Assembly: GCA_030068145.1 (NCBI GenBank)
Contig: JAPJBO010000207.1
Coordinates: 186,001 to 250,000, forward strand
From: Diplonema papillatum
Lineage: Eukaryota > Euglenozoa > Diplonemea > Diplonemida > Diplonemidae
Direction: 5' to 3'
DNA: 64,000 bases
In this document: positions 1-64,000 of the stretch, in pieces
Layout of the letters: every line of letters starts with the position of its first letter
How positions within the stretch are numbered: position 1 is the stretch's first letter
Notes under the pieces: model-generated
Databases searched by the model: none
The model's input: only the letters and a program-made list of their open reading frames with translations
What the model was told of the DNA's origin: nothing
Position numbers and translations under genes: made by a program

Positions 1-145
1 ACGCACACAGTTGATACTCGATGAAGAGACGCACACAGTTGATGCTCGATGAAGAGGCTTACACAGCGATGCCCGCTGAAGGGACTTACACGTTTGATGT
101 TCGATGAAGAGACTTACACAGTTGCTCGATGAAAGCCTTAATCGA
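1..145. repeat. 28-bp tandem repeat, about 5 units
   Basis: Five diverged units of about 28 bp begin at the window edge, each with the core ACACAGTTGATGCTCGATGA. The array may continue to the left. No open frame or splice signal was found in it. Confidence 0.7.
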
Positions 146-369
146 GAAGAGAAGGCGGTCGAGCCTTTTTGAGGTGCAACGTCCTGACTCCAGCTCGGAT
201 GCTGACTCTTCCGAGAGGTGAAATACAAAAAAGGCAATCGAGGAAAGCTATCGGTCGTAGAGATACGATCGAGGACTGCCCCTTTGAAAGCTGAAGAATG
301 AATAGAATGATCATGCATCAATCTAGGCTTGTCACGCTTGCACGCCTGCTTAAAGGGGGCCCCGTGAAA

Positions 370-600
370 GCCTGCACACGCAAGCACAGCGGAAGAAAAG
401 AAGAAGACGAAAAAGAAAAAAGGCCGCTCCTGGTCCAGGAACGTGACGGTCAACCACAGCTTGCAAAGCTTGAGTCGGAGGCAACACAGGGCTCAACCTG
501 GTTCAACCCCATCCGCTCTGCCCTGAGGCTGACCGTCTCGACGAGCTTGTGTGCAGCACAAGCGCCAAGCCCCAAGCGCCACGCCTTGATGCTCAAGTAG
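370..600 (+). repeat. Dispersed repeat A, copy 1
   Basis: A purine-rich tract (GAAGAAGA...AAAAAAGG) leads into CGCTCCTGGTCCAGGAACGT and continues to CGCCACGCCTTGATGCT. The same sequence recurs inverted at 25782-25994, where it is flanked by a 14-bp direct repeat. This makes it a dispersed, probably mobile, sequence. The short frames in it are not believable genes. Confidence 0.65.
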
Positions 601-1167
601 CACAGCAGAAAAGAAAGAGAAGTTGGCAGCGGTCTGGGTGCAAGAGAAGGCAAGCCGCAGGTGCTCCACGTGCACAGGGCGGATGCACCGCAAACCCTGG
701 TGTGGACGAGCGGCAACGCAAACGTCAAAGCACGCCACTTGCCGTTGTCGGTCAGACTTGGACCGCTCCCAGCGTAACATCGATACGTCTCATTCATTCA
801 GCAATGAAGCCTCTCTCGCAGCCCGTCTTGTGAGAACAACGAAGACGAAGGATTTTGTTAAACTGCGGGGACAAGACGTTAAGCGGGAGGTCAAACAGAA
901 CCCGTGTGGTGTTGGTCACCGTTGTTCAAATAGTTGATCGCAAGCAAAGAACAAAAATAGACGTAAAAGTTTACAAAAGTGTGTTGTTCAAGTAGTTGAT
1001 CGCAAGCAAAGAACAAAAATATAGGTAAAGTTTACAAAGGTGTGGAGTAAAGATTGGAAAACTGGCAAATGAAAAGAGGTCCTACTCGGGCGTGTTCCCA
1101 CGCATTTGCATGCGGCTGGCAAAAAACGAAAGAAAGCAAGAGAGTCTCAGAGAGAGAAATACGAGAC

Positions 1168-1715
1168 CTGCCAGACGCAGTCCATCCACTGGAGGAAGAT
1201 GGGCGACATCTCGTTGTGGTCCAGGCAGCCTTCGACGTTGCCGTTGCGGTCGGCGAGCTTGTGGCCGAGGGCCAGCCACTCGTGCCGGATGAGGACCTGG
1301 AAGCCCTCGAAGGTCCGGTAGTACGGGTCCAGCAGCAGCTTCGCGAGCGCCGTCACCTGCGCCGTGCGGTCCCAGCCGTCCGAGCAGTGCACCAGGACGT
1401 CTTTGCCGGCGTCGACGACGTTGGCGACGCGGATGGCGGTGACAATAATTTTTTCGAGGTGCTTCAGCCAGTTGGTGCCCTGCACCGCCGCCGCGAATGC
1501 GCCGTTCGCGGGCACCGGCGGAAGCTCCGCCATCTTCCGGAGCAGCTTCAGGCTCTGCGTTATGTCGTGGATGTTGCCCAGGTCCGCGTTCTCGTACACG
1601 ACGTTGGTGTAATACCGCTCGTCTTCGTACCCGCCCATGCGGGACCGATTCGCCACCGCATTCGCGAACGGGCGGCAGTCGAGAACTAACAGCGTCTTCG
1701 ACGCTCCGCTGTCAT
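1168..1715 (-). CDS. Exon e12: catalytic core of a myotubularin-family 3-phosphoinositide phosphatase
   Basis: About 183 codons begin with a residue split across the intron. The conserved order of the myotubularin family is readable: LLVLDCRP (about 10-16), a GGYE turn (28-31), the helix TNWL (81-84), and the catalytic loop VHCSDGWDRTAQ with Cys111 and Arg117 of the CX5R signature. The loop aspartates Asp113 and Asp116, typical of this family, are present. PYYRTFEGF and FLQWMDCVWQ follow. Family members remove the 3-phosphate from PI3P and PI(3,5)P2 on endosomal membranes; all loop residues are intact, so activity is expected. The acceptor is CAACAG before AT, completing a GAT codon with e11. 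The donor is CAG/GTCTCG. The rest of the domain must lie left of the window. Confidence 0.88.
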
Positions 1716-2205
1716 CTGTTGCGGTGGGTTTGACTTTTCTTGACCGTTTTTAGAGTGAAGGTTCGCTTGAAACTCCGGGGTTTTAGGGTCTCCGTGTGAC
1801 CGTTCATGAAGGGGTTCTCTTACAGCAAGAAAGGGCTATATGGTTACGGGTTGTATATTTAGTGCACGCTTTCGTTATGAGTTATGGCTAGCCATGTCCG
1901 GGACTGTTTGTGACCGACACCAAGTACATTCCTTCGTGGAGTGTAGTCTTGGGCCCCCACGTTCTACAAATTGAGCAGGGGTTGCCTTGTAGCCCGTACC
2001 GGTCTGTTGTCCGCGTTTTTATTTGGTGGCATTCCCTCATATCCCACTTGAAATCGTAGCGCTATTTGTGGATTAGAAGGTCGAAATTCTGTTCCCTATC
2101 CCAACACTTGAGAATTACCCCAACACTTCGAAATTCTGTTCCCACATCCCCAACACTTGAAATTTTGTTCCCCTGTAGTTTTGTTCCCAAACACTTGGAC
2201 GCCGT

Positions 2206-2513
2206 TGCCGGCGTCGACGACGTTGGCGACGCGGATGGCGGTGAATAATTTTTTCGAGGTTTCAGCCAGTTGGTGCCCTGCACCGCCGCCGCGAATGCGC
2301 CGTTCGCGGGCACCGGCGGAAGCTCCGCCATCTTCCGGAGCAGCTTCAGGCTCTGCGTTATGTCGTGGATGTTGCCCAGGTCCGCGTTCTCGTACACGAC
2401 GTTGGTGTAATACCGCTCGTCTTCGTACCCGCCCATGCGGGACCGATTCGCCACCGCATTCGCGAACGGGCGGCAGTCGAGAACTAACAGCGTCTTCGAC
2501 GCTCCGCTGTCAT
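2206..2513 (-). pseudogene. Partial copy 1 of exon e12
   Basis: Near-identical copy of the first ~104 codons of e12, including the CAACAG acceptor. A 2-base loss in the GAGGTTTCAG stretch breaks the frame, and homology stops before the catalytic HCSDGWDRT loop. It lies in a tandem duplication of about 775-800 bp that also carries a CCCAACACTT repeat cluster. It cannot encode an active phosphatase. Confidence 0.85.
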
Positions 2514-2980
2514 CTGTTGCAGTGGAATTGACTTTTCTAGTCTGCATTTTCAAGTCCTCGGTTGACGGTTTTTATGTTGGTGACATTCCCTCACATCCCA
2601 TCACTTGAAGCTCTCTGGTTACGGGTTGTATATTTAGTGCACGCTTTCGTTATGAGTTATGGCTAGCCATGTCCGGGACTGTTTGTGACCGACACCAAGT
2701 ACATTCCTTCGTGGAGTGTAGTCTTGGGCCCCCACGTTCTACAAATTGAGCAGGGGTTGCCTTGTAGCCCGTACCGGTCTGTTGTCCGCGTTTTTATTTG
2801 GTGGCATTCCCTCATATCCCACTTTAAATCGTAGCGCTATTTGTGGATTAGAAGGTCGAAATTCTGTTCCCTATCCCAACACTTGAGAATTACCCCAACA
2901 CTTCGAAATTCTGTTCCCACATCCCCAACACTTGAAATTTTGTTCCCCTGTAGTTTTGTTCCCAAACACTTGGACGCCGT

Positions 2981-3288
2981 TGCCGGCGTCGACGACGTTG
3001 GCGACGCGGATGGCGGTGAATAATTTTTTCGAGGTTTCAGCCAGTTGGTGCCCTGCACCGCCGCCGCGAATGCGCCGTTCGCGGGCACCGGCGGAAGCTC
3101 CGCCATCTTCCGGAGCAGCTTCAGGCTCTGCGTTATGTCGTGGATGTTGCCCAGGTCCGCGTTCTCGTACACGACGTTGGTGTAATACCGCTCGTCTTCG
3201 TACCCGCCCATGCGGGACCGATTCGCCACCGCATTCGCGAACGGGCGGCAGTCGAGAACTAGCAGCGTCTTCGACGCTCCGCTGTCAT
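2981..3288 (-). pseudogene. Partial copy 2 of exon e12
   Basis: Second tandem copy, almost identical to copy 1 with the same short deletion and the same loss of the catalytic loop. Its upstream flank (gene sense) keeps the GGTCAAGAAAAGTCAAACCC sequence of the real e12, whereas copies 1 and 3 share a different flank. The copies therefore alternate between two flank types. Confidence 0.85.
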
Positions 3289-3778
3289 CTGTTGCGGTGG
3301 GTTTGACTTTTCTTGACCGTTATTAGAGTGAAGGTTCGCTTGAAATTCCGGGGTGTTAGGGTCTCTGTGTGACCGTTCATGAAGGGGTCTCTTACAGCAA
3401 GAAAGGGCTATATGGTTACGGGTTGTATATTTAGTGCACGCTTTCGTTATGAGTTATGGCTAGCCATGTCCGGGACTGTTTGTGACCGACACCAAGTACA
3501 TTCCTTCGTGGAGTGTAGTCTTGGGCCCCCACGTTCTACAAGTTGAGCAGGGGTTGCCTTGTAGCCCGTACCGGTCTGTTGTCCGCGTTTTTATTTGGTG
3601 GCATTCCCTCATATCCCACTTGAAATCGTAGCGCTATTTGTGGATTAGAAGGTCGAAATTCTGTTCCCTATCCCAACACTTGAGAATTACCCCAACACTT
3701 CGAAATTCTGTTCCCACATCCCCAACACTTGAAATTTTGTTCCCCTGTAGTTTTGTTCCCCAACACTTGGACGCCGTT

Positions 3779-4089
3779 GCCGGCGTCGACGACGTTGGCG
3801 ACGCGGATGGCGGTGAATAATTTTTTCGAGGTTTCAGCCAGCCAGTTGGTGCCCTGCACCGCCACCGCGAATGCGCCGTTCGTGGGCACCGGCGGAAGCC
3901 CCGCCATCTTCCGGAGCAGCTTCAGGCTCTGCGTCATGTCGTGGATGTTGCCCAGGTCCGCGTTCTCGTGCACGACGTTGGTGTAATACCGCTCGTCTTC
4001 GTACCCGCCCATACGGGACCGATTCGCCACCGCATTCGCGAACGGGCGGCAGTCGAGAACTAACAGCGTCTTCGACGCTCCGCTGTCAT
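3779..4089 (-). pseudogene. Partial copy 3 of exon e12
   Basis: Third copy, slightly more diverged (for example AGLPPVPTNG in place of AELPPVPANG). A CAGC duplication alters the frame at the site where the other copies have a deletion. Homology again ends before the catalytic cysteine. The acceptor sequence is preserved. Confidence 0.83.
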
Positions 4090-4189
4090 CTGTTGCAGTG
4101 GAATTGACTTTTCTAGTCTGCATTTTCAAGTCCCCGGTTGACGGTTTTTATGTTGGTGACATTCCCTCATATCCCATCACTTGAAGCTC

Positions 4190-4350
4190 TGCTCCCTTAC
4201 ATCCCAACTATCCCAACACGTTGAGACTTTGTTCCCTTTTCATCCCAACAAATAAAAGACTGTTCCCTTATATCCCAACACTTAAAAAACTGTTCCCTTT
4301 CATCCCAACACTTAAAAGACTGTTCCCTTATATCCCAACACTTGGACGTC
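4190..4350. repeat. About 29-bp tandem repeat (CATCCCAACACTTAAAAGAC)
   Basis: About five units, each with the core TCCCAACACTTAAAAGACTG followed by TTCCC. The same CCCAACACTT core recurs around 2095-2200, 2875-2980 and 3670-3770 between the e12 copies. Confidence 0.7.
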
Positions 4351-4391
4351 CTTGCCGGCGTCGGCTCGGCTTTTTTGCTCGGTCAGACAAA

Positions 4392-4920
4392 GCGATGATG
4401 TGGGTTTGCGTGGCAGCCTGATACGTACGCAAGTCCAGCACACACACGTATCAGGCTGCCACGCAAACCTACATCATCGCACACACACGTATCAGGCTGC
4501 CACGCAAATCCAGCACACACACGTACCAGGCTGCCACGCAAACCCAGCATACACGTATCAGGCTGCCACGCAAACCCAGCACACACACGTATCAGGCTGC
4601 CACGCAAACCCAGCATACACGTATCAGGCTGCCACGCAAACCCAGCATACACGTATCAGGCTGCCACGCAAACCCACATCATCGCACACACACGTATCAG
4701 GCTGCCACGCAAATCCAGCATACACGTATCAGGCTGCCACGCAAACCCACATCATCGCACACACACGTATCAGGCTGCAACGCAAACCCAGCATACCCGT
4801 ATCAGGCTGCCGATGATGTGGGTTTGCGTGGCAGCCTGATACGTGTGTGTGCTGGATTTGCGTGGCAGCCTGATACGTGTGTGTGCGATGATGTGGGTTT
4901 GCGCGGCAGCCTGATACGTG
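4392..4920. repeat. Tandem array with inverted outer units
   Basis: More than ten units built on CACGTATCAGGCTGCCACGC, some with a CATCATCGCACA spacer. The first unit (4392-4430) and the last block (about 4808-4920) are in reverse orientation (GCGTGGCAGCCTGATACGTG), so the array is bracketed by inverted copies and can fold into a long hairpin. The open frames across it come only from the repeat length. Confidence 0.8.
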
Positions 4921-5029
4921 TCCGACGGTTGCTACACGAGCTTGATGCTCCGCATGGATGCTTGGTGCCGTGTGCCGTGGGCACCGTCGCTGCACACGGG
5001 GATTCGTTCGCGGCAATAAAACCTTTTAT

Positions 5030-5100
5030 TTAGAGTGAAAGTTCGCTTGAAACTCCGGGGTTTTAAAGTCCGGGTGACCTTCGTCGTTAAGGGAAGATAT
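5030..5100 (+). repeat. Dispersed repeat B (AAAGTTCGCTTGAA ... CTCCGGG)
   Basis: One copy of a family that reads TTTAGAGT, AAAGTTCGCTTGAA, ACTCCGGGGTTTTA and GTGACC. Other copies start near 1752, 3325, 22143, 23775, 34583, 55967 and 63690, and one is reversed at about 5872-5903. Several lie immediately upstream of host exons; see findings. Confidence 0.7.
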
Positions 5101-5232
5101 TATTTGTGCGATTTGACCTGTACGCGTTCAGGTTAAACCGCTGTCAACGTTCCTTTTTAGCTGTAACAAGTATGCTCACTAAGGTGGTTACTGGTTATCG
5201 CAAAAAGACTGCGTGTTGATCCCACTCAAGAA

Positions 5233-5375
5233 GAAGTGTGAAAACGGGTTTTTGCCTAGAGGCTTTTCGTCTTACTCTGCAGATGCTCTGAGCTATCTTT
5301 GTGGCTATGCTTTCAGTCGGCTTCTGAACCATGGTTAAGTGCGCAAATGGTGTCAGCCGAAGCTGAAGAAACGTG
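5233..5375 (+). repeat. Dispersed repeat C, copy 1
   Basis: About 140 bp starting TGTGAAAACGGGTTTTTGCC and ending near GTGTCAGCCGAAGCTG. Further copies lie at about 11048-11220 and 35130-35280 in the same orientation. Confidence 0.7.
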
Positions 5376-5439
5376 TGGTTTTGTTATATTATTTTACTTG
5401 TTAGTTGTCGACAACTTTTTTTGTAGGGCTTTTTATCTA

Positions 5440-5940
5440 ATAGCCACCTGCTAACTTTTTATTTAGCTTATAGCCACCTAAAGTAAAACTTTTTAATTAG
5501 CTTATAGCGCTTTCAAATCTTTTTATTTAGCTTATAGCCACAAAAAACTTTTTATTTAGCTTATAGCCACAAAAAACTTTTTATTTAGCTTATAGCCAGG
5601 AGGTCCTGAAACTTTTTTTTTAGCTTAAAGCCACCTGGTGAAAACTTGGTCGAACTTTTTGGTCAAAATTTTTTGGTCAAAAAATTGGCCAAAAATTTTG
5701 GTCAAAAAAAATCGGTCAAAAATTTTGGGTCAAAAAAAATCGTCAAAAAATCGGTCAAAATTTTGGCCAAAAATGTTGGTCAAAAAAAATCGGTCAAAAA
5801 ATTTTGGTCAAGATTTTGGGTCAAATTTTTTTGGTCAAAAGATTTTGGCCAAAAAATTTGTTCAAGAAAAACCCCGGAGTTTCAAGCGAACTTTCACTCT
5901 AAAAATCGGTCAAAAATTTTGGTCAAAAAAGTTGGTCAAT
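5440..5940. repeat. AT-rich repeats: TAGCTTATAGCCAC units then TTTTGGTCAAAA units
   Basis: From 5440 to 5635 the unit CTTTTTATTTAGCTTATAGC recurs. From 5638 to 5940 short units TTTTGGTC/AAAATTTTGG recur. Both classes reappear in the opposite orientation (GACCAAAATTTCGG at 6830-7030; GTGGCTATAAGCTAAATAAA at 7060-7080 and 8055-8190), giving nested inverted arms around 5.9-6.8 kb. The translated frames here (Lys/Phe/Trp-rich) are repeat artefacts. Confidence 0.7.
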
Positions 5941-6829
5941 TGTTAGCCAATCTGAGAAAAATCACACACGGAATTCGAACCCAGAAAACCCTTTGCCGTG
6001 CTGTGCCAGCTACTGGAGTGGCCACACCTATTTGCACACGTTCATCTTCGCTGCAGGTAGGGGTTTTCGGGCCCACCCGGAGCGAGTCCAACCTTCTCCA
6101 CGTCTTATCATCTCATCACTCGAAACACCACCACGTCGTATCATCTTATCATTGCTTGAATTTTTGGAGTCTGATACTCGAAACAGTCTAGATAGGTCAC
6201 CCACGTGTGTTTACGCCCGAAGGCTACATAAGAACCGACTTGAAAAATCGTCCACAAAGAGCTTGCCGCCGTTTGCGTTAAAGAGAGTGTCATCGAAAAG
6301 TACTCTGGTCTGAACTCTGCGAGCTATGTATCATGTTTCCCGGTTTCTCTTTCAGCACCCGTATGCTCGCAACATTTATGCCCGGTACTTCCAGTCTTTT
6401 AGCGTGTTGCACCCCTTGCTCCCACTACGGCCGTCCAGATGCCGCCGGGTTGCAGGAATCTGATAGTCCCTGTCACGAACACCGCCACGAACTCGCTGAC
6501 GAAGAAGGTTGTTGGAGGTCAAGAGAGTTAACAACGCAATGGTTGCCAAAGTGTTGCGCCGCAAGTCGGCAGTCGCAAATCGGCAGAAAGGGGGTCCAAG
6601 TAAACGAGACCTAAGCAAAGTTGAAATGGGATGAGATTAGACGCTACCCCAGAATCACCTTGACTCCCCCAAACGTATCCCACACATTGAAGCTTAAAAC
6701 TTGCAACTTGAAATTGGAAACTTGAGTTCGAATCCAAATCGCACAGTTGTCACAGTCAATGGCTGGGTAAATGGTTCGAATCCGCCATGGGTGTGTTCTC
6801 AGGGATTGGAGTCTAATTGTCGACCAAAG

Positions 6830-7030
6830 AAATTGACCCAAAATTCGGCCAAAATTTTGACCCAAAAAAATCGACCAAAAAAACGACCGAAAATTTTGAC
6901 CAAAATTTCGGCCAAAATTTTGACCAAAACAAATCGACCAAAAATCGACCAAAAAATCGACCAAAAGTTTGACCAAAAATTCGACCAAAATTTCGGCCAA
7001 AATTTTGCCAACTCAGAAAAATGACCAAAA
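6830..7030. repeat. GACCAAAATTTTG units, inverted relative to 5638-5940
   Basis: Reverse-oriented counterpart of the TTTTGGTC cluster. The segment between the arms (about 5940-6830) contains no convincing coding sequence but has tRNA B-box-like words (TTCGAACCC near 5971, GGTTCGAATCC near 6774). Confidence 0.65.
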
Positions 7031-7129
7031 TTTTGCAAAATGTGGCTCGAAGCTAATAAAAAAGTTTTTTGTGGCTATAAGCTAAAGTACGTGCGCTCGG
7101 CTAAGGCCGGCGCGTGGCGAGACTGGAGG

Positions 7130-7700
7130 CAGCAGTTAAAGTTCGGGGAACAGTAAAGTTCGGGCGAAGCTAAGTTCGGGCAATGCTGGTGAAGCTAAGT
7201 TCGAGTGATGCTTAGTTCGGGCGTTGCTAAGCGCTCAGGCTGCGCTGGTACTAAAAAACAGTTCGGGCACGAAGCGAAGTTCGGCCAGGGTGTAAAGTCC
7301 GGGTGAAGCCAAGGTCGGTGCTCGTACCCGGGGGGGGACACCCCCCCCGGATCCCCCCCGACCCACCGAGTGCGGGAAAAGTTTGGCGCTGGTACCCGGG
7401 TGGGCGCCCCCCCCGCCGCCCCCCGGCGAAGCAAAAGTTCGGGCGGAGCTAAGTTCTGGTGAAGCTCAGTTCGGACGATAATGAGTTCGAGTGATCCTAA
7501 GTTCGGGCGGAGCTAAGTTCTGGTGAAGCAAAGTTCGGGCGCAGCTGAGTTCGGGCGAAGCAACGCTCGGGCGAAGCTAAGTTCTGGCGAAGCAAAGTTC
7601 GGGCGATGCTAAATTCTGGTACGGGCGCAGCTGAGTTCGGACGAAGCAAAGTTCGCACGAAGCTGAGTTCTGGTGAAGCAAAGTTCGGTTCTCGTAGCAA
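7130..7700. repeat. AAGTTCGGGCGAAGCTAAG repeats
   Basis: Short degenerate units (AAGTTCGGGCGAAGC, AAGTTCTGGTGAAGC) fill 7130-7260 and 7430-7700, split by a G/C-rich stretch with homopolymers at 7320-7430. The same units recur at about 18905-19055. No gene is supported. Confidence 0.65.
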
Positions 7701-7849
7701 GTTTGGCCTGTGATGGCAAGCTCGGCCGCCCGACTCCGTTTCCCGGGGTGACCCAAATACCGCGAGATACTGAGAAACTCCGCCAAAAACGCAATTTTCG
7801 GGCACATTTGACCCCGAAACGCAACAAACCTCGAAAACAATCTTCGACC

Positions 7850-7927
7850 GGAAAAATGTCATGGGCGGGGTTCGAACCCGGACTCACCGGCCTGAAGGCC
7901 GGCGCCCGGTCACTCTGCCACCCGCAT
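7850..7927 (-). other. tRNA-like sequence with Pol III A and B boxes (SINE head or tRNA pseudogene)
   Basis: On the minus strand an A-box-like TGGCAGAGTGACCGG (about 7906-7920) is followed by a strong GC hairpin CCGGCCTTCAGGCCGG and a B-box-like GGGTTCGAACCCC (about 7867-7879). Spacing and order match a tRNA, but the anticodon stem leaves only a 6-base loop, and the acceptor and T stems have mismatches. A tRNA-derived SINE head or decayed tRNA fits better than a working tRNA. Confidence 0.45.
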
Positions 7928-8054
7928 ACCTTCTGCGAGGGAAAAAAAAAGCTTGCCCGGCTCTTTCCAAAAACAATACACTTTTTTCATGAAGAAAAGC
8001 CGGGTTGGCTCGAATAGAGGCTATTCACATTGCATGTTCATAGGACCTCCAGTC

Positions 8055-8190
8055 TCGAATAAAAAGTTTTTTGTGGCTATAAGCTAAATAAAAAGTTTCA
8101 GGCCCTCCTGGCTATAAGCTAAATAAAAAGTTTTTTGTGGCTATAAGCTAAATAAAAAGTTTCTTGGTGGCTATAAGCTAATTATCCCTT
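8055..8190. repeat. GTGGCTATAAGCTAAATAAA tandem repeat
   Basis: Four to five units with the core AAAAAGTTTTTTGTGGCTAT, inverted relative to 5440-5635. Confidence 0.7.
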
Positions 8191-8267
8191 TTTTGTATTG
8201 AGGTGTCATTCAGATGTAAATCCAAAGCCGCCCACGTCAAATTTTGTTAAGCAGCGGCTGCAAAACC

Positions 8268-8478
8268 TTTGTTCTTCGCTTACACCACCGCGTGTTGTTT
8301 TCTCACTCAGGACTTTTGACCTGTTGTGTTTGTGTGATTTGTCGTGTAGGGGTAGACCCGCATGACCTCACGTCCGTTCAACACGTGGTTCGGTAGTTAC
8401 AGCACTTTGGATCCCTTCTGTTCTTTGTCGGGCAGCATCGTCGAGCATTTCCTTTCAAGCTGGCGCTTATGTAAAAAA
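8268..8478 (+). repeat. Dispersed repeat D, copy 1 (SINE-like with A tail)
   Basis: About 210 bp from TTGTTCTTCGCTTACACCAC to GGCGCTTATGTAAAAAAAA. Copies lie at 26862-27075 and 39717-39917 in the same orientation. The copies end in GTAAA to GTAAAAAAAA, which suggests a retroposed 3' tail. I did not identify a clear target duplication. Confidence 0.65.
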
Positions 8479-8502
8479 AAGACTCGGAGTAAAAAACGGC
8501 AC

Positions 8503-9069
8503 CTGTCTCTCCGTTAGGGTGGTCCGGCTGCGAGAAGATGTCGGCGGACGGCGGGTTCATGCTGTTCCAGTTGTTCCAGATCACGTCCTTCTCGCGGGCG
8601 CGGTCGCGGGCGAGGGTGGCGAAGAGGGTCGTGGACATCGTGTTGGACGGCGCGAGGATGCTCGCTGCGGCGCCGTCGGCCCTTTCGCCACCGGGCAAGG
8701 GTTCTTCACCGGCCCGCGGCTTGCCCAGCAGGCTCAGGTACAGCTCGTCGTGCGTCGACCGCTTCCCGCCGAAGCCGATCTTCGGCTGAGAGGATCTCGA
8801 CACCGCGGCGCCGGTGTCCGGGTGGATCCACGAAATCACGGGGAACCGGCCCCGGGTCCGGAAGGCGGCGACGTGCTTGAACAGGTTCTCGTCCGCGGCC
8901 ATCGGCACGATGCACAGCTCGGGGTACGTCGGCACCTCGCTGTACTTCTGGTTGAAGAACGACAGCTTGAACCGCAGGCTCTCGGGGCTGATCTCGCGCG
9001 TCATGCGCTCGAACTCTTGCGCCACCACAGACCCCATGTTCTGCTCGTCTTCCACTTGCGTCCCGGCGG
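8503..9069 (-). CDS. Exon e11: N-terminal part of the myotubularin phosphatase domain
   Basis: 567 nt, phase 1 at both ends. The translation has the block that precedes the catalytic core in myotubularins: EFERMTREIS, FNQKYSEVPTYPELCIVP, FRTRGRFPVISWIHP and RSSQPKIGFGG, followed by a family-like WNNWNSMNPP. This part forms the substrate-pocket side of the phosphatase fold. The acceptor is CACAG/CCGCCGGG and the donor GAGACAG/GTGCCG. It splices in phase to e12, giving NGET-D-DSGASKTL. A segment of about 40 residues (around GEEPLPGGERADGAAAS) looks like a lineage-specific insertion. Three partial copies of its 5' end follow at 9290-10066. Confidence 0.87.
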
Positions 9070-9289
9070 CTGTGCAGGTTAGTTATGATGGAGTCACAGC
9101 ATGCTATCTCGTTTGAGGGTTAGACTGAGTGTTCTAGACGGTTAGACTGTGTTGTAGACTCGATAAAGGGTTGGGTTGGGGTTGGGCTCTCTTCTTAGCT
9201 CAATCGCGGCCATGAATGCACAGCTCAGGGGACGTCAGCACCTTGAGCAGTCAAAGCCGCAAACAAGACCTTAACGCATTTATGACCTC

Positions 9290-9450
9290 CGACAGCACGT
9301 CGGCACCTCGCTGTACTTCTGGTTGAAGAACGACAGCTTGAACCGCAGGCTCTCGGGGCTGATCTCGCGCGTCATGCGCTCGAACTCTTGCGCCACCACA
9401 CAGACCCCATGTTCTGCTCGTCTTTCACTTGCGTCCCGGCGGCTGTGCAG
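9290..9450 (-). pseudogene. Partial copy 1 of exon e11 5' end
   Basis: Copy of the e11 start, from the acceptor (CTGTGCAGG on the plus strand near 9440) through the YPEL region. A 2-base insertion (CCACCACACAGACC) breaks the frame. It is followed by TTAGACTGTGTTCTAGACGG intron sequence also found after the real exon boundary. Confidence 0.8.
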
Positions 9451-9594
9451 GTTAGTTATGACGGAGTCACAGCATGCTAACTCGTTTGAGGGTTAGACTG
9501 TGTGTTCTAGACGGTTAGACTGTGTTGTAGACTCGATAAAGGGTTGGGTTGGGATTGGGCTCTCTTCTTCTTAGCTCAATCGCGGCCATCGATG

Positions 9595-9770
9595 CACAGC
9601 TCAGGGGACGTCAGCACCTTGCTGTACTTCTGGTTGAAGAACGACAGCTTGAACCGCAGGCTCTCGGGGCTGATCTCGCGCGTCATGCGCTCGAACTCCT
9701 GCGCCACCACCGACCCCATGTTCTGCTCGTCTTCTACTTGCGTCCCGGCGGCTGTGCAGGTTAGTTATGC
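9595..9770 (-). pseudogene. Partial copy 2 of exon e11 5' end
   Basis: Second copy of the e11 start with the acceptor conserved. It covers about 45 codons and then runs into the same intron sequence (GGGTTGGGTTGGG) as the other copies. Confidence 0.8.
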
Positions 9771-9914
9771 TCACACAGTCACACAGCATGCCAGTTATTA
9801 AGTTCTCCTCTACTCAAGGCTCTGTTATAGACTCATTTCAGGGTTAGACTCTGTTCTAAACTCATCTGGGAATTAGACTGTGTTGACCCATTAAAGGGTT
9901 GGGTTGGGGTTGGG

Positions 9915-10066
9915 CTCTCTTCTTTGGCCATCGGCACGATGCACAGCTCGAAGAACGACAGGTTGAACCGTAGGCTCTCGGGGCTGATCTCGCGCGTCAT
10001 TCGCTCGAACTCCTGCGCCCCCATCGACCTCATGTTCTGCTCGTCTTCTACTTGCAACGGAGAATG
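9915..10066 (-). pseudogene. Partial copy 3 of exon e11 5' end
   Basis: Third and most diverged copy. An internal deletion removes the QKYSEVPTYP part, and the acceptor is changed (TTGCAACGG in place of TTGCGTCCC). Confidence 0.7.
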
Positions 10067-10217
10067 CATACCTTTGTGAACTTCCATGTGCACGGTGCAG
10101 AATCGCTTCCTGTTTCGGTCTTTGTGCGCCTGCATGAGTGTCGAAAGAACCTTGCGGACAGATATGAGCTCTTCGATGCTCATGCAGATGTTGTAGCAGG
10201 CGACTCCTGTCGGCGTG

Positions 10218-10787
10218 TGTGTTAGTCCAGTGTTTGTGCGGAACATGGCTACTTTCGTGTACACTTTACTTGTTTGCATTGGCAAATCAGCTTCGTAACA
10301 ATTTTATGACCGACATCAGTCCAGTGTTTGTGCGGAACATGGCTACTTTCGTGTACGCTTTACTTGTTTGCATTGGCAAATCAGCTTCGTAACAATTTTA
10401 TGACCGACATCAGTCCAGTGTTTGTGCGGAACATGGCTACTTTCGTGTACGCTTTACTTGTTTGCATTGGCAAATCAGCTTCGTAACAATTTTATGACCG
10501 ACATCAGTCCAGTGTTTGTGCGGAACATGGCTACTTTCGTGTACACTTTACTTGTTTGCATTGGCAAATCAGCTTCGTAACAATTTTATGACCGACATCA
10601 GTCCAGTGTTTGTGCGGAACATGGCTACTTTCGTGTACGCTTTACTTGTTTGCATTGGCAAATCAGCTTCGTAACAATTTTATGACCGACATCAGTCCAG
10701 TGCTTGTGCGGAACATGGCTACTTTCGTGTACACTTTACTTGTTTGCATTGGCAAATCAGCTTCGTAACAATTTTATGACCGACATC
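10218..10787. repeat. 94-bp tandem repeat, about 6 units
   Basis: Units start about every 94 bp (10312, 10406, 10500 and so on) with GACATCAGTCCAGTG and contain TTTCGTGTACACTTTACTTG. Related single copies of the GTACACTTTACTTGCTTGC stretch occur near 22250 and 55272. Units differ by single bases only, indicating recent expansion. Confidence 0.85.
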
Positions 10788-10837
10788 AAGATCTCACCTG
10801 GTTAGGGGGAGTATTCTCAGGGTCCATTCTTGTCGCC

Positions 10838-11000
10838 CGCCACTAAACCCAGATTTGGCTGTGTTTCGTGTGGGCTACAGCACATTTACCTCCTTTGAGA
10901 TTGAATTACTGTTGCGATAGTGGGGAGCCACCAGCATGCGCCTTTGAGATTTCGCAACTGGCAGTCTCCTCAAGTATTTCCTAAAGCGGGTGCTTGTACA
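10838..11000 (+). repeat. Dispersed repeat E, copy 1
   Basis: CGCCACTAAACCCAGATTTG through GATTTCGCAACTGGCAGTCT and CAAGTATTTCCTA. Other copies lie at about 31570-31740, 41425-41515, 58970-59090 and 59399-59530. The last two sit directly next to e2' and e2. Confidence 0.7.
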
Positions 11001-11039
11001 AAATATTTGTGTTCTCGTTGCCATCGCTAGCACGCTGAC

Positions 11040-11221
11040 TACCAGAGAAATGTGAAAACGGGTTTTTGCCTGGAGGCTTTTCGTGTTATTCTGCAGATGC
11101 TTTGAGCTATCTTTGTGTCTATGCTTTCCGTCGTCTTCTTAACCAGTTTAAGTGCGCAAATGGTGTCAGCCGAAGCTGGTGAAGCTTCGGCGCCGCACCG
11201 GAACAAACGACGCGGCGGCAT
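11040..11221 (+). repeat. Dispersed repeat C, copy 2
   Basis: Same sequence as 5233-5375 and 35130-35280. It ends at GACGCGGCGGCATACCC, where the 388-bp satellite begins. Confidence 0.7.
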
Positions 11222-14200
11222 ACCCTATCACGCTGACTATCTAGCGTTTATTGTGGTTTAGCGGTTCGGTGGTTTAGGGTCTCCGGTTCACCGTTGAGGC
11301 TGGGAAGCGGGTGGTACGAGGGATGTAGGCATGAGTACACACTTTAGTTACTTGGCTAGCCAATTTGTTAGTGTTGCGACCCCAAGAAGAAATTCGTTTT
11401 GAATTTGGTCTTGGGCCCCGGAAAAGGCCGCGTTGGCAGGAACATTGGACATGATAGTTGCCACAGGGTAGGTGGAATGAAAGCGAGAATTTGGGGCAGG
11501 CCCTGATTATTAGATTCACGGTTCAACGAAACTGGCCGCACAAGGTTTGCCTGATCTCGCACCTACTTTCCGACACCAAATAGATGCTCTATTCTAACGG
11601 CGGCATACCCTATCACGCTGACTATCTAGCGTTTTGTGGTTTAGCGGTTCGGTGTTTTAGGGTCTCCGGTTCACCATTGAGGCTGGGAAGCGGGTGGTAC
11701 GAGGGATGTAGGCATGAGTACACACTTTAGTTACTTGGCTAGCCAATTTGTTAGTGTTGCGACCGACACCAAGAAGAAATTCGTTTTGTATTTGGTCTTG
11801 GGCCCCGGAAAAGGCCGCGTTGGCAGGAACGTTGAACATGATAATTGCCACAGGGTAGGTGGAATGAAAGCGAGAATTTGGGGTAGGCCCTGATTATTGG
11901 ATTCACGGTTCAACGAAGCTGGCCGCACAAGGTTTGCCTGATCTCGCACCTACTTTCCGACACCAAATAGATGCTCTATTCTAACGGCGGCATACCCTAT
12001 CACGCTGACTATCTAGCGTTTATTGTGGTTTAGCGGTTCGGTGTTTTAGGGTCTCCGGTTCACCATTGAGGCTGGGAAGCGGGTGGTACGAGGGATGTAG
12101 GCATAAGTACACACTTTAGTTACTTGGCTAGCCAATTTGTTAGTTTGCGACCGACACCAAGAAGAAATTCGTTTTGAATTTGGTCTTGGGCCCCGGAAAA
12201 GGCCGCGTTGGCAGGAACGTTGGACATGATAGTTGCCACAGGGTAGGTGGAATGAAAGCGAGAATTTGGGGCAGGCCCTGATTATTAGATTCACGGTTCA
12301 ACGAAACTGGCCGCACAAGGTTTGCCTGATCTCGCACCTACTTTCCGACACCAAATAGATGCTCTATTCTAACGGCGGCATACCCTATCACGCTGACTAT
12401 CTAGCGTTTTGTGGTTTAGCGGTTCGGTGTTTTAGGGTCTCCAGTTCACCATTGAGGCTGGGAAGCGGGTGGTACGAGGGATGTAGGCATGAGTACACAC
12501 TTTAGTTACTTGGCTAGCCAATTTGTTAGTGTTGCGACCGACACCAAGAAGAAATTCGTTTTGTATTTGGTCTTGGGCCCCGGAAAAGGCCGCGTTGGCA
12601 GGAACGTTGAACATGATAATTGCCACAGGGTAGGTGGAATGAAAGCGAGAATTTGGGGTAGGCCCTGATTATTGGATTCACGGTTCAACGAAGCTGGCCG
12701 CACAAGGTTTGCCTGATCTCGCACCTACTTTCCGACACCAAATAGATGCTCTATTTTAACGGCGGCATACCCTATCACGCTGACTATCTAGCGTTTTGTG
12801 GTTTAGCGGTTCGGTGGTTTAGGGTCTCCGGTTCACCGTTGAGGCTGGGAAGCGGGTGGTACGAGGGATGTAGGCATGAGTACACACTTTAGTTACTTGG
12901 CTAGCCAATTTGTTAGTGTTGCGACCGACACCAAGAAGAAATTCGTTTTGTATTTGGTCTTGGGCCCCGGAAAAGGCCGCGTTGGCAGGAACGTTGAACA
13001 TGATAATTGCCACAGGGTAGGTGGAATGAAAGCGAGAATTTGGGGTAGGCCCTGATTATTGGATTCACGGTTCAACGAAGCTGGCCGCACAAGGTTTGCC
13101 TGATCTCGCACCTACTTTCCGACACCAAATAGATGCTCTATTCTAACGGCGGCATACCCTATCCCGCTGACTATCTAGCGTTTATTGTGGTTTAGCGGTT
13201 CGGTGTTTTAGGGTCTCCGGTTCACCATTGAGGCTGGGAAGCGGGTGGTACGAGGGATGTAGGCATAAGTACACACTTTAGTTACTTGGCTAGCCAATTT
13301 GTTAGTTTGCGACCGACACCAAGAAGAAATTCGTTTTGAATTTGGTCTTGGGCCCCGGAAAAGGCCGCGTTGGCAGGAACGTTGGACATGATAGTTGCCA
13401 CAGGGTAGGTGGAATGAAAGCGAGAATTTGGGGCAGGCCCTGATTATTAGATTCACGGTTCAACGAAACTGGCCGCACAAGGTTTGCCTGATCTCGCACC
13501 TACTTTCCGACACCAAATAGATGCTCTATTCTAACGGCGGCATACCCTATCACGCTGACTATCTAGCGTTTTGTGGTTTAGCGGTTCGGTGTTTTAGGGT
13601 CTCCAGTTCACCATTGAGGCTGGGAAGCGGGTGGTACGAGGGATGTAGGCATGAGTACACACTTTAGTTACTTGGCTAGCCAATTTGTTAGTGTTGCGAC
13701 CGACACCAAGAAGAAATTCGTTTTGTATTTGGTCTTGGGCCCCGGAAAAGGCCGCGTTGGCAGGAACGTTGAACATGATAATTGCCACAGGGTAGGTGGA
13801 ATGAAAGCGAGAATTTGGGGTAGGCCCTGATTATTGGATTCACGGTTCAACGAAGCTGGCCGCACAAGGTTTGCCTGATCTCGCACCTACTTTCCGACAC
13901 CAAATAGATGCTCTATTTTAACGGCGGCATACCCTATCACGCTGACTATCTAGCGTTTATTGTGGTTTAGCGGTTCGGTGTTTTAGGGTCTCCGGTTCAC
14001 CATTGAGGCTGGGAAGCGGGTGGTACGAGGGATGTAGGCATAAGTACACACTTTAGTTACTTGGCTAGCCAATTTGTTAGTGTTGCGACCGACACCAAGA
14101 AGAAATTCGTTTTGAATTTGGTCTTGGGCCCCGGAAAAGGCCGCGTTGGCAGGAACGTTGAACATGATAATTGCCACAGGGTAGGTGGAATGAAAGCGAG

Positions 14201-15868
14201 AATTTGGGGCAGGCCCTGATTATTAGATTCACGGTTCAACGAAACTGGCCGCACAAGGTTTGCCTGATCTCGCACCTACTTTCCGACACCAAATAGATGC
14301 TCTATTCTAACGGCGGCATACCCTATCACGCTGACTATCTAGCGTTTTGTGGTTTAGCGGTTCGGTGTTTTAGGGTCTCCAGTTCACCATTGAGGCTGGG
14401 AAGCGGGTGGTACGAGGGATGTAGGCATGAGTACACACTTTAGTTACTTGGCTAGCCAATTTGTTAGTGTTGCGACCGACACCAAGAAGAAATTCGTTTT
14501 GTATTTGGTCTTGGGCCCCGGAAAAGGCCGCGTTGGCAGGAACGTTGAACATGATAATTGCCACAGGGTAGGTGGAATGAAAGCGAGAATTTGGGGTAGG
14601 CCCTGATTATTGGATTCACGGTTCAACGAAGCTGGCCGCACAAGGTTTGCCTGATCTCGCACCTACTTTCCGACACCAAATAGATGCTCTATTTTAACGG
14701 CGGCATACCCTATCACGCTGACTATCTAGCGTTTATTGTGGTTTAGCGGTTCGGTGTTTTAGGGTCTCCGGTTCACCATTGAGGCTGGGAAGCGGGTGGT
14801 ACGAGGGATGTAGGCATAAGTACACACTTTAGTTACTTGGCTAGCCAATTTGTTAGTGTTGCGACCGACACCAAGAAGAAATTCGTTTTGAATTTGGTCT
14901 TGGGCCCCGGAAAAGGCCGCGTTGGCAGGAACGTTGAACATGATAATTGCCACAGGGTAGGTGGAATGAAAGCGAGAATTTGGGGCAGGCCCTGATTATT
15001 AGATTCACGGTTCAACGAAACTGGCCGCACAAGGTTTGCCTGATCTCGCACCTACTTTCCGACACCAAATAGATGCTCTATTCTAACGGCGGCATACCCT
15101 ATCACGCTGACTATCTAGCGTTTTGTGGTTTAGCGGTTCGGTGTTTTAGGGTCTCCAGTTCACCATTGAGGCTGGGAAGCGGGTGGTACGAGGGATGTAG
15201 GCATGAGTACACACTTTAGTTACTTGGCTAGCCAATTTGTTAGTGTTGCGACCGACACCAAGAAGAAATTCGTTTTGTATTTGGTCTTGGGCCCCGGAAA
15301 AGGCCGCGTTGGCAGGAACGTTGAACATGATAATTGCCACAGGGTAGGTGGAATGAAAGCGAGAATTTGGGGTAGGCCCTGATTATTGGATTCACGGTTC
15401 AACGAAGCTGGCCGCACAAGGTTTGCCTGATCTCGCACCTACTTTCCGACACCAAATAGATGCTCTATTTTAACGGCGGCATACCCTATCACGCTGACTA
15501 TCTAGCGTTTATTGTGGTTTAGCGGTTCGGTGTTTTAGGGTCTCCGGTTCACCATTGAGGCTGGGAAGCGGGTGGTACGAGGGATGTAGGCATAAGTACA
15601 CACTTTAGTTACTTGGCTAGCCAATTTGTTAGTTTGCGACCGACACCAAGAAGAAATTCGTTTTGAATTTGGTCTTGGGCCCCGGAAAAGGCCGCGTTGG
15701 CAGGAACGTTGAACATGATAATTGCCACAGGGTAGGTGGAATGAAAGCGAGAATTTGGGGTAGGCCCTGATTATTGGATTCACGGTTCAACGAAGCTGGC
15801 CGCACAAGGTTTGCCTGATCTCGCACCTACTTTCCGACACCAAATAGATGCTCTATGCTAACTCCCAC
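11222..15868. repeat. 388-bp satellite, 12 units in a mostly alternating dimer
   Basis: Twelve units of 384-391 bp, recognisable by CTGACTATCTAGCGTTT near 11235, 11622, 12010, 12400 and so on to 15500. Two subtypes (TCTAGCGTTTATTG and TCTAGCGTTTTGTGG) alternate except at units 4-5, so the higher-order period is about 776 bp. Each unit contains GTGACCGACACCAAG-like and TCTTGGGCCCC blocks shared with dispersed repeats near 1910, 2690, 3480 and 55320. The repeated 60-80 residue frames reflect the satellite and are not genes. Confidence 0.92.
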
Positions 15869-15905
15869 GCGCTATCTGAGAGAAACAAATGACGCGGCGG
15901 CATAC

Positions 15906-16331
15906 CCTTCGTGTGGATGTCGAGCAGGCCCTCCTGCCTGACCGAATGCCGGAGGGACTGCACCTTGTCCGTCGACAGGGACGACGCGTCTTTTTCGGGC
16001 TGGAACAGCGGCAGCACGTCGGCGGCCGCCGACCCGCCGCCGGGAGTCCCGTGGCCAGGGCTGTCGCCGGTGCCGGGCGCGCTGCCGCGGAAGCTGCCGA
16101 AGCGGGAGAGGAACGGCTGCCGCTCGGCGGGCGGCGAGAGCGCCTTGCCGCTCAGGCAGGTTTCGCTTCCGTTCGGCTTCTCGAGCCCGTTCGAGGTCGT
16201 CGAGGACGCCTCGGTCCCGGGGTCGGCGGCGCTGTAGGCTTGGACGGCCTTCAAGAACAGGCCGGGCAGCGGCGAAGGCGTTCGGCTCCTGCCGTTCGAC
16301 GACGGGGGCTGCGGCGTCCGGCTTCTCGAGG
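15906..16331 (-). CDS. Exon e10: Ser/Pro/Gly-rich segment after the GRAM domain
   Basis: 426 nt, phase 1 at both ends. The translation starts ASRSRTPQPPSSNGRSRTP, continues with Ser/Pro/Gly-rich sequence (GSAPGTGDSPGHGTPGG) and ends in the more ordered KDASSLSTDKVQSLRHSVRQ and LLDIHTKG. In other myotubularins the stretch after the GRAM core carries a KDxRxLRF-like strand, so the end of e10 may complete the GRAM/PH fold after a long disordered insertion (inference). The acceptor is AACACAG/CCTCGAG and the donor ACGAAGG/GTATGCC. The donor-proximal sequence GGGTATGCCGCCG is also part of every unit of the adjoining satellite. Confidence 0.75.
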
Positions 16332-16379
16332 CTGTGTTGCGGGTTGGCTCGGGGTGGGATTCTTTCTACGTCACTCGAT

Positions 16380-16800
16380 CTCTGGGGTACTTTTCTGTGT
16401 CACCCTCGGGTTACTTTTCTGCATCACTCGAGGGTTACTTTTCTGCATCACTCGAGGGTTACTTTTCTGCATCACTCTTTCGGTTTACTGTTCTGCGCCG
16501 ACCCGCCGCCGGGCCTCCCGGCGGAAGCTGCAAGCGGGAGAGGAACGGCTGCCGCGGGCAAGCGAGGGATCCTTCTACGGCTTTTTCTTGACTTGAATCT
16601 CGGGTTACTTTTCTGCATCAGTCCAGGGCTGCTTCTTGGCATCACCCTAGGGCTACTTTACTGCATCACTATTGGGTGTTAAATTCTGCATCACTCGACA
16701 GTTACTTTTCTGCATCACTCGAGGTCTACTTTTCTGCGTCACCCGAGAGCTACTTTTTTGCATCACTCTCGGGTTACTTTTCTCCATCAATCACTCAAGG
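16380..16800. repeat. 24-bp repeat (GGTTACTTTTCTGCATCACT) with an embedded e10 fragment
   Basis: About 12 degenerate 24-bp units. At about 16495-16580 the array is interrupted by a copy of an internal piece of e10 (CCGACCCGCCGCCGGG ... GAGAGGAACGGCTGCCG). The array lies just upstream of the e10 acceptor in gene sense. Confidence 0.75.
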
Positions 16801-17285
16801 GTTTGTGCGCACGTTTAATAGGCAAAATACGATACGCTGCTCTCTCTTTTTTAATAGTAACGACCAGTGTGCGCGCGATCAGCCGGCTTGCCGGCTGATT
16901 AAATTGCGAGCCCTTTTATTACCGGCAGACTCGCACAAAATCAGCCGATTTTCAACAGGGCAAGATTTTGTCGCAAAACCCTTCTGATCGGCAGACCTTC
17001 CAAAAATCAGCCGGCTGACTATCAGCCGGTCAGTTTTCAAGATTCTTCTTTTTGAAAGTATGCTAATTGACTAGACCTCTTGAGTTTGTGCTAACCACGT
17101 ATTTGGGAGTCGGGAGAACCTACAAAGCCAAAAGCAGGACCGACCCCCGCCCCCGTTCGTGAGAAAAAGCGAATAAAAACACTTTTTTTCCATCTATCTT
17201 TGTCAAGAGCTGCAACTCAACTATTCTGCGGCTGAAATCAGCAGCTTTTTTCCTCAGCGCGAACACTGGTGACGACAACCGCGAA
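16800..17285. other. Intron sequence with CAGCCGGCTG palindromes
   Basis: No gene seen. Several inverted motifs occur, such as ATCAGCCGGCTTGCCGGCTG (about 16878-16900) and CAGCCGGCTGACTATCAGCC near 17012. The same CAGCCGGCTGATGG word occurs near 55204. Confidence 0.5.
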
Positions 17286-17289
17286 TTGT

Positions 17290-17405
17290 TGCGTCTAACA
17301 AATGCAATTTGTCAAGGACAAAAACAGATCGATGGCAGCGTACTAACATCACTTCCGTTAGATGAACAAAACAGGTTTGAAGGAAGTGCGCACAAACAAA
17401 CGAAC
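17290..17405. repeat. Dispersed repeat F, directly after the e9 donor
   Basis: GTCTAACAAATGCAATTTGT through CAGATCGATGGCAGCG to AAACAGGTTTGAAG and GTGCGCACAAAC. The inverted copy at about 33425-33545 lies directly after the e6 donor. Two introns of this gene thus start within 20 bp of the same repeat, in opposite orientations. Confidence 0.7.
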
Positions 17406-17417
17406 GAAAAAGCTTAC

Positions 17418-18026
17418 CTCGTCTGCTGCTCGGGTCGCCGGGTTTCCCGCCGCCGGCTGTTGTGCCGCCGTTGTTGGCGTCGTGCGCGGGGGCGGTGCCG
17501 TTGGGGAAGTTGGGCGCGAACTGCGGGGCGGACTCAGTCGGGGACGAGATGGAGTAGGAGCGGGTCTTGGGGAGGCGGTGCGGCGGCGCGGCGGACGGCG
17601 TATCGCCGCCGCGGTACTTGGGGAAGGCCAGCCGGTCTATGTGGCTGAGCGGCACCGACACAGTCCGCGGCATCAGCGTCTCGCGCAGCTTCAACACGAC
17701 CCGGAAGTTCGTGACCACCATTTTGATGGGAGCGGGCTGCCGGAGGGAAGGCACGAGGAGCTTGCACGCCACCGTCTTCGACACCACCTCGCCGTCGACG
17801 AGCTTGGTGCGCTCCTTCTTGTTCGTGTACACGCCGCCGAAGCCGCGAGCGATCGACTGCGCCGGGGGGGGCGACTGGATGGTGAAGAACTCGTTCGTGC
17901 GCAGGGTGTGCCCGAAGGCGTCCGCCCCCAAGGAGCTGCCCAGCATGTCGTGCCGCCCTACGAGCGAGCTCACTGGTGCCGTAGGCGTCCTTCCAGGCAT
18001 GCTCATCCGGCCGGGCGCGTGCGACG
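17418..18026 (-). CDS. Exon e9: GRAM/PH domain of the myotubularin-like protein
   Basis: 609 nt, phase 1 at both ends. After a Ser/Pro-rich start, the translation has the GRAM signature of myotubularins: ERTKLVDGEVVSKTVACKLL, IKMVVTNFRVVLKL and VPLSHIDRLAF. GRAM/PH domains of this family bind phosphoinositides and place the phosphatase on endosomes. A basic Ser/Pro-rich tail (RLPKTRSYSISSPTES) and a Gly/Asn-rich linker follow. The acceptor is CCCCGCAG/CGTCGC and the donor AGACGAG/GTAAGC, the most consensus-like donor in the gene. Its position before e11 and e12 matches the domain order of the family. A partial copy lies at 18640-18775. Confidence 0.85.
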
Positions 18027-18039
18027 CTGCGGGGTTGTG

Positions 18040-18630
18040 GCTTAGAATAAATAGAATGCAGAATCCGAAGATTAAGTCCCCGGACGTCCAAGAAATGTGC
18101 TTACTTGAACAGAATGGGGTCCACGCAGCGACGGGTCTGTGACTTACGCAGAATCCGAGATATCATGCAGGGTCAAAACCTTGTGTCTTTTTAAAACGCT
18201 CCCGCAGGGCCGATGGTCCCCAAAAAAAAAATTGGAAAAAAAAGAATTTGCTCAACTTCCTCAAAAATCACCGAAGTTTTTGTTCCAAAATTTTAAAATT
18301 CAAAAACCCCAATTTTTTTCCGGAAAAAAACAAAATTGGCCATTTCCAAAAAGACACAAGGTTTTGACCCTGCATGATATGAAGTCTCCGAACGTCAAGA
18401 AATGTGCTTCGTTGAACAGGATAGGGTCCACGCAGCGACGGGTCTGTGACTTACGCAGAATCCGAGAGATTAAGTCCCCGGACGTCCAAAAAATGTGCTT
18501 CGTTGAACAGGATAGGGTCCACGCAGCGACGGGTCTGTGACTTAGACCAGATAGAATGCAGAATCCGGGAGATTAAGTCTCCGAACGTGCATAATTGAAC
18601 AGAATGGGGTCCACGCAGCGAGTCATGATA
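18040..18630. repeat. About 80-bp tandem repeat next to e9
   Basis: Four units built on AGAATCCGAGAGATTAAGTC, CCGGACGTCCAAGAAATGTG and GGGTCCACGCAGCGACGGGT (near 18055, 18380, 18465 and 18555). A TA-target MITE is inserted in the array at 18163-18377. The first unit abuts the e9 acceptor region. Confidence 0.75.
18163..18377. mobile_element. MITE with 30-bp terminal inverted repeats, copy 1
   Basis: 215 bp with perfect inverted ends starting TCATGCAGGGTCAAAACC (about 30 bp) and an A/T-rich middle. TA lies on both sides. The uninterrupted 80-bp units nearby show the pre-insertion sequence (CCGAGAGATTAAGTC). Size, inverted ends and a TA target duplication suit a Tc1/mariner-type non-autonomous element. 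A second copy is at 38873-39082. Confidence 0.85.
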
Positions 18631-18639
18631 TGGCTTAAA

Positions 18640-18775
18640 GGCTCCGACACAGTCCGCGGCATCAGCGTCTCGTGCAGCTTCAACACGACCCGGAAGTTCG
18701 TGACCACCATTTTGATGGGAGCGGGCTGCCGGAGGGCGCCGTCGACGAGCTTGCTGTTCGTGTCCTGTGTCACCT
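18640..18775 (-). pseudogene. Partial copy of exon e9
   Basis: Copy of the e9 stretch encoding NFRVVLKL...RTVS, with about 40 bp deleted (the copy jumps from CTGCCGGAGGG to CGCCGTCGACGAGC) and small changes. Both splice sites are missing. Confidence 0.8.
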
Positions 18776-18889
18776 GAGGTGGGCCGCCCACGTGATGAAG
18801 CCGCTGACCAGCGGCTCTCGTCAAGAATAAACGCAAAAATGTTCAGAAAATGGGTTTGGCACCTCAAAGTACACTTGCGCCGGTAAAGA

Positions 18890-19060
18890 CCGGCGCCCAG
18901 CGAGACTAGAGGCAGCAGTTAAAGTTCGGGAAACAGTAAAGTTCGGGCGAAGGTAAGTTCGGGCGAAGCTAAAGTTCTGGTGAGGCTAAGCAAAGTTCGG
19001 GCGATGCTAAGTTCGGGCGAAGCAAAGCATAGTTCGGGTGAAGCTAAGTTCTGCTTTTCT
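18890..19060. repeat. AAGTTCGGGCGAAGC repeats, second cluster
   Basis: Same short units as at 7130-7700, preceded by a shared GAGACT(A/G)GAGGCAGCAGT segment. The dispersed unit is therefore longer than the tandem core. Confidence 0.65.
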
Positions 19061-19190
19061 CGAAAAAACTTTTTTAGACTGATTTTGTGGTTTTGTAGCT
19101 ACTGTGTAAAAAGAGTCGTGTTGGTGTTGTTTCTGTTAAGTTCCCTCGCCGGGACAGGGCCACGCTACGTTTCGTAAGAGGGGTACAAAC

Positions 19191-19553
19191 CTCGTCGGAG
19201 GATGCCGCCAGACTGCTGAACAGAAGGAGGAAGGGTACACTCCGCGGCGCCGGCGGTGGCGCCCAGGCTGCTGTTCAACGCCGACTTGCCGCCTTCGCTG
19301 CTGAGCGTGCAGCGCCGGCTGCAGGCCTGCCGCGGGTTGGTGTCCTTGCTGCCCTCCTCGTCGGCGCCGCTGCTCTCGCCCTCGGACTCCGCTTCGGCGA
19401 CGCAGGCGTTCTCGCCCGCAATGAAAGCCGGCTTGTGGTCACACCCGTCGGTGTTCGCGTAGCCGGGACTTCGGCTGCCCGAGTCCTCGTTGGTGTCGCC
19501 GGCGGGGCTTTCTCCTTCATCTATCTCGCCATCGCGAGCAACTGACTCGGCCG
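19191..19553 (-). CDS. Exon e8: acidic Ser/Gly-rich linker
   Basis: 363 nt, phase 1 at both ends. I read the frame as AESVARDGEIDEGESPAGD, then NEDSGSRSPGYANTDGCD, EAESEGESSGADEEGSK and SVQQSGGILRRG. It is low-complexity, acidic and probably disordered. No domain is recognised. The acceptor is CCACAG/CGGCC and the donor CGACGAG/GTTTGTACC. An alternative donor CGGA/GTGTAC would break the phase with e9. The choice rests on splice-site quality and phase, so confidence is moderate. Confidence 0.6.
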
Positions 19554-19591
19554 CTGTGGTTGGTTTTTTTGGCTTTCAAAGAAGACTATCT

Positions 19592-21779
19592 GTCTGACGT
19601 TAGGCTGACTTTAGGCTTGACTTTAGGCTGACTTTAGGCTGACTTTAGGTTGACTTTAGGCTGACTTTAGGTTGACTTTAGGTTGACTTTAGGTTGACTT
19701 TAGGTTGACTTTAGGTTGACTTTAGGTTGACTTTAGGTTGACTTTAGGTTGACTTTAGGTTGACTTTAGGCTGACTTTAGGTTGACTTTAGGTTGACTTT
19801 AGGTTGACTTTAGGTTGACTTTAGGCTGACTTTAGACTTTAGGCTGACTTTAGGCTGACTTTAGGTTGACTTTAGGTTGACTTTAGGCTGACTTTAGGTT
19901 GACTTTAGGTTGACTTTAGGTTGACTTTAGGCTGACTTTAGGTTGACTTTAGGCTGACTTTAGGCTGACTTTAGGCTGACTTTAGGCTGACTTTAGGCTG
20001 ACTTTAGGTTGACTTTAGGTTGACTTTAGGTTGACTTTAGGTTGACTTTAGGCTGACTTTAGGTTGACTTTAGGCTGACTTTAGGTTGACTTTAGGCTGA
20101 CTTTAGGTTGACTTTAGGCTGACTTTAGTCTGACTTTAGGTTGACTTTAGGCTGACTTTAGTCTGACTTTAGGTTGACTTTAGGCTGACTTTAGGCTGAC
20201 TTTAGGCTGACTTTAGTCTGACTTTAGTCTGACTTTAGGTTGACTTTAGGCTGACTTTAGTCTGACTTTAGGTTGACTTTAGGCTGACTTTAGGCTGACT
20301 TTAGGCTGACTTTAGGTTGACTTTAGGCTGACTTTAGGCTGACTTTAGGCTGACTTTAGGTCTGACTTTAGGCTGACTTTAGGCTGACTTTAGGCTGACT
20401 TTAGGCTGACTTTAGGCTGACTTTAGGCTGACTTTAGGCTGACTTTAGGCTGACTTTAGGCTGACTTTAGGCTGACTTTAGGTTGACTTTAGGCTGACTT
20501 TAGGCTGACTTTAGTCTGACTTTAGGTTGACTTTAGGCTGACTTTAGGCTGACTTTAGTCTGACTTTAGGTTGACTTTAGGCTGACTTTAGGCTGACTTT
20601 AGGCTGACTTTAGTCTGACTTTAGGTTGACTTTAGGCTGACTTTAGGTTGACTTTAGGCTGACTTTAGGCTGACTTTAGGCTGACTTTAGGCTGACTTTA
20701 GTCTGACTTTAGTCTGACTTTAGGTTGACTTTAGGCTGACTTTAGGCTGACTTTAGTCTGACTTTAGGTTGACTTTAGTCTGACTTTAGGTTGACTTTAG
20801 GCTGACTTTAGTCTGACTTTAGGCTGACTTTAGGCTGACTTTAGTCTGACTTTAGTCTGACTTTAGGCTGACTTTAGGCTGACTTTAGGTTGACTTTAGG
20901 CTGACTTTAGTCTGACTTTAGGTTGACTTTAGGCTGACTTTAGGCTGACTTTAGTCTGACTTTAGGTTGACTTTAGGCTGACTTTAGGTTGACTTTAGGC
21001 TGACTTTAGTCTGACTTTAGGTTGACTTTAGGCTGACTTTAGGCTGACTTTAGGCTGACTTTAGGCTGACTTTAGTCTGACTTTAGTCTGACTTTAGGTT
21101 GACTTTAGGCTGACTTTAGGCTGACTTTAGTCTGACTTTAGGTTGACTTTAGTCTGACTTTAGTCTGACTTTAGGCTGACTTTAGTCTGACTTTAGGTTG
21201 ACTTTAGGCTGACTTTAGGCTGACTTTAGTCTGACTTTAGTCTGACTTTAGGTTGACTTTAGTCTGACTTTAGGTTGACTTTAGGCTGACTTTAGTCTGA
21301 CTTTAGGTTGACTTTAGGCTGACTTTAGGCTGACTTTAGTCTGACTTTAGGTTGACTTTAGTCTGACTTTAGGTTGACTTTAGGCTGACTTTAGTCTGAC
21401 TTTAGGTTGACTTTAGGCTGACTTTAGGCTGACTTTAGTCTGACTTTAGTCTGACTTTAGGCTGACTTTAGGCTGACTTTAGTCTGACTTTAGGTTGACT
21501 TTAGGCTGACTTTAGTCTGACTTTAGGTTGACTTTAGGCTGACTTTAGGTTGACTTTAGGCTGACTTTAGGTTGACTTTAGGCTGACTTTAGGTTGACTT
21601 TAGTCTGACTTTAGGTTGACTTTAGGCTGACTTTAGTCTGACTTTAGGTTGACTTTAGGCTGACTTTAGTCTGACTTTAGGTTGACTTTAGGCTGACTTT
21701 AGTCTGACTTTAGGTTGACTTTAGGCTGACTTTAGTCTGACTTTAGGTTGACTTTAGGCTGACTTTAGGCTGACTTTAG
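19592..21779. repeat. 11-bp satellite GGCTGACTTTA, about 199 units
   Basis: 2.19 kb of an 11-bp unit in three main versions that differ at two positions (GGCT, GGTT and GTCT before GACTTTA). The GTCT version is absent from the first ~0.5 kb and becomes frequent after about 20120. One unit with an internal deletion lies near 19830. On the minus (gene) strand the array reads CCTAAAGTCAG and ends about 40 bp before the e8 acceptor. Confidence 0.95.
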
Positions 21780-21873
21780 GGAAATCTAAGGTCAGATCCC
21801 GAGAGTCAGACCCTGGCCCACAGGGGGAGCCTCGCGTCCATTAGGCTGAGAGGAAAATGGATGCTCAGGATAC

Positions 21874-22048
21874 CTGGCAACAGCGGCGACAGCCCGGAGC
21901 GCTGCTTCATCTTTAGGGGCGAGGCTTCGGGCAAGCACTCGAAGTCTTCATCCGCTACGGCTTCTATAGACGGGGGATCGAGGTGCGGCTTCCCGTGCTC
22001 TTCAAGCTCCGTGGTGCCCCCTTCCCCCGGGACCGCCGTGCCGGGCAT
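21874..22048 (-). CDS. Exon e7: short linker exon
   Basis: 175 nt, phase 0 to 1, exactly what is needed to join e6 (ends phase 0) to e8 (starts after one base). The translation is MPGTAVPGEGGTTELEEHG, then PPSIEAVADEDFECLPEASP and LKMKQRSGLSPLLPG. The acceptor is TCCCCGCAG/ATG and the donor TTGCCAG/GTATCC. No domain is recognised; the acidic and proline-rich make-up resembles e8. It lies on the far side of the 11-bp satellite. Identification rests on composition, splice sites and phase. Confidence 0.6.
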
Positions 22049-22142
22049 CTGCGGGGACGCGCCCAGCACGAGAGCGCTTTCCCGTCTCGACTTGCCCCTT
22101 TCCCTCAGTGTTGTGAGGTCCCTATTTTCAGCGTTTTTCTAG

Positions 22143-22400
22143 AGTTGAGAATCCGGGATTTTTAGAGTCTCCGGGTGACCTTCGTCGAATGTGTTCTTTT
22201 AAAGCTAATACGTACTGGGTGGGTTTGGGGGGGCATGCATGGCTTCTTTCGTGTACACTTTACTTGCTCGCTTTGGCAAGTCAGGTTCAAAAAAGTGGGG
22301 TGGTTCAGAGTCTCCGTTGACCACTGAGGCTGGAGTCGGGTAGTGAACGGGATGTACGTGCACTGCCCCTAACACTAAACTAGGTGTGCACCCCATGTAC
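22143..22400 (+). repeat. Dispersed repeat B with a longer 3' part
   Basis: Starts TAGAGTTGAGAATCCGGGAT about 92 bp upstream (gene sense) of the e7 acceptor. It continues through TTTCGTGTACACTTTACTTG, also the core of the 94-bp array at 10.2 kb, to GTGGTTCAGAGTCTCCG. Confidence 0.6.
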
Positions 22401-24960
22401 TACCGGTATACTACAACCGAGCCCTTTCGACAATGGCCACCCGGAGTTCACCCGAAAGAGGTCGGTGTCACTATTACAGCAAGGTCTAACAGGGTCCATC
22501 GCTATACCCTGGAGCTTCATAGAATTGCTTGGAGCTGTCTATCCCGTACCACTACAGCATGGTCTAACAAGGGTCCATCCCTGTACCCTGGAGCTTCATA
22601 GAATTGCTTGAAGCTGTCAATCACAGTGTACCACGGTACAGCATGGGCTATCAGGTCCATCCCTGTACCCTGCAGCTCCACTACATTTTTGCACTTTACT
22701 GAGGGAATAGGAGCAAGACGCACAAGACGCATGGCTAGATGAGCGCGACCACCTCGAATCGACACCAGGAGAAATCGGGTGGAGCTGACTTGACTCTACG
22801 ACTAGTAATATCCGGTAATATTCCGGTAAAAGGTAGCACTCCTGAACTAGCCCGAACCAACAGGATCAAAGACGGTCAGGCACACCTTTTCTAGTATTTA
22901 AGCTGAAAGGGCAGAAGCTCTTGCGGGTTTGCGTCGACTTGAAGTCGTGTGCTATCACTCGATTGACCTGTTTCATCCACACACCGCTGCTATTGCTAGC
23001 GTCGGTTCTTTTCTCGGTCAATTGTATCCACCTCATTGGTTTCCAACTGGGCCCAAAAAGGCACCTTCCCCGCGTAGATTGCCACCGATTTAATGAGCCG
23101 TCTGCAGACCCACTGTTAATCCATTTACTCGGAGACTTGCATGGCGTAATCCTTGAACAAGGATACGGCTACTGACAGGATCGCTTGACGCTGTCTGTTC
23201 CCTCTGCGCAAGGACGAAAAGTCGAGTGGCCTAATTCTGGATGAAGAGCGAGAGACGAGGGAGGAGGCATCGTGAGATCGTTGTGTACTTAGGAAGAAGA
23301 AAAAGAAGAACAAGAACAAGAGGAAGCAACAAGGAAGTAATGCGTAGTTTTGTTTTATTCTTTTACTTGTTAGTTGTCGACAACTTGTTTTGTGTTGAGG
23401 TGTCATTCAGATGTAAATCTAAAGCCGCCCACGTCAAATTTTGTTAAGCAGCGGCTGCCAAAACTTGCCGTGACACCTATGATCAAAGTAAGTAGGAAAG
23501 GAGAAAGGTTGCTTAAAAAAAAAGAAATGGGGGTAGGTGATACTTTTTCGACCCTCGTACACAGGCGCGCCAGGTAGGTGCTGGGCTAATTTCGGTCTGG
23601 GCTTGGGCATTGCAGTAAAGCAGTTTGAAGTGAAGAAAGAAATGCTCGGAGGCGCCGGTGCTCACTAGTTCGGCATTTCACGCTCACGTGCACGTAGGAC
23701 TTTGACTTGCGTGTGCATGTTTGATGCCCGCAAGGCGAGTGACAACACGAATACAGTGCTCTCTTTATTTTTGGGTTAAAGTTCGCTTGAGATTCCGGGA
23801 TTTCAGAGTTCTCCGGGCGACCTTTGTTAAATGCGTTCTCTTAAAGTGAGTGAGGGCTCTATGGGTGCCGGTTGTTTAGCGTTATTTGTGGATTAGAAGG
23901 TCGGTATTTTAAAGTCTCCGGTTGACCGTAGAGGCTTGAGTACGGCGGGGGGTTGAGAAAAGTGAGAGGGTGCAGCTCGTTTCGGGTGTTGTGTCACTCC
24001 GTTGTGAAACCTTGTGAAGTCCCCTAACGTGCTTGGGATTGGGTAGGGTGTGGTCGTTCTGCTACGGCGTGAAAAGCCAGGAAGTTTCGACGCTAATCTT
24101 CGACTCTTGATTAAGTTCACCGGGTTGCGTGCTCGTCAGGAAGATCCCTGTTTCTTTGGTGTGCACTTTGATTATGAGCAATAACTAGCCATGTCCGGGA
24201 CTGATTGTGACCAGCGAAACTCCCCTTGGTTGGCGGGCTTCGCAGCACGCAGGCAACTACGAATTCTTAGTACCCACCACGCGTTGATAAACGAGCGGCC
24301 TACCCCCTGAGTGGTTTCTTTTGCTGCGAAAGCAGGTGTGCGTGTTCCGAAAGAATCCCCCATGGTAATGGTGCTCTAGGTTAATGGAACGGCGCGGGTG
24401 CTCGGAAGAAAAAGAGAGTGTAAAGACGGTTGATTGAAAAGCGGTAAAAGCTAAAAGGGGGACCAACGAACAGGGGAAGAGACATCAGGCCGTTCATTTT
24501 GGGTTTCCGACGATCCCGTACGTGAGCCGGTCCGTCCCAAGCTCTTGAAACTGCATCGAAGTGCCTGCCGCTGCTTATCACAGTGAATCACGGTTCACCA
24601 CGGTCTATCAGGTCCATCCCTAGTCCCTAGAGCTGCATCGAATTGCCCGGCGCTGTATTCTTCGGTCTATCACGGTCTATCAAGAGGGGATGGACCGGCT
24701 CACCCGTACGGACGTACTGATAGGTCTTTCAACACATTTGCCTGTTGTGACGGTGCCTTGTGCATTACGACGGTGTGGGAACTCTTGCCGCACGCAGGTC
24801 CTGCAAGTCGTTTAGCGTTATTTGTGGAGTAGAAGGTCATCTTTGACAGGGCCACGGCTCGCTCCGCGCCCACGGCGCAACGACTTGCGCCCGCCGTAGT
24901 AGTACGGGATAGTAGTGGGGCGACCGGATACTCCTCGGAGAGATGGTCCCTGCACTCTAA
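22400..24960. other. Intron region without a recognised gene
   Basis: Contains three imperfect repeats of GGTCCATCCCTGTACCCTGG / AGCTTCATAGAATTGCTTG (22480-22680, with remnants near 24610). It also holds one arm of an inverted pair (22730-22900, see 31755-31960), a copy of the TTGTTAGTTGTCGACAAC segment (23340-23460, shared with 5400 and 8200) and a repeat-B copy at 23775. Open frames are short and lack domain or codon character. Confidence 0.6.
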
Positions 24961-24963
24961 CTC

Positions 24964-25106
<143 letters not shown>

Positions 25107-25559
25107 GCATTTACACCCGCAATACGGATGTGGCACACCATTTACAGGAGTTGCACTTTCGCATTTTTGGTGCTAAATGATTGTTGCACCGATGGTGGCG
25201 CAGCCGGGGGCGTTCTGACTGGCGGACGAGACCGCCTGGCAGGCGTGTGTTGACACGTTGTTTCGCGGGCTCTCCTCCTTTTGGCAATAGCCCGCCCTAT
25301 GGCGGCGGCTAGCATCTTTACAGAGAATCTCAACTCCCACTGAACATAGGGTACGTCGTGCGGATATTCAGGCACGGCATCGTTCCAGCTGTTACGGGCG
25401 CAGATTGTTTCCAGCTTGCCCAACATCCACTCGGTCTTCCGTCCAGCCGCAAAGCGTGGGCGGTGGGTACAACCCGGCTTAGCCGGCGCACCAAAACAGC
25501 GGAGGGAACAGACCCCCTGCCGCCACTTCCCAGGGAAGGAGGCGACTCCTGAGTCGGCG

Positions 25560-26830
25560 CAGCACAAAATGATAAGGAAACCCCCCGACCACACAAACGA
25601 CCGCCCAAACACTCCCCCATCCGGTGGGGAGTCCGTCGTGTGTGTGTAAGCCTTCGCGGGCATCGCTATTCGACCACAAGACAGCAGGCAGGTCTGCGAC
25701 CGACTGCTTCGGGCCCGGGTTACACGACTGGTGTTGCGCAGCTGCAAGAATTCGTCCTTATTTATTTTCCGCGTGGATACCGATTTCCCAAACTAAAGCA
25801 TCAAGGCGTGGCGCACCTTGGGGCTTGGCGCTCGCGCTGAACACAAGCTCGTCGAGACGGTCAGCCGCAGGGCAGAGCGGAGGGGGTTGTGACACTGAGC
25901 TGCCTCCGACTCAAGCTTGGCAAGCTGTGGTTGACCGTCACGTTCCTGGACCAGGAGCGGCGTTTTTCTTTTTTCTTTTTCTTCTTCTTCTTCTTCCGCG
26001 TGGATACTGCCGGCAGGGGACTTTAGCTCTTTGTCTGACCGAGCAAAAAAGCCGGTTTCAGCCAAAAACCCGGTTTTGGGGCTCTGCGGTGCCTGTGGGT
26101 GTCTGAGTGCCTGGAACCGTCGCCCCGCGCACGTGAACAAAGGGACGGAGGGGGGTGGTGGGATATAAGCTTGCGGTGGTGGTGGTGTGCACGTCTATCA
26201 AACTACGGAGTGGTAAGTGAAAAGCTTCGAATTGCAGTGACACACCGTGACGCGCCACGTATCTGCAGTCACTGTACAGTACAGTACAGTACAGGGGCCA
26301 CTTGAAATCATAATTTACAAATTATTTTTATTTTTTTGAAAAACCAAAACCGGAAAAACCCGGTTCCTGAAACCGGGAAACCGGGTTTCCAAAGTCCCCT
26401 GATACTGCGCGCAGCGGGAACGATTTTATGCAAAATCAACACGAATTCGCCTATATTTAGCACCAGAATGCGAAAGTGCCGCTCCTGTATATGCAAGTGA
26501 ATGAATGGCGTGCAACACCCGCATTGCGGGTGTGAATGCAAAAATGAAAACCCCCGACGCAGCGGGAACGATTTTACGCAAGATCAACACGAATTCGCCT
26601 ATATTTAGCACCAAAACGCAAAAGGGCCGCTCCTGTATATGCAAGTGCATGAATGTTGTGCAACACCCGTATTGCGGGCGTAAATGCGAAAATGAAAACC
26701 CCCGACCACGCAAACGACCGCACAAACACTGCACTCCCCCATCTTAAGCCTTCGTAGGCATCGCCACTCGACCTCAAGACAGCAGGTCTGCGACCGACTG
26801 CTTCGGACCCGAGTTTACACGACACGCGGA
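25560..26830. repeat. Duplicated segment with two tandem ~153-bp units
   Basis: 25565-25745 (CCCCCGACCACACAAACGAC ... ACAGCAGGCAGGTCTGCGAC) recurs at 26698-26825. Two units of about 153 bp, each with GGGAACGATTTTATGCAAAA and a hairpin CACCCGCATTGCGGGTG, occupy about 26405-26710. A related end is at 25100-25170. No gene is identified. Confidence 0.6.
25782..25994 (-). mobile_element. Dispersed repeat A, copy 2, flanked by a 14-bp direct repeat
   Basis: Reverse-oriented relative of 370-600. TTCCGCGTGGATAC stands at both ends (near 25768 and 25995), as expected for a target-site duplication. A pyrimidine-rich tract (CTTTTTCTTCTTCTTCTTC) sits next to the right-hand copy. No coding capacity. A retroposed short element is the simplest reading. 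Confidence 0.65.
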
Positions 26831-26861
26831 ATTGCGACAGTACTGCCCGGTGCTGCGCACT

Positions 26862-27075
26862 TTTGTTCTTCGCTTACACCACCGCGTGTTGTTTTCTCAC
26901 TCAGGACTTTGACCTGTTGTGTTTGTGTGATTTGTCGTGTAGGGGTAGACCCGCATGACCTCACGTCCGTTCAACACATGGTTCGGTAGTTACAGCACTT
27001 GGGATCCCTTCTGTTCTTTGTCGGGCAGCATCGTCGAGCATTTCCTTTCATGGTGGCGCTTCTGTAAAAAAAATA
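26862..27075 (+). repeat. Dispersed repeat D, copy 2
   Basis: About 97% like 8268-8478 by eye, ending CTGTAAAAAAAATAAG. Confidence 0.65.
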
Positions 27076-27614
27076 AGAGCTCGTCACTCGCACAACCGCG
27101 GCTGATACAAAACTAATGATGATGATGACGGGAAGAGAGAGTTGTTTTCGTTGAACGCAGTGCCTGATCGTTTTACGTAAAGCTGGATTCAGGACGCAAG
27201 TGAAAACGCCACGGTTTGCGGCGACGAGCTTCTCATTTCCTCCAACATTTCATGTCTGGTAAAAAAAATAGCAAGAAGCTCTGGTTCTGGAAGTGAGGTT
27301 GCGGTTCTCTGGTCGGCCACTGCAAAGACTGTCTCTAGGAAGGGACGACGAAGAAGGAAGGGTATTGAATCTCTGACGTGTTGATGCCTGGCTTCGTGGA
27401 AACGGGCAGGGCAAGAAGAAGTGTCATGAGAAACAGAGGAGGAGGGCGCTCTATTAGGACGGAGATTCTTTTTTTTTCCAGCCAGTATCAAAACCCAGCC
27501 CGCCCCGAAGGCGGTTCGATGCTCTTTTTTTTTAGGCAGGTTTTCTCCACCGGCGGAAGTAGCTTGCTTGGGATGGCATTTATTTTTCGTTTCGGTGTAT
27601 TTCTTCTCTTTCCC

Positions 27615-27907
27615 CCCCCCCCCCCCCGGGCTTCCTTTTTACCCCTGCAAACCCGTGAATAGGTGCTACGGGAGTATCTGGCAACCGCTGCTTAACAGTG
27701 CTCACGTGGGCGGTGTCTTCGGACAGCACCTCGTGATGTTCGCATCACAAAACAAAGAAGACAGTGAAATGGTCGTTACCTGGTCGGGTTTCGCTCGCGA
27801 CCGTTTCCTGAACAATCCTTCACTAAATCCGCGGTTAAATAACCTGGCCTCAGTGGTGCAAGCACCACGCGCTCTTCAAACCCAAGAAACATTTTCCCCC
27901 CTATATA
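27615..27907 (+). mobile_element. Internally deleted derivative of the non-LTR element, left part
   Basis: Begins CCCGGGCTTCCTTTTTACCC, the 5' end region of the full element at 55.05-55.08 kb. It carries the first ~25 codons (PCKPVNRCYGSIWQPLLN), then jumps at the shared 8-mer TGCTTAAC into the element's 3' untranslated region (GTGCTCACGTGGGCGG). About 5.7 kb of body is missing. It ends at a C tract where a TIR element has inserted; the rest resumes at 29428. It cannot encode reverse transcriptase and would depend on the full element. Confidence 0.85.
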
Positions 27908-29427
27908 CACGGTGAACTCCAGCCTCTGAGATGGAGTTAAATCGGGAGGTCCGAAAAGGGCATGTGCCACACCCGCAAAGGGCATGTGCCACACCCGCAA
28001 AGGGCATGTGCCACACCCGCAAAGGGCATGTGCCACACCCGCAAAGGGCATGTGCCACACCCGAAAAGCGGGTGTGGACACCCGCAAAGCGGGTGTGAAA
28101 GTTGGATTTTCGTGTGTAAAGGTTGCGGATCTGTCCCAGACAGGCTTTCGCGGAAAACAAACAGTTTTGATTTGCGATTGCCTGCACCGCAATGCGCGTA
28201 GTAATCTAGCCCGTATCGTTCTTTGTGAGCAGCTTGCCGCAATGAAAACCAACTTCGTCTTTCGTGGGGGGCCCTATACGGCGTTCCGGTTTGCGGGTGG
28301 AACTGGAACGATTCGTGTGTGCAACTGCGAGGCGCCGACAGCCCCCCCACAACTGCCGCTGTTTGTGCCAGACAAGAACCTCACCAAGAACCTCGTGCAG
28401 AGAGCTCAGAATTGGAGGAAGCGGGTGATAGCGATGCAGCAGAGGAGTGTGAGGAGAAAGCAGACGACGAAGAAGACGAAGACGAAGAAGAAGACGAAGA
28501 GGAAGAGGAAGAAGAAACGGAAACATATTTGCCGTGCGACTTTTGTGGCAAAAAAGCTGTGGAATCCTCGATGGCTGCCCATATCGACGCAGCACATCGC
28601 GACCGCATTCAATGCCACTGCATGGCTGAATGCCCTGCATGTCGTGTAAAAGTAAAGGCAGCTGGAATGAGTCAGCATGTCCAAAAAAAGCATCCTGCTC
28701 TCTTCGATGAGCCTCTTCGATGCAAGCTGTGCTGGAGAAAGCTTGGATCAAAGGGTGCGTGGACACGGCACATCCGCCAGCACATGACATAACTTGCTCT
28801 GATCGAAGACTTGATCTGTCCTTCCTTCCTTTGTAAGTTCCCACAAAGTTATGCTATGTTTGTTTTATCGCCGGTTGTTCTCGAGTTCTTTTTCTCCTTG
28901 TTGTTGTCCACCTGCTGACGCAAAATCCAGACCGCCGCCACAAGAAATCCCCTACAGTCTGCAGTTTGGGGGTCCACACAACGGTGGATAACGGTGGAAC
29001 CCCACGATCTGTCAAGTTCCGATTCACTGCTGTTGCACTACATCAAGAAAAGGTAGACACAGCAAAAAACCCCAATACAAAAACATGGCCCCAGTAACAA
29101 GCGAAACTGGCCCAACCCCATGAGAGAAGGGCACTGGGAGTCGTATTCTGAGGTAATTCAATTAACAAACATAATCCAGAGGGGGTTGAGGTTCAAAAGG
29201 AACATGTTGCATTCCAAAAGAAACAAGGCCGGTCCAGAATACCGATGAGAACCAAGGTATTTCCACCGAAATCCCCTGTTTCCACACCCGCTTTGCGGGT
29301 GTCACATGCCCTTTGCGGGTGTGGCACATGCCCTTTGCGGGTGTGGCACATGCCCTTTGCGGGTGTGACCACACCCTCTCCTAGGACCTCCCGATCCACT
29401 CCAGCTCAGAGGCTGGAGTTCACCGTG
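27908..29427. mobile_element. 1.5-kb TIR element with subterminal repeats, carrying a C2H2 zinc-finger gene
   Basis: Inverted ends start CACGGTGAACTCCAGCC and match for about 23 bp, with further matching blocks (ATCGGGAGGTCC). TA lies on each side. Inside the left end are five tandem copies of a 22-bp unit (GGGCATGTGCCACACCCGC plus AAA); inside the right end are three to four inverted copies. The full non-LTR element at 49.06 kb shows the empty site (C tract then CAGGCTATTTTCAC). No transposase is recognised, so the element may be non-autonomous or of an unfamiliar type. Confidence 0.75.
28319..28792 (+). CDS. C2H2 zinc-finger protein inside the TIR element
   Basis: An acidic stretch (EEADDEEDE-type, about residues 40-68) precedes three C2H2 fingers: CDFC...HIDAAH, CPAC...HVQKKH and CKLC...HIRQH, each CxxC-x12-H-x3/4-H. 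The stop follows at 28793. Such fingers normally bind DNA or RNA in the nucleus. The frame has no ATG at its 5' end (the open stretch begins at GTG). An overlapping frame (27984-28649) carries plausible upstream sequence (CNCEAPTAPPQLPLFVPDKN), so an intron or frameshift may join the two. The location between inverted subterminal repeats suggests it binds them (inference). Confidence 0.65.
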   Translation: MQLRGADSPPTTAAVCARQEPHQEPRAESSELEEAGDSDAAEECEEKADDEEDEDEEEDEEEEEEETETYLPCDFCGKKAVESSMAAHIDAAHRDRIQCHCMAECPACRVKVKAAGMSQHVQKKHPALFDEPLRCKLCWRKLGSKGAWTRHIRQHMT

Positions 29428-29655
29428 TACAGGCTATTTTCACTGTGGAGGGGGGACGCTACCTGTCACTCTCTAAGGTGGTCACCACGGTGGGTGGTCA
29501 GAAAAAAAAAATTTTTTTTGGCCCAAATACCCCAAAAACCACACTTTGAAAATTTTTTGTGGGCCCACTTTTGCCAGGGAATTTTGACCATTTCACCTTA
29601 GAGAATTCGACCACCCAGTCTCCAAGGCAACTGCACTGTGGAAGGGGGGGGGGGG
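29428..29655 (+). mobile_element. Internally deleted derivative of the non-LTR element, right part
   Basis: CAGGCTATTTTCACTGTGGA through TCTAAGGTGGTCACCACGG, a run of A then T, to TTTCACCTTAGAG and CACTGTGGAAGGGGGG. The same sequence closes the full element at about 48835-49060. CTCTAAGGTG and CACCTTAGAG form an internal inverted repeat. Confidence 0.8.
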
Positions 29656-29739
29656 TCCCTTGCAAAGTCGTTGGGGGCCCTCAGGGTAGTGTCAGCACTG
29701 CCCCCCCCCCCCCCCCCCCAACGATGGCGATTAGTGCCG

Positions 29740-30660
29740 TACTAGCACACCGCGCTCTTGCTGGCAGGCGTGCTCGACCGGTGCGGTGTTGCTTGGCACC
29801 TGCTTGGGTGCGAAAGCGTTGAAGCAAATAGGCCACCAGCTGCAACCTGCAACAGAAAATACGTGCTGCAACCCCAGACGAGGCCATTCTGACAGGCCGC
29901 CATGGGGGTGCAGTGATACCGTCTTCGTCTGCAAGCATTCACATTGGCACCAATCAAGAACAATTGTTGCCCGATGCTTTCGTGGCTACTCTCACTAGCG
30001 AGAATGAGTGCAGTTTCACCTTTTCCGTTTGCAGCGTTCACGTTGGCACCGGCCAAAACCAAATCTTTCACGATGCTCAGTCATGGCGATTAGTGCCGTA
30101 CTAGCACACCGCGCTCTTGCTGGCAGGCGTGCTCGACCGGTGCGGTGTTGCTTGGCGCCTGCTTGGGTGCGAAAGCGTTGAAGCAAATAGGCCACCAGCT
30201 GCAACCTGCAACAGAAAATACGTGCTGCAACCCCAGACGAGGCCATTCTGACAGGCCGCCATGGGTGCAGCGATACCGTCTACGTCTGCAAGCATTCGCA
30301 TTGGCACCAATCAAGAACAATTGTTGCCCGATGCTTTCGTGGCCACTCTCACTGGCGAGAATGAGTGCAGTTTCACCTTTTCCGTTTGCAGCGTTCACGT
30401 TGGCACCAGCCAAAACCAAATATTTCACGATGCTTTCGTGGCCAGTCATGGGCTCTGTGGTCCAGCGTTCAACAACAATTCTGTTTTCGCGTTCTTCAGA
30501 AGCCGGCTGTTCGTTGGTCTCCGGGAGTCTCTTTGCTCCGTGCGACACCACCAGAGATCGTATGGCGGGCGTGTGTTGTTTGGTACCTGCTTGGGTGCGA
30601 AAGCTTTGCAGCAGAAAAGCCACCAGCTGCAACCCAACAGAAAATACGTGCTGCAACCCC
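29740..30660 (-). pseudogene. Two tandem copies of an ankyrin-repeat fragment
   Basis: Each copy encodes LVLAGANVNAANGKGETALI, LASESGHESIGQQLFLIGAN and NA, a clear ankyrin repeat (GHxxIxxxLLxxGANVNAxxxxGxTAL). The next repeat (DVDGIAAPMAACQNGL) continues in another frame, so both copies are frameshifted. They are nearly identical over about 340 bp; the right-hand copy has an extra partial unit after a shared GGGTTGCAGCACGTATTTTC segment. It is probably a decayed host or transposon-borne exon. Confidence 0.7.
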
Positions 30661-30687
30661 AGACGAGCGAGTCATGGGCCCTAGCGT

Positions 30688-31213
30688 TCAACAACAATGC
30701 TGTTTCGCGTTTTTTTTTTCAGAAGCCAGCTGTTCGTTGTTAGTTAGCCTCCGGAGGGGTCTCTTTCTCCGGGTGACCACCACATGCAGATTATCATCGC
30801 CACAGATTCTTTGCATTCTGGTCCAAACACGGTCGCGGGATGGCAGTGTTGTGGCTCCCCGCTTGATGCTGTGACCTGTAAAGCCGCGCATCTGGGGGTC
30901 TTTCTGCCACAAAAGTGCTAATTCTGCGGTTGTTACGTGACAGAGTTGGTGGAACGGCTGCAGTGTTTGGAATAGGGAGGCGATCTCGGAGGGCAAATCC
31001 CCAACCACCACAGCCCACCTTGAACGAGTGCACGGGTTGGCTCTTCGCGACTTCGGAACTGAGGCCCAGTCTAAGACCACTTTTGAGTTTGTCACTTTCA
31101 AGAACTGGTGTGATCCTAACTGGGTCACTTCCCCCCAACGACTTGCGGTTTTCCACGCAGCTCGGGTACTTGACGGCGTGCTGCAAAGGCCAGCTTAAGA
31201 CTTTCCACGGCAT
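30688..31213 (-). pseudogene. Possible tyrosine-recombinase C-terminal fragment
   Basis: One frame reads LPSEIASLFQTLQPFHQLCH, TTAELALLWQKDPQMRG and FTGHSIKRGATTL. GHSIKRGA resembles the H-x-x-R box of tyrosine recombinases used by DIRS and Crypton elements. Upstream coding-like sequence (ESLKLAFAARRQVPELRG) is in another frame, so the fragment is broken. No terminal repeats are seen. The assignment rests on one motif. Confidence 0.3.
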
Positions 31214-31569
31214 TGGTTCCGCACTCAGTGAGGACGGCTTGACGACCGAGCTTGCATGATTGGCTTCCGCAGCAAGTTGGCGGCCAGAGGGAACCCTTCG
31301 CGTTGCACCTGCGTGGGCGGTGTGATTATCTTGGGGTTACATCGGTGTGCCTCGGTTTGTTGTCTTGTGCAAACTTTCGACCGTAAAAGGAATTATGATC
31401 GTACTGGACATCATGACGCAATGGAGCAGGCTTTACATTTCAAACACTTCGAGAGTGGTGGCAGCAAAAAACTGTCAAGCCGTGGCGGCATTCGGACGAG
31501 GTGTGCCTCTCGCAGAGTGAAATGGCCAGTAAGAGAGAGGGCTCCCTGGTGACTACTTCTTTTTGTTGA

Positions 31570-31960
31570 ACGGTTACGCCGCCACTAAACCCAGATTTGC
31601 CATTTGTTTCGCGTGGACTACATTTACCTCCTTTGAGACTGGACTCGCGTGGCGATAGTGGGGAGTCATCGGTATGGCGATGAGTACCACACCACCTTTG
31701 AGACTTCGCAACTGGCAGCCTCAAAAAGAATCGGGAAGGTGTGACTGACATTCTTTGATCCTGTTGGTTCGGGCTAGTTCAGGAGTGCTACCATTTACCG
31801 GGATATTACTAGTCGTCGAAGCCAGCCCCACCCCGAATTCTTCTGGTGTCGATTCGAGGTGGTCGTGCTCGTCTAGCCATGCGTCTTGCTCCTATTCCCT
31901 CAGTAAACTGCAATACTTCCGACAAAGCAGGTGCAGACCCGTACACCGCGAGAGTGGGAT
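31570..31960. repeat. Dispersed repeat E copy followed by an inverted-pair segment
   Basis: 31570-31740 matches 10838-11000. 31745-31960 is the reverse complement of about 22690-22900 (TTGGTTCGGGCTAGTTCAGG, GGATATTACTAGTCG, GTGTCGATTCGAGGTGGTCG). Confidence 0.65.
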
Positions 31961-32339
31961 AAAGTAGAAAGGGGAACTAGAGGTTTCGTTGACCGCACTA
32001 CTCTGAGCCCAAATCCTGGACGTGGTTTCAGGTGGTAAATTGGCAAATGATCACGATCAGAAGGTCCTACTTGGGCGGTTCAGTTTCCGCAAATTCGTAT
32101 GTGGCTAAGAGAATATGCCTTCGCTCTTTCGCTATCCTTATCAAAAACTGTTGCGGTGACGCATCCACACCTTTTTCACCTGGTACGCCTTGAGTCTGGG
32201 ATCTCCATGTGAAGCTCGGACATGTAAACGGCGACAGTGACATGATCTTCAGTATGGTGTTGGTTCGCTCATTGTTCGGGCTTACATATTTTGAACACAT
32301 TGCAATCAGGGGGTTATGCACTGTAGCTGTTGGGTGAGG

Positions 32340-33230
32340 TAACTCACCCAGTAGTAGCAGTAGTAGTAGTAGTTTGAACTTGTTATGCAGCAACAATCTG
32401 TGTCGATAGACTGCACAAGCCGCTACAGACTACCTCTTTGCACGCGTCGTGTCATGCTTCGGTCGCTTCTTGCCCCGCGTACTGTTTGTCTCCGGTGCGC
32501 GCCTCACGTCCGATGGGCAGTTTGATGACGAGGAATCAGATGATTCGGTGCACTTCCTTTTCTCCCTCGCAGGTGGAAGCGTGGACGCGACGAAGAGCAA
32601 GCAGGTGGGAGCGCCCGCAAGAAGCCGAAGCCGCAGCAGCCGCCTCTGAACGAGAAGCGCACCCCAAAAGAGGACAGCGCACAAACCCAACCGAAGCGGA
32701 GCCGCGAAAAGAAAGACGAGCAGGCTAAGGAGTCGACAGCTGGGAGCAGGCGCCATCCGTCCCTTTTGCACACGTTCACCGTTCGGTGGTGGCGTCCGAT
32801 CTGTTGGTTGTGGGCCCTGAGGCCGCGGCTTCGGCTTCTTGCGGGCGCTCCCACCTGCTTGCTCTTCGTCGCGTCCGCGCTTCCGCTGGGAGCAGTCGCC
32901 GTCCGTCCCTTTTGCACACGTTCACCGTTCGGTGGTGGCGTCCGATCTGTTGGTTTTGGGCCCTGTGGCCGCGGCTTCGGCTTCGGCCCCTTCGAGGCGC
33001 ACGCGCTCGCCCGTTGGTCGACAGGCCCTCGCTTTACCGCTGGCCGTGCTCCGTGGTGCCCTCGCTTGCAGCACCGCACGTCCTCGTATCGCACGTCGGC
33101 AGCTCGTGTGTCAGGCACTTGTGGTGCGAGTTTTTGCAGCATGCCACCGACGAAGTAGTAGTAGTAGTAGTTTGAACTTGTTATGCAGCAACAATCGATA
33201 GACTGCACACTAGTAGTAGTAGTAGTAGTA
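32340..33230. repeat. Mosaic of direct and inverted repeats with a lysine-rich coding relic
   Basis: TAGTAGTAGTTTGAACTTGT...CAACAATC...GATAGACTGCAC occurs at 32355-32420 and 33160-33215, bracketing the segment. Inside, 32740-32850 is repeated at 32888-32985, and 32580-32630 is present inverted at about 32842-32880. On the plus strand one frame (about 32572-32745) reads KRGRDEEQAGGSARKKPKPQ and KRSREKKDEQAKES after a good acceptor (TTTTCTCCCTCGCAG), preceded by FDDEESDDS in another frame. It may be a relic of a charged nuclear protein exon. No full gene is supported. Confidence 0.5.
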
Positions 33231-33424
33231 TGTGTCATCTGCGGAAGCAGCCGGAGACAGCAGGCGCAGGGGGCAGGTCTTGCTGTACTTTTCTCTTCTT
33301 CATGGAGACCCGCCCCCGGCATCCCGACTGTCCAATCACTATTGAGAAAGGTTTGCGCCTATATTGTGATGAGGTGGTTGACCAGGCCCCCACGAACGCC
33401 TTATACACAATGTCTGCAATGGCA

Positions 33425-33545
33425 TGCAATTTGTTTGTGCGCACTTGCTTCAAACCTGTTTTGTTCATCTAACGGGAGTGAGGAGAGTTCGCTGCCATCG
33501 ATCTGTTTTTGTTCTTGACAAATTGCATTTGTTAGACACAAAAAC
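33425..33545. repeat. Dispersed repeat F, inverted copy after the e6 donor
   Basis: Reverse complement of 17290-17405, with GCGCACTTGCTTCAAACCTG and TTGACAAATTGCATTTGTTA. Confidence 0.7.
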
Positions 33546-33561
33546 AGAAATACGCGCGCAC

Positions 33562-33993
33562 CTTCTTCTTCTGCGAGGACACGGTGTTCTGCATGAAGCT
33601 CTTCTTCTTGGGGTCGACGGTTGCTGCCAGGCGGCGGTCGATGTCGTAGTCGTCGGCGGCGGACGGCAGCAGGAAGAAGGTGGCCGGGAACGAGGCTGAG
33701 GGCATCGTACTCGACAGCTGGGTGAACGAGCTGTGGTGGGCCAGCGGCCGGTGCGGCGGCGGGGACGCCGAAGCGAAGTGCCTGCCGCAGGTGGGCAGCG
33801 ACGGCGACCTGCTGCGCGACTCGCGGCGGGGCTCCTTCGAAAGCTCGCGCTTCGAGCCGGGCGCGCAGGCGGCAGGCGGCGGCAGGCCGGGACTGTCGCC
33901 CTGCTGCCACGACGGCACGCTCACCACCGCCTGCGCCGCGCACGGCTGCGCAGACTGCCGCCTACCATCGCCGTCGGCGGGACACGGGACCAC
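33562..33993 (-). CDS. Exon e6: Ser/Pro/Arg-rich linker
   Basis: 432 nt, phase 0 at both ends. It encodes SKREL SKEPRRESRSRSPSLP, HFASASPPPHRPLAHHSSF and DDYDIDRRLAATVDPKKKS. The composition suggests a disordered region with basic, phosphorylatable Ser-rich clusters. No domain is recognised. The acceptor is AAATAGCAG/GTGGTC and the donor AAGAAGAAG/GTGCGC. Copies of its internal GGGACTGTCGCCCTGC stretch lie at about 34350-34420 and 34930-35000. Exon status rests on codon character, splice sites and phase agreement with e5 and e7. Confidence 0.6.
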
Positions 33994-34349
33994 CTGCTAT
34001 TTGTTTTGTGTGTGCGAAGGACCTGTTTTGTATCTTTACATGGCAGGTTCCAACGCTGCCAACTTTCTTTCTTGTACTGACATGTCCAGCGTGGTATGTT
34101 GTTCCATGCAAGTTCACTTGAAGAACCGGAGGGTTATAGGATTTTCTTAGGAACATTTCCGAAGTTGGGGGCTAGTGCTGATAAACGAGCGGTGAAATTG
34201 TGTAGACAAGAGTTGCTTGAGCTTAGTGCAAAATTCGCTTTTCATGACTGTAAAGCCTCCCAAGGGGGTGGGCAACCTTCGTCGGATGAGTTCATTTCCG
34301 GTTGTATAGTATTAATACTCGGCGCGGTGTGTGTCTGGTTTGTCAGGTG

Positions 34350-35000
34350 CAGCCGGAGGCGGAAGACCCGCGGAGCAACCGGGACTGTCGCCCTGCCTCA
34401 AACGTCAGTGTCCTACCGCTTTCGAAACCCAGTTCTACCACTTTACCACCCTGGTTGGGCCCTTAGTGCTGCCATTGGGCCCTTGGGCTGTCATTGGGCC
34501 TTTGGGCTGCCTTTGTGTTTGAGAGGAAGTCGGATTGGTGTGCATGCCGAAGTGCGAGCCCCAGTTCTACCATTTTAGAGTTAATGAAATTCCGGGGGTT
34601 TAGGGTCTGTGACCGTGTGACCGTTCATGAATGGGTTCTCTCAGAGCAAGAAAGGCCTATATGGATATTTTTGCGTGCAAAGCTCCATTTCTACTACTTT
34701 CAAGTACACGACCAGCATCGCGGTTGCCACGCTGGGCGAAGTGCCGTGGCCTTGCTTGTGCGTTTTGGCGATCCAAAAAGTGAGGACAACCCTCAAACGT
34801 CAGTTTTGGCGATCCAAGAAGTGAGGACAACCCTCAAACGTCAGTTTTGGCGATCCAAGAAGTGAGGACAACCCTCAAACGTCTTTTTGGCGATCCAAGA
34901 AGTGAGGACCCCACAGCTTCTTCGCTTCGAGATCAGGCGCCAGACCCGCGGAGCAGCCAGGACTGTCGCCCTGCTGCCACGAGGGCACGCTCACGTAAGT
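34350..35000 (-). pseudogene. Two fragments of exon e6 with a 40-bp repeat between
   Basis: 34365-34410 and 34930-34995 match the e6 stretch around GGGACTGTCGCCCTGC; the second also keeps CTGCCACGAGGGCACGCTCA. Between them four 40-bp units (GGCGATCCAAGAAGTGAGGA plus CAACCCTCAAACGTCAGT) lie at 34764-34905, and a repeat-B copy starts at 34583. Confidence 0.7.
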
Positions 35001-35129
35001 AGTGGCGCTTGTATGTCAGTGGTTTTGAACCACCTGCTTTGTTTCGTATTAGCTGCGGTAATAGATGGACGTGAGAGTGACTGAAGCAGGTGACTCAACT
35101 TTCGAAAAAGACACACCGAGAAGAATTGT

Positions 35130-35280
35130 GAAAACGGGTTTTTGCCTAGAGGCTTTTCGTGTTATTCTGCAGATGCTTTGGGCTATCTTTGTGTCTATGC
35201 TTTCAGTTGTCTTCTTAACCATGGTTAAGTGCGCAAATGGTGTCAGCCGAAGCTGGTAAAGCTTCGGCGCCGCCCACGTT
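35130..35280 (+). repeat. Dispersed repeat C, copy 3
   Basis: GAAAACGGGTTTTTGCCTAG to GAAGCTTCGGCGCCG, as at 5233 and 11048. The long satellite starts immediately after it, just as the 388-bp satellite starts right after copy 2. Confidence 0.7.
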
Positions 35281-35289
35281 ATGAATAAG

Positions 35290-38200
35290 TGTGCAACACA
35301 GAAAGTAGGTACGGCACTAGTGCCAGTGACTGAGTCACCTGCTTTGTTTAGTATCACGAAGTTGACTCAGTACTGAGTCACTTGCTTTGTTTGCTACGGA
35401 AAGTAGGCGCTAGAATTTTTTTAGTAATGGTGTCGGTGGTCGTGGCACCTGCTTTGTTTAAAGCAGAAAGCACGTACTGCGATAGAATAACTCGTCAGTG
35501 ACTGAGTCACCTGCTTTGTTTGCTACGGAAAGTAGGCGCTAGAATTTTTTTAGTAATGGTGTCGGTGGTCGTGGCACCTGCTTTGTTTAAAGCAGAAAGC
35601 ACGTACTGCGATAGAATAACTCGTCAGTGACTGAGTCACCTGCTTTGTTTGCTACGGAAAATAGGCACTAGAATTAGTTATGTCGTGGCACCCTGCTTTG
35701 TTTAAAGCAGAAAGCACGTACTGCGATAGAATAACTCGTCAGTGACTGAGTCACCTGCTTTGTTTGCTACGGAAAATAGGCACTAGAATTAGTTATGTCG
35801 TGGCACCCTGCTTTGTTTAAAGCAGAAAGCACGTACTGCGATAGAATAACTCGTCAGTGACTGAGTCACCTGCTTTGTTTGCTACGGAAAATAGGCACTA
35901 GAATTAGTTATGTCGTGGCACCCTGCTTTGTTTAAAGCAGAAAGCACGTACTGCGATAGAATAACTCGTCAGTGACTGAGTCACCTGCTTTGTTTGCTAC
36001 GGAAAATAGGCACTAGAATTAGTTATGTCGTGGCACCCTGCTTTGTTTAAAGCAGAAAGCACGTACTGCGATAGAATAACTCGTCAGTGACTGAGTCACC
36101 TGCTTTGTTTGCTACGGAAAATAGGCACTAGAATTAGTTATGTCGTGGCACCCTGCTTTGTTTAAAGCAGAAAGCACGTACTGCGATAGAATAACTCGTC
36201 AGTGACTGAGTCACCTGCTTTGTTTGCTACGGAAAATAGGCACTAGAATTAGTTATGTCGTGGCACCCTGCTTTGTTTAAAGCAGAAAGCACGTACTGCG
36301 ATAGAATAACTCGTCAGTGACTGAGTCACCTGCTTTGTTTGCTACGGAAAATAGGCACTAGAATTAGTTATGTCGTGGCACCCTGCTTTGTTTAAAGCAG
36401 AAAGCACGTACTGCGATAGAATAACTCGTCAGTGACTGAGTCACCTGCTTTGTTTGCTACGGAAAATAGGCACTAGAATTAGTTATGTCGTGGCACCCTG
36501 CTTTGTTTAAAGCAGAAAGCACGTACTGCGATAGAATAACTCGTCAGTGACTGAGTCACCTGCTTTGTTTGCTACGGAAAATAGGCACTAGAATTAGTTA
36601 TGTCGTGGCACCCTGCTTTGTTTAAAGCAGAAAGCACGTACTGCGATAGAATAACTCGTCAGTGACTGAGTCACCTGCTTTGTTTGCTACGGAAAATAGG
36701 CACTAGAATTAGTTATGTCGTGGCACCCTGCTTTGTTTAAAGCAGAAAGCACGTACTGCGATAGAATAACTCGTCAGTGACTGAGTCACCTGCTTTGTTT
36801 GCTACGGAAAATAGGCACTAGAATTAGTTATGTCGTGGCACCCTGCTTTGTTTAAAGCAGAAAGCACGTACTGCGATAGAATAACTCGTCAGTGACTGAG
36901 TCACCTGCTTTGTTTGCTACGGAAAATAGGCACTAGAATTAGTTATGTCGTGGCACCCTGCTTTGTTTAAAGCAGAAAGCACGTACTGCGATAGAATAAC
37001 TCGTCAGTGACTGAGTCACCTGCTTTGTTTGCTACGGAAAATAGGCACTAGAATTAGTTATGTCGTGGCACCCTGCTTTGTTTAAAGCAGAAAGCACGTA
37101 CTGCGATAGAATAACTCGTCAGTGACTGAGTCACCTGCTTTGTTTGCTACGGAAAATAGGCACTAGAATTAGTTATGTCGTGGCACCCTGCTTTGTTTAA
37201 AGCAGAAAGCACGTACTGCGATAGAATAACTCGTCAGTGACTGAGTCACCTGCTTTGTTTGCTACGGAAAATAGGCACTAGAATTAGTTATGTCGTGGCA
37301 CCCTGCTTTGTTTAAAGCAGAAAGCACGTACTGCGATAGAATAACTCGTCAGTGACTGAGTCACCTGCTTTGTTTGCTACGGAAAATAGGCACTAGAATT
37401 AGTTATGTCGTGGCACCCTGCTTTGTTTAAAGCAGAAAGCACGTACTGCGATAGAATAACTCGTCAGTGACTGAGTCACCTGCTTTGTTTGCTACGGAAA
37501 ATAGGCACTAGAATTAGTTATGTCGTGGCACCCTGCTTTGTTTAAAGCAGAAAGCACGTACTGCGATAGAATAACTCGTCAGTGACTGAGTCACCTGCTT
37601 TGTTTAGTATCACGAAGTAGACTCAATACTGAGTCACCTGCTTTGTTTGCTACGGAAAGTAGGCACTAGAATTAGTTATCCTGTCGGTGGTTGTGTCACC
37701 TGCTTTGTTTAGTATCACGAAGTAGACTCAGTACTGAGTCACCTGCTTCGTTTGCTACGGAAAGTAGGCACTAGAATTAGTTATCCTGTCGGTGGTTGTG
37801 TCACCTGCTTTGTTTAGTATCACGAAGTAGACTCAGTACTGAGTCACCTGCTTCGTTTGCTACGGAAAGTAGGCACTAGAATTAGTTATCCTGTCGGTGG
37901 TTGTGTCACCTGCTTTGTTTAGTATCACGAAGTAGACTCAGTACTGAGTCACCTGCTTCGTTTGCTACGGAAAGTAGGCACTAGAATTAGTTATCCTGTC
38001 GGTGGTTGTGTCACCTGCTTTGTTTAGTATCACGAAGTAGACTCAGTACTGAGTCACCTGCTTCGTTTGCTACGGAAAGTAGGCACTAGAATTAGTTATC
38101 CTGTCGGTGGTTGTGTCACCTGCTTTGTTTAGTATCACGAAGTAGACTCGATACTGAGTCACCTGCTTTGTTTGCTACGGAAAGTAGGCGCTAGAATTAG

Positions 38201-38870
38201 TTATGGTCGGTGGTCGTGGCGCCTGCTTTGTTTAAAGCAGAAAGCATGCGCCGCAATAGAATAACTCGTCAGTGACCAAGTCACCTGCTTTGTATTGTAC
38301 GGAAGTGGCAATATAGTCTCGCGGTGACAGAGACATCTGGTTGATTGATACGGAAAGTAGGCCAAGGAATAGTGATTTGGTCACCTGCTTGGTTTGAAAG
38401 AGAGAGCACGTGTTACAGGCGAAGTTGTCAGTGACTGAGTCACCTGCTTTGTTTGCTACGGAAAGTAGGTACTAGGATTAGTTAAAGCAGAAAGCACGTA
38501 CTGCAATAGAACAACTTGTCAGTCGACACTTTTGCTTTGTAATGTACGGAAGTGGCAATATGGTCTCGCGGTGACAGAGACATCTGGTTGATTGATACGG
38601 AAAGTAGGCCAAGGAATCGTGATTTGGTCACCTGCTTGGTTTGAAAGAGAGAGCACGTGTTACAGGCGAAGTTGTCAGTGACTGAGTCACCTGCTTTGTT
38701 TGCTACGGAAAGTAGATACTAGAATTAGGTACGTTGCCAGTGGTCGTGGCACCTGCTTTGTTTAAAGCAGAAAGCACGCGCCGCAATAGAATAACTCGTC
38801 AGTCACCTGCTTTGTATCGTACGGAAGTGACAATATGGTCTCGCGGTGACAGAGGCACCTGGCTGATTGA
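35290..38870. repeat. 115-bp satellite with flanking variant units
   Basis: About 17 nearly identical 115-bp units occupy 35625-37590 (starts at 35740, 35855, 35970 and so on). Two 134-bp variant units precede, about five ~109-bp variants follow (37600-38170), then diverged longer units reach 38870. The unit contains the palindromes GTGACTGAGTCAC and GCTTTGTTTAAAGC. CACCTGCTTTGTTT appears once or twice per unit and resembles the e6 acceptor region (CACCTGCTATTTGTTTTG on the plus strand). No open frame spans a unit. Confidence 0.92.
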
Positions 38871-38872
38871 TA

Positions 38873-39082
38873 TCATGCAGGGTCAAAACCTTGTGTCTTT
38901 TTAAAACGCTGCCGCGAGGCCGATGGCCCCCAAAAAAATAATTGGAAAAAAAAGAATTGCTCAACTTCAAAAATTACTGCAGTGTTTGTTCCCAAATTTT
39001 AAAATTTAAAACCCCCAATTTTTTTCTGGAAAAAAATTGGTGGCCATTTACCAAAAAGACACAAGGTTTTGACCCTGCATGA
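38873..39082. mobile_element. MITE with 30-bp terminal inverted repeats, copy 2
   Basis: 210 bp with the same TCATGCAGGGTCAAAACC ends as at 18163. It is inserted in a satellite unit: uninterrupted units read TTGATTGATACGGAAAGTAG, whereas here the sequence is GATTGATA, element, TATCGAAAGTAGG. This is a direct empty/occupied comparison for a TA duplication. Confidence 0.88.
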
Positions 39083-39089
39083 TATCGAA

Positions 39090-40031
39090 AGTAGGCCGAG
39101 GAACAGTGATTTGGTCACCTGCTTAGCTGACACAAATCTTTGAAATGCGTCCTTCGTCGGGAAGAAATCCTGCTCCGAGCTCGCAGCGGATACTTGAGGG
39201 CCATGGAGCCCCCCCGTTTCCCGAATTAACTCTCCCCCGCCGTCCTTAAGTGGTTAACACAAAGAAAAGACAGGCGCTTCGTTTTGTTTGTGCGTGCCGT
39301 TGATCGTTTTCCCACTTGTAATTACCCTGTGTATATTCAGGTAAGGAATTCTGATCAACCACCAAAACACGCTGCCGACGTCTTTTTAGCCCGCACAATA
39401 CATATTGAAGGGCAACCCGCACGATTGCTAGTACTCAATATACCCTCCTCCTACTGCGTTTACTGGCTCCCCGTCTGCTGCTTCGTCTATACCATCGCGG
39501 ATGATGCAAAAGTCGAAAGTAGAAAGGTCAGGCAGTGATTCAGTGTGTGTGTCACAATCGTCGTGACGCCTCAGGACACGGCTTCAGAAAAAGGGGCAAG
39601 GGTGGGTGGCAAGCGAGGGGTGAAGTTGCGATGTTTTCGGGATAGCGACGGGCTTATTAACCTTGTGGTAAGTGTTAGGTATTCGTCGGATATATGATCT
39701 TCTAAGATCTGCGGGCTTTTGTTCTTCACTTACACCACCGTGTGGTGGTTTCTCACTCAGGACTCTGATCTGTTGTGCTTGTGTGATTTGTCGGTAGACC
39801 CGCATGACCTCACGTCCGTTCAACACGTGGTTCGGTAGTTACAGCACTTGGGATCCCTTCTGTTCTTTGTCGGGCAGCATCGTCGAGCATTTCCTTTCAA
39901 GCTGGCGCTTATGTAAACCCCGTACACCGCGAGAGTAGGAGAAAGTAGAATGATCAGAGGGTCCTACTTAGGGCGGTTCAGTTTCCTCACACGTTGGCAT
40001 GTGGCTAGAAGAAATACAGGAAGGCGCAAAC
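39090..40031. other. Intron region; dispersed repeat D copy 3 at 39717-39917
   Basis: Apart from repeat D (ending GGCGCTTATGTAAACC) no feature is firmly seen. An 84-codon frame at 39284-39538 has no recognisable domain. 39945-40031 is the start of the intron after e5 and resembles the start of the intron after e12 (see findings). Confidence 0.5.
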
Positions 40032-40502
40032 CTCTCTGGCCTCGCGCGTGCCCCAGTCTCTGTCGGAGGGCCTCTCGCCGGCGCGGGCACGCGGGGCGGC
40101 GGCCGTGCTCGAGACGAGGGACGAGCCGAGGAACGGGATGTCGTCGAAGGGTGACACGGTGTACGTGGCCGCGAGTCGCTGAGTCGTCGCGCTCTGGCTC
40201 CGGTGGTTGGAGGCGGAGGTGTGGTAGTCCTTCTTGCCCCGTCGGCCGGCAGCGACGAGTGAGCGCAGGCCCGCGTCCGATAGCTCGCCGGTGCCCTGCG
40301 GGGCGGTCAAGTCCGGCATGCTCGGGCTCTGCGTGAACCGGGCGAGGCTCAGCAGGAACCTGTGGTTCGCCACCAGCTCCGTGTAGGCCGTGATCTCCTG
40401 GCGCGTGTAGTCCGGGCTGACCCCGTGCCACACCACGATCTCGCGCAGCGCCTTCAACACGCTCGCCCGCTGGAACGCCTTCATGCGGCCCAGCTGGCCC
40501 TC
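40032..40502 (-). CDS. Exon e5: helical start then Ser/Thr-rich segment
   Basis: 471 nt, phase 0 at both ends. It starts EGQLGRMKAFQRASVLKALR, continues EIVVWHGVSPDYTRQEITAY and TELVANHRFLLSLARF (helical), and ends in a polar stretch (TQRLAATYTVSPFDDIPFLG and basic residues). No domain is recognised. The acceptor is ACCCACACAG/GAGGGCC and the donor GCCAGAGAG/GTTTGCG. It splices in phase to e4 and e6. Two partial copies of its 5' part lie upstream at 40690-40960 and 41110-41345. Confidence 0.7.
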
Positions 40503-40689
40503 CTGTGTGGGTGTAAGACCAAAATTATGCCTGCTCGCTACCCACGGTGTGCTCAGAAATCTTAGTTCCAATTTGTTTAACTTTTGGCAGAAAACACTGC
40601 TTCGCATGCATGGTTGATGCTAGCATCAAATCTTCTTCGAAGATGATGTTATAGAAAAGGAGTACAAACAGGGTAAAGAGTGTACAGCT

Positions 40690-40960
40690 CCCTACGTAGG
40701 GAACGCAGGCCCGCGTCCGATGGCTCGCCGGTGCCCTGCAGGGCGATCAAGTCCGGCATGCTCGGGCTCTGCTCACGTGAACCGGGCGAGGCTCAGCAGG
40801 AACCTGTGGTTCGCCAACCAGCTCCGTGTAGGCCGTGATCTCCTGGCGCGTGTAGTCCGGGCTGACCCCGTGCCACACCACGATCTCGCGCAGCGCCTTC
40901 AACACGCTCGCCCGCTGGAACGCCTTCATGCGGCCCAGCTGGCCCTCCTGTGTGGGTATG
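40690..40960 (-). pseudogene. Partial copy 1 of exon e5
   Basis: Copies the first ~70 codons of e5 with the acceptor (CACACAG/GAGGGCC) preserved. It carries two small insertions (CTCACGTGAACC and CCAACCAGC) that break the frame. Confidence 0.82.
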
Positions 40961-41109
40961 TCTGCTCTTCACCCACGGTGTGCTAGAAATCGGAGTTTTT
41001 ATACTGTGGAGCCCCAGTGTACTCTAAGTACAAACCCCCTCAAACCCCCTCTGGAAGTGCAGTTCTTTTTTAACACGAAACGTGTTCATGGTTCATAGCT
41101 TCAGATCCG

Positions 41110-41345
41110 CGTCCGATAGCTAGCCGGTGCCCTGCAGGGCGATCAAGTCCGGCATGTTCGGGCTCTGCTCACGTGAACCGGGCGAGGCTCAGCAGGAACC
41201 TGTGGTTCGCCAACCAGCTCCGTGTAGGCCGTGATCTCCTGGCGCGTGTAGTCTGGGCACCCCGTGCCACACCACGATCTCGCGCAGCGCCTTCAACACG
41301 CTCGCCCGCTGGAACGCCTTCATGCGGCCCAGCTGGCCCTCCGGG
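41110..41345 (-). pseudogene. Partial copy 2 of exon e5
   Basis: Shares the insertions of copy 1, so it arose from it or the reverse. It has a further 4-base loss (GTCTGGGCACCCC), and its acceptor is altered to TACCCCGG/AGGGCC. Confidence 0.8.
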
Positions 41346-42097
41346 GTACAACGGCCAAAATCGTGTCTGCTCTTCACCCACGGTGTGCTCAAAAATCTTA
41401 GAGCACAATGACTCCCTATCCCGATTGGAACATTGCTGCGATGGCGGGGAGCCTTTGGGATTTCGCTACTGGCAGCCTCGTCAAGTATTTCCTACAAGGC
41501 AGGGTGCTCATAAATCTACGAAAAAGAACAAGGTCGGAGCAAGAAAGCATACGTCGACCTCCCACACGCCACCGTGCTGTTGGTCCTTGCCACTGATTTC
41601 AGTTACGATCAGCCGGACGTGGTTGAATGCCTGCGTTGTTAGGTTGCTTCAAGTGGTTGAGCGAACGTTTCTTCGAGTGACTGTTTCTTATACCCCGGAC
41701 TTCAGCAGCCACAATATTATACTAAGTCAATGCGCGCAATCTACGTTCGGTAGGTCCATTTGTTCTTGGGTAGGCACAGCCGGCATATTCTTTGTTTGTG
41801 CGTACGTGTGCCATCCGACACTTATTGATACATACAAGCAAGCTTGTTACCATAAAAAAGTGCCACTCCCGCATTGAGGAGTGAGGCCGACCGCAATCCA
41901 GAGTGGGAGTCCGGGGTGCACGTTCAGAAGTCGGTGTTGTTAAATCACCAATTGGGACGCGTGGCGGGTGGTGTCCTTCGAAGAGTTAGGCCGGAGTCTG
42001 GGCGCAAGGGGGTGGTTTGACAAGGTTGCTGTGCTCTTCGTACTTTGGGTTAGATGCGCATCCGAGGCACTTCTTCAGAGCGGTGTTTTGTGCTGTT
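41346..42097. other. Intron sequence between e5 copies and the Penelope-like element
   Basis: Contains a partial dispersed repeat E (GATTTCGCTACTGGCAGCCT, 41425-41515). No gene, terminal repeat or ribozyme-like core was seen next to the element. Confidence 0.5.
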
Positions 42098-45000
42098 TTA
42101 CGTGCGCGTTGTCGACATTGGGTATGCCTCTGTTGGGCAAATGAATGTGCTTTGTCCGCCTCGAAATGCAACGGGTGGAATAAACACGCGGCGGGCAGCA
42201 GTCAGCTGTGAGACTGACAGGTGAGCAGCGCCACCTCCGTAGCGCTCTCGGGTCGGTGCTTCGGTGGGCGGTGATCGGGGGGAGTCATCTTCAGCTTCTG
42301 GAGCAGGTTGGGGGCGGCCCTTGTACTTCACGAAGGGTTTTTCCGCCAGTAGGCGCTCGATCGCACGGTCCGTGGCAGCCGGCTCTGGCAACGATAGTGT
42401 GCGTTCCACCTCGTGTATGAGCCAAAAGAAATGCGCACGCACCTTCCCGCAAGGTTCGCCAAATTTGGCCTCCGGGTAGGTATCCAGCAGCCATTTGCGG
42501 AATCCACTCTTTAGAACGCTCTTACGGTAACCACGCCGCATGAGTTTCAGAACCGCGTTGTTCATTTCGGTCTTGAAATCATATATGTTGTTGGCGATCC
42601 TACCGTTGCGAACGAGGGCCCCAATGAGGATGCTCGAACCGAAGTTTGATGGGGCCGTCGAGAGGACTGACGTGTACGCGAGGGGTCGGTACGGGTAGGC
42701 TTTCGCCTTGTCCAAGACCGACAGTCGCATGTACCTCCTTCCAGACGCGTCGGAAACCTCGTGCCGTATCCGTATGCCAAGGAAAGTCGAATCCCCCACG
42801 CACGAGTTCGTCTGCTTGTACCTCATGCTGTAGACGGACTCGGGTGGAGGTTTCGTCCCGAAACAAAGCAGATCATCGATAAAACGGCGCGTCATGCTGA
42901 GGAGTGTAGCCCGTCGGATGTCTCTTTCAGCCAGGAGTCTCATCATGTACCTCTTCTCCTTTGCGTAGCAGAAGAGATTGGCAATGTCTGGAGAGGCGTT
43001 AGCGCCCATCGGGATACCCAGTATTTGCCGCATGAGGATACCGTTCACCAGTACGTACGTGTTCGCCAGGCAGAAAGCGAGGAGGGCCTTGAGGTCGTGT
43101 GCAGAATACGCTGCCTGCTGCGAGCTCAGATCCGTCACCAGCCTAAACGCAAAACAACGTTTCTTCTTCTGCGGCCCATGCTGGCTCTTCGGTCGTACGA
43201 GGACCAGTTCATCAACCCGTACGCCGAGCCGCTCGGCCTCCACTGCAAAGGCCTCGTCGATGGTGCCAGCAATTTCCTCCAGCAGCTCCTCGAGTCCCAG
43301 TTGGTCGTACATGGTCGTAAAATCAAACGTACCAGCGACCAGGCCCGAGAGCTCGTCAACATGCGTCTTCAGGAAGAAGGCGGTGTCGTCACTGGACTCC
43401 GTGATCCAGAAAAATCTAAACCCGGTCGCATTGAACCGGTCACTGTCTTCCCTTCGCAGGATCTCCATGACTGATTTCAACAGGCCCGTTAGATCTAGCT
43501 GCGCATCCGTCGTCGATGAAAATGTTGCATCAGGGCGGCGTGTTTCGCGTTCAGGAAAAGTCTCCTCCGGGCCCACAGTGTTTTTGCGGGAGACCCCGGC
43601 AATGTACCGCATGGTTATCACCTCCTTGTGCAGTTTCAAGGTGCCATAAAGGTACGGGAGGGTATTCGTGGGGCTCAGCCCTTTTTGCTCCAGGTACGTC
43701 TTGTGGTCTGCCACGACTTCTTCCGGTGTCTTCTCGCTCGGGGCGTAGTTCACGCTGTGGTTAACCTTCGTGTACAGATCCTGGTTGTAGAATCTTCGAC
43801 ATACGAACCCGAAGTCGTGAGAACTTTTGTCGACCGGGAGAATCACGAGGTCCTTGTGCAGCTCTCGCAGGCGCCGACGCGACGCAGTTGTTACCTCCGG
43901 CTCGGCACCAATTCGCGTCACACCGACGGTCGACATTATTTTCTCCCGCAATAGTCTGGCGAAACTAGGCGGGGAGTCACTAAAGTACCCTTCGACGAAC
44001 AAAGTCACCGCTTTATCAACCTCAGTACAAATAGCTTCGTCACCACCATCCGGGCGGAACTTGCGACCCTTGTCGAAGAGCGTGACAAGTTCGCTGCAGG
44101 TGTCGAGGAGGTGTGCCTGCCCACACGCATGGCCCTGAACGTGGTATCCTTGCAGCAGATACTTTTGACACGGGCAGTCCTCGGGCGGAGGGGCCGGCTC
44201 CGGGGTCGTCTGTCTTGAAACCTCCGTGAAGTTGGAAAGGAGGACCCCAAGGGGGGGGTTGAGTGACGTAGAGACCCTCGTGTTGATGAATTCCGTGGGG
44301 TCGGCGAGGAGGGCACGGAGTTGGGCATCGTGGCGAAAGATGGCGGCAAGTTTGCGCTCGTCCAGCAGCTTGCTGACCTGCTGGATGCAGAACCACGGGG
44401 TCCGTGCCGCACTTTTCTTCTTCTTCGCGAGGTGGTTTATTTCACCAAGCCGTGCCGTGAGCAACCCGTCCAGGATTCCTACCTTCGGGTGTTGTAGGTG
44501 CTCGATCATGAAACGCCGAATCCACGTCCGAACCCTGTACACCCGGCTCTTCATCCACGGGTTCAAGTCGTACCCCCGTAGTGCGTCCTCCTCAAGTCCG
44601 AAGAGGTGCTGCAGCTGCCTGCGGATACCGAAGAATCTCCCCCGTCCCTGGTCGATCCGTATCTGCTCGCCGTCCACGTGAATCCACGGTTCCCCACGCT
44701 CGCGTGAAGCTCCTTGGGCGTTCCTTTCGTTGCCCGGTGCCTTTGAGAACGATGGTGCAGCGCGGGGCTTTTTTCTCCGTCTGTTCAAGTCGCTGGCTGT
44801 CCTCACCGTGTTGAACATCGGTTGCAGCATCGCGATGAACGCCATCTCTATCGGCTCCGACACCCTGTCGAACGAACTCCCGTCGGAGTAAAACGCGCCG
44901 GGGATGTCGTATAGCACGAACGCGTACGGCGGGGAAGGGAGGTTCTGCAGGTGACGCTTGAACTGGTCCTGTTTGCTGTTCCTGCCAGACCAGTGTTTGG

Positions 45001-45337
45001 CGACCCTTTCCTGCATTGTCTTGCCCGTCTTGCCAACATATAACAGGTTGGCATGCGAGTCCACGAGTCCGTAGATGAGACCCGAAGCCTTGTAATTGCT
45101 CGGGTTCGCCGGCTGCTGGAGCTTGAGCGTCGCGTATGTGTGTGCGAGCTTCCTCCCGTATCTTCTTAGGAACCGGCTCGTGAACTCCACACCTTGCTCC
45201 TTCCATTTCGACCAGTCGATCTGTGTCGTCTTCTCCGTCTTCGTACGAATACAGTCGGTTTGGAAGAAGGGTGCGAGGAATGGTTTCGCAAACTCCGGGC
45301 GCCGCCGCATATCCTCGTCGGCAGGCGGTACTCGCAT
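42098..45337 (-). CDS. Penelope-like retroelement protein: N-terminal GIY-YIG nuclease plus reverse transcriptase
   Basis: One uninterrupted 1079-codon frame. GIY-YIG core: GLIYGLVDSHANLLYVGKT (about 86-104), then EPIEMAFIAMLQPMFN (161-176), which supplies the Glu and Asn of the fold. A Cys/His cluster CPCQKY...HVQGHAC lies near 387-404. Reverse transcriptase: ILPVDKSS (498), LPYLYGTLKLHK (559), motif A TFDFTTMYDQL with Asp671, motif B GIPMGANASP (773), motif C RRFIDDLL with Asp820 and Asp821, then FLGIRIRHE. FIDD and KLHK are typical of Penelope-like elements. The N-terminal nuclease places it with the Naiad/Chlamys-type group described from algae, protists and animals, not with classical Penelope (C-terminal nuclease). 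The frame starts at a non-ATG codon, so the true start is uncertain. It lies in the e4-e5 intron, in the host gene's orientation. Confidence 0.9.
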   Translation of the reverse strand: MRVPPADEDMRRRPEFAKPFLAPFFQTDCIRTKTEKTTQIDWSKWKEQGVEFTSRFLRRYGRKLAHTYATLKLQQPANPSNYKASGLIYGLVDSHANLLYVGKTGKTMQERVAKHWSGRNSKQDQFKRHLQNLPSPPYAFVLYDIPGAFYSDGSSFDRVSEPIEMAFIAMLQPMFNTVRTASDLNRRRKKPRAAPSFSKAPGNERNAQGASRERGEPWIHVDGEQIRIDQGRGRFFGIRRQLQHLFGLEEDALRGYDLNPWMKSRVYRVRTWIRRFMIEHLQHPKVGILDGLLTARLGEINHLAKKKKSAARTPWFCIQQVSKLLDERKLAAIFRHDAQLRALLADPTEFINTRVSTSLNPPLGVLLSNFTEVSRQTTPEPAPPPEDCPCQKYLLQGYHVQGHACGQAHLLDTCSELVTLFDKGRKFRPDGGDEAICTEVDKAVTLFVEGYFSDSPPSFARLLREKIMSTVGVTRIGAEPEVTTASRRRLRELHKDLVILPVDKSSHDFGFVCRRFYNQDLYTKVNHSVNYAPSEKTPEEVVADHKTYLEQKGLSPTNTLPYLYGTLKLHKEVITMRYIAGVSRKNTVGPEETFPERETRRPDATFSSTTDAQLDLTGLLKSVMEILRREDSDRFNATGFRFFWITESSDDTAFFLKTHVDELSGLVAGTFDFTTMYDQLGLEELLEEIAGTIDEAFAVEAERLGVRVDELVLVRPKSQHGPQKKKRCFAFRLVTDLSSQQAAYSAHDLKALLAFCLANTYVLVNGILMRQILGIPMGANASPDIANLFCYAKEKRYMMRLLAERDIRRATLLSMTRRFIDDLLCFGTKPPPESVYSMRYKQTNSCVGDSTFLGIRIRHEVSDASGRRYMRLSVLDKAKAYPYRPLAYTSVLSTAPSNFGSSILIGALVRNGRIANNIYDFKTEMNNAVLKLMRRGYRKSVLKSGFRKWLLDTYPEAKFGEPCGKVRAHFFWLIHEVERTLSLPEPAATDRAIERLLAEKPFVKYKGRPQPAPEAEDDSPRSPPTEAPTRERYGGGAAHLSVSQLTAARRVFIPPVAFRGGQSTFICPTEAYPMSTTRT

Positions 45338-45339
45338 CC

Positions 45340-48300
45340 TGAAACGTTCCAGTGGGGTTTTGTGTCGGGTCGGGTCGCTGCAAAACCGGACACTGGGGAG
45401 GTTCGTGGGGGTCGGGCGTTGGGTTGTAGTGTTGTAGAGGGGTCGTGAAGGAAGGTCTATTAAGGAAGGTCAATGATGGACAAAAAGTCGGAAGGATGAT
45501 CTATGATGGACGAAGAAGAATTGACAGCACGTAACGTAACGGAAGTAGTGATAGGGAGGGGCGAGTGGACGGGGTGGCTTGTTCGTCTGGGCAGTCGGTG
45601 GTGCTATTCACGGGGGGTAGGGAATACACGCTTCTGAACTACTGCTACTAGTTTTTTTGTCAGGCTCAGGGCCCGGCGCGTCTTTTGTCGGTCTTTTGGG
45701 GTTCAGTTGTCGTACAATGGAACAGTCCCGGTTGGTAGTAACGAAACCGTACGGGGGCAGGATGGAGTACACCTAAACTCTGCCCGGTCTCGATGCCGTG
45801 GTCGGTGGTACAGCGGGGCGAAGTCGATTTGGGTAGACCGAAACCTTCTCCACTTCGGCCTTCAATGTTCTCCATTGAATATTCGCTACTACAACCAAGA
45901 TCTGCACTCATCCACGCTCCATCGAGGCTCACGCCAACGACTTCGCGGCGTGGACCACGCACTCCTACGCACGCCCGGCTTTGTGATACCAGTACGCGGC
46001 CAACTATGGGTGGATCGCTTGAGCATCATCCATTTTCGGGACCGGTGCATTCGGCAGGTGAGTTGTTACACACTCATTATCGGATGCCGACTTCCATGGC
46101 CACCGTCCTGCTGTCAAGATGAACCGACACCCTTTGTGGGATCTGATGAGCGATCACTCGGACACCTTAAGTCAGCTCTCGGCCGTCTCCCTACCTGTAC
46201 CGGTTGCTTCCTTTTCTCGTCGGTTGTGCACAAGGCGGTTTTTTTTCGGACTCTGTACGTCCCTCGCGTCAGAGCCCTCAGAAAGCGAGCGGGTTCTTTT
46301 TTTGAGAGGTCACCCCGCGGCGTTTGGGGTGACTGGGTGGGTACGGCCGCTCCGTCCACCTAGGTCCCGGAATGAACCGGGTTCCCCTGTCGTTGATGGG
46401 AGAAGGACACAACAAACATAGCACTCACATTCCGTCCAGGGGAACAGTCTAAATCATCCGCTCTATGGTTTTCCGCGATATCGTCGCGCTTCGCGTCTTC
46501 GGCTCGTGTCCGTGGATGGGTCTTTGGCCTGGGACGGAGCCGCCGACTGGGTATCGGGCATAGTCGTAGTTGGGGGGCTGAGAAGCAGAGGTGATAGGGC
46601 AGGTAGTCGGCAGCGGCATGTAAACAGGGGCACGTAGTGCAGGGAGAGGAGGGCGGTGCGCCGCGCTGGCGCAAATGTGTATGTCAGTCAGCAGGCGGCC
46701 GTGGCATTTAATATCAACGGGCAGCCCGGTTGGCGGTCTACTCGGTGATGCACGTCGCAGGAGTTAGACCGCCATCCGGGGGCCGGGGTGTAGAGCATCG
46801 TTCCGAATAGGGGGGTTGTCTTGTGTCAGGTGGCGCAGCAGCTTGTTTGGTGGAAAAGCGTCGTGTCCGCAGGCTCGTCAGCCAGCAGGTGTTTGTGTCG
46901 TCCAGCCGTGTACCATGGTTCGGGTAAGCGGCCCCCCGACGGTGCATCGCGGGTACGGGCCGGATACTAAGAGGTACAGGTGTAGCACGCGGCTTTGAAC
47001 GGTGGCGTCTTGTGTCGAGTTCGGTGGTGTGGTCGCCTGGAAGAGTACAGTGTCGAAAATGCACGAACCATTGAACATGAACTCACATCCCGTCCGGGAG
47101 ACTGTTCTTATCCGCCTTACTGTCTTCCGTGCTATCGTCGCGCTGAGTGTTCCCGGCTCGCGTCCGTGCGTGGGTCGCTGGTCTTAATGGAGCAACGGAC
47201 TGTACAGGGAATAGGCGTCGCCGGGAGCTGAGGAGTCGAGTAAGTGATACGGTAGACAGTCGGCAGCAGCGTGTTGCGTCGAGTAAACAAGGCCGCATAG
47301 TACAGGGGAGGGGGGGTGCTGATCGGCGCGTCAGATTGCAAGCAGCTGTGGCGTTCAGTGGTATCGTACAACCCGGGACGGTGGCTCACTTAGCGGATGA
47401 GCATTTGGCCATCTACCGGGGGTCGAGGTGCAGGACGTAGTTCCGAAAGGGGGGGTGGGGGGTGGATCGCCATGGTGTATTCGGCGGTGTTGCAAGTTGC
47501 ATGGCGGCAGGCTGTTGCGTCGGTTTTGCAGGGATGATAATTGTGTACAGTTGGATGTTCGCAGGCAGTTGTGAGCTTGTCTGGCCATTCGGTTCGTCTA
47601 TGTCGTGATACGTGCCGGTTCGTCTGCCATGGGGGCAGGTGCAGGAAGCAGCCTCGAACCGTATGCTAGCAGCGTCCTTCTGTCAGTGTACCAGGTTGCG
47701 TGGTGGCGGAGAGTCGTATCCCCGCGAGTTGTTGTATGCGTCGGTCGGCAGGCGTTTGTGACAATCAGCAGTGCATCGCAGCCCGGGTAAGCGGTCCCTC
47801 CCGCGGAAAGGCATCGCGGGTGTGGGTCACAAACCAAGGGTGCAGGTGTTGAACACAGGCTTGAACAGGGAGCGGCTTCAGGCGTGGCCCGGCAGTGTAG
47901 GCGGTGCAGGTGTGGAAATTGGCTTTGAGCAAGGGGCGGCTTCGATTATTGCTCGGCGGTGTGTGTTATGTCGCCGAACGGCAAAGCGCAGGTAGGAAAT
48001 GTATGATGTAATGAACACGCTGGGCATCCGTGCGGCGGTTTCTCGTACCCCGGACGTCTATCGATACAGGCGAATGCAGAAAGTGGGAGCTCGGACTCTC
48101 GCCGGGTAAGCCTCGTCAAGATTCTCAAACAGTGGCGGGCTCGGGGGGGGGGGCGTCGTAGCATAAGGCGGTGTTGGAAACGAAATGTAAGGCAGTCTGT
48201 CAGTGAGCGCTACACACCTCACGACAGGCGCCATCCACTCCATCACGCTCCGCATTGGTCGAGGCAAGGGAGTTTGCGAGCTGGGTGGTGGTGGTCGGTA

Positions 48301-48830
48301 GGGGACATCGTCTGATGAACCGGCCTCGTCAGTAGGGGCAGGGAGGGTGGGGATGCGGACGTTAAAGCCACGATGAGGACTTGAACTTTCCGGGGCACAG
48401 GGTTCCCCTGCGCAGCATGTAAAACGCAGCGGTCCCAGGTCCAACCCACTACGAGCGCGAGCGTAGCGTCAGTGCAGGCATCGTGGGTCCTTTGGGTACC
48501 CCCTTCCAGGCGTCCCGTCACGTAACCAACGGTCGACCAGGAACCAGGAAATATTGTAAAAAGAAAAAGAAATTTATGAAGGCTCGCCAACTTCGGCCCT
48601 CGCAAAAGGGGCGGAGAAGGCCACAGAGGGGCAAGAGGAGGGCCCATGCGTGCTTCAAAGGCTGTCGCCTGAGCTTGTTGCATGGCGGTAACGCCAGCGA
48701 GTCGAGGGCAACAGCTCGCTTGCGCGAAGTACCCTGCTGGAATGGGGGGTCGTTGTATAAAGGGGGGGGGGGGGGCAGCGCTCTTGTTAAGGATCAGCCA
48801 CTTTGGCCGGATGGCCGGATAAACCAGACC
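45340..48830. other. GC-rich region with degenerate ~650-bp repeats, no gene
   Basis: About 46420-47080 and 47085-47560 align loosely (ACTCACATCCCGTCCGGGAG, TATCGTCGCGCT, GTAGTCGGCAGCGG, CATCCGGGGGCCGGGG), and a third weaker unit covers 47600-48000 (GGGTAAGCGGTCCC, GCATCGCGGGTGTGGG). Frames of 60-220 codons occur on both strands, but none has a domain and they shift between units. It may be untranslated parts of the Penelope-like element or an old tandem array. Confidence 0.45.
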
Positions 48831-48834
48831 CCCC

Positions 48835-51800
48835 CCCCTCTACAGTGCAGTTGCCTTGGAGGCTGGGTGGTCAAATTCTCTAAGGTGAAATGGTCAAAAT
48901 TCCCTGCCAAAAGTGGGCCCACAAAAATTTTCCAAAGTGTGGTATTTGGGGTATTTGGGGCAAAAAAAAAATTTTTTTTTTCTGACCGCCCACCGTGGTG
49001 ACCACCTTAGAGTGTGACAGGTAGCGTCTCCCCCCTCCACAGTGAAAATAGCCTGAGGGGGGGGGGAAAATGTTTCTTGGGTTTGAAGAGCGCGTGGTGC
49101 TTGCACCACTGAGGCCAGGTTATTTAACCGCGGATTTAGTGAAGGATTGTTCAGGAAACGGTCGCGAGCGAAACCCGACCAGGTAACGACCATTTCACTG
49201 TCTTCTTTGTTTTGTGATGCGAACATCACGAGGTGCTGTCCGAAGACACCGCCCACGTGAGCACTGTTAAGCATTGAGTTCTTTTAAGTACATGAACCAC
49301 ATGGATTAGCATGCACTGTGTCGCCGCTTAAGGTTACTTTATGACGTCGTCACCTGTCATTGCGTCGTCAAGGTCGAGTACTTGTGGCGCCAGGGGCGCT
49401 GGGCTTTCTTGCGGTTCTGGAGATTGCGTGGGGGGGCACAGGTGCGGACAGGCTTGCACGTTTTTCACTCTCGAGGGCACTGGAGTGCTTGGGGACGTCG
49501 GACGTTTCTGGTAGCTGCTTGCTTTAAGGGCCTTCTTCTTTTTTCGTTGCACCCCTGACTCGGGTGTGGTCGCCTTCGCCTTCTTCCGCTTGCGGCCGGC
49601 GATCGGGCTCTCCTTCGGGGTGCCGAGCACCCTCTTCTTCAACGCTGGTCGTTCGCCGGTCCCTGGCGTTGGTGGCGGCCTCTTGGCCGCCCGTCCGGTC
49701 GTCGCCGTCTTCTGCTTCACCACGGCGGGCGGTGCCTGCGCCGCGCGCTTTCCCGCCGGTGTTTCTCGTTGTACGCCCACCTGGGTGGGTGAGAGGGGTC
49801 TCTTCTTCTTTTTGCTGTGTCCGGGGGTTGCCGGGGCGTTCGGTTCGTTGGGTTGGTGGTGGCCGCGGCGGCAGCACGCTGCCGGTCTCCTCTGCGCCAA
49901 CGTAGGGAGCCCCCTGCATTCCTGGCAGGTTCCTCTGCCATGCGTGCGGCAGGCATGATGCCCGCTGCGGCAGCACGCCGCCGCCGTCTTGCACTCGCCG
50001 CATTTCGTCGTGCTGTGCTCCACGCACACCGCGATCGGCTGCCCATCGTCAGCGTGGTGATGGTGCCGACAGCACATCTCTACCGTGGGCACGTCCCTTC
50101 GGACGAGTGCTCGACACGCCTCACACTTCCCCTTGTGGTGGGTCGCGCAGGTGACGAGCGCTTTCTCTACTCCGACACCCGGCATATGCACGGGGTCGGG
50201 GTGCAGCTGTGGTGGGGCAGGCAGGGCCCACCTCGCCGCTCTCTCGGCCGTCCAGTCCGGGTACGTCGGGAACTGCGTCCCTACATCGCTTCCCTTCACC
50301 TGCTCTTCGAGGATCGTCCCCGTGTGTGCCTCGCGAAAGCGGGGCCTGGGCCGCACCCCCGATATCCCCGTGATGCCCATGAACGACAGCGACGTCGTCG
50401 GGCATACTCTCTCGCCTCGCTCGCAACTCCCCAGCCCTTGCTGTGTCGCCAGCTTGTCCAACGCGCTGATCATGCAGCGCAGGACGTTACCTCGCTCCCT
50501 CACCCCCTTCGGTGCATTCTCGTGCAGCGGTATGCTGAGGCCTGAAAAGAGTTCAAAGTCGATGGCAAGCTCTAGCATTGACGCCTGCCCGTTCTCGGTC
50601 CACTCCATGTCTGACAGCCACGCTACCAACGCATAAAACGTCGGTAGCCCCCAGGCCTTGTTCCGCTCCCACGCCCATGCCGGGGCAATCCGCGCAAAGG
50701 GGTGGTCGAGCTTCTCGGCAGGCATCGCATCCGCTCTCGACCAGGGGGTCGTGGGGTTCCTGGCTACCCAGCCTCGTGCTTCGAGCCCTGCCCGCTCCGC
50801 AAGGATTTCAGCCATCATCTCCTGGAGCCGCCTCGAGAAGTGGGCATTTTCGGGTACTACCACTCCGTGTTCCAGCGTGCATCTGGGCCAGTCGGCGCGG
50901 TTGGCCGCCATCAGCTCGGCATGTGCCTCTCGCCGCCGTATGTGCGAGTACGCTCCGCAGTCCCAGAATACGTGTTTCTCGTCCTCGGTGTCGCCGCTTC
51001 CACAGTGCTTGCAGCTGGGCGCCTGCGGCTCAGCTCCGGCCTGTCTCATCCGCGACGTGAACTCAGCCGTGTTCACTCCTCCCGCCAACGCTACACGTAT
51101 AAGCCTCGCGGTGTGCGCGGGACATTCACGCATCCTCCAGAAGGAGTTCGTCCGCTCCAAGTCGGCTCTCTGTACACCCTCAAATCCCGGCCGCCTCGCT
51201 ACCAGACGGGACCACGTCTTCGCCCTCAAATCCGCCCTCACTTCATGCCCCCTCTTCGAGGGTGTCGAGGCTATCGGGTCAAATATTGCACCATTCCTCA
51301 GCGTGCGAGACAGGGGCCCTGGTCCCCATACGTGTCCACACTCCTCCATGCTCTTCATCGCCAGTCCAACTGGCCCCAGGGGTAGGTCCTCCTCGGCGTA
51401 CCTTCCCCGGATGCTCTCCATCAGAGGCAGAAGTCGTGGCAACCTCTCGCACGCCGCGTAGAACGCCGTCGTCACCCTATATGCTAGGCATGTACTGGGG
51501 TCCGTCAGGTGGCCCTTCTCCTGAAAATTTAGGACCATCTCCCTCGCGCGCTTTGGGTTGGACCCACCCCAGATCAGTCCCATCACCGACGTCGTCAGCC
51601 GTTTCATTGCCACCTTCGACACCGGCGCGAAAGAGCAGCCTGACAGCGCCGCCGGCAGCACATTCGACTGTACAATCCGGACCCGCTTCTCGTACCGGAA
51701 CGGCGCATGGCGGAGGCCTTCCGCCAGGGCAGCCGCCTTCTCCACCCTCTCCGAGTCGGACCTTTCTGTCCTATTCTTCGCCGTCGAGACTAGGGCCCCC

Positions 51801-54800
51801 AGGCACGTGACAGATTTGCCAAACCGCAGCAGCGCATCCACGCTGCGGAGTCTGAGCGTCGACTGATGCCTACGTCTCGTCGAGAAGGCGACCGTTTTCT
51901 GGAGGTTCAGCTCCATTCCGGTGAGCGTGCAGAACTCGTCTACCACGTCCACCCCCTTTTGCAGGGCGGCCTCCGACAGCCGCGATAGCAGCGTGGCATC
52001 GTCCGCGTACGACTTTGGGCTCACCCCCTCCGCTTCTTTCTTGACCGCCTTCATCACTACCGACAGCAGGGCATTGATGAGGATGACGGATACAGGGCAC
52101 CCTTGAAGGATACCATTGGTCACACTAAACTCCCTGCCCACCCCTAGAGGCAGCTTGAAGCGTCTCGCGAGCAGTCTGTAGATCGCCCTCAGCGGCTTGA
52201 GAACCCGATTGTGCAACCCTAAGTCCCCGGCCAGGCGCAGCACTATCTCTCGCGGGACCATGTCGAAACATTTCCGGAAGTCCAGCGCCACTCCGTAGAG
52301 CGGCTCTCCATCTAGCAAGGCGTCCTCCATCTCGAGCCCTATCTCCATCAGGACGTCCTCGATACGGTGACCCGGTCGAAAGCCCTTCTGTCCTTCTTCG
52401 ATCCACTTCTCCTGCCACAGGACTATGTCCGCAAGCCTGCGGCACGCCCATAGGCGGTACACAGCGGACGTGACGGTTATTGGCCTCGTGTGCAGCGGGT
52501 CTTGGCTCTCATCCTTCGGCACCATCGACACCAGGGCAGTTGTCATGCTCGCCGGCCAAACCCCAGTCACTTCGACCAGGTTCATGACATCCGCTAGCGC
52601 ATTCAGCAGGGGAAGCGGCAACTCCCGCAGTTCAGCCATGCGCCAGCCATCCACGCCTGACGCGCTTTTCTTCGGCTTCTTCCTTAGCAGAGTCCGCAGC
52701 TCCTCCCCCGTGATCGTCCCGGGTTCCATCAAGTGTGTGTCGATGTGCTCCTGGAACCGATCCCGAAACGGTCCGTACTCCGGCTCTGGCCGGTCCTTGT
52801 ATTTACGCAGGATAGCGTCCCACGCAGTGTGCAACACCTCGTCCATCTCGTCCACATTTGCAGTCATCTTCGCTCCGGTGCGCAACACACCCGACGGCTC
52901 AGCGCGACCGGCGCAGACGGTCGCTAGACATCGTCTGCTCGCGTCCGCCCTCTCGTTAAGCTTGTCTCGGTACTTCGTAAACCTGGCCGCAGATCCTTCC
53001 CTTCCGAGCCTACTCGTCTCTTCCCGCAACGCTGTGAGCAGCTGCTTCGCCTTCTCATGATCCGGAAACCCCCCTGCGCCTTGGTCGCCCACCATGCACG
53101 CTTGTGCCAGCCGCTTGCAGTTCTGCCAGCAGAGGGACACCTCATGTGGAACAGCTTCCGGCCCGCGACGTTGCGCGAGGTAGCTGCAGATGCGTTCCAT
53201 CCGGTGGATGGCCTTTCTAAGCCGTAGCTGCCTGCTGTTCGCTGCCCCCGACCCGTCGGTCGCAGTGCCCGCCGTGACACAGACCCTCCTCGGCAATGTC
53301 TTCATCCCCCGGCCGGTACCCCTTCCTCTCTCTTCCACAGGGACGGCGAATGCATCCTGCAAGTACCGCTCACTGACCCGTGACCACTCGAGCCAGGCCT
53401 CTTCCACCCGCTGCGCCGCCAATCGTTCCGCGAATTCGGAGTTGGCCAGTCTCTGTACGGCTTCCCTGTCGGCTTCTGCTTCCGAGAGGTCCCACTTGGA
53501 CCCCCCCTCTGTCGGGATCTCCCGCGGCACCTTAAATCGCCACACGCTTTGGCGCAGCGCTGCAATATCCAGGGTCACTGTCACGAGCCGGTGTCCCGGT
53601 ACGTTCACCGCGGTGGTGACGCATTGACGGAATGCACACGCCGCTATGCGGTTGAGGAGTATGCGGTCGATCCTCGTGCCTGACGTCCGGGCGCTGGTAA
53701 AGGTCGGTGGCGGAGGCGTGTTCCCGGTGCGCGCATGGTGCAGTTCCGCTGCGTCGGACCATCCGTTCCTAAGTGCCTTCCGCAGAACAGGGGACCGATC
53801 TTCTTCCGTGTTGAGGTCTCCCATCACCAGTATGGGGACGTCGCCGAGGCTGTCTGCCGCCGCAAAGAGGACCTTCTCCAGCATGTCCTCACGTTCCTCG
53901 TTCTCCGCCCTCCCGTTTCCTGATGGGCAGTAGACATTGAACACGTGCACGAAGGTGCTGCCGGTCCCTGTTGCGACTACAGTATGGCTTACCCGGTCCG
54001 GGGACCGTAACGCCACGTGCGAGAGCGCTGCCAACGTGTCGTACGCCGGTATCGGCCTCTGTACTAGAGTGCAGAGTCCCCCGTTCGCAGCGTTCGTCGT
54101 CGAGCGACTACCGGAGCTTCTACAGAGTCTCCCGGGAGGTGGCGGACCCCAGTGGCAGCACCAATTCCGTAGGTATTCCTCCGCCTGTGCCCGTTTGCAT
54201 CGAAGGAGTGTGACCTCCTGGCAGCAAAGAAGGTCGGCTTCCACCGCGTTAACCGCTACTATGTACTGCAGCATGCTGGTCACGTTGAGCGTCGCGAACT
54301 TCATCTCCGTGCGGCCGGGACCAGGGTTCTGTTCGACGTCCCCAGCTGTTAACAGCCGCTCTCGTGCAGATCCTCTGACTGATTCTTCTGTTCTTTTACT
54401 GTTACATAAATGCGTAGGGTTGGACTGTTGATGGGGGGGATGGGTGAGTGACTGTGGGGGGGGTGGGGGGGGCATTGTGGGTGGATCCAGCGTACCTTGT
54501 TCTCCTCTGGTGGGGGAGGAGCAGCGGGCCCTTCCCTCGTGCACAGCTCTGTAGGTGAGCGAGACCCTGTCGTGTGTGACATCACCGGGACGGATCCCGT
54601 GTGTCCACAGGTTCCTGGCCTCGCCCTCCATGTGGCACAGAGTGCCGGCTGGCAGCGGGGTTCTCACTCTTTGGGTCCCCCTCTCCCACTCCATGACCGT
54701 GTCACTCAGTAGCGAAACAGTCGCAACCCTCGGTCCAAGTTCTTGCTGGTCTTTATGGGGGTTTATCCCCACTCCCTTCCGGTACCAGTTGGCCAGCAAC

Positions 54801-55085
54801 TGGTCCGGTTCCCACCCCAGACGGTCACGTATGACATCCGCAGCTTCTCTCAGGGGCCCCTCGGGGATCCCCCGCTCCAGTTTGACCGGGGGTCCGCCCT
54901 GTCGATAGGCGTGCCCCCACTGCTGGGTTTCCCTGCCATGCCCTCCCCCCAGCCTTCCCCAGGGGGCTTCCGGTCTGAGCTCGGGGACCCGGCTCAGCCT
55001 CTCCAGGAGGTTAAGCAGCGGTTGCCAGATACTCCCGTAGCACCTATTCACGGGTTTGCAGGGGTAAAAAGGAAGCCCGGGTTGG
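48835..55085 (-). mobile_element. Full-length non-LTR retrotransposon
   Basis: 5' end near 55085 (CCCGGGCTTCCTTTTTACCC) and 3' end near 48835 (CACTGTAGAGGGGGGG), set by comparison with the deleted derivative at 27.6-29.65 kb. One long frame is followed by about 0.5 kb of 3' untranslated sequence with C and G tracts and a CTCTAAGGTG / CACCTTAGAG inverted repeat. No target duplication was identified. It sits in the e4-e5 intron, same strand as the host gene. Confidence 0.85.
49334..55051 (-). CDS. Polyprotein: AlkB-like domain, 2A peptide, APE endonuclease, reverse transcriptase, zinc motifs
   Basis: 1905 codons without interruption. (1) About 60-170: AlkB-type Fe(II)/2-oxoglutarate dioxygenase, with LLANWYRKG, H99-x-D101, H151 (LWTHGI) and R162-x5-R168 (DRVSLTYR) in family order. 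(2) 236-245: GDVEQNPGP, a canonical 2A motif predicted to make the ribosome release between G244 and P245. (3) 251-490: APE endonuclease (LNVTSM, CCQEVT, VFNVYCPSG, VMGDLN, GTRIDRIL, VPGHRLV). (4) about 850-1060: reverse transcriptase, motif A ALDFRKCFDMV, motif B GILQGCPVS, motif C SYADDATLL. (5) about 1354: CKHC...H...C zinc motif. (6) about 1634-1720: three CxxHx4CxxC units. (7) Lys-rich tail. No ATG precedes the AlkB part in frame (a TAA lies near 55180), so initiation is non-AUG or otherwise unusual. Confidence 0.9.
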   Translation of the reverse strand: MNRCYGSIWQPLLNLLERLSRVPELRPEAPWGRLGGGHGRETQQWGHAYRQGGPPVKLERGIPEGPLREAADVIRDRLGWEPDQLLANWYRKGVGINPHKDQQELGPRVATVSLLSDTVMEWERGTQRVRTPLPAGTLCHMEGEARNLWTHGIRPGDVTHDRVSLTYRAVHEGRARCSSPTRGEQGTLDPPTMPPPPPPQSLTHPPHQQSNPTHLCNSKRTEESVRGSARERLLTAGDVEQNPGPGRTEMKFATLNVTSMLQYIVAVNAVEADLLCCQEVTLLRCKRAQAEEYLRNWCCHWGPPPPGRLCRSSGSRSTTNAANGGLCTLVQRPIPAYDTLAALSHVALRSPDRVSHTVVATGTGSTFVHVFNVYCPSGNGRAENEEREDMLEKVLFAAADSLGDVPILVMGDLNTEEDRSPVLRKALRNGWSDAAELHHARTGNTPPPPTFTSARTSGTRIDRILLNRIAACAFRQCVTTAVNVPGHRLVTVTLDIAALRQSVWRFKVPREIPTEGGSKWDLSEAEADREAVQRLANSEFAERLAAQRVEEAWLEWSRVSERYLQDAFAVPVEERGRGTGRGMKTLPRRVCVTAGTATDGSGAANSRQLRLRKAIHRMERICSYLAQRRGPEAVPHEVSLCWQNCKRLAQACMVGDQGAGGFPDHEKAKQLLTALREETSRLGREGSAARFTKYRDKLNERADASRRCLATVCAGRAEPSGVLRTGAKMTANVDEMDEVLHTAWDAILRKYKDRPEPEYGPFRDRFQEHIDTHLMEPGTITGEELRTLLRKKPKKSASGVDGWRMAELRELPLPLLNALADVMNLVEVTGVWPASMTTALVSMVPKDESQDPLHTRPITVTSAVYRLWACRRLADIVLWQEKWIEEGQKGFRPGHRIEDVLMEIGLEMEDALLDGEPLYGVALDFRKCFDMVPREIVLRLAGDLGLHNRVLKPLRAIYRLLARRFKLPLGVGREFSVTNGILQGCPVSVILINALLSVVMKAVKKEAEGVSPKSYADDATLLSRLSEAALQKGVDVVDEFCTLTGMELNLQKTVAFSTRRRHQSTLRLRSVDALLRFGKSVTCLGALVSTAKNRTERSDSERVEKAAALAEGLRHAPFRYEKRVRIVQSNVLPAALSGCSFAPVSKVAMKRLTTSVMGLIWGGSNPKRAREMVLNFQEKGHLTDPSTCLAYRVTTAFYAACERLPRLLPLMESIRGRYAEEDLPLGPVGLAMKSMEECGHVWGPGPLSRTLRNGAIFDPIASTPSKRGHEVRADLRAKTWSRLVARRPGFEGVQRADLERTNSFWRMRECPAHTARLIRVALAGGVNTAEFTSRMRQAGAEPQAPSCKHCGSGDTEDEKHVFWDCGAYSHIRRREAHAELMAANRADWPRCTLEHGVVVPENAHFSRRLQEMMAEILAERAGLEARGWVARNPTTPWSRADAMPAEKLDHPFARIAPAWAWERNKAWGLPTFYALVAWLSDMEWTENGQASMLELAIDFELFSGLSIPLHENAPKGVRERGNVLRCMISALDKLATQQGLGSCERGERVCPTTSLSFMGITGISGVRPRPRFREAHTGTILEEQVKGSDVGTQFPTYPDWTAERAARWALPAPPQLHPDPVHMPGVGVEKALVTCATHHKGKCEACRALVRRDVPTVEMCCRHHHHADDGQPIAVCVEHSTTKCGECKTAAACCRSGHHACRTHGRGTCQECRGLPTLAQRRPAACCRRGHHQPNEPNAPATPGHSKKKKRPLSPTQVGVQRETPAGKRAAQAPPAVVKQKTATTGRAAKRPPPTPGTGERPALKKRVLGTPKESPIAGRKRKKAKATTPESGVQRKKKKALKASSYQKRPTSPSTPVPSRVKNVQACPHLCPPTQSPEPQESPAPLAPQVLDLDDAMTGDDVIK

Positions 55086-55610
55086 GGAGGGTGGTGGGTT
55101 TGGTGCGTAGTATTCTTCTTTTTTTGTTCTTTCTCGGTTCTGGTGGTGCTGCTCCTTCCTTCTCGTCCTGTGTTGGGTTACGACGAGGGGGGGGGAGGGG
55201 GTCAGCCGGCTGATGGATGGATGGATGGTTCTTAACAAGATGCCTGGGGGGGGCATGCATCGCTTATTTCGGGTACACTTTACTTGCTTGCTTTGGCAAG
55301 TCGGGTTTGAAACAACTTGTGACCGACACCAAGAATTTCGCCAGGTTAGGGGGTTGTTCTTGGGCTCCCCACTTTTTGGACATTGTCGCTCTCATTCAAG
55401 ATATTCAACACCCCCCTAGTGGAATTCCCCCGGGCGCTCTCCAGCCAAACAGTAGACCAGAAACAAATGACTGATCCGGTTTGGTGGAGATCCGCGCTCC
55501 TGCCGGGGCTTTGTTCGGGATTAGCTGAATTAAACACCTATTCAACACCCCCCTAGTGGAATTCCCTCGGTGAACTGCAAGAAAAATGGTCGGGAATCGA
55601 GGAAAGACAC
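55086..55610. other. Intron after e4 with short repeats
   Basis: TTCAACACCCCCCTAGTGGA occurs twice (about 55404 and 55540). 55260-55345 has the TACACTTTACTTGCTTGC and GTGACCGACACCAAG words of the dispersed/satellite family. ATGG tandem repeats lie near 55212. No gene. Confidence 0.55.
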
Positions 55611-55918
55611 CTGTCGGAAGACCCTTCTTGGATCGATGGCGTGCTGGATGGAGTTGACGATGGTCTGAATCTGCCGCAGGGCAGGCGGCGTGAAGAAGAT
55701 GACCTCGGCTTTAAGCAGCCGCAGGATGAACTGGATATCGTCCCGCGCCTTCTGCACGTCCTCGACGGACAGCGACGACGCCTTGTGTGCTTCGAGCCTC
55801 TTCGCCTGCGCTTGCGCATCCTTCAACTCGTTCTGCAAAAAGTCGATCCGGGTTTCCTGCTCCTTTGCCAGGTTCGTGAGCTTTCGCATGTGCTCGTACG
55901 CCTTCACTTCTTTTTGAC
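55611..55918 (-). CDS. Exon e4: end of the coiled coil plus a helical segment
   Basis: 308 nt, starts in phase 1, ends in phase 0. It encodes KEVKAYEHMRKLTNLAKEQ, ETRIDFLQNELKDAQAQAKR (heptad-like), then DIQFILRLLKAEVIFFTPPA and LRQIQTIVNSIQHAIDPRRV. It continues the e3 coiled coil and may close it with a folded helical unit. The acceptor is CACGTTCAG/GTC and the donor CGACAG/GTGTCT. A repeat-B copy starts about 40 bp upstream of the acceptor in gene sense. Confidence 0.75.
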
Positions 55919-55959
55919 CTGAACGTGGGGAAGGTGTACAACAAAGAACGGCGCTTTAT

Positions 55960-56110
55960 TTTAGAGTTAAAGTTCGCTTGAAAATCCGGGGTTTTAGGGT
56001 CTCCGTGTGACCGTTCATGAATGGGTTCTCTTAGAGCAAGAAAGGGCTATATGGTTACGGGTTGTATATTTGGTGCACGCTTTCGTTATGGGCCATGGCT
56101 GGGCTTTTGT
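55960..56110 (+). repeat. Dispersed repeat B, near-full copy
   Basis: Starts TTTAGAGTTAAAGTTCGC and continues CTCCGTGTGACCGTTCATGA, GCAAGAAAGGGCTATATGGT and TGCACGCTTTCGTTATG, matching 1752-1890 and 3325-3460. Confidence 0.75.
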
Positions 56111-56159
56111 TTGTGCGCTCCAGCAGTCCTCAAACCCCCCCTCAAAAGAAGACAGATCT

Positions 56160-57060
56160 TGCCCACGCCGCGGTCGCGCACTGAATGAGACACGCTGTGG
56201 TGGACGGACCGCAAGGACACCCTGTGCAGTGACACGCTCTATTGACACGCTGCGCACTGTAGTGACACTCCGTAGGGACATAATGTAGTGACCCACTGCA
56301 GTGGCCCTCTACGAAGACACATTGCCGTGACAAACTGCAGTGACATACGGAGTGACACACGGTATTGACAAACTGTGGTGACACACTGTAGTGACACAAT
56401 GGAGTGACACGGTATTGACAAACTGTGGTGACACACTGGAGTGACACACGGTATTGACAAACTGTAGTGACACACTGGAGTGACACAATGGAGTGACGCA
56501 CGGTATTGACAAACTGTAGTGACACACTGGAGTGACACACGGTATTGACAAACTGTAGTGACACACTGGAGTGACACACGGTATTGACAAACTGTAGTGA
56601 CACAATGGAGTGACACGGTATTGACAAACTGTGGTGACACACTGGAGTGACACACGGTATTGACAAACTGTAGTGACACACTGGAGTGACACAATGGAGT
56701 GACGCACGGTATTGACAAACTGTAGTGACACACTGGAGTGACACACGGTATTGACAAACTGTAGTGACACAATGGAGTGACACGGTATTGGCAAACTGTG
56801 GTGACACACTGGAGTGACACACGGTATTGACAAACTGTAGTGACACACTGGAGTGACACAATGGAGTGACGGACGGTATTGGCGAACTGTAATGACACAC
56901 TCTATTGACACACTACGCACTGTGGCGGCACTCTGTAGGGACACAATGTAGTGATCCATTGACACGCTGAAGTGGCGCAAATGGAGTGACAATCGATAGA
57001 GACACAACGCAGTGACACACAAGTAGTGTCGCACCGTATTGACAAACTGCGGTGACAACT
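56160..57060. repeat. Degenerate 17-18-bp repeat (GACACACTGGAGTGACACA)
   Basis: About 45 short units such as GACACACTGTAGTGACAC, GACACAATGGAGTGAC and ACGGTATTGACAAACTGT. Blocks of about 120-180 bp recur as higher-order copies between 56340 and 56880. Long frames on the minus strand (repeats of VTTVCQYRVSLQC) are repeat artefacts. Confidence 0.88.
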
Positions 57061-57136
57061 GCGGTGACGCACACTGCGCAGTGTTCACGATACGTCTTTG
57101 GGCAATACAAAGCGCGAAGGACGAAACGCCGCAAAC

Positions 57137-58280
57137 CTTTCTTGACGACGGACTGGTACCGCGAGTGCGCATCGATGTACTTCGTCTTGACCGTCTTCAG
57201 CTCCAGCTCGGTCTTGAGCAGCTTGTCCTCGAGCTGCTGCCGCCGGTCGCGCACCTTCTCACGGGCGTCGTACAAGTCGCGGTTTTTTTCCTGCAGCTCG
57301 CGCGCCTTGGCTTCGATGCCCGCCATCTGCTGCCGCAGGTCGTTGAGCTCGGCCTGCTGCGCGGCCAGCGCGGCCTCACGCTGCCGCCGCTGCGCCGCGG
57401 TCTCTTGGGCGTGGGCGGCGAGGGCCCGCGCTTTCTCGCCGTGGAGCTCGGAAACCAGGCGTTCTTTTTCGCGCAGGTCCGCTTCGACGTCGACGATCTC
57501 GGTCTGCATGCGCTCGAGGTCTTCCAGGGTGCCCTGCACCCGGGAGCGGAGCATGTCGCATTGGGCCATGATGGCTCGTTTTTCGACCTCCCGGGTGTCC
57601 GAGATATCGCGGACGTGGCGGAGCTCCGCTTCGCGCGCGAGCAGCTCTTTTTTCGTGGCGACGTGCTGCCGCTCGACGGTGCGGGCCTTCGCCCGCTCGT
57701 TCTCTTTGACGGCCAGCAGCGCGTCCTTGCTCTTCTCCAAGCCTCGGATCCGGTCTTCGAAGTCCCTCCGGAGGCTCTCCATCCGCTTCGTCGCTTCCTG
57801 CTCGCTGCGGAGGGCGCGCTCGCAGTCGGCTTTGACGGACTCCTTGGTGGTCCGTTCCTGCATGAGTTCCGACATCACGTCTTCGAAGGTTTGCTGCAGG
57901 CGCTTCCGGCCCTGCTCGCTTGCTTCGAGCATTTTTTCGGTCTCGTCGCGCTCGATCTTCACCGTCCGGAACTTGACCAGCATCGTGTCCGTGTCCGCGC
58001 GCTCGTCGGACAGGACGGTCTCCGTCGCCGCGAGCTTCGACGCCAGCTCGGCCACCTGCTCGCTCCTCTCCTTCGCCTCCTGCGCGTGCAGAGCCACCGC
58101 GTCGCTGTACTGGATCTCAAGCACGTCGATGCACGACTCAGCCGAGGCCAGCCGGTCGGCTTGGGCCACCAGCGCCTCCTCCATCCGGGTCTTCTGGCTC
58201 TGCGCCATCTCGCGCAGCTTCGCTTCGTACACTTCCCTCTCCTTGTAAATCTCGGCTCGAGCAGATGCGATGCTGGCGTC
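57137..58280 (-). CDS. Exon e3: long coiled coil
   Basis: About 381 codons, starting in phase 0 and ending in phase 1. It is almost wholly heptad-patterned and charged, for example IYKEREVYEAKLREMAQSQ, ERDETEKMLEASEQGRKRLQ and REKERLVSELHGEKARALA, with very few prolines. It probably forms a long parallel dimer, as in golgin- or SMC-like scaffolds; no specific family is recognised. The donor is GTCAAGAAAG/GTTTGC, in phase with e4. The acceptor is one of several in-frame CAGs at 58280-58305; I chose TACTCCAG/GAC. Three pseudo copies of this 5' boundary follow at 58400-58900. Confidence 0.82.
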
Positions 58281-58282
58281 CT

Positions 58283-58960
58283 GGAGTAGGGTTTGCTGCT
58301 TTGTATTCTGGCTATGGACAGCTCACAGACCGTAAACCTTACACTTGAACATAGACATTTGACTGGCTTTGGAGTGTGAGTGGCTCAGCACGTGCCTTGG
58401 TAAACTGAACATAGACTTCCCTCTCCTAGTAGATCTCGGCTCGGGCAGATACGCTGCCGGCTTCCTGCAGATAGGGTTTGCTGCTTTGTATTCTGGCTAT
58501 GGACAGCTCACAGACCGTAAACCTTACACTTGAACATAGACATTTGACTGGCTTTGGAGTGTGAGTGGCTCAGCACGTGCCTTGGTAAACTGAACATAGA
58601 CTTCCCTCTCCTAGTAGATCTCGGCTCGGGCAGATACGCTGCCGGCTTCCTGCAGATAGGGTTTGCTGCTTTGTATTCTGGCTATGGACAGCTCACAGAC
58701 CGTAAACCTTACACTTGAACATAGACATTTGACTGGCTTTGGAGTGTGAGTGGCTCAGCACGTGCCTTGGTAAACTGAACTTAGACTTCCCTCTCCTAGT
58801 AGATCTCGGCTCGGGCAGATACGCTGCCGGCTTCCTGCAGATAGGGTTTGCTGCTTTGTATTCCGACTGGCTATGGACAGGTCATAGACGCTACACCTGA
58901 ACACAGACATTGGTCTGGCTTTGGAGTGTGTGAGTGGCTCAGAGAGTAAACTGAGCAACG
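58283..58960 (-). repeat. 184-bp tandem copies of the e3 acceptor region
   Basis: Three units spaced 184-185 bp (AACATAGACTTCCCTCTCCT near 58410, 58594 and 58779), each with the e3 5' sequence (gene sense GCAGCAAACCCTA...GAGCCGAGATCTAC). In the copies the third-next codon is TAG where e3 has AAG, so they cannot be read through in frame. Confidence 0.85.
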
Positions 58961-58969
58961 CTTACGCCC

Positions 58970-59090
58970 CGCCACTGAACCCAGATTTACCTGTGTTTCG
59001 TGTGGGCTACAGCACCAGTTACCTCCTGTGAGATTCCGCAACTGGCAGTCTCCCCAAGTATTTCCTACAAAGCAGGTGCCTATACAAAAA
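58970..59090 (+). repeat. Dispersed repeat E, next to e2'
   Basis: CGCCACTGAACCCAGATTTA to GTATTTCCTACAAAGCAGGT. It lies about 15 bp downstream (gene sense) of the e2' donor. Another copy at 59399-59530 holds the same position relative to the e2 donor, so exon end and repeat were duplicated as one block. Confidence 0.8.
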
Positions 59091-59108
59091 GAAAGATGGC
59101 CGCGGTAC

Positions 59109-59321
59109 CTTCACAGCGACCTCGTGGCGAATGGCCTCGACCTGCTCCTGGAGGGCGGCGCCCTCTCCGCGCAGCTGGGACAGCGCCTCGTCGCTCTCCC
59201 GCAGCAGCTGCGCCTCCTGCTGCGCGCGGGCTGCCTCGGCTTCGCGGGCCATGCTCTGAAGCACGGCCACCAGCTCCGCGCCGGCTGCGGGGTTGGCCCG
59301 GGACAACACAGCGGCGAGGGA
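59109..59321 (-). CDS. Exon e2': in-frame duplicate of the end of e2
   Basis: 213 nt (71 codons), phase 0 at both ends and nearly identical to the last 71 codons of e2: SLAAVLSRANPAAGAELVA, then AREAEAARAQQEAQLLRESD and EQVEAIRHEVAVK. The donor (GTGAAG/GTACCG) is copied from e2. A usable acceptor has formed at its other end (CACAAGGCAG/TCCCTC). Skipping it, including it or using it instead of e2 would all keep the frame. It is the only exon copy here without a frame or splice defect. Whether it is used cannot be told from sequence. Confidence 0.55.
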
Positions 59322-59555
59322 CTGCCTTGTGCTCATTTCGGCGGAGGCTAGAGGGGGAGAAAACAATACACAAAGCGGGTCTTTTTTGTTGAACGCTTAC
59401 ACCCGCCACTGAACTCAGATTTACCTGTGCTTCGTGTGGGCTACAGCACAGTTACGTACTTTGAGATTCCGCAACTGGCAGTCTCCCCAAGTATTTCCTA
59501 CAAAGCAGGTGCCTATACAAAAAGAAATGTGAAAACGGAAAGAAGGCCGCGGTAC

Positions 59556-60410
59556 CTTCACAGCGACCTCGTGGCGAATGGCCTCGACCTGCTCCTGGAG
59601 GGCGGCGCCCTCTCCGCGCAGCTGGGACAGCGCCTCGTCGCTCTCCCGCAACAGCTGCGCCTCCTGCTGCGCGCGGGCTGCCTCGGCTTCGCGGGCCATG
59701 CTCTGAAGCACGGCCACCAGCTCCGCGCCGGCTGCGGGGTTGGCCCGGGACAACACAGCGGCGAGGGACTGCGCCTGCGCTTCCAGCCCCGCCGGGAGGG
59801 GGTCAGACAGTGACGCGGGCTCGGGCGTGTTGCCGTCGGCCTCTTCATCGACGACGAGTGCGTCCAAAGCGGACGCGAGGTCTCGGTGCAACCTCTGGAC
59901 GGCGAGCCTCAGGTCCTCCACCAGGGGTTGCGTGGTGGGAGAGGCTAGGGCGTCTAGCAGGTCGTCGCACCGCTGCTGCGACACGCGGAACGCGGCGGAA
60001 TCGCAGCCGGCGCCCAACAGCAGCCGCAAGCTCCGGTCGGGAGAAAAAGGGTCCCGCGGGGCCACGCTCGCCTTGTACAGGGTGCCCATGTGCTCCGCCG
60101 CTTTGTCGACGAGGCTGCGCAGCGTCTCGGCCGCGAGGACCTGCCGCGGCGTCAGCGCCGGATCCCTGTCGACGCGAGACAGCAGCGCCCGGACGGTGTC
60201 CAGCTGGTCCTGGAAGCCCGGCGGCACAAGCGGCGCGGCGGCGGGGGCGCCGATTTCGTGGTGGAAGGAACCGCCGGAAAAGCCGCTGAACAGGATGTTC
60301 CGCTCCCCGGCGAGCAGCAGCTGCTGCTGCCGCTGCGTCAGAGGCGGCTTCTGCTGCGGCTCGTCGCCCTCGGAGTCCGACGCGGGCAGATCGTCGAGAA
60401 AGGCTTGTTG
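59556..60410 (-). CDS. Exon e2: helical domain ending in coiled coil
   Basis: 855 nt, phase 0 at both ends. It begins QQAFLDDLPASDSEGDEP, then LTQRQQQLLLAGERNILFSG. A Leu/Ala-rich helical region follows (FQDQLDTVRALLSRVDRDPA, LRSLVDKAAEHMGTLYKAS, LVEDLRLAVQRLHRDLASAL). It ends in coiled coil (EAEAARAQQEAQLLRESDEA). No family is recognised. The acceptor is CCCCACTTACAG/CAACAAG. The donor is GTGAAG/GTACCG, in phase with e2' and e3. The acceptor and first 13 exon bases are repeated seven times in the adjoining 83-bp array. Confidence 0.8.
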
Positions 60411-60985
60411 CTGTAAGTGGGGGGTCGTTGTTATTGGTGCTGGTTTTGGTGAATAAGGGAAGGCAGGAAACCCTTTCGGGGAAAGGCTTGTTGCTGTAAG
60501 TGGGGGGTCGTTGTTATTGGTGCTGGTTTTGGTGAATAAGGGAAGGCAGGAAACCCTTTCGGGGAAAGGCTTGTTGCTGTAAGTGGGGGGTCGTTGTTAT
60601 TGGTGCTGGTTTTGGTGAATAAGGGAAGGCAGGAAACCCTTTCGGGGAAAGGCTTGTTGCTGTAAGTGGGGGGTCGTTGTTATTGGTGCTGGTTTTGGTG
60701 AATAAGGGAAGGCAGGAAACCCTTTCGGGGAAAGGCTTGTTGCTGTAAGTGGGGGGTCGTTGTTATTGGTGCTGGTTTTGGTGAATAAGGGAAGGCAGGA
60801 AACCCTTTCGGGGAAAGGCTTGTTGCTGTAAGTGGGGGGTCGTTGTTATTGGTGCTGGTTTTGGTGAATAAGGGAAGGCAGGAAACCCTTTCGGGGAAAG
60901 GCTTGTTGCTGTGAGTGGGGGGTCGTTGGTATTGGTGCTGGTTTTGATGAATAAGGGAAGGCAAGAACCCCATACGGGGAAAGGC
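60401..60985 (-). repeat. 83-bp tandem repeat carrying the e2 acceptor, 7 units
   Basis: Units start at 60401, 60484, 60567 and so on. Each contains, in gene sense, a pyrimidine-rich ACCCCCCACTTACAG followed by CAACAAGCCTTTC, the real e2 acceptor and exon start. The last unit is diverged (GAAGGCAAGAACCCCATACG). Confidence 0.92.
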
Positions 60986-61445
60986 TTGTTGCTGTGGGGT
61001 AACAATGCATTGTTGGTAGTAGTTGACAGCGTGCTACATGAAACTTACCAAAGCGACTGAGTTCCGCTAGTGCGCACAAACAAAACCGATGTCTGCGCCG
61101 GAGACCAAGCGAATGCCCTTTTTCCAATTTTGGATCGCTAACGGCTTTTTGCGTCCACACTCAGGAATGGGCTCAACACAGCGCGACGCGACGTATCTCC
61201 CGGACAATGCTGGGCCCTGAGTGCCTCGGATTGCAGATTGGCCACCTCTGCCGGGGGCCTGGGTGATGGTGCAGTACCATTTTTGTTTTCTTCTTTTTTC
61301 CCCGCCGGCTTTATCGAATTTGGACTGACAGTCTAAATGTGGATATAGTGCCAGTTATCTTCTTCTATTTCCCCGCCGGCTTTTCCAAATTTGGACTGAC
61401 AGTCCAAATGTGGATATTGAAGCTAATCCCCTGGCTGATGTTTGA

Positions 61446-61676
61446 CTATAAGAACTGAATAGGACTGAGCGCGAGGAACTGCGTGCTCTGGCTGACCGGC
61501 AGCGCGTGGACGGCTCGCAGCTGGCGGGCGGAGAGCGCCTCAAGGCTTTGGACGTCCCGCTGGGACAGCTGCGCCTCGAGGCCCGCCTCCATGCCGGCGG
61601 CCACTTCGCGGACCAGCCGCACGTGGGCCACCGGGTCCCTGTCCACGCAGTCCGCACACGGAAATAACAAGTGATT
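61446..61676 (-). pseudogene. Partial copy of the end of exon e1
   Basis: Encodes DCVDRDPVAHVRLVREVAAG and LEALSARQLRAVHALPVSQ, nearly as in e1, up to the donor-like CTCA/GT, after which the two diverge. No acceptor is seen at its upstream end (CCGTGTGCGGACTGC). Confidence 0.82.
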
Positions 61677-61679
61677 TTC

Positions 61680-62200
61680 ACGTATTATGCTGACAAGACG
61701 TGGCATAACATGTGATTGCATGCTTATAACTGTGGTGCCTAGATTTAGACTGTTTCAATGAGCACATGTTCTGTCATTTCGCATGTTCCACAGTATAATA
61801 CAGCGTAATTTACACGACACGCTTGTTATGAAGTACCTCATAACAAGTGTTTATTATACGGGGGGTCGGAGGGGGACTCGGAGAATTGCAAGAACGTGCT
61901 TGGAATGGGTATGTGCTCAACACCGTACTAGTCCCGTCTGCGCCATGTTTCGGTCCTTTAAGCCACGGACACATAAGGCGGGGGGACCATCATCAGTACT
62001 ATACGGGGGAATTGCAAGAACGTGCTTGGAATGGGTGGGAGGGGTACTGTCGTACAGGGTAGATGCGTAACGCACTTGGCATTCTTACCGGTAGTAATAC
62101 TAAGCCAGTTTCACCTGTATGACTAGTCACACACTGTAGTTTTCTGATGACTATGAAAGCTTGAAGGGGAACCCCGACAGAATGTGCATGCCTGCGTCGC
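61680..62200. other. Intron after e1, short repeats only
   Basis: GAATTGCAAGAACGTGCTTG with flanking GGAATGGGT and TATACGGGGG occurs twice (about 61884 and 62009). An imperfect palindrome CTTGTTATGAAGTACCTCAT lies near 61823. No exon that would fix the e1-e2 phase was found. Confidence 0.5.
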
Positions 62201-62202
62201 AC

Positions 62203-63684
62203 TGAGCGCGAGGAACTGCGTGCGCTGGCTGACCGGCAGCGCGTGGACGGCGCGCAGCTGGCGGGCGGAGAGCGCCTCAAGGCTTTGGACGTCCCGCTGG
62301 GACAGCTGCGCCTCGAGGCCCACCTCCATGCCGGCGACCACTTCGCGGACCAGCCGCGCGTGGGCCGCTGGGTCCCTGTCCACGCAGTCCGCCTCGAGCG
62401 CCGAGAGCAGCCGCGCGCGGCGCGCGGCCAGCGCCGCCTTGCCCTCGTCCGGCAGCACGGCGCCCAGCCCCGCCGTCTGCCGCGCGAGGAACTTCCTCTG
62501 CGACTCGGCGGGCAGCCCGTGGAACCGGGTCTGGGCGGAGGAAGGCATCTCACCCACGACGGCGGCTTGCTCCTGCAGAGTCAGCGGCGGGTCTTTTGGA
62601 CGGAGCTTCGCGTGTGCCAACAACTTTTTCGCGGCATCCCGCGCGCTGCGGCGGTCGGCTTCCGACGTGTGCTCGAAGTCGTCATCGAGTGCCCCCCACG
62701 CCTTCGCCATGAAGTACTGCTGCTGCGAGGCGGCCAACCCGTGGAACTCCGCCCGCTCTGCGGCCGGGAGGGCAGCAATCGCCCGCTGCTGCTGCTGCGT
62801 CGTCAGCGCCGGGATCGCCCGTGCCACGGCTGCCAGCCTCTCCTCGGAATCCGGCCCGGGTTTGCCCTCGAAGAACAGCCGCTGCTGCCAAGGGGCCAGG
62901 GTGTGGAAGACCCCGGCCGCCGCCTCCGAGAGGCCCCCCACCACCTCTGCGCGTTGGGACAGGGTGAGCATCCTGCCCGCAAGCTCGGCCGGCGCCCCCG
63001 CGGCGCGGCCGCCCTGCTGCTGCTGCTGCTGCTGCTGCAGGACGGCGGCCAGCTGCTCCTGCTGCTCGTCGACGACGCGCCTTTTTTCGCCGCGCGCGAG
63101 GGTGGCGTAGCGGTCGAGCGGCACCTGCTGCGCGAGGAAGAAATCCTGCCGCGCTGCGGTGAGTGCGTGGAACCGCTTTTGCGCCGCGTCGGGCAGGTTC
63201 GCGACGATGCCGGCGTGGTCCCGGTGGGTCAACGCGGGCTCCGTGAGGCTGAGCTTCCGCGCCATCCGAAGCTGGGACGCCTGCTTGTGGATGAGCTTCC
63301 GCTGGTCAGCCCCCGGCGTGTGGCCTGTGACCTCAGGGGGGGGCTGCCGCTCGAAGAAGGCCTGCTGCGCGTGCGCGGAGAGCCCGTTGAAGTCCCTCAC
63401 CGCGTCCTCGGGCAACCTGTCGACGACCGCCTGCTGCTGCTGCGCCGTCAGCCGGCAGCCGAGCGGCAGCTCCCGCAGGCGGGCCACCGCCGCCGCCTGC
63501 GCGTCGGCCGCCGACCGCCGGTCGCCGGCCGGCAGGGAGCCCCGCTCCGACGGGGTCAGCTGCTGCGCCAGGAACTCCCGCTGCTGGCCCACCGTCAGGC
63601 CCTCGAACTGCTGCCGCGCCTCGGGCGACAGCAGTTCGACCGCTTCTTGCTGCTCCCGCAGCGTCAAAGACACCGAGCTTGCGC
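62203..63684 (-). CDS. Exon e1: seven-fold Gln-rich repeat protein segment
   Basis: 1482 nt, phase 1 at both ends. Seven repeats of about 40-90 residues share LTxxQQxxVVxxLPxxAxxxF, then HxLxxxxQxxFxxxQ; for example LTAQQQQAVVDRLPEDAVRD, LTHRDHAGIVANLPDAAQKR, LTTQQQQRAIAALPAAER and LTLQEQAAVVGEMPSSAQTR. Spacers are Arg/Ala-rich and helical, and one holds a Gln run (8 Q). I recognise no database family. It may be a repeated helical-pair scaffold. The acceptor is CTACAAACAG/GCGCAAG and the donor CGCGCTCA/GTGCGA. The donor phase does not match e2, so an exon is missing or this is a separate upstream gene. No ATG is in the exon; the start lies right of the window or in an unseen exon. Confidence 0.75.
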
Positions 63685-63689
63685 CTGTT

Positions 63690-64000
63690 TGTAGAGTTAA
63701 AGCTCGCTTGAGAATCCGGGGTTTCAGATTCTCCGGGTGACCTTCGTCGAAAAGATTCCTTGAAGGTATCGTATTCTACTAGCCCCAAGGCACCGTTATG
63801 TTAAACGTGCAAGGCGAGCGTGCGTAGCAGGCGCAGAAACAGTGGGGTAGCTCCGATACTTGTGGATCTGCCGCAAAAGGGTGCTGCTATGCAACAGGAG
63901 AGCCGGGGAGTTCACCAGGCAGAACAAATAAACCCGTGACACCCCCCCTCCGGTACAAACCCGGTTCAAACCCGGCACTAATCTGGCAATACTTGGTATA
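63690..64000. other. Repeat B copy abutting the e1 acceptor, then unassigned sequence
   Basis: 63690-63770 is dispersed repeat B (AAAGCTCGCTTGAGAATCCG ... CTCCGGGTGACCTTCGTCG). Its edge supplies the CTCTACAAACAG acceptor of e1. Nothing recognisable lies at 63790-64000 apart from a GGTACAAACCCGGTTCAAAC direct-repeat stretch. Confidence 0.6.

Follow-up and report, generated by a model that had tools for sequence, protein, structure and literature searches.

A site-specific LINE of Diplonema papillatum that joins an AlkB-type dioxygenase to a 2A peptide, and relatives of this AlkB in Helitrons and an R2-like element

The precedents we found for oxygenases that act on nucleic acids and are carried by mobile elements are the AlkB of orchid LTR elements (PMC9289625) and the TET/JBP enzymes of fungal DNA transposons (PMC12730594). 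The Ty3/Gypsy LTR elements of Phalaenopsis orchids are described as encoding an AlkB protein that demethylates RNA in vitro (PMC9289625), and several lineages of fungal DNA transposons, among them Helitrons, are reported to have captured the TET/JBP dioxygenase and exchanged it with one another (PMC12730594). AlkB domains also occur in plant RNA viruses (PMC9289625). For the euglenozoan Diplonema papillatum, the genome paper interprets a dozen AlkB homologs as pointing to dynamic methylation in the host (PMC10161547). A search of the open-licence PMC literature at the level of titles and abstracts found no report of a LINE or Helitron that carries AlkB.

Here we consider a LINE found in a 64,000-nucleotide stretch of the D. 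papillatum genome (the window). Like the orchid elements, it is a retrotransposon with an AlkB that has the HxD...H and RxxxxxR residues (PMC9289625). As described there, the orchid Gypsy is a plant LTR element with an ALKBH5-like AlkB in an additional ORF (PMC9289625), whereas the Diplonema element is a non-LTR one, with an AlkB that is nearest to ALKBH8 and lies in frame with 2A, APE nuclease and reverse transcriptase. It shares the in-frame -D[V/I]ExNPGP- 2A with the trypanosome L1Tc and other non-LTR elements, for which the available part of the account mentions no AlkB (PMC4981915), but it differs from L1Tc in having an AlkB before the 2A and, in longer copies, an ORF1 and a UGA before the AlkB. 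The fungal transposons carry TET/JBP and not AlkB, as far as they are described (PMC12730594), and in Diplonema AlkB is found in retrotransposons as well as Helitrons. The plant RNA viruses resemble the LINE as self-replicating entities with their own AlkB but are viral (PMC9289625).

Domains and boundaries of the window copy

An AlkB domain, a canonical 2A, an APE nuclease and a reverse transcriptase (RT) lie in one frame of 1905 amino acids (49334-55051) on the minus strand, as are all its features given below. The earlier note on this DNA had described this joined frame with its GDVEQNPGP-type 2A; Pfam matches to AlkB, APE and RT bear it out, and the domain order was right, but the opening 14 codons belong to the target site and the GTG is no natural start. 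Pfam PF13532 (2OG-FeII_Oxy_2) matches residues 68-168 (54548..54850) with 49.9 bits and an E value of 5.9e-13, above the cut-off of 31.2 bits, so that the profile search proposed in that note upholds its AlkB assignment. The domain proper covers about residues 15-175 (54527-55009) and has the iron ligands H99, D101 and H151 and the 2OG arginine motif R-x5-R (R162, R168), all numbered exactly in the note. The 2A peptide, ..RERLLTAGDVEQNPGP (54314..54373, from position and sequence), has its NPGP at residues 242-245 and a predicted break between G244 and P245; D[V/I]EQNPGP is found in every one of the nine examined LINE frames that cover the 2A (the window copy, L041-L044, L046, L047 and two in L048), and in each of the four 2A variants. 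The APE endonuclease domain (Exo_endo_phos, PF03372, 41.9 bits) spans residues 260-471 (53639..54274), and the RT (RVT_1, PF00078, 70.6 bits) spans residues 853-1057 (51881..52495), human L1 ORF2p being its nearest solved sequence (E 3.4e-21). A Cys/His-rich C-terminal region (49832..50161), seen by eye in the translation, has no Pfam match. There is also no Pfam match in the window ORF to RNase H, a trait of the ingi/L1Tc clade, and no Rfam family in the element (three weak chance matches). With APE and RT sharing a frame, 5'-truncated copies and no long terminal repeats, the element is an APE-type non-LTR retrotransposon (LINE).

Comparison of the junctions with other copies delimits a 5'-truncated, site-specific copy (AlkB, 2A, APE, RT, Cys/His and 3' tail) at about 49266..55009. 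The tail beyond the stop codon (49266..49333, seven copies compared) is without poly(A) and ends with AATGCTTAAC, an end common to other copies; the final 7-8 bases of the window copy could belong either to the LINE or to a duplication of the target. At the other end, LINE sequence begins with codon 15 (55009), and two bases at the junction are common to LINE and target. At 27612..27901 on the plus strand the target repeat recurs as an empty site, without the LINE: the 5' target flank, ..GTATCTGGCAACCGCTGCTTAAC (55010..55094), is 95% like 27612-27696 over 85 bases, and for the 3' flank, AGTGCTCACGTGGGCGG.. (49061..49265), the stretch 49061-49273 is 100% identical to 27689-27901. No long direct repeat was seen flanking the window copy. 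The target motif of the 5' flank recurs at L010-L028, and the LINE has a fixed insertion motif, GGCARCCGCTGCTWAAC / ACGTGGGCGG, within dispersed repeats. R1 and TRAS are site-specific APE LINEs, which the Diplonema LINE resembles in its fixed insertion sequence and its tandem and 5'-truncated copies but from which it differs in this target.

The window copy is without ORF1, and its ORF2 frame, relative to that of L043, is short of the opening 111 codons; the window, L041, L042 and L044 copies are truncated at different points. Two readings of the 5' end were rejected. The GTG is not the natural start of the window-copy frame, which is there read from target DNA, and a GTG start just before AlkB is not conserved, since L053 has GAG at that position. 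A 91-bp repeat found where the window copy starts, for which 40 of 638 candidate matches were scored, was considered as a 5' hallmark of the LINE or a SINE, but it is target, because empty sites and sites with only a short LINE 3' piece have the same flanks.

Copy family and ORF1 junction

Using a 350-residue AlkB-2A-APE query, we scored 116 matches of 1221 candidates in the genome, all stop-free across the matched part (from a start between residues 1 and 87 to residue 350), 42 of them at 99-100% identity; the joined frame is thus no product of chance, and the AlkB-bearing LINE is a young multicopy family. Stops interrupt two of 150 scored AlkB matches (C864 and C143). LINE copies account for 84 of the 150 and, in the regions examined, 13 more lie in transposon-type frames outside LINE copies, three of which (L032-L034) are only probable; the way in which Diplonema AlkB genes are to be read is affected, as at least 97 of the 150 thus sit in transposon-type frames, those three included. 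The catalytic H-x-D...H...R-x5-R set, which the earlier note had singled out in the window copy, is kept by its relatives in 20 of 20 examined frames borne by transposable elements (TEs), several of these being near-duplicates.

Longer copies have the layout ORF1 (with a Cys/His-rich end), UGA-CUN, spacer, AlkB, proline-rich linker, 2A, APE, RT and Cys/His, the UGA being in frame and reading UGA-CU[G/A/C] at all eight junctions examined, with four subfamily types represented. The spacers from UGA to AlkB (306, 336, 348 and 474 nt) are all divisible by three and under weak constraint, which could mean that they are untranslated. At three of the eight junctions (L048, L053 and L055) the spacer holds an in-frame ATG, so that readthrough would not be the sole route to AlkB there, and copy C769, with a frame of 2870 amino acids, may be without the UGA. 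As for RNA structure as a possible stimulator of readthrough, stability 3' of the UGA was above that of simple shuffles in three of four sequences (z -1.8, -1.9 and -2.65) and below it in the other (+2.05). Since AlkB follows the UGA in ORF1-bearing copies, the product released may be, to judge from the sequence, an ORF1-AlkB-2A fusion instead of AlkB alone.

AlkB in Helitrons and an R2-like element

The TE-borne AlkBs form one clade (98/97), separate from eight other AlkBs of the genome, and those of the LINE, the Helitrons and an R2-like element all fall within it. L030 and L037, in which AlkB, Helitron_like_N (Rep) and a PIF1 helicase lie in one frame (131 and 144 bits), are Helitrons going by their ORF domains, and there are at least two, probably three, AlkB-bearing Helitron families in the genome. 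L045 has an RT nearest to R2 among PDB sequences (E 1.3e-7), a putative restriction-like endonuclease judged by eye and an OTU match of 20.5 bits, under the cut-off of 23.3. Its AlkB is 78% identical to that of the APE LINE L043, against about 21% (E 0.005) for their RTs. This distribution suggests that AlkB is traded among mobile elements as a means to counter chemical marks or damage. Neither the LINE nor the AlkB profile had relatives in viral_contigs, the profile had none in genome_contigs and AlkB had none in phages, in searches from which records close to the window's own genome may have been excluded.

Candidate roles of the element-borne AlkB

We lean towards the reading that the LINE acquired AlkB between ORF1 and 2A-APE-RT and that AlkB is a traded eraser or repair module acting on element nucleic acid, its occurrence as one clade in an R2-like element and Helitrons being what marks it as a traded accessory. 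A site-specific APE-type LINE would thus have gained an AlkB-type 2OG-Fe(II) dioxygenase; most likely, a minority of ribosomes would read through the UGA to make ORF1-AlkB, the 2A would end this chain at G244 and APE-RT would be made as a separate protein. ORF1-AlkB would then work by oxidative demethylation of nucleic acid belonging to the element itself, and the target shared by AlkB-bearing elements could be mRNA, single-stranded DNA or chromosomal copies. From sequence we infer readthrough, 2A skipping, catalytic activity, substrate and benefit to the element alike. A profile of eight TE AlkBs matches ALKBH8 best among solved structures (E 6.5e-18), ahead of a DNA N6-methyladenine demethylase (1.4e-8), ALKBH3 (2.1e-8) and ALKBH2 (5.8e-8), and with ALKBH8 as the nearest solved AlkB, demethylation is an assumption.

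The presence of AlkB in retrotransposons and rolling-circle DNA elements alike points to a shared selective pressure, presumably methyl marks or alkylation of the nucleic acid of transposons, which sequencing or mass spectrometry could detect. An AlkB acting on something common to all its carriers would counter methyl-mark silencing or methylation damage, and we put forward, tentatively, the narrower proposal that within this one euglenozoan genome APE LINEs, the R2-like element and at least two (probably three) families of Helitrons trade it as a mobile eraser that counters silencing. Were this so, the nucleic acid of transposons would bear a host modification sensitive to AlkB, most AlkB copies in the genome would work for transposons instead of in host gene regulation, and the LINE's eraser would arise by readthrough of the UGA that follows ORF1 and be freed from APE-RT by the 2A.

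The earlier note had proposed that AlkB could repair or demethylate element RNA before reverse transcription. That AlkB would only strip m1A or m3C from LINE RNA or first-strand cDNA, unblocking reverse transcription, is rather unlikely: a full catalytic set within a reverse-transcribing element and matches to the repair-type ALKBH3 and ALKBH2 are consistent with it, but ALKBH8 is the top solved match and the same AlkB clade is found in Helitron ORFs. Helitrons have no known reverse-transcription step, so repair before reverse transcription is not the whole story; the AlkB membership, the 2A and the APE-RT order on which the proposal drew all stand, and part of it could still hold if AlkB repairs the single-stranded DNA of Helitrons.

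ALKBH8 hydroxylates the wobble uridine of tRNA, and its lead in the profile search over the N6-methyladenine demethylase and ALKBH3 would suit an AlkB that modifies host tRNA wobble uridine or mRNA and so tilts translation or silencing toward the element; the 2A would also part AlkB from the cis-acting APE-RT and leave it to act in trans. We consider such an effector improbable, as the likeness to ALKBH8 is distant and no predictor of substrate, and an ORF1-fused AlkB would more likely be kept on element RNA.

A module that acts on element nucleic acid, as we favour, agrees with the selection on AlkB, which is under purifying selection between subfamilies: its dN/dS is 0.24-0.27 for L043 against L046, L047 and L048 (dS 0.46-0.48) and for L047 against L048 (dS 0.14). 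Two closer comparisons are too shallow to weigh and not in favour (window copy against L043, dN/dS 0.66 at dS 0.039; L046 against L047, dN 0.0099 at dS 0). Values for the linker and the pre-AlkB spacer are 0.40-0.94, and AlkB evolves faster than APE (0.16-0.17) and RT (0.03-0.07). That AlkB is a functionless passenger, captured once and spread via recombination between elements, is very improbable, for although dS is uneven along L047 and L048, which indicates recombination between subfamilies, most copies are too alike for single-copy selection tests and silent changes in AlkB are not over-represented in the two close-copy comparisons, the low dN/dS at a dS of about 0.47, the stop-free matched parts, the retained catalytic residues and the presence of AlkB in several TE types all argue against it. 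Less favourably for the module reading, the C-terminal tail, which has no recognised domain, likewise gave a dN/dS of 0.19-0.33.

The AlkB-bearing LINE, its copies and its target

The frame at 49334-55051 (minus strand) is open over 1905 codons and, as the earlier note had claimed, joins AlkB, APE and reverse transcriptase (RT), all three Pfam matches exceeding their cut-offs: AlkB at residues 68-168 (PF13532, 49.9 bits, E 5.9e-13), APE (PF03372, 41.9 bits) and RT (RVT_1, 70.6 bits). The AlkB residues it had named (H99, D101, H151, R162 and R168) proved exact, and its 2A peptide, SARERLLTAGDVEQNPGP, is present with the final P as residue 245. Among PDB sequences, the RT region is closest to human L1 ORF2p (E 3.4e-21), followed by R2 (E 1.8e-15).

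The genome was searched as an assembly of 2910 contigs (271 Mb), to which the window belongs. Using window residues 1-350 as query, we scored the best 116 of 1221 candidates, window copy included: 39 are 100% identical, 3 are at 99%, 9 at 93-94% and 65 at 77-78%, and all are free of stops over the matched part, whose start lies as far in as residue 87 in some. The PF13532 search, with the best 150 of 250 candidates scored as matches, found internal stops in two only (two stops on contig C864, one on C143), and 84 of the 150 fall within the 116 scored LINE copies; because scoring covers the best candidates, these counts are lower bounds, skewed to good copies.

By the Nei-Gojobori method, the AlkB dN/dS of LINE copy L043 against copies L047, L048 and L046 is 0.238, 0.238 and 0.274 (dS 0.46-0.48); the same comparisons give 0.16-0.17 for APE, 0.03-0.07 for RT, 0.19-0.30 for the C-terminal tail, 0.50-0.62 for the linker and 0.48-0.94 for the pre-AlkB spacer. 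Between L047 and L048 the values are 0.265 for AlkB (dS 0.14) and 0.40 for the linker. The close pairs are uninformative (window against L043, AlkB 0.66 at dS 0.039; L046 against L047, AlkB dN 0.0099 and dS 0), and the uneven dS along the frame indicates recombination between subfamilies. Between subfamilies, therefore, AlkB is constrained, less than APE and RT and more than its neighbours. The AlkB-bearing LINE is real, multicopy and constrained.

On its 5' side the window copy has an abrupt junction with ..GTATCTGGCAACCGCTGCTTAAC; its last bases are ..AATGCTTAAC, with AGTGCTCACGTGGGCGG.. beyond them, and an insert-free version of both flanks lies at window 27612-27901. Across 19 loci (L010-L028) we found 20 target sites, 10 empty and 10 starting with a short LINE 3' piece; this piece gives way to the target flank at eight sites and to other sequence at the remaining two (L011 and L014). 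Poly(A) is absent at the 3' end of the LINE. We infer that the element is a site-specific LINE. The GCTTAAC at its 3' end also closes the 5' flank, and LINE copy L041 has GCTAAAC at both places, so that the 3' GCTTAAC may be a target duplication of 7-8 bp, not LINE sequence. More empty versions of the target motif occur in other repeat contexts (window 23443-23461 and 8246-8264, both minus strand; GCAGCCGCTGCTTAAC AAAATTTG ACGTGGGCGG), and the AlkB region L032 also holds an empty copy of the target sequence.

The ORF1 junction

LINE copies L043 and L046 bear ORF1, as do L047 and L048 with ORF1 cut at the 5' side. All have an upstream frame with a Cys/His-rich end, a UGA and, in the same phase, the AlkB-2A-APE-RT frame; the upstream frame, open over 610 aa in L043, has no Pfam match in L043 or L046. 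Eight junctions (these four and L053-L056) represent four subfamily types and hence are not independent: the stop is UGA in all eight, followed by CUG in four, CUA in three and CUC in one, and the AlkB start motif lies 306, 336, 348 or 474 nt from it, all multiples of three. Five spacers are without an in-frame ATG, three of them without ATG in any frame. In three subfamily comparisons, 11 of 15 spacer gaps are divisible by three, the others (26, 1, 1 and 1 nt) lying in a badly aligned part with the frame preserved. These features suit UGA readthrough. Counting against it are the weak constraint on the spacer (dN/dS 0.47-0.94), the in-frame ATGs of the remaining three junctions (L048, L053 and L055), the 2870-aa frame of one copy (C769), which may lack the UGA, and a pyrimidine tract seen by eye in the spacer, which could serve spliced-leader (SL) trans-splicing.

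AlkB in Helitrons and an R2-like element

Of 20 AlkB regions retrieved, 18 have AlkB in a transposable element (TE)-type frame (L032-L034 only probably), and L031 and L040 do not. Two hold AlkB, Helitron_like_N (131 bits) and PIF1 (144 bits) in a single frame: L030 (G000:C166, 2632 aa, AlkB 62.6 bits) and L037 (G000:C930, 2498 aa, AlkB 53.9 bits). L029, L035, L036, L038 and L039 likewise have Helitron-type ORFs whose N-terminal AlkB belongs to the LINE AlkB's clade, the Pfam assignments being those of L030 and L037. Upstream of the ORF in L029, L035, L036 and L038 lies a frame of 378-496 aa, RPA-like by eye, for which Pfam gave no match in either L029 or L035. L032 (C32), L033 (C1931) and L034 (C948), whose AlkB frame is of another type, are a probable third Helitron family; in L032 this frame adjoins a long one that shows, by eye, an OTU-like stretch and that at its end resembles the Helitron ORFs at 25-27%.

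The R2-like locus L045 (G000:C641:1-9300) has a 2322-aa frame, open at the contig end and without 2A, with AlkB (48.5 bits), RVT_1 (76.9) and OTU (20.5, under the cut-off of 23.3); its RT is closest to R2 among PDB sequences. Five AlkB matches of equal score in the PF13532 search (C468, C641, C1045, C783 and C2854) suggest a family of this type. The AlkBs of L045 and L043 are 78% identical over 171 aa, and the best match extending into their RTs reaches 21% (E 0.005); AlkBs of Helitron families I and II are 39-48% identical to those of the LINE and L045.

In a tree of 19 AlkBs (12 of 31 rows, L007 included, were dropped as duplicates or partial), the 11 TE rows form one side of a branch with support 98/97, subject to a caution over long branches among the eight others, which have 16-33% identity in the columns printed. 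L032 and L033 group with the LINE and R2-like AlkBs, not with Helitrons I and II, at weaker support (88/89). The simplest reading is that one AlkB type was handed between elements, and that a single genome has it in Helitrons, a LINE and an R2-like element alike is the most interesting point here.

A profile of eight TE AlkBs matched, among PDB sequences, ALKBH8 best (E 6.5e-18), then an S. pombe protein (2.3e-11), a DNA N6-methyladenine demethylase (1.4e-8), ALKBH3 (2.1e-8) and ALKBH2 (5.8e-8). ALKBH8 has a role in tRNA; the substrate of the TE enzymes cannot be read from sequence alone. AlkB in TEs, 2A in LINEs and dioxygenases handed among transposons are known already, and the titles and abstracts listed from the open-licence literature yielded no AlkB-bearing LINE or Helitron. 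Published precedents are an orchid Gypsy AlkB with RNA demethylase activity in vitro (PMC9289625) and, in fungi, TET/JBP dioxygenases common through transfer to several DNA-transposon lineages, Helitrons included (PMC12730594). What we see here parallels the latter with AlkB as the enzyme and takes in retrotransposons. We lean, with modest confidence, towards a traded accessory AlkB that would act on nucleic acid and be made via UGA readthrough and 2A release. That it might be a mobile counter-silencing eraser, traded among the LINE, the R2-like element and Helitrons, we regard as rather doubtful. Both judgements allow for the in-frame ATGs and the C769 frame, which weaken readthrough slightly.

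Genome setting and other window features

The sections of the D. papillatum genome paper used here (PMC10161547; 280-Mb assembly, 6181 contigs) list LINE-1, SLACS, R2 and jockey-like ORFs, Helitrons and a dozen AlkB-type genes, and draw no connection between the latter and transposon ORFs; they also give a 39-bp SL exon and a U2-5S-SL repeat unit, termed exceptional. In our U2 search, 27 of the 46 candidates scored (the best of 2120) stand in tandem on one contig; a 5S gene adjoins U2 at locus L051, and the SL exon at locus L052 is 39 nt long, with GT following. In L050, where the L046 LINE copy begins, the end of the spliced leader (CTGTACTTTATTG) is flanked by a LINE tail on one side and the LINE 5' end on the other, an arrangement that is perhaps a chimeric cDNA.

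Elsewhere in the window, a frame of 1079 aa at 42098-45337 (minus strand) has a GIY-YIG domain (23.5 bits, cut-off 22.6) and no match among PDB sequences, and is possibly another mobile element. Large tandem arrays occupy 11213-15862 (387 bp x 12), 19594-21780 (11 bp x 199) and 35568-37605 (115 bp x 17.7).
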